From: Acidimicrobiales bacterium
Lineage (GTDB): Bacteria; Actinomycetota; Acidimicrobiia; Acidimicrobiales; Iamiaceae
Direction of reading: 5' to 3'
DNA: 39,452 bases
NCBI GenBank assembly: GCA_025463365.1
Contig: JAOBWM010000060.1
Location: 1 to 39,452 of the forward strand
Part shown: positions 1 to 39,452 of the stretch, piece by piece
How the letters are laid out: each line of letters opens with the position of its first letter
How positions within the stretch are numbered: the first letter of the stretch is position 1
The notes under the pieces: model-generated
Databases searched by the model: none
What the model saw: the letters and a program-made list of their open reading frames with translations, nothing else
What the model was told of the DNA's origin: nothing
Program-made: the position numbers and the translations under genes

Positions 1-1
1 C

Positions 2-370
2 CGCAGCCAACGCCTGTTCACCGGACCCGCCGCCCTGGCCGTCCGCCTCGGCAACACCCACTGCTACTGGCCCGGCTGCACCGTCCCCGTCACCAACTGC
101 CAGATCGACCACCTCACCCCCTGGACCAACCCCCCAAGCAGCGGGGACGGCGGAGGCGGCGGCAGCAGTGGCGGTGGCGGGCCCGGCGACCGCGGCGGAG
201 GCGGCCGCGGCGGTGGCGGGAGTGGCAGTGGAGGTGGGGAGACGAACCCGCACAACGGGGGACCCGCCTGCGGACGCCACAACCGCTACAAGCAACACGG
301 CTACACCGTCCACCGCGACCCCGACGGCCACTGGCACACCTACCGCCCCGACGGCACCGAGATCACCTGA
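2..370 (+). CDS. HNH endonuclease domain protein, C-terminal part (DUF222/13E12-like)
   Basis: The frame is open from the window edge to TGA at 368-370, leaving the last 122 residues of a longer protein. It shows an HNH (beta-beta-alpha-metal) layout: C21-x4-C26, then C33-Q-I-D36-H37 (the catalytic His region), P40-W41, and near the end an N-x-GG-x3-C then H-N-R-Y-K segment. Between the DH and N halves sits a Gly/Ser-rich insert of about 35 residues (roughly 45-80). Such C-terminal HNH domains are typical of the multicopy actinobacterial DUF222/13E12 family, whose role is unsettled. The missing N-terminus means the DUF222 part is assumed from the type of HNH domain, not seen. Confidence 0.8.
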   Translation, partial: RSQRLFTGPAALAVRLGNTHCYWPGCTVPVTNCQIDHLTPWTNPPSSGDGGGGGSSGGGGPGDRGGGGRGGGGSGSGGGETNPHNGGPACGRHNRYKQHGYTVHRDPDGHWHTYRPDGTEIT

Positions 371-808
371 CCCCACCCGCCCCAAAGCGCGACACAGGGC
401 CGGCGCGGCCGGCGCGGGAGGGCGCGGCGCGGCGCGGCGCGGGTCGGACCGGTTTGGGGGCCGGCCGGCGGGGGGCTCGGCGGGACGCAGCCGGGTCTGC
501 ACGGCGAACACGAGCGAGAGGTTGTTGGGATCGGTGCCGGTGACCTGGATCGCCGTGGCCACGCCGCTCCGGGCGTTCACGGTCCGGGAGGCCGAGTGCT
601 TGAGGATGAGCTGGTACTCGCCGGTGCGCTGCTGCGTGCCTGCGAAGCTGTCCCGCCCCCGATTTCCATTCCCTCGATCGCCACCGGCCGGGCCGGGATC
701 GGATGTCGCCCGAAGGTGGTCAGGCTCTGACGCGGTCCCTCGGGGGAGGACGTAATCTAACAATTGCGTCATGTTGTCGGGACGCCCGCCACGCACCGAG
801 GAGCACCC
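371..808. other. 438-bp non-coding gap, GC-rich, with a possible gene remnant
   Basis: I see no intact gene here. At 400-480 there are simple GC-rich runs, including iterated gcgcg/gcggc at about 421-440. From about 652 down to 480 on the minus strand a frame reads like ordinary protein (starts D-S-F-A-G, contains T-G-E-Y-Q-L-I-L-K and T-G-T-D-P-N-N-L-S-L-V-F) but has no convincing start and runs into Pro/Arg-rich low-complexity sequence, so it may be a decayed gene. The last 60 bp hold the promoter/operator of the crotonase gene. Plus-strand open frames across this gap look like shadows of GC-rich sequence. Confidence 0.5.
753..771 (+). promoter_or_regulatory. Operator copy 1 (TGACR-N4-YGTTAGA) with overlapping -10 box
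   Basis: Positions 756-771 read TCTAAC-aattgc-GTCA, the reverse complement of TGAC-N6-GTTAGA. TAATCT at 753-758 fits an actinobacterial -10 box (TAnnnT) and overlaps the dyad, so a bound protein would cover the transcription start. The crotonase ATG lies 37 bp further on. It is one of six matching sites in the window. Confidence 0.6.
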
Positions 809-1711
809 ATGAGCGACTACCAGTACCTCCGGTACGAGACCCATGACGACGGGGCGATCGTGCGGATCCTCCTCGACCGGCCCAAGGCTCGGAACGCGCA
901 GAACCGGGGCCTGCTGGTCGAGCTCGACGAGGCGTTCACCCGAGCCGAGGAGGACGATGCCTGCCGCGTGGTGATCCTCGGCGGGGCCGGCCCGATGTTC
1001 TCCTCGGGCCACGACATGGGCTCGGCGGCGGCGATCGAGGACTACGCCAACCACCCCACGCACAAGATGAACGGCGCCACGCGGGCGGGGGCCGAGAGCC
1101 GGATGCTCCAGGAGTGGCACTACTACTTCCGCAACACGCTGCGTTGGCGGAACCTCCGCAAGATCACCGTCGCCCAGGTGCAGGGGCCGGTCTACGCGGC
1201 CGGGCTCATGTTGATGTGGGCCTGCGACCTGATCGTCGGCGCCGACGACGTCGTGTTCGCCGATGTGGTCGGCACCCGGCTGGGCATGTGCGGGCTCGAG
1301 TACTTCGCCCACCCGTGGGAGTTCGGCCCCCGCAAGGCCAAGGAGCTGCTGTTGACCGGCGACAGCATCGATGTCCACGAGGCCCACCGCCTCGGCATGG
1401 TCTCGAAGGTGTTCCCCGTGGACGAGCTGTCGGACCGCACGCTCGAACTGGCCCGGCGGATCGCTCAGCTCCCGACGATGACGGCACTGCTCATCAAGGA
1501 GTCGGTGAACGAGACCGTCGACAACCAGGGCTTCTACAACAGCCTCAACGCCTGCTTCACGCTCCACCAGCTCAACCACTCCCACTGGGCCGAGGTCCAC
1601 GAGGACGGCTGGCCGGCGGCGCGCCCCACCGACGGGGTCCCGTCGTGGAAGGAGGCGCCACCCGTGGTGCCGGCTGAGAAGTCCACCGTGCGCGCCGCGG
1701 ACCCTTCCTGA
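809..1711 (+). CDS. Enoyl-CoA hydratase/isomerase family protein (crotonase fold)
   Basis: 300 residues. Crotonases hydrate, isomerise or cleave acyl-CoA thioesters in the cytosol. The two oxyanion-hole segments are visible: S-S-G-H-D at 65-69 and Q-G-P-V-Y-A-A-G at 125-132. The following region reads F-A-D-V-V-G-T then G-L-E-Y-F-A-H-P-W-E (150-171), a variant in which the usual first catalytic Glu (P-E after F-x-x) is not in its standard place, so true hydratase activity is uncertain. ATG 809 is preferred over the upstream in-frame ATG 764 because GAGGAG precedes it and the N-terminus then fits the family. It is a single-gene unit behind operator copy 1, and its TGA falls inside operator copy 2. 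Confidence 0.88.
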   Translation: MSDYQYLRYETHDDGAIVRILLDRPKARNAQNRGLLVELDEAFTRAEEDDACRVVILGGAGPMFSSGHDMGSAAAIEDYANHPTHKMNGATRAGAESRMLQEWHYYFRNTLRWRNLRKITVAQVQGPVYAAGLMLMWACDLIVGADDVVFADVVGTRLGMCGLEYFAHPWEFGPRKAKELLLTGDSIDVHEAHRLGMVSKVFPVDELSDRTLELARRIAQLPTMTALLIKESVNETVDNQGFYNSLNACFTLHQLNHSHWAEVHEDGWPAARPTDGVPSWKEAPPVVPAEKSTVRAADPS

Positions 1712-1737
1712 CACGAGCGTTAGATTGTCGCTACGAT
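1709..1737 (+). promoter_or_regulatory. Operator copy 2 with candidate promoter for the P450 operon
   Basis: TGAC-acgagc-GTTAGA lies at 1709-1724 and its first three bases are the stop codon of the crotonase gene. CTGACA at 1708-1713 resembles a -35 box and TACGAT at 1732-1737 a -10 box with an 18-bp spacer. The dyad would therefore sit over the -35 and spacer of the promoter for the gene starting at 1781. Confidence 0.6.
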
Positions 1738-1780
1738 CGCCGCGTCAACACCGTTGACGACCGGTCCGCGAGGGAGCCAC

Positions 1781-2944
1781 ATGTCCAACTTCGAGCTCCC
1801 CGAGATGCCCGATCCAGAGGCCCTCGCTCACCCGCAACCGCTGTTCAAGATGTTGCGCGACGTCGGGCCGGTGGTGCCGCTCGAGGAGCAGGGCATGTTG
1901 ATCGTCGGCGGCCACGACGACGTCCGCGAGGTGCTGGCCAACCCTGGGATCTTCTCCTCGGGAGTCGATGCGGTGTCCATCGGCCAGGTTCGCCCCCTCC
2001 TCCCGCTCCAGATCGACCCGCCCGATCACAAGAACTACCGCAAGCTCCTCGATCCCCTGTTCGCCCCCCGCCGGGTCGCGCTCCTCGAAGACCAGATGCG
2101 CGAGCTCGTGCGAGAGCCGGTGCGCAAGCTCGCCGCCGCCGGTGCGGGCAACTTCCACGACGCCATCTCCGAGCCGATCCCGACCACGCTCTTCCTCCAA
2201 CTGCTCGGCCTTCCGGTCTCGAGGCTCGGTGAGTTCCTGGCGCTGAAGGACGGCATCATCCGGCCGCCGGCGCACGATCGCGAGGAGCGGGTCGAGATGG
2301 CCAACGCGACCGGCCAGAAGATCTACGCGGTGCTGCAAGACGCCATCGACGAACGCCACGCCGAGCCCCGCGACGACCTCATCTCCAACTTCCTCACCGC
2401 GGAGGTCGACGGCAAGCGGTTGACCGACGAGGACGTGATGGACATCTGCTACCTCTTCTTCCTCGCCGGCCTGGACACGGTCACCGCCTCGCTCGACTGC
2501 ATGGTCGCGTTCCTCGCCCAGCACCCCGAGCATCGCCAGAAGCTCGTCGACGACCCGAGCCTGATCCCCCACGCGATCGAGGAGATGCTGCGCTGGGAGA
2601 CACCCGTCCCGGGCATCGTCCGCATCACGACGTGCGACACCGAGATCTCCGGGTGTCCGATCGAGGCGGGCCAGACCGTCGTCGTCATGATCGGCTCGGC
2701 CAACACCGACGAGCGGGTCTGGGACGATGCCGACACCGTGGACTTCCACCGCGTCGCCAACAAGCACATCGCGTTCGGCGGCGGCGCCCACCGGTGCCTC
2801 GGCTCCCACCTCGCCCGACTGGAGCTGCGCATCGTGCTCGAGGAGTGGCACGAGGTCGTGCCGTCGTACTCGATCCTCGATGGCCACGAGCTCCTCTACT
2901 CCCGCGACCTGCGCTCGATCGAGAACCTCGAGCTGGTCTGGTGA
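1781..2944 (+). CDS. Cytochrome P450
   Basis: 387 residues, typical of soluble bacterial class I P450s, which hydroxylate a substrate using O2 and electrons from a ferredoxin system. Landmarks: I-helix A-G-L-D-T at 229-233, K-helix E-x-x-R at E268-R271, and the heme loop F-G-G-G-A-H-R-C-L-G at 332-341 with Cys339 as the axial heme ligand. ATG 1781 is preceded by GAGGGA at good spacing; an upstream TTG at 1754 would only add nine poorly conserved-looking residues. No ferredoxin or reductase gene lies nearby, so redox partners must be encoded elsewhere. It is the first gene of an operon with an aldehyde dehydrogenase (4-nt GTGA overlap) and a CoA-transferase, which suggests oxidation of a terminal or ring carbon ahead of CoA chemistry. 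Confidence 0.95.
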   Translation: MSNFELPEMPDPEALAHPQPLFKMLRDVGPVVPLEEQGMLIVGGHDDVREVLANPGIFSSGVDAVSIGQVRPLLPLQIDPPDHKNYRKLLDPLFAPRRVALLEDQMRELVREPVRKLAAAGAGNFHDAISEPIPTTLFLQLLGLPVSRLGEFLALKDGIIRPPAHDREERVEMANATGQKIYAVLQDAIDERHAEPRDDLISNFLTAEVDGKRLTDEDVMDICYLFFLAGLDTVTASLDCMVAFLAQHPEHRQKLVDDPSLIPHAIEEMLRWETPVPGIVRITTCDTEISGCPIEAGQTVVVMIGSANTDERVWDDADTVDFHRVANKHIAFGGGAHRCLGSHLARLELRIVLEEWHEVVPSYSILDGHELLYSRDLRSIENLELVW

Positions 2945-4416
2945 GCGGCCCGACCGGCGAGCATCGGATGCTCATCGACGGCGTCCTCACCGAGGGGACG
3001 ACCGGCGCCTCCTTCGACAACATCGACCCGGCCACCGAGGCGGTCCTCGGGTCCGTGGCCGATGCCGGCCATGCCGACATGGCCGCGGCCATCGCCGCAG
3101 CCCGCACCGCGTTCGACCACTCGGGCTGGGCGAACGACCGCGACCTCCGCAAGGCCTGCCTGCAACAGCTCCAGGATGCGCTGGTGGCCGAGCAGGAGGA
3201 GCTTCGCTCCGAGCTGGTGGCCGAGGTGGGGTGCCCGGTGCTCAGCACGTACGGCCCCCAGCTCGACGCACCGCTGCGCGAAGCCCTGGTGTGGCCTGCC
3301 GCCATGATCGACGAGTTCCCCTGGCGGCGTTCGCTCTGCCCGAAGGACGCCTTCGGCATGGGCTCGGAGTCCGAGCGCGAGGTGTGGAAGGAGCCCGTCG
3401 GGGTGGTCGGGACGATCACGCCGTGGAACTTCCCCGTCGAGATCATCCTCAACAAGCTCGGGCCGCTCCTGGCCATGGGCAACACCTGCGTGCTGAAGCC
3501 GGCGCCGGACACGCCGTGGAACGCCACCCGGCTGGGTCGCCTCATCGCCGAGCACACCGACATCCCGGCCGGCGTGGTCAACATCGTGGTGTCGTCGGAC
3601 CACGAGCTCGGCGAGGACCTCTCGTCGTCGGCCGACGTCGACATGGTCGCGTTCACCGGTTCCACGGCCACCGGCCGCAAGGTGATGACCGCGGCGGCCG
3701 GCACGCTCAAGCCGGTCTTCCTGGAGCTGGGCGGCAAGTCGGTGAACCTGTTCCTCGACGACGCGGACCTCGCCACCCAGATGGGCTCGGCAGCCGGGGT
3801 GTGCTTCCACGCCGGTCAGGGCTGCGCCATCCCGACGCGGCTGCTCGTCCCCGCCTCGCGCTACGACGAAGCGCTCGAGCTGGCCGTCGAAGCGATGAAG
3901 CGGTGGGCGTTCGGGGACCCCACGGACCCCGCCAACCTGATGGGCCCGCTCGTGTCGGCCCGCCAGCGCGAGCGGGTGCTCGGCTACATCGAGACGGCCC
4001 GCCAGGAAGGTGGACGGATCGTGCTCGGCGGCGGCATCCCCGCCGAGTTCCCGACCGGCTACTTCGTGGAACCCACGCTGATCGCCGACGTGACCGGCGA
4101 CATGACCGTGGCCCGCGAAGAGATCTTCGGACCGGTGCTCGTCGTGCAGACGTTCGTCGACGACGACGACGCCGTGCGCATCGCCAACGACAGCGACTAC
4201 GGCCTCTCGGGGATGATCACCTCCGGCGACCTCGAGCGGGCCAAGTCGGTCGCCCGCCGGATCCGCACCGGCACCCTCGGCATCAACGGCGGCATCTGGT
4301 ACGGCGCCGACGCGCCCTTCGGCGGCTACAAGCAATCCGGCATCGGCCGGCAGTGCGGGATCGAAGGCCTGGAGATGTTCACCGAGACCAAGACCGTCGC
4401 CTGGCCCGCGAGCTGA
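2941..4416 (+). CDS. NAD(P)-dependent aldehyde dehydrogenase
   Basis: 491 residues from GTG 2941, full length for the ALDH superfamily, which oxidises aldehydes to acids. The sequence shows the cofactor segment P-W-N-F-P, F-T-G-S-T with T-G nearby, the general base E262 in L-E-L-G-G-K and the nucleophile Cys295 in G-Q-G-C, then E-E-I-F-G-P. The GTG overlaps the P450 stop codon as GTGA, which argues for it; ATG 2968 is an alternative start nine codons later. Context suggests it takes the product of P450-dependent oxidation to a carboxylate. It is followed by 72 bp with a triplicated 14-bp repeat before the CoA-transferase. Confidence 0.93.
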   Translation: MSGPTGEHRMLIDGVLTEGTTGASFDNIDPATEAVLGSVADAGHADMAAAIAAARTAFDHSGWANDRDLRKACLQQLQDALVAEQEELRSELVAEVGCPVLSTYGPQLDAPLREALVWPAAMIDEFPWRRSLCPKDAFGMGSESEREVWKEPVGVVGTITPWNFPVEIILNKLGPLLAMGNTCVLKPAPDTPWNATRLGRLIAEHTDIPAGVVNIVVSSDHELGEDLSSSADVDMVAFTGSTATGRKVMTAAAGTLKPVFLELGGKSVNLFLDDADLATQMGSAAGVCFHAGQGCAIPTRLLVPASRYDEALELAVEAMKRWAFGDPTDPANLMGPLVSARQRERVLGYIETARQEGGRIVLGGGIPAEFPTGYFVEPTLIADVTGDMTVAREEIFGPVLVVQTFVDDDDAVRIANDSDYGLSGMITSGDLERAKSVARRIRTGTLGINGGIWYGADAPFGGYKQSGIGRQCGIEGLEMFTETKTVAWPAS

Positions 4417-4420
4417 CCAC

Positions 4421-4462
4421 ACCACCGAGACCGCACCACCGAGACCGCACCACCGAGACCGC
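4421..4462. repeat. Three perfect tandem copies of a 14-bp unit
   Basis: The unit accaccgagaccgc occurs at 4421-4434, 4435-4448 and 4449-4462, followed by a partial copy (accac) at 4463-4467. It fills most of the gap between the aldehyde dehydrogenase stop and the ribosome binding site (AAAGGGG) of the next gene. It looks like slippage or duplication, and no function is evident. Confidence 0.9.
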
Positions 4463-4488
4463 ACCACGACGACACCAAAGGGGAACCC

Positions 4489-5706
4489 GTGACCGGACCA
4501 CTCGACGGCATCCGCGTCCTGGAGATCGCAAGCTGGATGTTCATGCCCTCGGCGGGCACGGTGCTGGTCGACTGGGGCGCGGACGTCATCAAGGTCGAGC
4601 ACCCCGTCACCGGCGATCCCCAGCGCGGCCTCATCACGTCCGGGCTGCTGCCCGGCGGTGCCGGCGGCCTGAACTTCATGATGGAGCAGCCGAACCGCGG
4701 CAAGCGCTCGGTGGCGATCGACATCGCCAACCCTGAGGGGCGCGAGGCGTTCCTGCGGCTCGTGGAGCAGGCGGACGTGGTCATCACCAACTACCTGCCA
4801 CCGGTCCTCGAGAAGCTGCGAATCGAGGTCGACGACCTCCGCGAGCGAAACCCCAAGGTGATCATCGCCCGCGGGTCGGGCCAAGGGCCGAAGGGACCCG
4901 ACGCGTCGAAGGCGGCCTACGACGCCGCCGCGTTCTGGGCCCGGGGTGGCGTGGGCGTGACGATGCCGCCGACCGACGGCTGGCCGCCGGGGCAGCCGAC
5001 GCCCGCGTTCGGCGACGTGATGGGCGGGCTCGCCGCGGCCGGCGCGGTGGCCGCGGCGCTGCTCAAGCGCGAGCGGACCGGCGAGCCGAGCATCGTCGAC
5101 GTCTCGCTGCTCGCCACCGCGATGTGGCAGATCGCTCCGATGGTGATCGCGTCGAAGCTCTACGGCTTCGACCGCATCGGATCGGGCGGACGGGGCATGT
5201 CGCCGAACCCCGGCGTCGGCACGTACAAGACCGGCGACGACCGGTTCCTGATGATGATGCTGCTGCAGTCGGACAAGCACTGGGCCGACTTCGTGACCCG
5301 CCTCGGCCTGCCCGAGCTGGCCACCGACGAGCGCTTCTGCGATGCGACCGCACGGGCGGCCAACACCGCCGAGTGCGTGGCGAGGTTGGACGAGGCGTTC
5401 GCCTCCGAGCCCCTGTCGCACTGGAAGGAGGCCTTTGCCGACTTCCCGGGTGCGTGGAGCCCGTTCCAGACGCTGGGCGAGCTGTACGAGGACCCACAGG
5501 TGATCGCCAACGGCTACCTGCCGACGATGCCAGGCCCCGACGGCGCCGAGGTGGCCCTCGTGGCCAGCCCCGCCCAGTTCGACGAGGCCGCCATCACCGT
5601 GGAGCGGGCGCCCGAACACGGTGAGCACACCGAGCTCGCCCTCCTCGACGTCGGCTACGAGTGGGACGAGCTCGCCACCCTCAAGGAGTCCGGCGCCATC
5701 CTCTGA
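4489..5706 (+). CDS. Family III CoA-transferase (CaiB/BaiF family)
   Basis: 405 residues. Family III enzymes move CoA between acyl-CoA and free acids through an aspartyl-CoA thioester. The N-terminus (L-D-G-I-R-V-L-E-I-A, then D-W-G-A-D-V-I-K-V-E) is typical, and the catalytic Asp is D176 in P-A-F-G-D-V-M-G-G. GTG 4489 follows AAAGGGGAACCC, a good Shine-Dalgarno sequence. As third gene of the P450/ALDH unit it probably activates the acid made upstream, without ATP use. Some relatives act as racemases (alpha-methylacyl-CoA racemase), and that role cannot be excluded. A strong hairpin begins at its stop codon. Confidence 0.92.
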   Translation: MTGPLDGIRVLEIASWMFMPSAGTVLVDWGADVIKVEHPVTGDPQRGLITSGLLPGGAGGLNFMMEQPNRGKRSVAIDIANPEGREAFLRLVEQADVVITNYLPPVLEKLRIEVDDLRERNPKVIIARGSGQGPKGPDASKAAYDAAAFWARGGVGVTMPPTDGWPPGQPTPAFGDVMGGLAAAGAVAAALLKRERTGEPSIVDVSLLATAMWQIAPMVIASKLYGFDRIGSGGRGMSPNPGVGTYKTGDDRFLMMMLLQSDKHWADFVTRLGLPELATDERFCDATARAANTAECVARLDEAFASEPLSHWKEAFADFPGAWSPFQTLGELYEDPQVIANGYLPTMPGPDGAEVALVASPAQFDEAAITVERAPEHGEHTELALLDVGYEWDELATLKESGAIL

Positions 5707-5729
5707 CCCCCGAGCCCGTTCGGGGGTCA
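5704..5729 (+). terminator. Rho-independent-like hairpin after the CoA-transferase
   Basis: TGACCCCCGA at 5704-5713 pairs perfectly with TCGGGGGTCA at 5720-5729 around a 6-nt loop. The stem starts in the stop codon. There is no T-tract, as is common in actinomycete terminators. It separates the catabolic operon from the toxin-antitoxin-like pair that follows. Confidence 0.7.
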
Positions 5730-5734
5730 CGACC

Positions 5735-5754
5735 GGTATCCGATCGGATACCAT
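5735..5754 (+). promoter_or_regulatory. Perfect 18-bp palindrome with -10 box, promoter of the XRE/nucleotidyltransferase pair
   Basis: GGTATC-cgatcg-GATACC (5735-5752) is a perfect palindrome. TACCAT at 5749-5754 is a good -10 box lying 6 nt before ATG 5761, the spacing expected of a leaderless transcript. A bound antitoxin would cover the -10 box, giving autoregulation. The same arms with a 5-bp spacer precede the antitoxin gene at 18426. Confidence 0.7.
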
Positions 5755-5760
5755 GTGCAC

Positions 5761-6072
5761 ATGGATGCCGCAACCACACTTCGCCAGGCGCGGGCCACGG
5801 CCGGGCTGTCGCTGCGGGAGCTGGCCCAGAAGGCCGGGACCTCGCACTCGACCCTTGCGGCGTACGAGGGCGGGCGGAAGGTACCGACCGCCGACACGCT
5901 CGCACGGGTGGTGGGCGCCGCGGGGTTCGACCTGATCTACCAACTCCAGCCTCGACCGGCAGGCATCGACCTCCGTGAGCGGGAGCGTGAGCTCAGGGCC
6001 GTCCTCCATCTCGCCGCGCGGTTCCCGGCCCGCCACGACGCCGAGCTTCGAGCGCCCGTGTTCGGTCGATGA
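5761..6072 (+). CDS. XRE-family HTH protein, probable antitoxin
   Basis: 103 residues. A helix-turn-helix of the lambda-Cro/XRE type occupies about residues 5-58 (T-L-R-Q-A-R, L-S-L-R-E-L-A, S-H-S-T-L-A-A-Y-E, K-V-P-T-A-D-T-L). The C-terminal 45 residues are Arg-rich and would contact the partner. ATG 5761 is chosen because it lies 6 nt after the -10 box (leaderless) and no ribosome binding site exists; GTG 5755 is in frame but would lie inside the promoter spacing. It overlaps the downstream gene by 4 nt (ATGA). Role inferred from order and coupling: DNA-binding antitoxin that represses its own promoter. Confidence 0.85.
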   Translation: MDAATTLRQARATAGLSLRELAQKAGTSHSTLAAYEGGRKVPTADTLARVVGAAGFDLIYQLQPRPAGIDLRERERELRAVLHLAARFPARHDAELRAPVFGR

Positions 6073-6608
6073 CCGGGCTCGAACGGAAGATCTCCGCGCT
6101 GCACGCCGCGCTGTCCGAGGCGCGGATCCCCCACGCGTTCGGAGGCGCACTCGCCCTGGCGTGGTGCACCGAACGGGCTCGCGGCACGATCGACATCGAT
6201 CTCAACGTGTTCGTCGAGACGAGTGCCTTCCAGACCGTCCTCGACGCGCTGCCCCGTGGCGTCCGATGGTCCCCCGAGAAGGTGGAGCTGCTCCAACGCG
6301 ACGGCCAGGTCCGCATCCACTGGGGCGACACGCCCATCGATCTCTTCCTCAACACCACCGCGTTCCACGAGGGGGTGGCGAGCAGGGCGGTGCTCCGCCC
6401 GTTCCGGGGTGACGACGTGCCCTTCCTGTGCTGCACCGATCTCGCCGTCTTCAAGGCGTTCTTCAACCGGACGAAGGATTGGGCCGACCTGGAGGAGATG
6501 GCCGCCGCGGGCACGCTCGACATCGCGCGGACGGTCGGCGTCCTCACCGACCACCTCGGCGCGGACGACGACCGCATCGAACGGCTTCGTCGCCTCGCTC
6601 CCCACTGA
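6069..6608 (+). CDS. Nucleotidyltransferase-fold protein, probable toxin (AbiEii-like)
   Basis: 179 residues. Residues 24-44 carry the polymerase-beta-type nucleotidyltransferase signature: F-G-G25-26-A-L-A, then R-G-T-I-D42-I-D44-L, where the paired Asp residues bind metal. The C-terminal part (residues about 115-160) is helical, with K-A-F-F-N-R-T-K-D-W-A-D. AbiEii/MenT-type toxins transfer nucleotides to tRNA or other targets and pair with DNA-binding antitoxins. Here the partner is a small XRE protein, not the usual AbiEi, so the family name is only approximate. The ATGA overlap with the XRE gene supports a two-gene module. It ends 14 bp before the convergent SDR gene. Confidence 0.75.
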   Translation: MTGLERKISALHAALSEARIPHAFGGALALAWCTERARGTIDIDLNVFVETSAFQTVLDALPRGVRWSPEKVELLQRDGQVRIHWGDTPIDLFLNTTAFHEGVASRAVLRPFRGDDVPFLCCTDLAVFKAFFNRTKDWADLEEMAAAGTLDIARTVGVLTDHLGADDDRIERLRRLAPH

Positions 6609-6622
6609 CGGGAGGAGGTCTC

Positions 6623-7429
6623 CTAGCCGAGGGCGCTGAAGTCGAGCATCCCCGTGTTGAGGCCACCGGCGAAGGCGCCGTCGGTGAAGAGCGTGGTGGC
6701 GGCGGTGTAGCTCTGGCGCGGGCTGTTCAGCATGACCAGCGGCCAGGCCTGCTCCTCGGGGGTGGAGTTGCGGCCCATGGGGCGAGGCAGGCTGGCCATG
6801 AAGTCAGCGCCCATGGTCTCGATGAACGCCGGCATCATCGGCGTGTCGGTGGGGCCGGGGTTGATGCTGTTGAGGCGGATGCCCTGGGCGGCGAGCTCGC
6901 AGCCGCGCTTGGCCACGTAGGCGTTGATGGCCTCCTTCGAGAACCCGTAGCCGTTGAGGTCGACGATCTCGTGGTTCGCGCACCACTCGCCGGCTGAGGC
7001 CACATCCGGCGTGGCGAGCAGCTCCAGCAGGAGCTCGAGGCTGTTCAGCCAGCCCATGCCGCCGACCGACGAGATGAACCCGATCGAGGAGCCCTCCGGC
7101 ATCAGCGGGACCACCGCCTCGGTGAGGTGGCGGTGGCCGATGAAGTTGACCTGCATGGTGATCTGGCCCGGCGCCGTCGTGGGCAGCCCGGCGCAGTTGA
7201 ACAGCGAGTCGATCGGCCCACCGATCTCGGCGACGGTGCGGTCGATGGCCTCGGGATCGCGCAGGTCGCAGCGGTGGAACGCGGCGAGGGGAGCGGAGCC
7301 CTCGGCGATGTCGACGCCGTGCACCTCGGCGCCGAGCTCGGTGAGGATCGACGCGGTGGCGGCCCCCATGCCCGACGCCGCGCCGGTGACCACCACCCGC
7401 TTGCCCTCGTACTGCAATGGATCGTGCAC
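6623..7429 (-). CDS. Short-chain dehydrogenase/reductase
   Basis: 268 residues. Classical SDR features: the nucleotide-binding T-G-A-A-S-G-M-G at 15-22, D-L-R in the adenine pocket, N-C-A-G, a Ser in I-S-S-V-G, and the catalytic pair Y161-x3-K165 in Y-G-F-S-K. A stretch between the Ser and Tyr is longer than usual (about residues 128-158, with L-E-L-L-L-E-L-L). GTG 7429 has GGAGG at a good distance. It is the last gene of the minus-strand operon with three acyl-CoA dehydrogenases and lies 33 nt after the third. It would oxidise a hydroxyacyl or hydroxysteroid-like intermediate; the substrate is unknown. Confidence 0.88.
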   Translation of the reverse strand: MHDPLQYEGKRVVVTGAASGMGAATASILTELGAEVHGVDIAEGSAPLAAFHRCDLRDPEAIDRTVAEIGGPIDSLFNCAGLPTTAPGQITMQVNFIGHRHLTEAVVPLMPEGSSIGFISSVGGMGWLNSLELLLELLATPDVASAGEWCANHEIVDLNGYGFSKEAINAYVAKRGCELAAQGIRLNSINPGPTDTPMMPAFIETMGADFMASLPRPMGRNSTPEEQAWPLVMLNSPRQSYTAATTLFTDGAFAGGLNTGMLDFSALG

Positions 7430-7462
7430 GGCGACCTCCGGTTGGTTCGGTGGAACGGTTGG

Positions 7463-8677
7463 CTAGGACTGCTCGGGGGCGGGCTCGCGCGGCAGGCCGA
7501 GCACCCGCTCGCCGACGATGTTGCGGTTGACCTCGGTGGTCCCGCCGGCGATGGTCAGCGAACGCGAGCCGCACAGGGCATCGGCCCAGTCGCCGGAGAG
7601 CGCGGGGAGGCCGAGGACGTCGACCGCGGTGGCGGCCATCGCCTGCGACCACTGCGCCCAAGCCGTCTTCACGATGCTGCCCTCGGCTGCGGGGAAGCCG
7701 CCGCTCAACATCGAGCCGAGCATGCGCTTGGCGAGGAACTCGAGCAGGCGAGCTTCGGTGAAGCGCGCCGCGAGCGCGTCGCGCTTCACGGGATCGTCGA
7801 TGGGGCGACGCCCGTCAGCAGTCGGCAACGTCGCCGCCGCGACCACCCGGTCGAAGGTTGCTCGCAGGCTCAGGTAGAGCCCCGCGACGCCCGCCCGCTC
7901 GTTGCCGAGGGTGCGTGTCGCCACCGCCCAGCCGTCTCCGACCTGGCCGAGCACGGCGTCGACCGGCACGCGCACGTCCTGGAAGAACAGCTCGGCGAAC
8001 CCCAGCTCGCCGCCCATCGTGCGGATCGGCCGAACCTCGACGCCAGGTGACGTCAGGTCCACCAGCAGGCAGGTGATGCCTTGGTGCTTGGGCACGGTCG
8101 GGTCGGTGCGCACGTAGAGCTGGCACCAGGCGGCCTGGTCGCCGAGCGAGTTCCACGTCTTCTGGCCGCTGACGACGTAGTGGTCGCCGTCGTGCACCGC
8201 GGCGCAGCGCAGCGAAGCGAGGTCGGACCCGGCGTCGGGCTCGGACATGCCCTGGGACCAGATCTCGTCGCCGCGCAGCATCGGCGCCAGGAAGCGCTCC
8301 TGCTGGGCCGGCGTCCCGTGGCTCATGATCGCGGGGGCGATGTTGGACACGCCGATCACGTTGACCGGCCCGGGCGCCCGGGCCCGATCCATCTCCTCGT
8401 ACCAGGCGAGCTGCTCGAGGATCCCCGCTCCCCTGCCGCCATGCTCGACGGGCCAGGAGATCGCCCCGTAGCCCGCATCGACGAGGGCGGCGTTCCAGGC
8501 CCGCCGCGCCGGCAGGGTCTCCGGGTCCTGGCGGTCCGCCACGGCCTCGGCCACCTCGGCCGTGAACGCTCGATCGAGCCAGGCGCGGAACTCGGCTCGG
8601 AACGCTTCGGCAGCACCATCGGCAGCACCATCGGCGCCGGCATCGGCAGCCGTCGGCGACACCTCGGTCGCGGTCAC
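7463..8677 (-). CDS. Acyl-CoA dehydrogenase (half with SEP-x-AGSDLA flavin region)
   Basis: 404 residues. The FAD-contacting S-E-P-D-A-G-S-D-L-A and the G-Q-K-T-W segment are clear, as is the C-terminal A-G-G-T-T-E-V-N-R with G-E-R-V-L-G-L-P-R. It lacks the R-x-Q-F-G and H-G-G-I-G-x-T-W segments found in the partner half, as expected for one subunit of an alpha2beta2 acyl-CoA dehydrogenase (known for FadE26-27 and ChsE-type enzymes of sterol side-chain breakdown). The first 25 residues are an Ala/Asp/Gly-rich tail with a small 12-bp repeat. GTG 8677 overlaps the upstream stop as GTGA. It is third in a four-gene operon. Confidence 0.9.
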   Translation of the reverse strand: MTATEVSPTAADAGADGAADGAAEAFRAEFRAWLDRAFTAEVAEAVADRQDPETLPARRAWNAALVDAGYGAISWPVEHGGRGAGILEQLAWYEEMDRARAPGPVNVIGVSNIAPAIMSHGTPAQQERFLAPMLRGDEIWSQGMSEPDAGSDLASLRCAAVHDGDHYVVSGQKTWNSLGDQAAWCQLYVRTDPTVPKHQGITCLLVDLTSPGVEVRPIRTMGGELGFAELFFQDVRVPVDAVLGQVGDGWAVATRTLGNERAGVAGLYLSLRATFDRVVAAATLPTADGRRPIDDPVKRDALAARFTEARLLEFLAKRMLGSMLSGGFPAAEGSIVKTAWAQWSQAMAATAVDVLGLPALSGDWADALCGSRSLTIAGGTTEVNRNIVGERVLGLPREPAPEQS

Positions 8678-9933
8678 GACCGCCCCGCGTGCGGGACGTC
8701 GCGGTACGCGACGTCGCGATCGGCGGCGTGCTCACGAGGCATCCCGAGCAACCGCTCGCTGATGAGGTTGCGCTGCATCTCGTTGCTGCCGCCGCCGAGC
8801 GACAGCGCCTGACGGGACAACGACCCCTCACCCACCGACCGCCCGATCCCGTCTCCACCGATCGGCCAGGTGACCGCCTCCTCGCCCGCGATCTGGAGGC
8901 TGAGCTCGGTCACCCGCATCGCGGTCGTGGCACCGGACAGCTTGAGGATCGAGCCCGCGGCGGGTGGCAGCGTTCCGGTCGCCATCCCTTGGACCGTCCG
9001 GGCGACGAGCTGTGCGTTCACGAGCTCGGCCACGCGGGCCTGGGCGACGAGCCGACGGACCCCAGGGTCGTCGGCCCGACCGACCGCGTGCGCCAGGGTC
9101 GCGGCGTCGGCACCCGGCGCGCCCCGGTGCATCCCCATGGTCCGCCCGCTCACGTACGGCGACCCGCCCCCGACGGCCTGGCGCTCGTGGCCGAGCAGAT
9201 GGGTGGCGACCGTCCAGCCCTCGTCGATCTCCCCGACCACGTCGGTCACGGGCACGCGCACGTCGTCGAAGAACTCCTGGCAGAACTCCTCGGAGCCGTC
9301 GACCTGGCGGATGCGGTCGATGGTGATGCCCGGCTGGTGGATCTTCAGGATGAACATCGTCAGGCCGCGGTGCTTCGGCGCGTCCCAGTCCGTGCGGGCC
9401 AGGCACATGGCGTAGTCGCTCGCGAACGCGGCCGAGCTCCAGATCTTCGAGCCGTTGAGGACGAACTCGTCGCCGTCGCGCAGGGCGGTCGTGCGGCACC
9501 CGGCGAGGTCCGACCCGCCGCTCGGCTCGGACAGGAACTGCACCCACAGCTCCTCGCCGCGCAGGATGGCCGGCAGGTGAGCGGCCTTCTGCTCGTGCGT
9601 GCCGAAGTCGATCAGGGTGGCGCCCAGGATCCCGAGCGTCGGCACGTTGAACGAATAGGGCATGTCATAGGGCAGGGACTCGTCGGTGAACGCGGCTTGG
9701 TGGGCCGGCGTGAGGCCCTGTCCGCCGTAGGCCTTGGGGTAGCAGATGCCGGCGAAGCCGCCATCGCACAGCCGGCGCTGCAGCGCTCGTTCCACCGCTC
9801 GCCGGCCGTCGTCGCCGCGGTCGGGCGGCTCGGGCAGGCAGGGAGGCATGTGCTCGGCGAACCAGGCCCCGGCGCGGGCACGGAACGACTCGACCGACTC
9901 GATCTCCGTGTCCTCCACGGGCGCCGCCGTCAT
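8674..9933 (-). CDS. Acyl-CoA dehydrogenase (second half with flavin region)
   Basis: 419 residues from ATG 9933, which overlaps the upstream stop as ATGA; longer open frames upstream run into the neighbouring gene. It shows F-L-S-E-P-S-G-G-S-D-L-A, G-S-K-I-W, and C-terminal G-G-G-S-N-E-M-Q-R with S-E-R-L-L-G-M-P-R. Like the next gene in the operon it is the flavin-type half, so the operon has two such halves to one partner. Near the end is a short repetitive tail (D-R-D-V-A-Y-R-D-V). It probably forms a heteromer with the product of the 9930-11057 gene and oxidises an acyl-CoA at the alpha,beta position. Confidence 0.9.
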   Translation of the reverse strand: MTAAPVEDTEIESVESFRARAGAWFAEHMPPCLPEPPDRGDDGRRAVERALQRRLCDGGFAGICYPKAYGGQGLTPAHQAAFTDESLPYDMPYSFNVPTLGILGATLIDFGTHEQKAAHLPAILRGEELWVQFLSEPSGGSDLAGCRTTALRDGDEFVLNGSKIWSSAAFASDYAMCLARTDWDAPKHRGLTMFILKIHQPGITIDRIRQVDGSEEFCQEFFDDVRVPVTDVVGEIDEGWTVATHLLGHERQAVGGGSPYVSGRTMGMHRGAPGADAATLAHAVGRADDPGVRRLVAQARVAELVNAQLVARTVQGMATGTLPPAAGSILKLSGATTAMRVTELSLQIAGEEAVTWPIGGDGIGRSVGEGSLSRQALSLGGGSNEMQRNLISERLLGMPREHAADRDVAYRDVPHAGRS

Positions 9934-11057
9934 GCGACCGACCCCAGCAGCAGATCGGCCACGCGGTCGAGGTGCTCGTCGGGCGAGCCGTGGGTGCCAC
10001 GGTTCACCGTCACCCGGCGCAGGTAGAGGTGCAGGTCGTGGTCCCAGGTGACGCCGATCCCGCCGTGGAGCTGCACGCAGTCCTGGACGATCTCGGTGGC
10101 GACGGGGCCGATCCACGCCTTGGCGACGCTGGCCAGCTCGCTGGCGTCGGAGCGGCCGTCGGCGAGGGCTCGCGCCGCGGCCGTCGCCGTCGCGTGGCAG
10201 GCCTCGAGGCCCATCTTGAGGTCGGCGCAGCGGTGCTTGAGCGCCTGGTACGAGGCCAGCACCCGGCCGACCGAGTACCGGTCGCCGAGCATCTCGAGGG
10301 TGATGGCGAAGATGCGGTCCACGGCGCCGACGGTCTCTGCGCACTGGAGGACCACCGCCAGCGAGCGCTGGTGCTCGATGTCGCGCGTCGCGGACTCGGT
10401 CGTGCCCACGATGTCGTCGGCCGTCACCGCGACCTGCTCGAACTGCACGTCGGCGAACCGCCGGACCAGATCGAGGCTCCCCCGCGGTGTGATCGTCACC
10501 CCATCGGCATCGGCCGGTACCAGCACCTGCACGGGACCCTCGTCCCCGACCGCGCTCACCAGGAGCCGGCCCGCTTGGGCGGCCGCCTCGACCGGTGCCT
10601 TGGTACCCGTGAGGACGTAGGCGTCGCTCGTGGGACCGGTCACCAGCCGCGTCGGCTCCGCGCCCACCGGTTCGGCATCGGCCCAGGTCGCGACGAGGTC
10701 TCCCGCCATGATCTCGGCGAGCGTGGCCCGGCGCCTGGGCTCGTCGGCCCAGCTGCCGAGGGCGGCGGCCACCACGTTGGTGGGCACGAGCGGGCCCGGC
10801 GCCACCAGCCGGCCCATCTCCTCGGCCACGAGCACGAGATCAGCGATGCCGTTGCCGCTCACGCTGCCACCGCCATCGCTCGGGTCCACCAGCAACGAGG
10901 TCCATCCCAGGTCGGCCCCGGCCTTCCAGTACGCGGGATCGAAGCCGGCGGGGTCGTCGGCAAGCGAACGGACCGTGGCGATCGGGCACTCGGCCTCGAG
11001 GAAGGCCCGCGTCGTCGCCCGCAACAGCTCCTGGTACTCCCCCAGCTCCAGCTCCAA
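9930..11057 (-). CDS. Acyl-CoA dehydrogenase (partner half with HGGIGxTW motif)
   Basis: 375 residues. It has the complementary motifs: V-G-R-V-L-A-S-Y-Q-A-L-K-H-R-C-A-D and Q-L-H-G-G-I-G-V-T-W-D-H-D-L-H, but no S-E-P-x-A-G-S-D segment. This is the reverse of its two downstream neighbours, which fits a heteromeric enzyme. The usual R-x-Q-F-G is degenerate here (Y-S-V-G-R). The only good start is TTG 11057, with GAGGGAG about 10 nt upstream. It is the first gene of the minus-strand operon 11057-6623 and diverges from the amidohydrolase gene at 11149, with operator copy 3 between. Confidence 0.88.
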   Translation of the reverse strand: MELELGEYQELLRATTRAFLEAECPIATVRSLADDPAGFDPAYWKAGADLGWTSLLVDPSDGGGSVSGNGIADLVLVAEEMGRLVAPGPLVPTNVVAAALGSWADEPRRRATLAEIMAGDLVATWADAEPVGAEPTRLVTGPTSDAYVLTGTKAPVEAAAQAGRLLVSAVGDEGPVQVLVPADADGVTITPRGSLDLVRRFADVQFEQVAVTADDIVGTTESATRDIEHQRSLAVVLQCAETVGAVDRIFAITLEMLGDRYSVGRVLASYQALKHRCADLKMGLEACHATATAAARALADGRSDASELASVAKAWIGPVATEIVQDCVQLHGGIGVTWDHDLHLYLRRVTVNRGTHGSPDEHLDRVADLLLGSVA

Positions 11058-11103
11058 CGACCGTCTCCCTCACGTTCCTCTGCCACCGGCCGGCACACCA
11101 GCG

Positions 11104-11127
11104 TATAGTCATCTAACACACGTGTCA
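11104..11127. promoter_or_regulatory. Operator copy 3 and -10 box between divergent operons
   Basis: TCTAAC-acacgt-GTCA lies at 11112-11127 (minus-strand reading TGAC-acgtgt-GTTAGA). TATAGT at 11104-11109 is a good -10 box for the plus-strand gene at 11149 and would place the start of transcription inside the dyad. The same dyad is 55 bp from the TTG start of the divergent acyl-CoA dehydrogenase operon and could control both directions. Confidence 0.65.
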
Positions 11128-11148
11128 TGAAAGTCCAAGGAGGTCGCC

Positions 11149-12342
11149 ATGCCATCTCGTCAGCTCGACTACGAGGTGTTCGACGCCGACAACCACCTCT
11201 ACGAGACCAAGGACGCGCTCACGAAGTTCCTTCCAAAGTCGCGGGCCGGGTTGGTCGACTACGTGGAGGTCCGCGGCCGCACCAAGATCGCGGTGAAGGG
11301 CCAGATCAGCGACTACATCCCGAACCCCACGTTCGACCGGGTCGCCCAGCCGGGAGCGCAGGAGGAGTACTTCCGCTCCGGCAACCCGGAGGGCAAGTCG
11401 ATGCGCGAGATCATGGGTCGGGGCATCGATGCGCTTCCTGCGTACCGTGAGCCGGGCCCTCGTCTCGAACTGATGGACGAGCTCGGACTCGATCGGGCCC
11501 TCATGTGGCCGACGCTCGCCAGCCTCGTCGAAGAGCGCCTGCGCGACGATCCCGAAGCCGTGCACGACGTGGTCCATGCCCTCAACCAGTGGATGCACGA
11601 GCAGTGGACGTTCAACTACGAGGACCGCATCTTCCCGGTGCCCGTCATCACCCTTCCGATCGTGTCGCGGGCGATCGAGGAGCTCCAGTGGGTGCTCGAG
11701 CGCGGCGCCAAGATCATCCTCATCCGGCCGGCGCCGGTACCCGGGTTCCGCGGACCGCGTTCCTTCGCGCTCCCGGAGTTCGACCCCTTCTGGGAACTGG
11801 TCCAGGAGGCCGACGTGGTGGTCGGCATGCACGCGTCGGACAGCGGCTACCAGCGCTACATCAACGAGTGGGAGGGCGTGCGCGACGACGAGTTCACGCC
11901 GTTCGCGGCCCGGTCGGGGTTCACGGCGATCGTCGGCGGCCAACACCGCGAGATCATCGACACGGTGGCGTCTGCGATCGGTCACGGGCTGTGCACGCGC
12001 TTCCCACGGCTCAAGATCACGCCGGTCGAGAACGGGAGCGGCTGGGTGCGCCCCCTCCTGAACGACATGGAGCACGCCTACCGCTCCAACCCCCACGGCT
12101 GGGAGGAGCATCCCGTCGACGTGTTCAAGCGCAACATCTTCGTGCACCCCTTCCACGAGGACGACCCCATCGGCCTGGTGAAGCTCCTCGGCGCCGACAA
12201 CGTCCTGTTCGGCTCGGACTACCCGCACCCCGAGGGCATGGCGGACCCGCTCAGCTTCGTCGACGACCTCATCGGCCTTCCCGACGATCAGGTCGCGAAG
12301 GTCATGGGCGGCAACCTGTCCCGGCTCATGAGCGTCGCCTAG
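11149..12342 (+). CDS. Amidohydrolase-2 family protein
   Basis: 397 residues, a TIM-barrel metal-dependent hydrolase or decarboxylase (PF04909-like). The usual first-strand H-x-H is replaced by D12-A-D-N-H16; G-M-H-A-S-D supplies a second His and F-G-S-D-Y-P-H (354-360) the late Asp. ATG 11149 follows AAGGAGG. A close paralogue lies at 31171-32379, sharing F-D-A-D-N-H, I-P-N-P-T-F-D and D-Y-F or E-Y-F-R segments. Family members act on lactones, ring-cleavage acids or carboxylates; this one could open a ring or decarboxylate. It leads an operon with an acyl-CoA ligase (5-nt gap) and a small protein. Confidence 0.88.
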   Translation: MPSRQLDYEVFDADNHLYETKDALTKFLPKSRAGLVDYVEVRGRTKIAVKGQISDYIPNPTFDRVAQPGAQEEYFRSGNPEGKSMREIMGRGIDALPAYREPGPRLELMDELGLDRALMWPTLASLVEERLRDDPEAVHDVVHALNQWMHEQWTFNYEDRIFPVPVITLPIVSRAIEELQWVLERGAKIILIRPAPVPGFRGPRSFALPEFDPFWELVQEADVVVGMHASDSGYQRYINEWEGVRDDEFTPFAARSGFTAIVGGQHREIIDTVASAIGHGLCTRFPRLKITPVENGSGWVRPLLNDMEHAYRSNPHGWEEHPVDVFKRNIFVHPFHEDDPIGLVKLLGADNVLFGSDYPHPEGMADPLSFVDDLIGLPDDQVAKVMGGNLSRLMSVA

Positions 12343-12347
12343 CTCTC

Positions 12348-14000
12348 GTGGCCGAGCGCTCCACGAGCTTTCCCGACTTCAGGCCCACCGCCGGCGAGCT
12401 GATCCGGGCCTGTGCGGCGCGCCACGGCGACTGCCTGTTCGCGGTCTTGGGCGACGAACGCCTCACCTACGGCGAGGTCGAGGCGCGATCGGCCCGGTTG
12501 GCCAAGGGGCTCCTGGCCTCAGGCGTGGGCAAGGGCACCCGGGTGGGTCTGCTGGCCCCCAACGGCCCGGACTGGATCATCGGCTGGCTGGCGGCGGCGC
12601 GCATCGGTGCCGTCGTGTCGATGTTCAACACGTACTCGAAGGCCCGGGAGCTGAGCTGGGTCCTGCGGCACTCGGACATCGCCCTGCTGCTCACGGCCGA
12701 TCGGTACCTCGGCCACGACTACCTCGCCCGGCTGGAGGAGGCGGTGCCGGGGCTGGCCGAGTCCGAGCCCGAGGTGGTCTTCGTTCCCTCCCATCCGTAC
12801 CTGCGCAGCGTGTGGTCCTTCGGCGAGTCCGACCGGCCGTGGGCGGGCCGGGTCGACGACCTGGCGGCCCGCTCCACGCGGTCGGGCGGGGTGACCGATG
12901 AGCTGCTGCTCGCGGTGGAGGCCGAGGTGACGCCGGCCGACCCGATGGTGGTCGTGTACTCGTCGGGCAGCACCGCCGCACCCAAGGGCGCGATCCACAG
13001 CCACGGCGCGGTGGTCCGCCACGCCCACAACCTGTGGCAGTTCCGCGACATGACCGCCGACGACGTGCTCTACACGCCGATGCCGCTCTTCTGGGTGGGC
13101 GGCCTGAGCTTCACGTTGGTGGCTGCCATGCACGCCGGCGCCACCCTCGTGTTCGAGGAGCAGTTCGAACCGGGCGCCACCCTGGACCTGATCGAGCGCG
13201 AACGGGTGACCCAGGTGCTCGGATGGCCGCACATGGCCAAAGCCCTCGTCGACCACCCGAGCTTCGCCGACCACGACCTGTCCTCGGTGCGGGGCGGGAC
13301 CCTCGCCGCACTCCAGCCGCGCGTGCCGGGCGAGCCGGAGGTGCCGCGGGCCAATGCCCTCGGCATGACCGAGACGCTCGGGCCCCACACCATCGCCCCG
13401 AAGGACGAGCCCGTCCCGCCCGACAAGGTCGGCACGTTCGGGCAGGCCGTCCCCGGCATCGAGCACAAGGTGGTCGATGCCGTGACCGGCGAGGACCTTC
13501 CAGCGGGCGAGGTCGGCGAGCTGTGGATCCGCGGCTATCCGGTGATGTTGGGCCTCCACAAGGTCGAGCGGGACCAGGTGTTCACGCCTGACGGCTGGTA
13601 CCGGACCGGCGACGGCGGCCACTTCGACGCCGACGGCCACTTCTTCTACCGGGGCCGGCTCGGCGACGTGATCAAGGCCTCCGGCATGAACGTGACACCC
13701 CGCGACGTCGAGCTGGAGCTCGAGGCGCTGCCCGAGGTGGCGCTGGCGTTCGTCACCGGCGTCGACCACCCGACGCGCATGCAGGACGTGGTCGCCGCGG
13801 TGGCCCTGGCCCCCGGAGCATCGGTCTCACCCGAGGAGATCCAGCAGCGACTCAAGGCCCAGGTCGCGAGCTACCTCGTCCCGCGCCACGTCGCCGTGTT
13901 CGCCGATCCGACCGAGCTCCCGTGGCTCGACTCGGGCAAGGTCGACCGCCGCACACTCGCCAAGATCCTCGAGGATCGCTTCACGGAAGGTCCCACCTGA
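12348..14000 (+). CDS. Acyl-CoA synthetase / AMP-dependent ligase (FadD-like)
   Basis: 550 residues from GTG 12348, five bases after the amidohydrolase stop. It shows the adenylate-forming motifs in order: Y-S-S-G-S-T-A-A-P-K-G at 204-214 (ATP P-loop), N-A-L-G-M-T-E-T, Y-R-T-G-D, F-Y-R-G-R-L-G-D-V-I-K-A-S-G, and the C-terminal S-G-K-V-D-R-R lysine loop. It would activate a carboxylic acid to its CoA thioester with ATP. The P-loop has A-A where T-G-x is usual (S-T-A-A-P-K-G). The stop overlaps the next ATG by one base (TGATG), implying coupled translation. The substrate is not deducible. Confidence 0.92.
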   Translation: MAERSTSFPDFRPTAGELIRACAARHGDCLFAVLGDERLTYGEVEARSARLAKGLLASGVGKGTRVGLLAPNGPDWIIGWLAAARIGAVVSMFNTYSKARELSWVLRHSDIALLLTADRYLGHDYLARLEEAVPGLAESEPEVVFVPSHPYLRSVWSFGESDRPWAGRVDDLAARSTRSGGVTDELLLAVEAEVTPADPMVVVYSSGSTAAPKGAIHSHGAVVRHAHNLWQFRDMTADDVLYTPMPLFWVGGLSFTLVAAMHAGATLVFEEQFEPGATLDLIERERVTQVLGWPHMAKALVDHPSFADHDLSSVRGGTLAALQPRVPGEPEVPRANALGMTETLGPHTIAPKDEPVPPDKVGTFGQAVPGIEHKVVDAVTGEDLPAGEVGELWIRGYPVMLGLHKVERDQVFTPDGWYRTGDGGHFDADGHFFYRGRLGDVIKASGMNVTPRDVELELEALPEVALAFVTGVDHPTRMQDVVAAVALAPGASVSPEEIQQRLKAQVASYLVPRHVAVFADPTELPWLDSGKVDRRTLAKILEDRFTEGPT

Positions 14001-14302
14001 TGGAGCTCCGACCCGGCCTGCGCCTGCAGAGCCCGTCCAGCGACGCCCAGATCGTGGTGGTCAAGGCCACTGCGGGAGTCGACGTCGACCTCCGATGCGG
14101 CGGCCACCCCATGGTCGAGCCCGACGGCACCACCCGAGACGAGCCCGCTGGCGACGACGGCCAGACCCTGCTCGGCAAGCGCTACGCCGCCGAGGAGCTC
14201 GGCCTCGAGGTGCTGTGCACCAAGGGTGGCGCCGGCGCGTTGACCATCGGAGACGTCCCACTCGGGATGAAGTCCGCCAAACCCCTTCCCTCCTCCGACT
14301 GA
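14000..14302 (+). CDS. Small conserved-looking protein of unknown function
   Basis: 100 residues. I do not recognise the family with certainty. The sequence begins M-E-L-R-P-G-L-R-L-Q-S and has L-R-C-G-G-H-P-M-V, then a L-L-G-K-R-Y segment, G-L-E-V-L-C-T-K-G-G-A-G and a Lys/Pro tail. Two Cys and one nearby His could bind a metal, but no full zinc ribbon is seen. The ATG shares one base with the ligase stop (TGATG) and there is no ribosome binding site of its own, so it is translationally coupled to the acyl-CoA ligase and probably serves it or its pathway. A hairpin terminator follows. Confidence 0.7.
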   Translation: MELRPGLRLQSPSSDAQIVVVKATAGVDVDLRCGGHPMVEPDGTTRDEPAGDDGQTLLGKRYAAEELGLEVLCTKGGAGALTIGDVPLGMKSAKPLPSSD

Positions 14303-14310
14303 TCCACGGC

Positions 14311-14330
14311 CGGCGCCACGGGTGGCGCCG
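14311..14330. terminator. Bidirectional hairpin between convergent genes
   Basis: CGGCGCCAC at 14311-14319 pairs with GTGGCGCCG at 14322-14330, a 9-bp GC-rich stem with a very tight loop. It lies between the stops of the plus-strand gene ending at 14302 and the minus-strand gene ending at 14341, so it can serve both. Confidence 0.6.
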
Positions 14331-14340
14331 CGCGCCGCGC

Positions 14341-14970
14341 TCAGGCGAGGCGGCGGAGGAGTCTGCTGGTCGTGGCGCCGGGGACGAACAGGTCGGCGGC
14401 GCTGTCGATCTTCTCGATGTAGGTCGAGTCCGCCGAGATGGCTGCGGTGCCGGCATCGACCTGCTCGATCGTTTCGGCCATGGTGATCCAGGCCAGCGTG
14501 GCAAACGGCCCGTACAGCCCGCGCACGAGGGTGACGTCTTGTCCCGTCACCGACGATACGTGGTTCATGATGTCCACCGCCCACGCCATGGCGTCGGCCA
14601 TCCGACCGTCGGCGCACTGGGCGATCACGACGGCGGCGTACTCGCCGGCGTTCCCACCGGAGCCGGCGAAGGTGACGATCTCGTTGACCGTGTCCTCGGC
14701 CGGCGTGGCGAACATCTCGATCGCCCCTTCGAGCGTCTCGACGTACTTCGCGTCAGCCAGCAGCTGGTCGCCGATCTTCGCGATCTCGGCCTGGGAGGCC
14801 ACCCGGGCGGACCATGACAGCGTGCCGAGGGGAGCGCCGTAGACGGTGCTCCATGGCGTCACCTCGAGCCCGGTGGTGGTGGTGACCTGGGTGGCGATCT
14901 CGGTGGCGAACGCGAGGGCATCGAGCATCTTCTCCGGTCGGGCCGTGGCATTCCGGATGTACAGGTTCAT
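14341..14970 (-). CDS. Internally duplicated protein of unknown function
   Basis: 209 residues from ATG 14970. The two halves resemble each other: T-T-G-L-E-V ... Y-G-A-P-L-G-T-L-S-W ... D-A-K-Y-V-E-T and V-T-G-Q-D-V ... Y-G-P-F-A-T-L-A-W ... D-S-T-Y-I-E-K, each about 100 residues and each ending near a Phe-x-x-P-(A/G) turn. The pattern recalls dimeric alpha/beta-barrel (NIPSNAP-like) proteins fused head to tail, but this is inference from layout. The longer frame up to 15060 is not used because it is Arg-rich and lacks a ribosome binding site. It diverges from the SARP-type regulator across about 180 bp containing inverted repeats. Confidence 0.7.
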   Translation of the reverse strand: MNLYIRNATARPEKMLDALAFATEIATQVTTTTGLEVTPWSTVYGAPLGTLSWSARVASQAEIAKIGDQLLADAKYVETLEGAIEMFATPAEDTVNEIVTFAGSGGNAGEYAAVVIAQCADGRMADAMAWAVDIMNHVSSVTGQDVTLVRGLYGPFATLAWITMAETIEQVDAGTAAISADSTYIEKIDSAADLFVPGATTSRLLRRLA

Positions 14971-15009
14971 CGCTGTCCCTTGTCCTCTTGTCGTCCGCTC
15001 GCCCGTCGG

Positions 15010-15082
15010 TCGAGGGGCGCGCCTCGATGGTCCGCTCGCGCCGTTACACCTGCGCGTCACCCCACGTGGCCGGGGTGCAGGT
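15010..15082. promoter_or_regulatory. Two inverted repeats in a divergent gap
   Basis: TCGAGG-ggcgcg-CCTCGA lies at 15010-15027. A larger imperfect hairpin lies at 15048-15082: ACCTG and CACCCC on the left pair with GGGGTG and CAGGT on the right, with a 5-nt bulge. They sit between the gene starting at 14970 (minus) and the SARP-type regulator at 15151 (plus). TCGAGG resembles the TCGAG-type half-sites known for SARP proteins, so self-regulation is possible but unproven. Confidence 0.4.
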
Positions 15083-15150
15083 AGACGCGCTGCGCGAGAT
15101 CCGGACGGCCGCGATGGCTACGCTCCGTGCGTTCGGAAGGAGGTGACCGC

Positions 15151-16767
15151 ATGGTCGAGCCTCTGGTACGCCTGCTCGGACCCGTGCAGTACGTCGATTC
15201 CGACGGCTCCGTGGTCGAACTCCCCAGCGTCTCGCTTCGCCGCCTCCTCGGGGTGCTGGCCGTGTCGGGGGACCAGACGCTCCGGGCCGAGTACCTCGTC
15301 GAACTGCTGGCCCTGTCTCCGGGCGCGTTGCGGACGAGCCTGTCGCGGCTCCGGTCGCGCATCGGGGAGGATGCGGTCCACACGGAGGGGGCCGGCTACC
15401 ACCTCCGGTGCAACGTCGACTCCGGTCGATTCACGGCGCTGCTCGGCGATCGGGACCATCCCGATCCGATGACCCGCATCGACGAGGCACTGGCGCTCTG
15501 GCGCGGGAACGCCATCGAGGAGTTCCGGCACGAAGCCTGGGCCGAGGCCTGGGCCGCTCGCCTCGACGAGCTCCGACTCGTCGCGCTCGAGGACCGAGCG
15601 GAGCTGCTGATCGCACGCGGGAGGAGCGGAGAGGCGGTTGCCGCCCTGGAGGCCCACGTCGTCGCCAACCCGATGCGCGATCGCCCGCGTGGCCTGCTGA
15701 TGGAGGCGCTGGCCGGCGACGGGCGTCAGGCCGACGCGCTGCGAGTGTTCCAGCAGTACCGCGGGTTCCTCGCTGACGAGACCGGCACGGAGCCATCGCC
15801 ACACGTGCAGTCGATCGACCTCCGCGTGGCCGCACGGTGGCGTGAGATCGACCTGAGCTCAGACGCCCGCCTGCGCACGACCCGGGGCGCAGGTTGGCGG
15901 GAGCGGACCCGCATCGAGATCCCGCTCGCTCGCGCGCTCGAGCAGGCCGCGCCCCTCATCGGCCGCACACGTGAGCTGGCAGCGCTCGAGGCGGAACTCG
16001 CGCTGGCACGAGGCGGGGAGCTCCGTGCCGTCCGCCTGAGCGGCGACGCCGGCATCGGCAAGACGACCCTGTTGGCCGCGTTCGCGCGAGCCCCGCGCGG
16101 CTCGTCCGCCGCCATGCTCTATGGGCGGTGCGACGAGGTGACGGTGCCGCTGCAGCCGTTCCGCAGCATCGTCCGGGCCGTGGTCGAGCACGCGCCGCTG
16201 TCGGTGATCCGCTCCCATGCGGAGCTCCACGGGGGTGAGCTCCTGCGCCTCGCCCCACACCTGCGGAACCGCACCTGGGTCCCGGACCCCATCGAGGGCG
16301 GCGATGCCATCGAGCGCTTCCACCTCTTCGAGGCGATCGCTGACCTGCTGCGACGGGTCGCAGCGGCACGACCGATCGCGCTCGTCCTCGACGACCTCCA
16401 TTGGGCCGAACCGGCCACGCTCGTGCTGATGCGGCACCTCGTCCGCTCCCTCGTGGGCTCGCCCGCGCTCGTCGTGGCCAGCTACTGCGAGGCGGGCGAC
16501 GAGCTGGCGACAGAGGTGCGGGCCGCGCTCGCCGACCTCGATCGTGCGCCCATCCGACGCCTCGAGCTCCGCGGCCTGGACGACGCCGAGCTGGCCGAGC
16601 TGGCGACCTCCCTCGTCGGAACCGACCTCGCCCCGGATGCCGCGTCGATCGCCGTCGTTCGCGAGCAGTCCGCCGGCAACCCCCGCGACGCGTCGCAGCT
16701 CCTGCTGCACCTCCGAGATCGGCGAGGTCCCACCGGGACCTCGCCACCTGATGGCCTGGCCACCTGA
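15151..16767 (+). CDS. SARP/AfsR-type regulator: BTAD domain plus AAA ATPase
   Basis: 538 residues. The N-terminal part (about 5-90) is an OmpR-like winged helix, followed by a bacterial transcriptional activation (BTAD) helical region to about 245. From about 268 (P-L-I-G-R-T-R-E-L) comes an AAA-type ATPase with Walker A G-D-A-G-I-G-K-T-T at 298-306 and Walker B L-V-L-D-D at 411-415. Full AfsR-like proteins are usually longer, with TPR repeats; here the protein stops soon after the ATPase (S-A-G-N-P-R-D), so it is a short form or a truncation. ATG 15151 follows AAGGAGGTGA; GTG 15127 is an unlikely alternative. The target genes are unknown. It converges with the Mrr-like gene with only 4 bp between the stops. 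Confidence 0.85.
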   Translation: MVEPLVRLLGPVQYVDSDGSVVELPSVSLRRLLGVLAVSGDQTLRAEYLVELLALSPGALRTSLSRLRSRIGEDAVHTEGAGYHLRCNVDSGRFTALLGDRDHPDPMTRIDEALALWRGNAIEEFRHEAWAEAWAARLDELRLVALEDRAELLIARGRSGEAVAALEAHVVANPMRDRPRGLLMEALAGDGRQADALRVFQQYRGFLADETGTEPSPHVQSIDLRVAARWREIDLSSDARLRTTRGAGWRERTRIEIPLARALEQAAPLIGRTRELAALEAELALARGGELRAVRLSGDAGIGKTTLLAAFARAPRGSSAAMLYGRCDEVTVPLQPFRSIVRAVVEHAPLSVIRSHAELHGGELLRLAPHLRNRTWVPDPIEGGDAIERFHLFEAIADLLRRVAAARPIALVLDDLHWAEPATLVLMRHLVRSLVGSPALVVASYCEAGDELATEVRAALADLDRAPIRRLELRGLDDAELAELATSLVGTDLAPDAASIAVVREQSAGNPRDASQLLLHLRDRRGPTGTSPPDGLAT

Positions 16768-16771
16768 CGGG

Positions 16772-17803
16772 CTAGCTGCCCGCGAAGTGCGAGCGCAGGT
16801 GCGGGAGGTGCGAGGTGAGGATCGTGGACACCTGATCCCATGCAAGACCGGTTCGGCCGTCCACGGCCTCGACGCGGTGTTGACCCGAGGCCTCCAGCAC
16901 GCCGACGTAGATGGGGACGTAGACGAGATCGGAAGCGTCGATGCTGAGGGATGAGGCGGGCGTCGGGATGCCGAGGAGGGCGAGGGCCGCGAGGTGGCGC
17001 TGGACCGCGGCCGGGGCGGTGACGCGCTCGTAGGCGGCGAAGGCCTTGCGGATGCCGGCTTGGAGCTTCGCCTCGGACAGGAGCGGCGGAAGGGCCAGCT
17101 TCGGGTCGAACCGGACCTCCTCCGAGGGGGCGGGCAGCCGTCCCAGGTTCACGCCGCCGAAGGCCTCGTACACGTTGTCGACGGTGATCGATCGCAGGAT
17201 CGTCTTGAACCGCTTCTGCTCGGGCTGGGCGACGCTGACCCGGACGCAGTACGCCGGCATCCAGACGACCGAGAACCAGGTCAGGTCCTCGAGCGTCCGC
17301 ACGCCGAGCCGGCCCTTCCCGGAGGATCGGATCAGCTGCTCGGCGGCCGACGTCGATGCTCGGAGCGGAAAACCCCACGCCACCGTCGCACCCGACGCGT
17401 CCGCGGCACCCGCGCCCATCTGGTCGACGACGCCATCGCCGAGGTGACGGCGGATCTCGTCGGGGCCCCACAGCTCGATGCCGAGGTCAGCGGCCGTCCG
17501 CTCCGCACCGGACCGGCACCCGCCGAGGCTCACGATGATCCCCTTGCTCAGTCCGGCGTCGTTGACGATGTAGTGGAGCTTCGACACGACGTCCTTCTCG
17601 ATCGGCGCCTGCCACGCCTTGCACTCCACGGCCACCCGATAGGTCGTGAGCGCGTCCGACTTCTCGGCCAGGACGTCGATCTCGTGCCGACCACCTGAAC
17701 GCCCCTCCGCGAACGCGTTGCACTGCGTGACGTACCCGTGCTGGCCGAAGAACGCGGCGATCCGCTGCTCGAGATCTCGCCCGACCTCCATCGACGACCG
17801 CAT
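16772..17803 (-). CDS. Mrr-like restriction endonuclease domain protein
   Basis: 343 residues. The N-terminal 100 residues carry a PD-(D/E)xK nuclease core of the Mrr type: H40-E-I-D43-V-L-A, then V-A-V-E60-C-K62-A, with Asp43, Glu60 and Lys62 as the catalytic set, followed by V-S-K-L-H-Y-I-V. Mrr-type enzymes cleave modified DNA. The C-terminal 220 residues (with D-L-T-W-F-S-V-V-W-M-P-A-Y) are not recognised and may be a sensing domain. ATG 17803 lies 7 nt after TACCGT (17811-17816, minus strand), so a leaderless start is possible. No methyltransferase is adjacent, which fits a type IV role. It follows the Doc toxin by 39 bp. Confidence 0.8.
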   Translation of the reverse strand: MRSSMEVGRDLEQRIAAFFGQHGYVTQCNAFAEGRSGGRHEIDVLAEKSDALTTYRVAVECKAWQAPIEKDVVSKLHYIVNDAGLSKGIIVSLGGCRSGAERTAADLGIELWGPDEIRRHLGDGVVDQMGAGAADASGATVAWGFPLRASTSAAEQLIRSSGKGRLGVRTLEDLTWFSVVWMPAYCVRVSVAQPEQKRFKTILRSITVDNVYEAFGGVNLGRLPAPSEEVRFDPKLALPPLLSEAKLQAGIRKAFAAYERVTAPAAVQRHLAALALLGIPTPASSLSIDASDLVYVPIYVGVLEASGQHRVEAVDGRTGLAWDQVSTILTSHLPHLRSHFAGS

Positions 17804-17810
17804 GATGCGG

Positions 17811-17816
17811 ACGGTA
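17811..17816 (-). promoter_or_regulatory. Possible -10 box of the Mrr-like gene
   Basis: On the minus strand TACCGT is followed by 7 nt and then ATG 17803. The hexamer equals the -10 box of the antitoxin promoter at 18431-18436 and suggests a leaderless transcript for the nuclease gene, separate from the toxin-antitoxin operon. The evidence is spacing only. Confidence 0.35.
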
Positions 17817-17842
17817 CCGCGGCCGACCGGACCGTCGATCGA

Positions 17843-18226
17843 TCAGCGCACGAGGGCGCGCAGCTCGTCGGCGAGAGCGGTGATCTCCTGGTCGCCGACG
17901 GTGACCCCGATGACGAAGTCGTAGACGGCGTCGTTGCCGATGTGGGTCACGCCGATGCCGTTGATCTCGAGGAAGACGGCAGTGGACAGCCAACCGAGGC
18001 GCTTGTTCCCGTCGACCAGGGCATGGTTCTTCACGACCGAATGCAGCAGGGCCGCCGCCTTGGACCAGATGTCGGGGTAGGCGTCTTCCCCGAAGGCTGA
18101 TGCTTGTGGGCGGGCGGCCGCCGATCCCAGGAGCCCGAGATCACGGACGGGTGGTGGGTCTCCGAGCAGGCGGATGGCCAGGTCGACCAGGTCGTCGAGG
18201 TCGAGGTACTCGATCGCCTCGGTCAC
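17843..18226 (-). CDS. doc: Fic/Doc-family toxin
   Basis: 127 residues, the size of Doc. The Fic motif is present as H68-A-L-V-D72-G-N-K-R76-L-G, which binds nucleotide; Doc of phage P1 phosphorylates elongation factor EF-Tu and halts translation. The central position that is Phe in the H-x-F-x-(D/E)-G-N-x-(K/R) consensus is Leu here (H-A-L-V-D), a mild change seen in Doc-type proteins. GTG 18226 overlaps the antitoxin stop as GTGA. The order antitoxin then toxin is standard. The name doc is by motif and operon layout. Confidence 0.88.
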   Translation of the reverse strand: MTEAIEYLDLDDLVDLAIRLLGDPPPVRDLGLLGSAAARPQASAFGEDAYPDIWSKAAALLHSVVKNHALVDGNKRLGWLSTAVFLEINGIGVTHIGNDAVYDFVIGVTVGDQEITALADELRALVR

Positions 18227-18426
18227 CGTCCGAGGCGGTGGAGCGCGTCGGCATGGGCTTGTTGGACGCGGGCAGCGGCACCTGCCACGCGATCACGATG
18301 GCTCCCGCGGTTCACGAACTCACGGACGGCTCGGCGCGCCGCGTCCTGCATGGAGATGCCCTCGAGCGCGGCCCGCTCGCGAAGTGCCGCCTGTTCGTCG
18401 TCAGTCAGTCGAAGCGTCATGGCCAT
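18223..18426 (-). CDS. Ribbon-helix-helix-type antitoxin of the Doc module
   Basis: 67 residues. The N-terminus (M-T-L-R-L-T-D-D-E-Q-A-A-L) and the following A-x-x-E-G-I-S-M-Q-D-A-A-R-R-A-V-R fit a CopG/RHH DNA-binding fold, with the last 25 residues free to wrap the toxin. ATG 18426 is chosen because it lies 6 nt after a -10 box and no ribosome binding site precedes it; ATG 18420 is in frame. It overlaps the toxin gene by 4 nt. It should repress its own promoter through the inverted repeat at 18434-18452. Confidence 0.8.
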   Translation of the reverse strand: MAMTLRLTDDEQAALRERAALEGISMQDAARRAVREFVNRGSHRDRVAGAAARVQQAHADALHRLGR

Positions 18427-18430
18427 GCAG

Positions 18431-18452
18431 GTACGGTATCACTCTGATACCG
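18431..18452 (-). promoter_or_regulatory. Operator and leaderless promoter of the Doc toxin-antitoxin pair
   Basis: CGGTATC-actct-GATACCG (18434-18452) is an inverted repeat with 7-bp arms. Reading the minus strand, TACCGT (18436-18431) is a -10 box that starts within the arm and lies exactly 6 nt before ATG 18426. The arms and the -10/ATG geometry match the XRE module promoter at 5735-5760. Confidence 0.7.
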
Positions 18453-18480
18453 CTCCACGACGTCTCGAAAGAGGGAGCCG

Positions 18481-19314
18481 TCAGCCGCTGGCCAGGGGGC
18501 GGATCATGGACTCTTGGGCGAAGGAGGCGACCAGTTCGTCGCCCTGGAAGATGTCGCCGCGGCCGAAGGCGCGGCCGGCGGCGATGATCGGCGCTTCTTG
18601 GGCGACCAGCAGCCAGCGATCGAGGTGGAGGGGCTGGTGGAACCACACGGAGTGGCTCGTCACGGCGGTGGCGATCTTGTTCATCGAGTCGGCTTCGGAG
18701 AGCCCGTCGATGGGTCGGAGGGCGGTACCGATCACGGTCAGGTCGGTGGCGTGAGCCACGAGGGCTTGGTGGACCGAGCCCGCCGAACCGGCCAGTTCGG
18801 GCGCGCGCATCCACCACCGGTAGGTCGGCGGGCCGGCCGCGCGGTCGGTCAGCTCGACGTCGCCGACCACGCGGATCTCCCAGGGGATCAGGTCGACGGC
18901 GCGCTCGGTGGCCGCGTCGATGCCGCCCACGTCGGGCGGTGGGCTGCTGTGGTGCAGGCCGGGCTCGTCGGCGTGCAGCGACACCATGGCGACGGCGACG
19001 ATCCGTTCGGCGCCCGACCCCTCGTCGACCTGGAAGCCGATGACCTCGCCGGTCGCGAAGGTTCGGCCCTGGTGGTGCATCGTCACCCGGTACCGCATGG
19101 GCTTGGCGGCATCGCCCTCGCGAGGGAACGCCACGTGCACGGACTTCACCGACTTGTCGGAGACGGCGCCGGAAGCGGCGGTCAGGATCTGGGCGAGGAT
19201 CTGTCCGCCGAAGACCCGGTGGTAGCCGATGTCGAGGTTCGGGCCCTGGACCACGCCCTCGCCGACGGGCTCCAAGGCCAGGCAGGCCCGCAGGTCCGCC
19301 AGATCGATCGCCAT
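18481..19314 (-). CDS. Acyl-CoA thioesterase II (TesB-like, double hot-dog)
   Basis: 277 residues, usual for TesB, which hydrolyses acyl-CoA to free acid and CoA. R-V-F-G-G-Q-I-L-A-Q (33-42) and the C-terminal Q267 in F-A-Q-E-S-M-I-R-P are typical. The catalytic Asp of TesB sits in the sequence I-D-H-S-M-W-F-H of the Escherichia coli enzyme; here the aligned stretch reads T-S220-H-S-V-W-F-H, so Ser replaces Asp and activity may be altered. It is the last gene of the operon that starts at 22250. The start codon is the third copy of a 14-bp repeat that also encodes two four-codon mini-frames (19314-19342). Confidence 0.88.
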   Translation of the reverse strand: MAIDLADLRACLALEPVGEGVVQGPNLDIGYHRVFGGQILAQILTAASGAVSDKSVKSVHVAFPREGDAAKPMRYRVTMHHQGRTFATGEVIGFQVDEGSGAERIVAVAMVSLHADEPGLHHSSPPPDVGGIDAATERAVDLIPWEIRVVGDVELTDRAAGPPTYRWWMRAPELAGSAGSVHQALVAHATDLTVIGTALRPIDGLSEADSMNKIATAVTSHSVWFHQPLHLDRWLLVAQEAPIIAAGRAFGRGDIFQGDELVASFAQESMIRPLASG

Positions 19315-19344
19315 CAGTAGACCGCCATCAGTCGACCGCCATCA
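19303..19344 (-). repeat. Triplicated 14-bp start module with two mini-ORFs
   Basis: Reading the minus strand from 19344, three tandem units begin TGATGGCG: TGATGGCGGTCGAC, TGATGGCGGTCTAC and TGATGGCGATCGAT. The first TGA is the stop of the thiolase-like gene. Its A begins ATG-GCG-GTC-GAC-TGA (19342-19328), whose stop overlaps ATG-GCG-GTC-TAC-TGA (19328-19314), whose stop overlaps the thioesterase ATG (19314). Ribosomes could pass through by three stop-restart TGATG junctions. Confidence 0.85.
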
Positions 19345-20547
19345 TCGGTGCCTCGTGAGCAGCATCGCTCCGGCGATGGGTCCGCCGCCGTTGGCCACCG
19401 CGGCGACCTCGACCGAACCACCGACCTGGCGCTCGCCGCCCTCGCCGCGCAGCTGGACGCACGCTTCGTGGATGTGGCCGAAGCCGTGCAGGCGCCCGGC
19501 CGAGTGCTGGCCGCCGTGGGTGTTGACCGGGAGCTCGCCCTCCAGCGCGATCCGGCCGCCGCCTTCGATGAAGGGGCCGCTCTCGCCCTTCCCGCAGAAG
19601 CCCAGCGCCTCGAGCCACACCATGGTCAAGAAGCTGAACCCGTCGTAGAGCTCGGCCACGTCGACGTCGGCCGGTGTCAGGTCGGTGCGGGTCCACAGCT
19701 GGGCGCCGGCGTCGCGGGCGGCCATCGTCGTCATGTCGTCGAACTGGTCCCACGACGGGCGACCCCGAAGCGCCGTTCCCATCGCCTCGACCCCGACCGC
19801 CGGGTGGTCGAGCGCCGAGGCGTGCTCCACCCGAGACACGACCAGCGCGGTGGACCCGTCGACCGGCGCGTCGCAGTCGAACAGGTGGAACGGCGAGCTG
19901 ATCATCCGTGAGGCGTGGTAGTCGGCCAGCGTCATCGGGTCGCGGTAGATCGCGTTCGGATTTCGGCCGGCGTTGCGCCGGGCGTTGAGGGCGATCATCG
20001 CCAGCTGGTCCGGTGTCGTGCCGAACTCGTGGAAGTGGCGTTGGGCGCTCATGGCCAGCCAGTTGGCCGCCGAGTAGGCCCGGAACGGGATGCTCCACTG
20101 GAACGGCCCGCCGATGCCCTTCGTCGCCACGCCCGCGTCTCCGCTGCCGACACCGATCCCGGCCCGTCCCCCGCTCCCCTGCTCCGTCGACTCGGTGACG
20201 GTGCGGTACACGAGGACGTGGCGTGCCAAGCCCGCGCCCACCGCCATCACCGCGTTGATCACCGCCGCGATCTGCGCCGCACCTTCGAGGCCGCCCGAGT
20301 GCCAGTTGAGGTTCAGGCGCAGGGCGTCTTGCACCTCGGGCGTGCCGGGACCGGTGAAGCCCTCGCCGCCGATGCCGGCACCGGGATAGGAGGCCAGTCC
20401 GTCGATGTCGGTGAGGTCGAGCCCGGCATCGGCCACCGCGGCAAGGGCCGACTCGATGGTGAGGTCGATCCCGGTGCGGCCGAGGCGGCGGCCGACGGCG
20501 GACTGGCCGATGCCCGAGATGATCGAGCGCCGCTCGAAGTCGGTCAT
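19342..20547 (-). CDS. Thiolase-fold protein, Ltp2/SCP-x type (possible aldol lyase)
   Basis: 401 residues. The C-terminal N342-T-H344-G-G-Q-H-S-A-G is the thiolase His motif. No Cys lies where the acyl-accepting Cys of thiolases is expected (about residue 90), and the C-terminal C-x-G motif reads N386-G-G-G. This is the pattern of thiolase-like retro-aldol lyases such as Ltp2, which work with a DUF35 protein to remove a side-chain fragment from sterol CoA esters. The DUF35 gene overlaps directly upstream (ATGA), supporting that pairing. ATG 20547 is the overlap start. Whether the true reaction is aldolysis or thiolysis is inference. Confidence 0.85.
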   Translation of the reverse strand: MTDFERRSIISGIGQSAVGRRLGRTGIDLTIESALAAVADAGLDLTDIDGLASYPGAGIGGEGFTGPGTPEVQDALRLNLNWHSGGLEGAAQIAAVINAVMAVGAGLARHVLVYRTVTESTEQGSGGRAGIGVGSGDAGVATKGIGGPFQWSIPFRAYSAANWLAMSAQRHFHEFGTTPDQLAMIALNARRNAGRNPNAIYRDPMTLADYHASRMISSPFHLFDCDAPVDGSTALVVSRVEHASALDHPAVGVEAMGTALRGRPSWDQFDDMTTMAARDAGAQLWTRTDLTPADVDVAELYDGFSFLTMVWLEALGFCGKGESGPFIEGGGRIALEGELPVNTHGGQHSAGRLHGFGHIHEACVQLRGEGGERQVGGSVEVAAVANGGGPIAGAMLLTRHR

Positions 20548-20966
20548 GGCTCGTCCCGCTCGAACAGGGGGAACCACACGTCACCGCGGTGCTCGAAGAC
20601 GACGCGGACCGGGAGGCCGATGTGCACCTCGTCGAGCGGGCAGCCGACCAGGTTGCTCGTGAGGCGGAGCCCGACCTGCTCCGGCATCTCGACGAGGACG
20701 ATCGCATAGGGCGTGTCGTCGCCGTCCCATGCCTGGTGGTTGACCGTGAACGAGTGGATCGTGCCCCGCCCGCTCACGCCCTCGGGGACCAGCTCGGTGC
20801 CGCCGCAGTTCGGGCACCGCGGCGACGGCGGGTGCAGGTAGTAGCCGCAGGCCTGGCAGCGCAGGAACCGGAGGGTCCCTTCGGCCCCCGAGGTCCAGAA
20901 GGAGCGATTCTCGTCCGACAGCGCCGGCGGCACGCGGAAGCGCGCGTCGGCCTCGACCTCGGCCAC
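20544..20966 (-). CDS. DUF35 OB-fold protein with zinc ribbon (partner of thiolase-like lyase)
   Basis: 140 residues. A rubredoxin-like zinc ribbon is formed by C37-Q-A-C40 and C51-P-N-C54, followed by an OB-fold region (G-R-G-T-I-H-S-F-T-V-N-H then Y-A-I-V-L-V-E). DUF35 proteins bind the thiolase-fold partner and help hold its acyl-CoA (as ChsH2 with Ltp2). GTG 20966 follows the amidohydrolase stop with no gap (TGAGTG), and the stop overlaps the thiolase start. There is no MaoC-like domain fused or adjacent, unlike ChsH2/ChsH1. Confidence 0.88.
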   Translation of the reverse strand: MAEVEADARFRVPPALSDENRSFWTSGAEGTLRFLRCQACGYYLHPPSPRCPNCGGTELVPEGVSGRGTIHSFTVNHQAWDGDDTPYAIVLVEMPEQVGLRLTSNLVGCPLDEVHIGLPVRVVFEHRGDVWFPLFERDEP

Positions 20967-22250
20967 TCAGCCCTTGCCGAGGCGCTCGGCGAGGGTCAGC
21001 ACCGTGACGATGCCCTCCTCTTGGAACTTGCCCGTCCCCCGCGCCACCGGCGTGGTGTCCACACCCAGCGCCCGCGCCCGCAGCGCGCCCACCGTCGCCT
21101 GTTCCCGCGGGATGTGGGCGAAGGGGTCGTAGGAGAAGTTGGCCATGGCATTGAGGTGCGTCATCTGGTCGATCTCGTCGTCGGGCACCCCGTGCATCAT
21201 CTTCGCCACCATCTCGGGCGAGGTCGGCCAGGTGGAATCGGAGTGGGGGTAGTCGCACTCCCAGTGGAGGTGGGCCGGGTTGAGGTGGCCTCGGACCTCG
21301 ATGCCCACGGCGTCGTCGATGAAGCAGGTGAGCACGTGCTCGTTGAAGACCTCGCTCGGGAGCTGGTCGCCGAAGTCCTGGTTCGTCCACGCCTTGTGGT
21401 GGCGGTACGTGTAGTCGACCCGCTCGAGGAAGTACGGGATCCAGCCGATGCCGCCCTCGGAGAGCGCGATGCGCAGCTCGGGGAACTTCCGGAACACCGG
21501 CGACCACACGAGGTCGGCTGCGGCCTGCACGATGTTCATCGGCTGGAGCGTGATCATGGTGTCGATCGGTGCGTCGATGGCGGTCATGACCGTCTCCGAC
21601 GACGAGCCGATGTGCAGGCAGATCACCGTCGACGTCTCCACGCACGCGGCAAGGAACGGATCCCAGTGGTCGCTGTGCCAGCTCGGCAGTCCGAGCTTGC
21701 TCGGGTTCTCGGAGAAGGTGACGGCGTGGCAGCCCTTGGCGGCCGTGCGCCGCACCTCGTCGGCCATCAGCTGCGGGTCCCAGATCGGCGGGACGGCGAG
21801 CGGGATCATGCGGCCGGGGTGGGTGCCGCACCAGTCCTCGATGTGCCAGTCGTTGTAGGCGCGCAGGAGGTCGATGGCGATGTCCTTGTCCGGACACGTC
21901 GAGAAGAGCTGGCCGGTGAACCCGGCGAGGCTCGGGAAGTTGAGCGAGCCGAGCACGCCGTTGGCGTCCATGTCGGCGATGCGGGCGTCGATGTCGTAGC
22001 AGCCGGGGCGCATCTCCGAGAACGCGAGCGGATCGATGCCGTACTCCTCGGGCACCCGCCCGGCCACCGCGTTCAGCCCGACGTTGGGCAGCGCGTTGCC
22101 CTCGAACATCCACACGTCGCGCCCGTTCGAGAGCTTCTCCACGAACGGGGCTCGCTCGGCCGCTCGCCCGGTCAGCCGTCCTTCGAACACATCGGGCGGT
22201 TCGACCACATGATCGTCGACGCTCACCAGGATCAGGTCGTCGAGCTCCAC
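20967..22250 (-). CDS. Amidohydrolase-2 family protein
   Basis: 427 residues from GTG 22250, which has GGAGGA 5 nt upstream; a TTG at 22268 is further from any ribosome binding site. The first-strand metal motif is V-D-D-H at 11-14 in place of H-x-H; later landmarks are C-L-H-I-G-S-S and W-E-C-D-Y-P-H. Such proteins are metal-dependent C-N or C-C hydrolases and decarboxylases. It is first in the operon with DUF35, thiolase-like and thioesterase genes, so it may act on the product or substrate of the C-C cleavage pair. It diverges from the double TetR gene across operator copy 4. Confidence 0.88.
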   Translation of the reverse strand: MELDDLILVSVDDHVVEPPDVFEGRLTGRAAERAPFVEKLSNGRDVWMFEGNALPNVGLNAVAGRVPEEYGIDPLAFSEMRPGCYDIDARIADMDANGVLGSLNFPSLAGFTGQLFSTCPDKDIAIDLLRAYNDWHIEDWCGTHPGRMIPLAVPPIWDPQLMADEVRRTAAKGCHAVTFSENPSKLGLPSWHSDHWDPFLAACVETSTVICLHIGSSSETVMTAIDAPIDTMITLQPMNIVQAAADLVWSPVFRKFPELRIALSEGGIGWIPYFLERVDYTYRHHKAWTNQDFGDQLPSEVFNEHVLTCFIDDAVGIEVRGHLNPAHLHWECDYPHSDSTWPTSPEMVAKMMHGVPDDEIDQMTHLNAMANFSYDPFAHIPREQATVGALRARALGVDTTPVARGTGKFQEEGIVTVLTLAERLGKG

Positions 22251-22270
22251 GATGTCCTCCGGTTCCAAAC

Positions 22271-22288
22271 TGACAGCGGCGTTAGATT
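22271..22288. promoter_or_regulatory. Operator copy 4 between amidohydrolase operon and tandem-TetR operon
   Basis: TGAC-agcggc-GTTAGA lies at 22271-22286 between GTG 22250 (minus) and ATG 22350 (plus). TAGATT at 22283-22288 is a possible -10 box for the plus strand. Placement ahead of the regulator gene itself predicts autoregulation. Confidence 0.65.
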
Positions 22289-22349
22289 AGGCGAGTGGAT
22301 CACGGTTGCGTCGGAGAGCTGCCCGGAGACGGTCGCTAACGTGCCGACG

Positions 22350-23639
22350 ATGGACGGCACGGGACCCACGCGCCGGAGGCCGTTCGGAACCAACCCCCTG
22401 GTCGGCGAGCGGGGCTCGGAGACCGAGCGGCGCATCTTCCAAGGAGCCCTCGAGGTGTTCGCCGAGGTCGGCTACAACGAGGCCCGCGTCGAGCTGATCA
22501 CCCAACACGCCGGCTGCTCGCGACCGGCCTTCTACCAGTACTTCTCCAGCAAGGATGACGTCTTCTGGAAGCTGGCCCGCGAGCTCGCCGGGAAGATGAA
22601 CGAGCTGGGCCGTCGTCTCGAACGCATCGACGCCGACCGCGACGGTCTCGTCCGCCTGTCGGCCTGGATCGACGAGTTCACGACCCTGTACCAGGTGTAC
22701 GCGCCGATCTTCTCCGCGTTCCAGGCCGCCAGCCGCGACCACGAAACGCTCGCGCGGCAGTCGACCACCGTCGGGGACCGGCTCGACACCGCCATGCTGC
22801 GCGCCTTCGGCCGCCGCAACCGTGGACGCGACCAGGCCCTCGCCAGCGGCATGGCCGCCGTGCTCATCCGGTGCAGCTTCTACTGGGACGTGATGGCGGC
22901 GACCGGTCCCGTCGACCGCCAGCGCCTCGTCGACGGTCTGGCCTGCGTCATCCACCGCTTGTTCCACGGCCCGATCGACGGGGTCAACATCGAACGGGCC
23001 GGGGGCGCCGTGCGCACGCCGCCGATCCCCACACCGGTGATGCCACCGCTCCCCGCGCCGCCCCACGCCCGGCCGCTGCGGCCCCGCGGCGAGCAGACGC
23101 GCCGGCGGCTCCTCGAAGCTGGGGCCAAGGTCCTGCCGGCCCGCGGCTACCACGACGCCCGCGTCGACGACATCGTGGCGACCGCCGGAGTCAGCCACGG
23201 CAGCTTCTATCGCTACTTCAGCGACAAGGACGACTTCTTCCGGGCCCTCGCCGAGGAGGCCGGCGGCCAGATGGTGGAGCTGCTCGGCCGCTTCCCAGCC
23301 GGCGGTGACACCGGCGAGCTTCGGCTGTGGCTCGACGAGTGGTTCGACTCGTACCAGAGCAACGGCGGCGTCATCACCACCTGGCAGGAGATGCAAGAAG
23401 CCGGGAGCGACCTCGTCGAGTTCTCCCAGCAGGTCGCCGGATCGATCACCACCGGCCTGGTGGCCATGTTGGAATCGCGGGGGTTCGGCGATGCGCTCGT
23501 GGACGCGCTCATCCTGCTGGCCCTGCTCGAACGGCTCCCCTACCGGGCGTTCACGCTCGGCTTCACCACCCGCGCCGCGGCCGTCGACGCCACCGTCACC
23601 ATCGTGCGGCGCGGCCTGTTGGCCCAGGCCGACGACTGA
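22350..23639 (+). CDS. Tandem TetR regulator with two HTH domains
   Basis: 429 residues, about twice a normal TetR. Domain 1 has its HTH at about 26-70 (T-E-R-R-I-F-Q-G-A-L-E-V-F, then C-S-R-P-A-F-Y-Q-Y-F-S-S-K-D-D). Domain 2 begins near 246 with R-G-E-Q-T-R-R-R-L-L-E-A-G and has V-S-H-G-S-F-Y-R-Y-F-S-D-K-D-D by 295. A Pro-rich linker (about 225-243, P-P-I-P-T-P-V-M-P-P) joins them. The recognition helices differ, so one chain could read an asymmetric operator. ATG 22350 is chosen; GTG 22341 adds three residues. It heads an operon with two acyl-CoA dehydrogenases and a VOC protein. It is the only TetR-type gene in the window and likely controls the six operators. Confidence 0.88.
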   Translation: MDGTGPTRRRPFGTNPLVGERGSETERRIFQGALEVFAEVGYNEARVELITQHAGCSRPAFYQYFSSKDDVFWKLARELAGKMNELGRRLERIDADRDGLVRLSAWIDEFTTLYQVYAPIFSAFQAASRDHETLARQSTTVGDRLDTAMLRAFGRRNRGRDQALASGMAAVLIRCSFYWDVMAATGPVDRQRLVDGLACVIHRLFHGPIDGVNIERAGGAVRTPPIPTPVMPPLPAPPHARPLRPRGEQTRRRLLEAGAKVLPARGYHDARVDDIVATAGVSHGSFYRYFSDKDDFFRALAEEAGGQMVELLGRFPAGGDTGELRLWLDEWFDSYQSNGGVITTWQEMQEAGSDLVEFSQQVAGSITTGLVAMLESRGFGDALVDALILLALLERLPYRAFTLGFTTRAAAVDATVTIVRRGLLAQADD

Positions 23640-23656
23640 CGGCCAGGCCGCGCGCC

Positions 23657-24808
23657 ATGGACCTCGAGCTCGACACCGACCAGCAAGAGCTTCGCGACCA
23701 TGCCCGTTCCTTCCTCGCCGACTCCTGCCCGCCATCGCTCGTGCGCGACCTGTTCGAGGGGCGCGTGATCGAGGGGCGCGTGGTCGAAGGGCGCGTGGTC
23801 GAAGGGCGCGGTCCGGCCGACAGCGGCGGGCTCTGGTCGGCGATGGTGGAGCTCGGCTGGCCGGCCCTCGCCGCCGAGGTGGACCATGGCGGCCTCGGGC
23901 AGGGGTTCGTGGCCGAAGCGGTGTTGGCCTCCGAGCTGGGGCGGGTGGTGGCGCCGGGCCCGTACCTCGCCACCGTCACCCAGTTCGCGCCGGTGCTCGT
24001 CGCGGCCGGGGCCGCCGAGCTGCTCGGTCGCGTGTCGGCCGGCGACCTCACGGGCGCGCTCGCCCTGGGAGCTGCCGATGCCTCGGCACGAGCGGACGGC
24101 GACGGGTGGACCCTCGACGGCGTGAAGACCCACGTGCTCGACGGGGCCAGCGCGGAGGAGATCGCGGTCGTCGCCCGGCTGGTCGGATCCCGCGGCCACG
24201 AGGGCGTCGGCGCCTTCCTCGTGCCCCGCGCGGCCGTCGCCGTCGAGCCGCTCACGGTGATCGACCCGACCATGCCGCTGGCGACGCTGCGCCTCGATGG
24301 GGTGGAGGTCGACGGGGCACGGGTGCTGCTCGACCCCCGGGATCCGGCGTCGTTCGACGCCCTCGAGCACGTTCGTCGCCACGCCACCGTCGCCATGGCG
24401 CTCTCCGGGGTGGCGACGTGCCGGGCCATCGTCGAGGCGACGGTCTCCTACGCCAAGCAGCGGCACCAGTTCGGCCGGCCGATCGGTTCGTTCCAGGCGA
24501 TCAAGCACCGGCTCGCCGACCTCTACCTCGCGGTCGAGCGGGCCGATGCGCTCGCCTGGTACGCCGCGGTCTGCCTGGCCGAGGACGACGCTCGCCTGCC
24601 GGTCGCAGCCGCCATGGCCAAGGCCGCCCTCGGCGACTGCCAGCGACTCGCCACCCGCGACGGCCTCCAGCTCCACGGCGGCATCGGCTTCACGTGGGAG
24701 CACGACCTCCACTTCCTGCTCAAGCGGGCCACCACCACGGCGTTCCTGCTCGGCGGGGCCGAGCACCACCGGGCCGAGCTGGCCCGGCACCTGGGGCTGG
24801 TCGCGTGA
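23657..24808 (+). CDS. Acyl-CoA dehydrogenase (partner half with HGGIGFTW motif)
   Basis: 383 residues, 17 nt after the TetR gene. It carries R-H-Q-F-G-R-P-I-G-S-F-Q-A-I-K-H-R-L-A-D and Q-L-H-G-G-I-G-F-T-W-E-H-D-L-H, and lacks the S-E-P-x-A-G-S-D segment, so it is the same half type as the 9930-11057 gene. Residues 34-51 are a tandem repeat, E-G-R-V-(I/V) three times then E-G-R, encoded by 15-bp units at 23756-23812; it interrupts the N-terminal helical region. The stop overlaps the next gene as GTGA. It should form a heteromer with the following product. Confidence 0.9.
   Translation: MDLELDTDQQELRDHARSFLADSCPPSLVRDLFEGRVIEGRVVEGRVVEGRGPADSGGLWSAMVELGWPALAAEVDHGGLGQGFVAEAVLASELGRVVAPGPYLATVTQFAPVLVAAGAAELLGRVSAGDLTGALALGAADASARADGDGWTLDGVKTHVLDGASAEEIAVVARLVGSRGHEGVGAFLVPRAAVAVEPLTVIDPTMPLATLRLDGVEVDGARVLLDPRDPASFDALEHVRRHATVAMALSGVATCRAIVEATVSYAKQRHQFGRPIGSFQAIKHRLADLYLAVERADALAWYAAVCLAEDDARLPVAAAMAKAALGDCQRLATRDGLQLHGGIGFTWEHDLHFLLKRATTTAFLLGGAEHHRAELARHLGLVA
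23756..23812 (+). repeat. 15-bp in-frame tandem repeat inside an acyl-CoA dehydrogenase gene
   Basis: Units near gaggggcgcgtggtc occur at 23756-23770, 23771-23785 and 23786-23800, with a fourth partial unit to 23812. The period is a multiple of three, so the frame is kept and five residues are added per copy. Copy number may vary between strains. Confidence 0.85.
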
Positions 24809-26025
24809 AGCTCCGCTTCGACGAGTCGGTGGAGTCGTTCCGGGCCGAGCTGCTCGGGTGGCTCGCAGCCAACCGCCCGAGCGCGGAGGAGATGGCGGCC
24901 GACCCGTCCGTCTCCACCGGCCACGCGCCCGCCTGGGCCCGGCGCTGGACCCGCACGATGTTCGACGCCGGCTGGCTCGTCCCGGGCTGGCCGCCCGAGC
25001 TCGGCGGCCGCAACGCCACGCCCACCCAGACGCTCGTGTACCTGGAGGAGCTGGCCAGAGCCCGGGTGCCACGGACCTCGAACGTGCAGGGGCTCGGGAT
25101 CGTGGCGCCCTCGATCATCGACTACGGCACGCCGGAACAGATCGAGCAGTACGCCATGGCGATCCTCCACGGCGAGGCCACCGCCTGCCTCGGCATGAGC
25201 GAGCCCGACGCCGGCAGCGACCTCGCCTCCTTGCGAACCCGAGCCGTGCGCGACGGCGACCACTTCGTCGTCGACGGCCAGAAGGTCTGGACGTCGGGCG
25301 CCAACTATGCCGACTTCTGCTTCCTGTTCTGCCGTACCGACCCCGACGTGCCGAAGCACAAGGGCATCAGCATCCTGCTCGTCGACATGGACACGCCCGG
25401 GATCACCGTTCGTCCGCTGCCCGAGATCGTGCATCCCGACCACCCCGACCTGAACGAGGTGTTCTTCGACTCGGTCCGGGTGCCGGCCGATCGCTTGGTC
25501 GGCGAGCTCGGCGCCGGATGGGCCATGGCCAACGGCTCGCTTGCCCACGAGCGCGGCATGGTCTGGGTGAGCGCGGTGCAAGGCATCGAGGAGGCGCTCG
25601 CCCGCTTGCTCGACGAGGCGCCGGCGACCACCGCGACGCTGCCACCGACGGAGCAGGCGCTGGCGAACGACCGGATCGTGCAGGTGGCCATCGACGCCAC
25701 CGCGGCTCGCTGCCTCGGCTACCGCGCCTTCGCCAAGCTGGCCCGGGGCGGCACCGCGCCGGAGCAGGCGCTGATGAAGTTGTTCTCCAGCGAGGTCCGC
25801 CAGCGCGTGGCCGAGGTGGCCGCCGAGGTGCAGGGGCCCGATGCTCTGGTCACCGGCGAGGTGGCCTTCGACGGGCACCAGGCCATCGACGAGCCGCAGG
25901 GCACCTGGCTGGAGCAGTACTTCCAGTCGTTCGCCAACACGATCTCGGCGGGCACCTCAGAGATCCAGCGCACGATCATCGCCGAGCGCGTCCTCGGCCT
26001 CCCGAGGGAGCCGAGGCCGACATGA
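24805..26025 (+). CDS. Acyl-CoA dehydrogenase (half with flavin region)
   Basis: 406 residues from GTG 24805, which overlaps the upstream stop by 4 nt. It contains M-S-E-P-D-A-G-S-D-L-A, D-G-Q-K-V-W-T-S-G-A and C-terminal S-A-G-T-S-E-I-Q-R with A-E-R-V-L-G-L-P-R. This complements the half encoded just upstream, giving a split alpha/beta enzyme equivalent to the fused protein at 27955-30156. It overlaps the VOC gene by ATGA. Function: alpha,beta-desaturation of an acyl-CoA, electrons passing to ETF (not encoded here). Confidence 0.92.
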   Translation: MKLRFDESVESFRAELLGWLAANRPSAEEMAADPSVSTGHAPAWARRWTRTMFDAGWLVPGWPPELGGRNATPTQTLVYLEELARARVPRTSNVQGLGIVAPSIIDYGTPEQIEQYAMAILHGEATACLGMSEPDAGSDLASLRTRAVRDGDHFVVDGQKVWTSGANYADFCFLFCRTDPDVPKHKGISILLVDMDTPGITVRPLPEIVHPDHPDLNEVFFDSVRVPADRLVGELGAGWAMANGSLAHERGMVWVSAVQGIEEALARLLDEAPATTATLPPTEQALANDRIVQVAIDATAARCLGYRAFAKLARGGTAPEQALMKLFSSEVRQRVAEVAAEVQGPDALVTGEVAFDGHQAIDEPQGTWLEQYFQSFANTISAGTSEIQRTIIAERVLGLPREPRPT

Positions 26026-26459
26026 GCGCCCGCCACGTGAACCACGTCGGCCTGGCCGTCGCCGACCTCGACGTGGCTCGTCGCTTCTACGTCGAGGCCC
26101 TCGGCTTCACGGTCCGCAACGAGATGACCGTGCCGGACGAGTTCACCTCGCCCCTGCTCAGGGTGCCGACACCGGTCGGGCTGACCGCGTGCTACCTCGA
26201 GCTCGCGGGCTTCGTGCTCGAGCTCCTCCACTTCGACCGGCCCGGCAACGCGCCCGAGCGAGTCCGCGACATGACCGAGCCCGGCCTCACCCACCTGTCC
26301 TTCGGCGTCGACGACATCACCGCGGCCTGCGACCTGGTGACCGAGCTCGGCGGCCAGGTGCTCGGGGAGACGAACGTCGGAGGCATGGCCGTGATGGTCG
26401 TCGACCCCGACGGGCAGCTTCTGGAACTGCTCCCCTCGACCTACTCCGCCGGTAGCTGA
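26022..26459 (+). CDS. VOC/glyoxalase-fold protein (methylmalonyl-CoA epimerase-like)
   Basis: 145 residues. Two beta-alpha-beta-beta-beta modules are visible: H5-V-N-H-V-G-L-A-V-A-D-L-D ... F-Y-V-E-A-L-G-F and L-T-H-L-S-F-G-V-D-D-I ... V-V-D-P-D-G-Q-L-L-E-L-L. The His near the start, the second His in T-H-L-S-F and the Glu in L-L-E-L would be metal ligands. Members include epimerases, extradiol-type dioxygenases and glyoxalases; the CoA-rich context favours an epimerase or a ring-modifying role, but this is inference. ATG 26022 overlaps the dehydrogenase stop. Its last 19 bp overlap the convergent ligase gene. Confidence 0.83.
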   Translation: MSARHVNHVGLAVADLDVARRFYVEALGFTVRNEMTVPDEFTSPLLRVPTPVGLTACYLELAGFVLELLHFDRPGNAPERVRDMTEPGLTHLSFGVDDITAACDLVTELGGQVLGETNVGGMAVMVVDPDGQLLELLPSTYSAGS

Positions 26460-27958
26460 AGGTCGCGCTTGACGACCTTGCCGGTGGCGTTGCGCGGGAG
26501 GTCGTCGACGAAGGTGATGTGCCTCGGCAGCTTGTAGTCGCTGAGGCGGTCCTTGCAGTGGGCGAGGAGGTCGGCGGCGGTGGCCTGCTCGCCGTGGCGG
26601 AGGACGACCCAGGCGGCGACATCCTCGCCGAGGACGTCGTGGGGGACGCCGGTGACCGCGGCCTGGGCGACTGCTGGGTGTTCGTAGAGGACGGCTTCGA
26701 CGTCGCCGGCGTGGACGTTGTTGCCGCCGCGGATCACGACGTCCTTGCGGCGGCCGACGATGTAGAGGTAGCCGTCGGCGTCGAGGTAGGCGTCGTCGCC
26801 GGAGTGGAGCCAGCCGTCCTTCCACGTGTCGGCGGTGGCGTCGGGGTCGTCGAAGTACTCGCGCTCCCGGCCGGGGTTGCGCACGAGGAGCTCGCCGGTC
26901 TCGCCGGGCGCCAGCTCGTGTCCGTCGTCGTCGACGATGCGGAACTCGGTGGGCGGCATCGGCTTGCCGACCGACCCCGCCCGCTTCGCCTGCTCCTCCT
27001 TGGGCAGGAAGCAGAACGCGGGCCCCGCCTCGGTCATGCCCCAGGCATTGGAGACCGACGCCTCGGGGAGCCGGTCGCGCAGGCGCTTCATGGTGACCGG
27101 GCTGATCGGCGCGCTGCCGACCGAGCACATGGTGATGCTCGAGAGGTCGGCGTCGTCGAAGCCCGGTGCACCCACGAGCAGCTCGACCATGGCGGGCACG
27201 AGGAAGACCGCAGCGGGACGGCGTTGCTCGACGGCCTGCAGCCAGCGGGCGGCGTCGAAGCGGGGCAGGTAGAGGAGCTGCATGCCGAGCTTCATCGGGT
27301 TGTAGACGGACGCGATCCCGGCGAACGTGAACATCGGCGACGAGTGCAGCCACCCTGAGCCGGACCACGGGGGGACGCCGTTGGGCATCATCGACGCGCT
27401 GCGATGGCGGACCACGACACCCTTCGGCCGGCCGGTGGTGCCCGACGTGTACATGAGGTCCGCGATGTCGTCCTTGCCGACGGGCACCTGGAACTCGGAG
27501 TCGTCAGGATCGGTCGCCGCCTCGAGGGCGACGATGCCGTCGCCCCCGATTGCGGCTGTCGTCGCCACGGTGTGCAGGGCCGGGAGGTCGGCCCGGGCCT
27601 GCAGCAGCGCCTCGGCGGTCGTCGTCCCGGTGATGGCGACGACGGCGCCGGCGTGGTCGAGGATGTCGGCCAGCTCTCGGGCCACCAGGCGGGTGCTCGT
27701 CGGGACGGCCACCGCGCCGGCCTTGTGCACGGCCGCGTAGCCCACGAGGAACTGGGTCGACTCGGCCGGCGGGAGGTGCAGGGCCACCCGCTCGCCGGGC
27801 CGCACGCCCCGGTCGACGAGCCACCGGGCGAGCTGGTTGGACCGCCGGTCCCATTCGCCGAAGGTGAGGTCGACGCCGGCATCGAGGTCGGTGACCGCAA
27901 CCGTGTCGGCGAGCGCCTCGGCCATCATCCGCAGCTGGTCGGTCTGCAGCCCGCTCAC
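26441..27958 (-). CDS. Acyl-CoA synthetase / AMP-dependent ligase
   Basis: 505 residues. It has M-Y-T-S-G-T-T-G-R-P-K-G (ATP loop), N-A-W-G-M-T-E-A-G, L-H-S-G-D-D-A-Y, G-R-R-K-D-V-V-I-R-G-G-N-N-V and the C-terminal R-N-A-T-G-K-V-V-K-R loop with its catalytic Lys. GTG 27958 overlaps the upstream stop (GTGA) and is the operon start; the TAG stop lies inside the last codons of the VOC gene on the other strand. It activates an acid for the dehydrogenase encoded with it. Confidence 0.93.
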   Translation of the reverse strand: MSGLQTDQLRMMAEALADTVAVTDLDAGVDLTFGEWDRRSNQLARWLVDRGVRPGERVALHLPPAESTQFLVGYAAVHKAGAVAVPTSTRLVARELADILDHAGAVVAITGTTTAEALLQARADLPALHTVATTAAIGGDGIVALEAATDPDDSEFQVPVGKDDIADLMYTSGTTGRPKGVVVRHRSASMMPNGVPPWSGSGWLHSSPMFTFAGIASVYNPMKLGMQLLYLPRFDAARWLQAVEQRRPAAVFLVPAMVELLVGAPGFDDADLSSITMCSVGSAPISPVTMKRLRDRLPEASVSNAWGMTEAGPAFCFLPKEEQAKRAGSVGKPMPPTEFRIVDDDGHELAPGETGELLVRNPGREREYFDDPDATADTWKDGWLHSGDDAYLDADGYLYIVGRRKDVVIRGGNNVHAGDVEAVLYEHPAVAQAAVTGVPHDVLGEDVAAWVVLRHGEQATAADLLAHCKDRLSDYKLPRHITFVDDLPRNATGKVVKRDLQLPAE

Positions 27959-30156
27959 CGCGCCTCCGGGTCGCGGGGCAAGCCGAGCAGTCGCTCACCG
28001 ATCACGTTGCGTTGGATCTCGCTCGTGCCGCCGGCGATGGTCAGGCAGCGGTTGGCGAGGAAGCCGAACGTCCACTGGGCGGCATCGCCTTCGACGGTGG
28101 CGCCCCAGGGGCCGAGCAGCGAGAGGCCGAACTCCTGCGCCCGCTGGTCGTGCTCGGCACCGATCAGCTTGCGGATGCTCGCTTCCGGTCCGGGCTTGGC
28201 GCCGCTGACCGAGCGGTGCGTGGACCGGGCGCCGAGGACCGATACGACGTGCGACTCCGCGACCAGCGCGCCGAGACGGTCCAGCAGGACGTCGTCGAGC
28301 TCGAGGTCGCCGCGGTCGCGCATGGTGGCGACGAGGAACAGGAGCGCCTCGATCCCGCCGCCGAACGAGGAGCCGCTCCCCATGGCGACCCGTTCGTTGC
28401 CGAGCGTCGTGCGGGCCAGCGGCCAGCCACCGTCGACCTCGCCGATCACGCAGTCGTCGGGCACGAACAGGCCGTCGAAGAACACCTCGTTGAACATCTC
28501 CAGCCCGGTCATCTCGCGCAGCGGGCGGATGTCGATGCCGTCGCTGCGCATGTCGACGATGACGTAGGTGATGCCCAGGTGCTTGGGCGCGTCGGGGTTG
28601 GTGCGGATCAGGCAGATGCCCCAGTCCGCCTCGGTGGCCATCGTCGTCCAGACCTTCTGCCCGTCGATCCGCCAGCCGCTGTCGACCTTCGTGCCCGTGG
28701 TGCGGAGCGAAGCCAGGTCCGATCCCGCTTCGGGTTCGCTGAACAGCTGGCACCAGTTGGTGGTGCCGAGCAGGGTCGGGCGGACCCAGCGCTCCTGCTG
28801 GACCTCGGTGCCGTGGGCGACGATCGTCGGCGCGGCCCAGGCGCCGACCTGAAGGTGCGGGAGCCGGACCTTGGCCCGCCGCAGCTCTTCGTCGATCAGC
28901 AGTTGCTCGATCGCCTTCGCGTCTCGGCCCCACGGCTCGGGCCAGTGCGGCACCAGCAGCCCGAGCTCCACGAGCAGCGGCCGGCGCTCGTCCTTGGGCA
29001 GCGCGGCCACCGCCTCCACCGCGGCCCGGACCTCGGCTCGCAGGGCTTCGGACTCGGGGTCGTCGGGCAGGTCGACCCGGAGGCGCCGGCGGGTGCCGGC
29101 GATGGCCGCAGTGGCCAGCGCCTTCCGGGCCGGGGTTCCGCCGCCGAGCAGCTGGCGCAGGGCGATTGCCCGGCGCAGGTAGAGGTGGGCGTCGTGCTCC
29201 CAGGTGAAGCCGATGCCGCCGAGCACCTGGATGCAGTCCTCTGCGATCTGCACCGTGGCGTCGAGTGCGAAGGCGAGGGCCGACGACACCACCATCGCCG
29301 CCTCGTCCTCATCGGCGTCGCCCCGCTTCGCCTCGTCGATGGCGTTGGCCGCGTCCCAGGCCACCGCTCGCACCGACTCGGCGGCCGCGAGCATGTCCGC
29401 GCAGCGGTGCTTGACCGCCTGGAACTGCCCGATCGGCCGCCCGAACTGCTTCCGGTCGCACGCGTACGTGGCGGCGGTGTCGACGCACCACGACGCGATG
29501 CCCGCACATTCGGCGGCAGCGAGGGCACCGGTGAGGGTCGTGACCTCGCGCCGGTCGACGAAGTCGAGCAGGCCGGCGCTGCTCACGACCGCGTCGTCGA
29601 AGGTCAGGTCGGCGACCGATCGCGTCGGGTCGAAGGGCGACAGGGTCTTGGCCGTGAACGCGTCGGGCCCGACGAGGTACCAGCGCTCGTCGCCGGCCAC
29701 CGAGACCGGTACGACGACGTGGGCGGCGAGGTCGGCGCCCAGCACCGGCCCGGTCGATCCGGAGATCGTGAGGGATCCGCTCCCGTCGTCCTCGCCCTCG
29801 AGCGCCGGCCCGAGGGCGATCGCCGCCACTCCCTCCATGCCTGCGACGGCGGCGGCCCACATGGTCGACAGCCACGGCCCTGGCGCGACGGCGCGGCCCA
29901 GTTCCTCGGCGACGATCGCCGCTTCGGCCATGCCGTAGCCCTCACCACCCCGAGCCTCCGACACGTGGAGCCCGAGCCAGCGGAGCTCCAGCAGCCGCTC
30001 GACCACGCCGGGAACGGTGCCTCGCTCGGCGTCGATCGCAGCCCGCACGGCCGAGGGCGGGCACTGCTCGGCCACGAACCGGCGGACCGACGCGGCCAGT
30101 GCCAGGTGGTCCTCGCCGATGGCGATGCTCGCTGCCCCACGGCCCTCACCGTCCAT
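27955..30156 (-). CDS. Fused double acyl-CoA dehydrogenase (FadE34-like)
   Basis: 733 residues containing two dehydrogenase halves. Residues 1-365 resemble the HGGIGFTW-type half, with R-K-Q-F-G-R-P-I-G-Q-F-Q-A-V-K-H-R near 235-255 and V-L-G-G-I-G-F-T-W-E-H-D. From about 372 to the end it is the flavin-type half, with F-S-E-P-E-A-G-S-D-L-A, G-Q-K-V-W-T-T and A-G-G-T-S-E-I-Q-R. Mycobacterial FadE34 (ChsE3) has this fused plan and acts on a CoA-linked sterol side chain. ATG 30156 is the only usable start; it follows operator copy 5 by one base and has no ribosome binding site, so how it is translated is unclear. Confidence 0.9.
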   Translation of the reverse strand: MDGEGRGAASIAIGEDHLALAASVRRFVAEQCPPSAVRAAIDAERGTVPGVVERLLELRWLGLHVSEARGGEGYGMAEAAIVAEELGRAVAPGPWLSTMWAAAVAGMEGVAAIALGPALEGEDDGSGSLTISGSTGPVLGADLAAHVVVPVSVAGDERWYLVGPDAFTAKTLSPFDPTRSVADLTFDDAVVSSAGLLDFVDRREVTTLTGALAAAECAGIASWCVDTAATYACDRKQFGRPIGQFQAVKHRCADMLAAAESVRAVAWDAANAIDEAKRGDADEDEAAMVVSSALAFALDATVQIAEDCIQVLGGIGFTWEHDAHLYLRRAIALRQLLGGGTPARKALATAAIAGTRRRLRVDLPDDPESEALRAEVRAAVEAVAALPKDERRPLLVELGLLVPHWPEPWGRDAKAIEQLLIDEELRRAKVRLPHLQVGAWAAPTIVAHGTEVQQERWVRPTLLGTTNWCQLFSEPEAGSDLASLRTTGTKVDSGWRIDGQKVWTTMATEADWGICLIRTNPDAPKHLGITYVIVDMRSDGIDIRPLREMTGLEMFNEVFFDGLFVPDDCVIGEVDGGWPLARTTLGNERVAMGSGSSFGGGIEALLFLVATMRDRGDLELDDVLLDRLGALVAESHVVSVLGARSTHRSVSGAKPGPEASIRKLIGAEHDQRAQEFGLSLLGPWGATVEGDAAQWTFGFLANRCLTIAGGTSEIQRNVIGERLLGLPRDPEAR

Positions 30157-30157
30157 A

Positions 30158-30173
30158 TCTAACGATCATGTCA
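30158..30173. promoter_or_regulatory. Operator copy 5 between divergent genes
   Basis: TCTAAC-gatcat-GTCA lies at 30158-30173 (minus strand TGAC-atgatc-GTTAGA), one base upstream of the ATG of the fused dehydrogenase and 55 bp upstream of the SDR gene at 30229. A protein bound here would block the minus-strand gene at its very start and could also govern the plus-strand gene. I see no canonical -10 box at the right distance for the minus gene. Confidence 0.6.
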
Positions 30174-30228
30174 GGTTCGACGGCGGCAGTGGCAAGATGT
30201 CGCCTCCGAGCGAGAAGAGGAGCGGCCG

Positions 30229-31149
30229 ATGACCGGGTTGTGTGAGGGACGGGTGGCGATCGTGACCGGCGGCGGCCGCGGGATCGGGCGCGAGCACGCG
30301 CTGATGCTGGCGTCGGAAGGTGCCTCGGTCGTGGTCAACGACCTGGGCGGCGCACCCGACGGGGAGGGGTCGGACCTGACCCCAGCCCAAGAGGTCGTGG
30401 CCGAGATCGAGGCGGCGGGCGGGCACGCCATCGCCAACGGCGCCGACATCACCGACTTCGCGCAGGCCGAGGCGCTGATCGCCGAGGCGGTCGAGGTGTT
30501 CGGGCGGCTCGACGTGCTCGTGAACAACGCCGGCATCCTGCGCGACCGCATGGTCTTCTCGATGTCGGAGGCCGAGTGGGACGCCGTCGTCGCCGTGCAC
30601 CTCAAGGGCCACTTCTGCCCAACCCGCCACGCCGCCGCCTACTGGCGGGCGCAGTCGAAGGCCGGCGAGCCGGTCGACGCGCGGATCATCAACACCACGT
30701 CACCGTCGGGTCTGTACGGCAACATCGGCCAGGCCAACTACGGCGCCGCCAAGGCCGCCATCGCCGGCTTCACCACGGTCTGCGCACTGGAGCTCGGCCG
30801 CCTCGGCGTCACCGCCAACTGCCTCGCCCCCACCGCCATCACCCGGCTCGTCGCTCCCCTCATGGGCGGTGAGGAGAACATCTCCGACGAGGTCAAGCAG
30901 TCCCTCTCCCCCCGCTGGGTCGCCACCGTCGGCACCTGGCTCGCCAGCACCGAATCGGCCAGCGTCACGGGCCGAGTCTTCGACGTCCGCGGCGACCGCC
31001 TGATCATCGCCGAGGGCTGGCACGCCGGCCCCCAAGGCACCAACCCCGGCGAACCCGACCGCCTGGGCCCCGTCATCGAAGGCCTCCTGAGCCAGGCCCG
31101 CCCCCACGCCGACCTCGACGGCAACGACGACCCCACCCGCCTGACCTGA
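30229..31149 (+). CDS. Short-chain dehydrogenase/reductase (MFE-2/17beta-HSD4-like)
   Basis: 306 residues. It shows V-T13-G-G-G-R-G-I-G20 for NAD(P), N-D-L-G-G in the adenine region, N-N-A-G-I-L-R-D, T-T-S-P-S-G with the catalytic Ser, and Y171-G-A-A-K175. The N-D-L-G-G-x and N-A-G-I-L-R-D-R features are typical of the 3-hydroxyacyl-CoA dehydrogenase domain of peroxisomal multifunctional enzyme 2 and its bacterial relatives, so beta-oxidation of an acyl-CoA is likely. ATG 30229 follows AGAGGAG. It stands alone, ending in a hairpin shared with the convergent amidohydrolase gene. Confidence 0.9.
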   Translation: MTGLCEGRVAIVTGGGRGIGREHALMLASEGASVVVNDLGGAPDGEGSDLTPAQEVVAEIEAAGGHAIANGADITDFAQAEALIAEAVEVFGRLDVLVNNAGILRDRMVFSMSEAEWDAVVAVHLKGHFCPTRHAAAYWRAQSKAGEPVDARIINTTSPSGLYGNIGQANYGAAKAAIAGFTTVCALELGRLGVTANCLAPTAITRLVAPLMGGEENISDEVKQSLSPRWVATVGTWLASTESASVTGRVFDVRGDRLIIAEGWHAGPQGTNPGEPDRLGPVIEGLLSQARPHADLDGNDDPTRLT

Positions 31150-31176
31150 CGGGCGGCGGCGGCACCGCCTTCAGGT
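31144..31176. terminator. Bidirectional hairpin holding both stop codons
   Basis: ACCTGA at 31144-31149 pairs with TCAGGT at 31171-31176, and GGCGG inside pairs with CCGCC. The TGA of the SDR gene (31147-31149) and the TGA of the minus-strand gene (31171-31173) each lie in an outer arm, so the terminator serves both convergent genes. Confidence 0.65.
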
Positions 31177-32379
31177 GGGGCGGGGGGTGATCAGCTCCAA
31201 GACGTTGTCGCGCATGACCTTGCGGGTCTCGGTCGCGTCGTAGGTGGGGATGTCCTTCACGAACATGGTCGGCTCGGGGAGGCCTTCGGTGTGGGGGAAG
31301 TCGGAGCCGAAGAGGAGGCGGTCGATGCCGAGGACCTCCTTCAGCTGGTCCATGTCGTCCTCGTAGTACGGGGCAACCCAGACCTGCTCCTTGAAGCGCT
31401 CGACCGGATCGTTCTCGAACGTGAACGGCATCTTCCCGTAGCCGGCCTTCAGGTTGCGGAGGAGGTCGGGAACCCACATGGCGCCGTTCTCGATGGAGGC
31501 CAGGCGCAGGTTCGGGAAGCGGTCGAGGACGCCATGGCAGAGGAGGGCGGCGAACGTGTCGGAGATGCCGCGGTCCTGGAAGGCGACGAGCGGGAACGTG
31601 GCGTGCTTGAAGCCCTCGAACCCGCCGCCGGCAGCGGGAGCGCCCGTGCCCCACAGCTTGCCGTAGGCGGTGATGCCGCTGAGCCCGGCGTGCAGCGCCA
31701 TCGGGATGCCGGCGTCGTGGAGCAGCGACCAGATCGGGTCGAACTTGGGGTGGCCGGGCGAGATCCAGCCGTCACCGTCGGGCGCGGGGCCGGGGACCAT
31801 CACGAGGATGCGAGCGCCGGCTTCGAGCACCCGCTGCACCTCGGCGCGGGCGAGCTCGGCGTCGGCGAAGGTGATCATCGGCGCGGCGTACAGGCGGCCG
31901 TCGCCACGGTCGAAGCCCCAGTCGTCGTCGAGCCAGCGGTTGAACGCCTCGAAGGCGGCGTGCAGCGCGATCGGGTCCTTGCGCAGCGCCTCCTGCATGC
32001 CGACGCCGAGCGTCGGGAACAGCAGCGCGCCCTCCATGCCCTGCTCGTCGAGCAACTGCAGGCGGGCCTCACGGTTGCGGTACCCCGGATGCTCGGCGAT
32101 CGGTTCGAGCTCGCCGAACATGGTCTTGAGGTCGAGCCCGCCGGTGTTGCGGCCCCGGAAGTAGTCCTCGAGGCTGCCGGGCGCGGCGATGGGGTCGAAC
32201 GTGGGGTTCGGGATGAACTTGTTGACCTTGCCCCCCACGAGCAGGCGCTTCTTGCCGCCGATGTCGGCCCACTGCATGCACCGCTTCGCCATCTTCGGGT
32301 CGATGTGGCGGATGAAGGCGTCTTCGGCCTCGTAGTAGTGGTTGTCGGCGTCGAACGGTCGGTATCCGAGCGATTCCAT
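31171..32379 (-). CDS. Amidohydrolase-2 family protein (paralogue of the 11149 gene)
   Basis: 402 residues from ATG 32379. It opens with the same altered metal motif as its paralogue, D10-A-D-N-H14, then I-P-N-P-T-F-D-P, a Leu/Asp-rich barrel, A-L-H-A-G, and F-G-S-D-F-P-H near the end. Compared with the 11149 gene the middle of the barrel differs, suggesting a different substrate. An upstream extension in the same frame is Ser/Thr-rich and antisense to the next gene, so it is rejected. It diverges from the gene at 32435 across operator copy 6, and runs convergently into the SDR gene. Confidence 0.88.
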   Translation of the reverse strand: MESLGYRPFDADNHYYEAEDAFIRHIDPKMAKRCMQWADIGGKKRLLVGGKVNKFIPNPTFDPIAAPGSLEDYFRGRNTGGLDLKTMFGELEPIAEHPGYRNREARLQLLDEQGMEGALLFPTLGVGMQEALRKDPIALHAAFEAFNRWLDDDWGFDRGDGRLYAAPMITFADAELARAEVQRVLEAGARILVMVPGPAPDGDGWISPGHPKFDPIWSLLHDAGIPMALHAGLSGITAYGKLWGTGAPAAGGGFEGFKHATFPLVAFQDRGISDTFAALLCHGVLDRFPNLRLASIENGAMWVPDLLRNLKAGYGKMPFTFENDPVERFKEQVWVAPYYEDDMDQLKEVLGIDRLLFGSDFPHTEGLPEPTMFVKDIPTYDATETRKVMRDNVLELITPRPT

Positions 32380-32405
32380 GGCTCCGAATCGTACTCCCAA
32401 GTGTG

Positions 32406-32425
32406 TGACGCTCGCGTTAGATACT
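32406..32425. promoter_or_regulatory. Operator copy 6 with -10 box of a likely leaderless gene
   Basis: TGAC-gctcgc-GTTAGA lies at 32406-32421. GATACT at 32420-32425, overlapping its right end, resembles a -10 box and is 9 nt before ATG 32435, which has no Shine-Dalgarno sequence, so the transcript is probably leaderless. The divergent amidohydrolase ATG is at 32379, 26 bp to the left. Confidence 0.65.
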
Positions 32426-32434
32426 GTGCCCGCC

Positions 32435-33280
32435 ATGATCCTGGATGCCTGGGTGAACGTGTTCCCCGAAGGGTTCGCTGCCAACTTCGGAGCGCAGGCG
32501 TCCACCGCCGGCGTCCACGAGCTGTTCGGCGACGACGCCACCAAGGAGCGCACCCTCGAGTCGCTCGTGGCGTCGATGGACGGGGCCGGAGTGGACGTCG
32601 GCGTGCTCACGTGCGGCATCCGTCCGGCGGCCAGCGCTCGGCGCAAGGGCATGCTCGCCCCCGAGGACTACCTCGAGATGGCCGACACCCACGCCGGCCG
32701 GTTCCTCGTGTCCCCCACCATCGAGAAGGCCGGGCGGCCGGTCGACAACTGCAAGCGGATCCGCGAGCTCGCCGAACACCCGGCGGTGGCGATGCTCCGG
32801 GTCACGCCGCTCGTCGAGCAGTACGAGCTGAACCACCGCCTCTACTACCCGGTCTACGCGGTGTGCGAGGAGCTCGGCCTGCCCGTGTCGATCAACATCG
32901 GCGTGCCCGGCCCGCAGGTCCGATCGGCGTGCCAGCACCCGCAACTGCTCGAGGACGTGCTCATCGACTTCCCGACCCTGACGGTGATCGGCGCCCACAT
33001 GGGCCACCCGTACGAGGCGCTGCTGATCGGGTACCTGCTCAAGTGGCCACAGCTGCACGTGATGACCTCGGCGTTCCTCGCCACCTACATGGACCCGGCG
33101 ATGGTGAAGTTCATGGGCTCGTCGCGAGGTCGTGGTCGGATCTGGTTCGCGTCGGACCATCCGATCCTCGACGTCCAGCGGGCCCTCGACGCGGCCCGGA
33201 AGCTCCCGCTCGATGACGAGGCCATGGCCGAGTACCTGGGCGACGCCGCCCACCGGGTCCTCTCGCGCCCACGCCCGTGA
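32435..33280 (+). CDS. Amidohydrolase-2 family protein (ACMSD-like, short form)
   Basis: 281 residues, shorter than the other amidohydrolases here. The first strand reads I-L-D-A-W-V-N-V, where H-x-H would be expected, so two metal-binding His residues are missing; the later H-M-G-H-P and F-A-S-D-H-P remain. It may bind metal differently or be a decarboxylase-like relative with altered chemistry. ATG 32435 lies 9 nt after a -10-like box. It overlaps the ligase gene by 4 nt (GTGA) and leads the unit that may extend through the nitroreductase and SRPBCC genes. Confidence 0.85.
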   Translation: MILDAWVNVFPEGFAANFGAQASTAGVHELFGDDATKERTLESLVASMDGAGVDVGVLTCGIRPAASARRKGMLAPEDYLEMADTHAGRFLVSPTIEKAGRPVDNCKRIRELAEHPAVAMLRVTPLVEQYELNHRLYYPVYAVCEELGLPVSINIGVPGPQVRSACQHPQLLEDVLIDFPTLTVIGAHMGHPYEALLIGYLLKWPQLHVMTSAFLATYMDPAMVKFMGSSRGRGRIWFASDHPILDVQRALDAARKLPLDDEAMAEYLGDAAHRVLSRPRP

Positions 33281-34830
33281 GCGAAGGGGCCGTGCGCGAG
33301 ACGGCCATGGGCGAGCACCCCGCGTTCGTCGCGGCCGCCGAACCCGACCGGATCGCGGTGGTCATGGCGGGAAGCGGCGAGACGCGCACCTACCGCGAGC
33401 TCGACGAGGCCTCGCGGCGCCTCGCCCTCGCGCTGCATGACCGGGGCCTGCGACGCGGCGACCACCTCGCCGTCCTGCTCGACAACCGGCCCGCCTTCTT
33501 CGAGGCCGTGTGGGCCGGGCTGCGCAGCGGGCTGTACGTGACGCCGATCAACTGGCACCTCACCGCGGCCGAGGCGGCGTTCATCGCCTCGGACTGCGGC
33601 GCCTCTGCGCTGGTGGCCGGGGCGGCGCTGGCGCCGGTGGTCTCGGCCCAGGGATCCGAGCTCGACGACATCGCGGTGCGGCTCGCCGTCGGGGGCTCGC
33701 TGCCCGGGTTCGAGGCCTACCAGGAGGTGGTGGACGGGCGTGCCCTCGATGACGACCCGGACCCGTGCGAGGGGCAGTGGATGTTCTACTCATCGGGCAC
33801 GACCGGCCGGCCCAAGGGGATCGTGCCCGGACCGGTGGGCCAGCCGCTCGGCAACCCCTCCGCGTTCACCCAGATGCTCACGGGGCTGTGGGGCTTCACC
33901 GGCGACACCGTGTACCTCAGCCCAGCGCCGCTCTACCACGCCGCTCCGGCCGGCTGGTCGACGACGGCCCAGCGCATCGGCGGCACCGTCGTCGTCCTCG
34001 AGCAGTTCGATCCGGTCGAGTTCCTGGCTGCCATCGAGCGGTTCCGGGTCAGCCACGTGCAGGTGGTGCCGACTCACCTCGTCCGCCTCCTCAAGCTGCC
34101 GGCCGAGGTGCGCGAGCGCTACGACCTGTCCAGCCTGCGGATGGTCGTCCACGCCGCCGCGCCCTGCCCGATCGAGGTGAAGCGGGCCGCGATCGAGTGG
34201 CTCGGCCCGATCGTGAACGAGTACTACGCGGGGAGCGAGGGGAACGGGTTCTGCGCCATCGGATCCGAGGAGTGGCTCGCCCGACCCGGCTCGGTGGGCC
34301 GCTCGCTGCTCGGCGCGATCCACATCGTGGGGGCCGGCGACGAGGAGGTCCCCACCGGAGACGAGGGCCAGGTCTGGTTCGAGACGGCGCGGCGCTTCGA
34401 GTACCACGGCGACCCGGTCAAGACCGCGTCGGCCTGGAACGACAAGGGCTGGAGCACGATCGGCGACATCGGCAAGCTCGACGAGGACGGCTACCTCTAC
34501 CTGACGGACCGCGCCTCGAACATGATCATCTCGGGCGGCGTGAACATCTACCCGCAGGAGGTCGAGGACCTGCTGCTCGGCCATCCCGCGGTGCTCGATG
34601 CCGCGGTGATCGGCACGCCCCACCCGGACCTCGGCGAGCAGGTCACCGCCTTCGTGCAGCCCGACCGCGCGGTGTCCGAGCCGGGCGCGGCCGATGTCGA
34701 CCTCCCCGACGCGCTGATCGCGTACTGCCGCGAGCACCTCGCCCACTTCAAGTGCCCCCGCACCGTGAACCTGGTCGACGAGCTCCCCCGCCTCCCCACC
34801 GGCAAGCTCCTCAAGCGCCTCCTCCGATGA
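33277..34830 (+). CDS. Acyl-CoA synthetase (FadD4-like)
   Basis: 517 residues from GTG 33277, which overlaps the preceding stop as GTGA; ATG 33307 is an alternative. Motifs: Y-S-S-G-T-T-G-R-P-K-G, N-E-Y-Y-A-G-S-E-G-N-G (in place of the common Y-G-x-T-E), S-T-I-G-D-I-G, L-T-D-R-A-S-N-M-I-I-S-G-G-V-N-I-Y and P-T-G-K-L-L-K-R with the catalytic Lys. The Y-A-G-S-E form is typical of mycobacterial FadD4-type ligases. It is the third ligase in the window, so several different acids, or different steps, are activated. Confidence 0.92.
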   Translation: MSEGAVRETAMGEHPAFVAAAEPDRIAVVMAGSGETRTYRELDEASRRLALALHDRGLRRGDHLAVLLDNRPAFFEAVWAGLRSGLYVTPINWHLTAAEAAFIASDCGASALVAGAALAPVVSAQGSELDDIAVRLAVGGSLPGFEAYQEVVDGRALDDDPDPCEGQWMFYSSGTTGRPKGIVPGPVGQPLGNPSAFTQMLTGLWGFTGDTVYLSPAPLYHAAPAGWSTTAQRIGGTVVVLEQFDPVEFLAAIERFRVSHVQVVPTHLVRLLKLPAEVRERYDLSSLRMVVHAAAPCPIEVKRAAIEWLGPIVNEYYAGSEGNGFCAIGSEEWLARPGSVGRSLLGAIHIVGAGDEEVPTGDEGQVWFETARRFEYHGDPVKTASAWNDKGWSTIGDIGKLDEDGYLYLTDRASNMIISGGVNIYPQEVEDLLLGHPAVLDAAVIGTPHPDLGEQVTAFVQPDRAVSEPGAADVDLPDALIAYCREHLAHFKCPRTVNLVDELPRLPTGKLLKRLLR

Positions 34831-34873
34831 CCGCCGAGCGACCCGGCCCATCCAAGTTCGGGGCTGACCCGAG

Positions 34874-35467
34874 GTGAACGTGTTCGAGCTGATGGAGCGG
34901 CAGCGGGCGTGCCGGCGGTTCACCGATGCCGACGTGTCCGACGAGGTCGTCGAGCGGGTGCTGCGGGCGGCGACGCGGGCGCCGAGCGCGGAGAACGCCC
35001 AGCCCTGGGTGTTCGTGGTCGTGCGGTCGGCATCGACGCGAGCGGCCCTGGGCGAGATCATGCGGCAGGCGTGGGAGGGAGGCGCCCGCCGCTTCTCTGA
35101 AGGGCGGCTCGCACCCGCGCTCCTGGCCGACGTCGACCAGGGCGCGACCGGGTCGTTGGCCGAGGCACCGGTCCACGTCGTGGTCGGCGCCGACCTCGAC
35201 CGCTGCCTGCCCCAGACGGTCGGCTCGTCGATCTTCCCGGCCGTGCAGAACCTGCTGCTGGCCGCGACCGACCTCGGTCTCGGCTCGGTCCTCACCACCC
35301 TTGCCGCCACGCAGGCCGACGAGGTGCGTCGGCTCACCGGACTGGCGCCCACCATCGACGTCGTCGCCCTGATCCCGCTCGGCTGGCCGGCCCGGGCATT
35401 GGGACCGAGCAGCCGTCGACCGTTGTCCGAGGTGGCCTTCCGGGAGACCGCCGACCACCCCTGGTAG
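34874..35467 (+). CDS. Nitroreductase-family flavoprotein
   Basis: 197 residues. The start R-Q-R-A-C-R-R-F and A-P-S-A-E-N-A-Q-P-W match the FMN-binding nitroreductase fold, with a C-terminal G-L-G-S-V-L and I-P-L-G-W-P. Family members reduce nitro groups, quinones or enones, or dehalogenate. GTG 34874 is chosen although its ribosome binding site is weak; GTG 34880 is possible. It lies 43 bp after the ligase. In this cluster an enone or similar ring reduction is plausible. Confidence 0.88.
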   Translation: MNVFELMERQRACRRFTDADVSDEVVERVLRAATRAPSAENAQPWVFVVVRSASTRAALGEIMRQAWEGGARRFSEGRLAPALLADVDQGATGSLAEAPVHVVVGADLDRCLPQTVGSSIFPAVQNLLLAATDLGLGSVLTTLAATQADEVRRLTGLAPTIDVVALIPLGWPARALGPSSRRPLSEVAFRETADHPW

Positions 35468-35486
35468 TCCGACCCGGGAGGGCCGC

Positions 35487-35966
35487 ATGCAGGAGCACAC
35501 CCACCACCTCGACGTCGACGGCACGCCCGAAGAGGTGTGGACCCTGTTCTGGTACCGGGGGCCGCGAGCGCAGTCCGGGCCGGTGACGATCGAGATCCTG
35601 CATCCGGGCGACGAGGTCGGTGAGGGACTCGTCCGCCACTGCACCTTCCGCGTGCCGCGCTACCTGTGCTCGGGCGGCATCGCCCAGTCGTGGGAGCTGC
35701 TGACCGAGGTGAAGCGCCCAGAGTCGTGGACGTACGAGGCGATCGGCAAGCCGCTGTGGTCGAAGGCCGAGGGCCACACCCGGCTCGAGGACCTGGGCGA
35801 CGGCCGCACCCGCATCCACTTCCACGAGACGTACCACGCCTTCAACCCGGTCCTGCGAGCCCTGTTCGAGCGCCGCGTCCACCGCTTCATCTCCCGCGAC
35901 AACCAGCGGATCATGGGTGACGCGATCGATGCCGGCCTGAAGGCGATGCGCAAGCACCGCGGCTGA
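35487..35966 (+). CDS. SRPBCC (START-like) ligand-binding protein
   Basis: 159 residues. The opening (E-H-T-H-H-L-D-V-D-G-T-P-E-E-V-W-T-L-F-W) and the alternating strands with the C-terminal helix (A-L-F-E-R-R-V-H-R-F-I-S-R-D-N-Q) are typical of the SRPBCC/polyketide cyclase superfamily, which holds hydrophobic ligands in a deep cavity. No catalytic residue can be assigned. ATG 35487 follows GGGAGG. It lies 19 nt after the nitroreductase and its stop is 3 bp from the stop of the convergent crotonase. Confidence 0.75.
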   Translation: MQEHTHHLDVDGTPEEVWTLFWYRGPRAQSGPVTIEILHPGDEVGEGLVRHCTFRVPRYLCSGGIAQSWELLTEVKRPESWTYEAIGKPLWSKAEGHTRLEDLGDGRTRIHFHETYHAFNPVLRALFERRVHRFISRDNQRIMGDAIDAGLKAMRKHRG

Positions 35967-35969
35967 CCG

Positions 35970-36743
35970 TCAGGCGTCAGGCTTGGGGCGGAGGCGCTCA
36001 CCGACGGCGGCGTAGTCGGCGGTGTCGTGGGACTGGGACTCGGCTGCGAGGCCGTAGCCGAGGGCGCGCACCGCGTTGGCCCGCAGGTGCTGGTTCAGCA
36101 GGGCCTTGGTCTCCTGGACCGCCTGCGCCGGTTGGGCGGCGAGGCGGTGGGCGAAGGCGGTGGCTTCAGCGAGCAGCTGGTCGGCCGGCACGGCGAAGTT
36201 GGCCAGGCCGAGCTCGACGGCCTCGGCGGAGCTCAACCGGTCACCGGTGAGGAGGTACTGCTTCGCCTTCAACAGGCTGGTCATCGCCGGCCAGGTGACC
36301 GCGGCGCCGTCGCCCGCCACGAGGGCGACCGACACGTGGGTGTCAGCGAGGAACGCGCCCTCGGCCATGAAGACGATGTCGCACAGGGTCGTGACCGTGC
36401 AGCCGAGGCCGACGGCCGGACCGTTGACCGCGGCGACGACGGGCAGCGACATCGAGAGCATGTCGTCGACGAGCCGGCGGGCCAGTCGGAGGCTGCGGCG
36501 GCGCACGACCGGGTCGACGCGGCGGTGCTCGAAGTCCTCGAAGCTGCCGCCGGCGCTGAACGCCCGACCGGCGCCGGTGAGCACGATGGCGCGAGCGTCG
36601 TCGTCGTCCTCGATGTCCCGCCAGGCCTGCACGAACTCGGCGTGGAGCTCCTCGCTGAAGGCGTTCAACTCGTCGGGTCGATCGAGCGTGACGATCCGCA
36701 CCGGCCCGTCGCTCTCGACCCTGATCCCGGTCAGTTGGTGCAC
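35970..36743 (-). CDS. Enoyl-CoA hydratase/isomerase family protein
   Basis: 257 residues, standard crotonase length. A-F-S-A-G-G-S-F-E-D and V-N-G-P-A-V-G-L-G-C form the oxyanion hole. The region after reads A-D-T-H-V-S-V-A-L-V-A-G-D-G, where the first catalytic Glu of true hydratases would sit, so a different reaction (isomerase, lyase) is likely. GTG 36743 is used, with a G-rich stretch upstream. TACCCT at 36774-36779 (minus strand) may be its -10 box. No copy of the six-site operator is seen before it, so it is probably outside that regulon. Confidence 0.88.
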   Translation of the reverse strand: MHQLTGIRVESDGPVRIVTLDRPDELNAFSEELHAEFVQAWRDIEDDDDARAIVLTGAGRAFSAGGSFEDFEHRRVDPVVRRRSLRLARRLVDDMLSMSLPVVAAVNGPAVGLGCTVTTLCDIVFMAEGAFLADTHVSVALVAGDGAAVTWPAMTSLLKAKQYLLTGDRLSSAEAVELGLANFAVPADQLLAEATAFAHRLAAQPAQAVQETKALLNQHLRANAVRALGYGLAAESQSHDTADYAAVGERLRPKPDA

Positions 36744-36758
36744 GGCAGGTCCCCCCGG

Positions 36759-36851
36759 GTGAGCGATGGCCAGAGGGTAGCGATCATCACCGGGGGCAGC
36801 GGGGGGATCGGCCTGGCGCCGGAGGGCCGCATCGCTGATCAGATGCGGTAG
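36759..36851 (+). pseudogene. Short SDR remnant (N-terminal Rossmann motif only)
   Basis: GTG 36759 opens a 30-codon frame reading S-D-G-Q-R-V-A-I-I-T-G-G-S-G-G-I-G-L-A and then a few unrelated residues to TAG 36849-36851. R-V-A-I-I-T-G-G-S-G-G-I-G is the classic SDR start, but nothing else of the enzyme follows. It overlaps the end of the minus-strand amidohydrolase gene. It looks like the surviving head of a deleted SDR gene left between two inward-facing genes. Confidence 0.7.
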
Positions 36852-37717
36852 AGGCGCTCGGCGTTGGTGGCGAAGAGGCGGTCCCGAGCGTCGTCGCCGA
36901 GGCCGGCCGTGACCTGGGCGTAGGCCTCGAACAGCTGGTCGAAGGTGCCGTGGACGCCGTCGACGGGGAAGTTGCTGGCGAAGAAGCAGCGGTCGACGCC
37001 GAACGCGTCGATGGCGTGCTCGAGCCAGGGCCGGAACGCCTCGGCGCTGATCGCGCCGAGCGGCATGGCAAGCCCGGAGAGCTTGCAGTGGACGTGGCCG
37101 CCGGCGTCGGCCAGGGCCGACATGCCGTCCCTCCAGCGCGCGTGCTCGTCAGGCTCGGACGAACGGGGCCAGCCGGCATGCTCGACCACGACGACCAGGT
37201 CCTCGATCGCTCCGAGCCGCCGGGCGGCCTCGACGAGCTGATCCGGGTGGGCCATGAGCTCGAACACCAGGCCACGCTCGGCGAGGGCGCGCAGGACGTC
37301 GTCGTCCGGCACCGGCGTGGACACCGGCCCCATCGGCCGCACGCCGCGGAACCGGCCGGCGTCCATCTGCTCATCGAGCATCGCGATCGCGTCGGCCACC
37401 GAGTCCGCCGGGGGCAGGCCGCCGATGATGGCGTCAGGGTGGCCGTCGGCGTCGGCCCGCCGATCCATGTCGAGCGTCTCGGCGATCGAGTGGCGTCCGG
37501 TGGCGGCGGCCACGTTGACCAGCTTCTCGACGTTCCAGCGCGCCGACTCGCCAAGGTAGGTGGGGACGTCGAAGCGGCGGGCCATGCCGGAGACGTCGCC
37601 CATGCCCAGCTGCGCGCTCGACCGCAGGTACGGGTACCAGTCGGTCCGGGCCGGATCCCACAGGTGGACGTGGGCATCCACGATGCGAGCGGGGGGACGA
37701 GCGGGAGGAGCCGTCAT
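36839..37717 (-). CDS. Amidohydrolase-2 family protein with intact HxH
   Basis: 292 residues. This member keeps the standard motif, D14-A-H16-V-H18-L-W-D-P, like L-rhamnonolactonase and other lactonase relatives; C-terminal F-F-A-S-N-F-P-V-D-G is also typical. It therefore probably hydrolyses a lactone, unlike the other four, which have altered first-strand motifs. ATG 37717 overlaps the upstream stop (ATGA). It is the last gene of a minus-strand unit with the double SDR gene and a gene beyond the window edge. Confidence 0.9.
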   Translation of the reverse strand: MTAPPARPPARIVDAHVHLWDPARTDWYPYLRSSAQLGMGDVSGMARRFDVPTYLGESARWNVEKLVNVAAATGRHSIAETLDMDRRADADGHPDAIIGGLPPADSVADAIAMLDEQMDAGRFRGVRPMGPVSTPVPDDDVLRALAERGLVFELMAHPDQLVEAARRLGAIEDLVVVVEHAGWPRSSEPDEHARWRDGMSALADAGGHVHCKLSGLAMPLGAISAEAFRPWLEHAIDAFGVDRCFFASNFPVDGVHGTFDQLFEAYAQVTAGLGDDARDRLFATNAERLYRI

Positions 37718-39390
37718 CGCATCTCCTCCCGGGCGCCCACCAGGGCGCGCAGGGCGTCGTCGAACCAGGGCGGGAGCGGTGGCCCGCCGAACACGATGCT
37801 TCCGCTCGGGCGAGGGTGGCTCCTCAGGCCGACCCAGCCGCCTGCGACGACCAGTTCGGCTCCGGCCAGAGCGGTCCCGGCGTCACCGACCACCAGGTGG
37901 GTGGCGAGGTCGGCCACCGTCGACGGGTCACCGCCCTCGATGGACACCGCGATCGCCGACACCAGGTCGCCGGTCGCGCGGCGCGCCGCACGGGAGAGCT
38001 GGGCCGCGGCCTGTGCCCGGCTCTGCCCACCGGCGGTGGCGGCGTCGACCAGCGTGACCAGACGGATCGGCTCCCCGGTGGCTGCCGCTCGATCGGCGAC
38101 AGCCCGGGCCCACACTGCGTCGGCGTGGATCTGCCTGACGATCCCCTCGTGCTCGGCCAGCACCCGAGCCCAACCGTCCGTGGCGATCGACGTTGCCGGC
38201 GTGCTCGCGGCGAGGACCACCGCATCGAGCGAGCCTTGGCCCTCGGCCGCCGCGTCGAGCGCGGCGCGAGCCCCTTCGAACCCGGGACCCACCTCGGCGA
38301 GCGCGACGAGCGCAGTTGCGACGCCCGCGGCGTCGAGTCGCTCGACGATCGCCTCCCCCAGCTCGGGGCGATCGGTCACCACCATGACCGTGGCGGTCCC
38401 GCCGGATGGACCCGTCGGCGGGTCGTCACCATCCGTCGACTCGTCGAAGATCGCGGGGAACCGCGGGTTGGCGGCTCCCGACGTCGCCTGCTGGGCCTCG
38501 GCCTGGGCCAGCGCATCGGCCGTGGCCGCGAGCACGTGCGTCACGGAGCCCGCGTCGCTGGTCCGGATCACCTCCAGGAGGCGAGGTGGTTCGACCACCG
38601 CCACCTCCGATCCGCCGGCGAACAGCACCTGGCCTCGGCACCACTGCAGGCCCGGGCCGACGAGGTAGGAACCGAACGGGCCGAGTTGCGCGGGCTCGGG
38701 CATCGAGCCCAGCGACAACCCACCCGTGGCGGCTCCGCCGCGACCACCGGCGCCGGTCCCGGCGGCTCGGGCCAGCGCGGCGGTGACCATGCGGGTCACG
38801 GCGATGGGCGAGATGGCGTTCACCACCACCCCGGGCGGGGCGGCCCGGCCGACCTGCCACGTCAGGGAGGCGACCGCTCGCTTGGCGCAGCTGTAGGCCC
38901 CGGCGTCGGCGGCCCGCCAACCCGACCCCGACGTGACGCCGACGATGTGCCCACGCCCGGCCGCGGCCATGATCGGCAGCGCCGCTTCGAGCACGTTGCG
39001 GTAGCCGTCGAGGTGGACCGACAGCACAGCTGCCCAGTCCTCCTCGGTGCCCTTGGCGAAGCCCGTCGGGCGGGTGATCCCGGCGACGTTGACGACCGCG
39101 TCGAGCCGGCCGTGCGCCTCGACCAGGTCGACGAAGAGCGCGTGGATCGCGTCGCGGTCGGTGACCGACGCCGACGAGGCCTGGGCGGCGCCGCCCGCGG
39201 CGACGATGCGTCCGGCCGTCGTCTCTTCGGCGGCCGGCAGCTGCTCGGACCCGTCGACCGAGACCAGCGGGTCGACGGTGACCACGAAGGCACCCCGGCG
39301 GCCGAGGTCCTCGGCGATCGCGGCACCGATGCCACCGCCGCCGCCGGTCACCACCACCACGCGACGCTCGCTCGACGCTCCCGTGCTCAC
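37714..39390 (-). CDS. SDR with a degenerate second SDR-like half
   Basis: 558 residues from GTG 39390, which overlaps the upstream stop (GTGA). The N-terminal half is a full SDR: V-T15-G-G-G-G-G-I-G22, N-V-A-G, S-G-S-G and Y166-S-C-A-K170. From about 330 comes a second Rossmann-like region (V-M-V-V-T-D-R-P-E-L-G, L-D-A-V-V-L-A-A-S) without T-G-x3-G-x-G or Y-x3-K, so it is probably inactive and structural. A Gly-rich stretch (A-G-T-G-A-G-G-R-G-G, about residue 220) follows the catalytic core of the first half. Similar doubled SDRs occur in actinomycete CoA catabolism. The substrate is unknown. Confidence 0.87.
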   Translation of the reverse strand: MSTGASSERRVVVVTGGGGGIGAAIAEDLGRRGAFVVTVDPLVSVDGSEQLPAAEETTAGRIVAAGGAAQASSASVTDRDAIHALFVDLVEAHGRLDAVVNVAGITRPTGFAKGTEEDWAAVLSVHLDGYRNVLEAALPIMAAAGRGHIVGVTSGSGWRAADAGAYSCAKRAVASLTWQVGRAAPPGVVVNAISPIAVTRMVTAALARAAGTGAGGRGGAATGGLSLGSMPEPAQLGPFGSYLVGPGLQWCRGQVLFAGGSEVAVVEPPRLLEVIRTSDAGSVTHVLAATADALAQAEAQQATSGAANPRFPAIFDESTDGDDPPTGPSGGTATVMVVTDRPELGEAIVERLDAAGVATALVALAEVGPGFEGARAALDAAAEGQGSLDAVVLAASTPATSIATDGWARVLAEHEGIVRQIHADAVWARAVADRAAATGEPIRLVTLVDAATAGGQSRAQAAAQLSRAARRATGDLVSAIAVSIEGGDPSTVADLATHLVVGDAGTALAGAELVVAGGWVGLRSHPRPSGSIVFGGPPLPPWFDDALRALVGAREEMR

Positions 39391-39452
39391 GTCAGCTCGA
39401 GCCCTTCCAGGTCGCCGGCCGCGAGCCACGAGTCGAGCCGCTCCCGGTAGCC
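39387..39452 (-). CDS. Partial gene, C-terminal end only
   Basis: Only the last 21 codons are present: G-Y-R-E-R-L-D-S-W-L-A-A-G-D-L-E-G-L-E-L-T followed by TGA (39389-39387). The stop overlaps the SDR start as GTGA, showing it belongs to the same operon. Too little is seen to name a family. Confidence 0.65.
   Translation of the reverse strand, partial: GYRERLDSWLAAGDLEGLELT

Follow-up and report, generated by a model that had tools for sequence, protein, structure and literature searches.

The window, i.e., the whole 39,452-nucleotide stretch of DNA that was analysed, is contig C16 of an Acidimicrobiales genome (G000; 4.31 Mb in 219 contigs), and carries the gene for a double TetR regulator at 22350-23639 (+). 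Translation of 22350-23636 yields 429 residues without stops, in which Pfam recognizes two TetR_N stretches (98.6 bits vs. a curated cut-off of 24), placing the product in the TetR family; orthologues were found as well. The sequence-only reading, which had claimed two TetR HTH domains and a Pro-rich linker within a single 429-residue chain, was thus borne out. The recognition helix of the first HTH (HTH1; CSRPAFYQYF, residues 56-65) is encoded at 22515-22544 (+) and is conserved in close orthologues, while that of the second (HTH2; VSHGSFYRYF, residues 281-290) is encoded at 23190-23219 (+). The Pro-rich linker, delimited by eye, covers approximately residues 214-243 (22989-23078, +), with pLDDT values below 50 at residues 218-223 and 236-238. 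Both TetR units are complete, and the helices of each are present in the AlphaFold model. None of the 25 named TetR equivalog families of NCBIfam that were listed (MftR, FasR, FadR, KstR, and others) reached its cut-off, the best score being that of ScbR_bind_reg (90.9 vs. a cut-off of 150). Downstream of the regulator, near the start of an acyl-CoA dehydrogenase gene, short near-perfect tandem repeats of the GTGGTCGAAGGGCGC type were seen by eye at 23760-23810.

The motif TGACRN5GTTAGA occurs exactly six times in the window, against a mean of 0.00 across 100 shuffles. A scan of the window with TRACRN4YGTYA, a degenerate symmetric core that leaves both the G/A difference and the GA flank open, gave perfect matches at the same six places and no others; all read TGAC..GTTA followed by GA, and all six continue as GTTAGAT. 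One of these putative operators (22271-22286, +) is separated by 63 bp from the ATG at 22350, confirming the earlier observation of a site just upstream of the regulator's own gene, and is shared with a divergent amidohydrolase gene (20967-22268, −; Pfam), which is followed on the same strand by genes for a ChsH2-like OB protein, a thiolase, and a thioesterase. Two further putative operators precede an enoyl-CoA hydratase gene (site 756-771, −; gene 809-1711, +; Pfam ECH_1) and a cytochrome P450 gene (site 1709-1724, +; gene 1781-2944, +; Pfam p450), the starts of both genes being set by eye. An open frame at 2-772 (−) begins inside the operator at 756 and runs off the contig end; it lacks a Pfam match and shows no clear codon signal.

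The remaining three putative operators each lie between two genes with Pfam assignments. The site at 11112-11127 (−) separates an acyl-CoA dehydrogenase gene (9930-11057, −) from an amidohydrolase gene (Amidohydro_2; 11149-12342, +), and that at 30158-30173 (−) lies between a gene for an acyl-CoA dehydrogenase with two ACAD units in one chain (27955-30156, −; also NCBIfam) and a short-chain dehydrogenase (SDR) gene (30229-31149, +). The last (32406-32421, +) is flanked by two amidohydrolase genes with starts set by eye (31171-32379, −, and 32435-33280, +), the second of which is followed by an acyl-CoA ligase gene (33277-34830); a similar site with a similar right flank is present at 9750 in the orthologous locus L009. 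The two-unit acyl-CoA dehydrogenase has 733 residues, with an IpdE2-like part followed by a part resembling the pimC_large model, and is a second fused enzyme pair in the putative regulon. At 15127-18226, a BTAD/AAA-type regulator, an Mrr-like endonuclease, and a Fic/DOC protein are encoded among the catabolic genes.

Genome-wide, the exact pattern TGACRN4YGTTAGA was matched eight times, i.e., at the six places in the window contig, at C9:23794 (between a thiolase and an acyl-CoA ligase gene), and at C63:1909 (within a called ORF, upstream of the FAD oxidoreductase domain that comes first in it). The presence of six of these eight sites on one contig corresponds to a binomial P of 1.6e-11. Allowing one mismatch gave 20 matches vs. 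3 for the reversed control pattern, and the reversed controls of the degenerate core and the exact pattern gave 2 + 2 (vs. 19 + 19) and 0 matches, respectively. Among the one-mismatch or symmetric relatives of the site, C9:27341 lies between an SDR gene and a gene for a branched-chain-type substrate-binding protein, C9:35572 before an alcohol dehydrogenase gene, and C63:5075 where an acyl-CoA ligase gene and an acyl-CoA dehydrogenase gene begin; one-mismatch sites were also present on C25 (L019) and C2 (L020), and two more TGAC..GTTA places without GA were found at C123:3853 and C138:5583. The gene set points to a pathway that would take up a lipid- or sterol-like acid, oxidise it, activate it with CoA, and degrade it by beta-oxidation; both substrate and ligand are guesses from the gene families.

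The 19 genomic places matching the degenerate core comprised 11 TGAC..GTTA, 8 TGAC..GTCA, and 0 TAAC..GTTA forms. Ordinary TetR units are homodimers, and the eight symmetric TGAC..GTCA places might be taken to favour an arrangement in which two chains swap domains, N pairing with N and C with C, and each pair occupies a symmetric site. However, all six window sites are asymmetric, and the genome contains no TAAC..GTTA at that spacing.

The sequence context of the site was derived from 39 sites with their flanks from the genome itself and close relatives, in which the fixed letters are uninformative, as the sites were collected by the full pattern. At the free positions, A was found at −2 in 30/39 sites, A or T at −3 in 34/39, and T at +17 in 28/39, with no conservation at −1 and 0, the mirror positions of the GA. 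Both halves hence share a weak outer A/T preference, with the extra GA restricted to the right half. This asymmetry could in part be a promoter effect, in which overlap of GTTAGATTAG with a −10 box conserves the GA(T) flank, while what the regulator reads is a near-symmetric core. In keeping with this, the own promoters of close orthologues run GTTAGATTAG, GTTAGATTCG, or GTTAGATTAA, all resembling the TANNNT consensus of the −10 box. Nevertheless, the G/A difference sits in the core; the site at 756 faces away from the sole neighbouring gene with a recognised domain (frame 2-772 being a possible gene on its other side); T17 is present in just 28 of the 39 sites and other targets lack the TTAG run; and GTTAG occurs in reverse orientation upstream of two other double TetR genes (L051 and L052). 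We thus deem a partial promoter origin of the asymmetry unlikely, even if, in the promoter of the regulator gene itself (GTTAGATTAG), the GA flank could partly serve as a −10 element.

The constancy of the asymmetry between TGACR and GTTAGA, as put forward in the sequence-only reading, held for all six window sites but was less strict across the wider family, in which sites of the GTCAGA form are also found. In seven genomes with a double TetR, TRACRN4YGTYAGA gave 88 matches, i.e., 48 TGAC..GTTAGA, 38 TGAC..GTCAGA, 1 TAAC..GTCAGA, and 1 TAAC..GTTAGA. Of the 38 TGAC..GTCAGA matches, 26 fall in two genomes (G102 and G143), and another double TetR gene (L055) is preceded by one GTCAGA site; single TetRs or other doubles may own the remaining GTCAGA sites. 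The site upstream of this distant double is a symmetric TCTGACACGGACGTCAGA (G102:C56:41058-41075), with more TGAC..GTCAGA matches on its contig. Likewise, G143:C24:9240-52347 contains eight TGAC..GTCAGA matches (at seven places) on a contig that also carries a double TetR gene with a GTTAGA site.

The co-occurrence of regulator and site was examined by seeking the gene in the genome_contigs collection and across 248 Acidimicrobiales genomes, i.e., genomes from the order of the host. TGACRN4YGTTAGA was present upstream of the gene, in the same orientation, at all 11 full-length loci of at least 47% identity (L009-L013 and L022-L027, the sites of L012 and L013 being repeats of those of L023 and of L024/L025), and the sites mostly continued TTAG. 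The next full-length locus (L028, 45% identity) had no such site in the 330 bp upstream. Among fragments of similar identity, an N half (L056) carried the site, and a C half at a contig end (L033/L057) did not. These fragments are N and C halves at the ends of contigs C378 and C68 of G197 (L056, L057) and are probably one gene split by the assembly; upstream of L056, one asymmetric GTTAGA and one GTCAGA site were found. Across 396 genomes of the phylum, a protein search at E 1e-35 gave matches in three, all members of the same order and one of them the genome itself.

In our reading of the match table, a double TetR is present in 15 of the genomes, i.e., G000, G003, G005, G023, G046, G061, G102, G111, G140, G143, G194, G197 (in two pieces), G205, G217 (partial), and G234. 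The exact pattern was matched 71 times in these 15 genomes and 70 times in the other 233, 12 of the latter matches being in G231 and G062. Its reversed control gave 0 matches in all 15 genomes and up to 5 per genome elsewhere. At least four exact sites were found in 10 of the 15 genomes with a double TetR vs. 2 of the 233 without (Fisher P of 9e-13, which is indicative since the genomes are related). The two exceptions, G231 and G062, have 5 and 7 sites, and a search down to E 1e-6 returned short ordinary TetR matches and no double TetR in either. These genomes might be taken to mean that the sites belong to another regulator and that the double TetR is merely located among them. Yet, both are congeners of G000 and G003 in 480 and 510 contigs, with G062 77% complete, so it is possible that the gene is missing from these fragmented assemblies. 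With a site upstream at 11/11 full-length close loci and the joint occurrence over 248 genomes, ownership by another regulator appears very improbable, and the double TetR itself is the most plausible reader of the sites.

As to which TetR unit would read which half-site, the upstream regions (350 bp) of 69 distinct TetR reading frames from the order were compared, with chance levels taken from 200 resamplings. Of the single-domain TetRs with an S[HQ]GTFY helix, 11/41 had TGACRN4YGTCA upstream (chance mean of 0.065), 0/41 had TGACN6GTTA, and 30/41 had neither form within 350 bp. Of 19 doubles, 11 had TGACN6GTTA upstream (chance of 0.025), two had the symmetric form (L053 and L055), and six had neither within 350 bp. 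This count excludes L012 and L013 as repeats of upstream sites, L034/L058 (cut at a contig end), the split G197 gene (L056, L057/L033), and L023, which has an asymmetric site but was missed by the helix pattern (PAYYQYF); one single TetR, L107 (−), was also excluded, having only 88 bp upstream. It should be borne in mind that the doubles share one origin, so that these counts are not independent events.

Because single TetRs resembling the C half carry symmetric TGACRN4YGTCA palindromes where they have a site, HTH2 (SHGSFY) most likely reads TGACR. The single TetRs of the order with SHGTFYLYF or SQGTFYLYF helices and an upstream palindrome (e.g., L037, L041, and L105) share with the double TetR a helix near that of HTH2, the TGACR half-site, and the 14-bp core spacing, but differ in having one domain and a symmetric palindrome. 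HTH1 (SRPAFY), whose helix is unlike the S[HQ]GTFY type, then probably reads TCTAAC (i.e., GTTAGA on the other strand) by elimination, as no single-domain relative with an HTH1-like helix or palindrome was found. Indeed, none of the 69 frames of the order is a single TetR with an HTH1-like helix (L056 being a broken double), a symmetric TCTAACRN4YGTTAGA occurs in 1 of 396 genomes of the phylum (G381), and four more single TetRs without the S[HQ]GTFY helix (L097 on both strands, L107 +, and L110) had no T[AG]ACN6GT[CT]A upstream. At L097 (G003:C1:11500-14500), two adjacent, divergent single-domain TetR genes encode unlike helices (AHGTFYRYF and ARTTFYEYF) and might represent an unfused pair acting together. 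A covariation code between HTH1 and the right half was also considered, with L053 (SRVSIYQYF) and L055 (SRATLYQYF) having GTCA, and the GTTA doubles having F or Y at that position; it was dropped as unclean, since L035 (SRAALYQYF) has a GTTAGA site 4 kb away.

The fold of the chain alone, without DNA, was modelled with AlphaFold2 from six sequences (the window protein and L009-L013), giving a pLDDT of 78.1 and a pTM of 0.76. The top Foldseek match of this model was the Mycobacterium tuberculosis double TetR Mce3R (Rv1963c; 9b7y) over the whole chain (E of 4.4e-7, rmsd of 8.6). A comparison via VIA with 9b7y gave a Z of 20.7 over 346 aligned residues (model residues 17-425 on 8-398) with a large rmsd of 5.4, vs. 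approximately 16 for the best single TetR and less for the others. The structure prediction called for by the sequence-only reading thus matched a known double TetR over its whole length, and the proposed pseudo-dimer with one reader per half gains support from this Mce3R-like predicted fold, from the palindromes of the single-domain relatives, and from the joint occurrence of site and gene.

In the Mce3R report (PMC11667970), cryo-EM revealed the two units of Mce3R to form one asymmetric four-helix bundle, the two unlike HTHs to bind a nonpalindromic 25-bp operator, and the chains to pair and hold two duplexes. Since these pseudo-dimers pair on two duplexes, dimerisation of our chain on two sites would leave the pseudo-dimer reading standing. 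The authors of that report favour an M1-M2 arrangement, with M1 alone not binding (PMC11667970); together with the whole-chain match of our predicted single chain to Mce3R, this argues against the domain swap between two chains considered above, which we regard as improbable. The folding of two TetR units onto each other within one chain hence remains the preferred arrangement.

The descent of the fusion was assessed by sequence. In searches of solved structures, the N half retrieved FasR (6o6n) first, as its best solved relative, and did not retrieve Mce3R at E 1e-5, and the C half retrieved Mce3R third, aligned to the N domain of Mce3R. A search with the entire chain, on the other hand, placed Mce3R first among solved relatives, its second HTH being aligned to ours. 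A domain-for-domain orthology with Mce3R (N to N and C to C) was thus not seen in these searches, and none of 30 window ORFs submitted to Pfam had a Mce or YrbE domain at E 1e-5, so that no mce/yrbE operon was seen beside the gene among these ORFs. In a tree confined to 92 TetR units of the order, the N units (23 rows) fell into a single clade (97/97) and 21 of the C units into a second one (99/98). The branching of the two clades was largely parallel, and single TetRs were placed between them; the C units of L055 and L083, the doubles most distant from the others, joined the C clade weakly (91/29). This tree is most simply read as a single fusion event within the order, whose descent looks separate from that of Mce3R. 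As both halves fall among the single TetRs of the order, some of which have TGAC..GTCA palindromes, one half apparently kept an old reading and the other changed. We lean, with some reserve, towards a second, independent natural single-chain TetR pseudo-dimer in Acidimicrobiales, in which a reader of the TGACRN4YGTCA palindrome was fused to a paralogue, with the C unit keeping its half-site and the N unit shifting to TCTAAC. If true, the family would provide a natural half-site code and a path from a symmetric to an asymmetric operator.

Taken together, the gene probably encodes an autoregulating single-chain TetR pseudo-dimer, with one chain per TGACRN4YGTTAGAT site, the half-sites split between HTH2 and HTH1, and an acyl-CoA catabolic regulon under its control. 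The product, most likely a repressor, would fold its two TetR units onto each other within one chain, as in Mce3R, and cover one 16-17-bp site, its C-terminal HTH (SHGSFYRYF) reading TGACR and its N-terminal HTH (SRPAFYQYF) reading TCTAAC on the opposite strand. It would thereby switch the P450, ligase, acyl-CoA dehydrogenase, hydratase, and amidohydrolase genes and the ChsH2/thiolase pair, and would probably be released from the DNA by a CoA thioester or carboxylic intermediate. The family adds to Mce3R a second lineage, whose operator is compact and present in many natural copies and which has single-domain relatives on symmetric sites; in it, the evolution of half-site specificity after gene fusion becomes testable. 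It also predicts a catabolic regulon in a little-studied actinobacterial group.

The principle of one reader per half is already known from Mce3R; new here are a further double TetR from an apparently separate fusion, its compact and repeatedly occurring operator, the predicted regulon, and a proposed half-site assignment open to simple tests. In the Mce3R report (PMC11667970), double TetRs are described as a subfamily with 204 predicted members in actinomycetes, and the Mce3R structure is called the first by its authors. Among the literature matches listed, in which subscription journals are thinly covered, Mce3R was the only natural double TetR with both a structure and an operator, the other matches being engineered Tet systems, ordinary TetR papers, and unrelated work. 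The engineered single-chain Tet transregulators (PMC1797012) likewise join two TetR units by a linker and fold intramolecularly, but are artificial and place Tn10 TetR units on tetO. Like Mce3R, the protein described here has two TetR units in a chain of approximately 400 residues that match over the whole predicted fold, a putative asymmetric operator, autoregulation (here inferred from the site), and a predicted regulon of lipid/CoA type; it differs in sharing just 15-16% identity in structural alignments and in having a 16-17-bp pseudo-palindrome rather than nonpalindromic 25-bp sites. TetRs of the FasR and FadR type also regulate acyl-CoA metabolism, but do so as single-domain homodimers on other operators.
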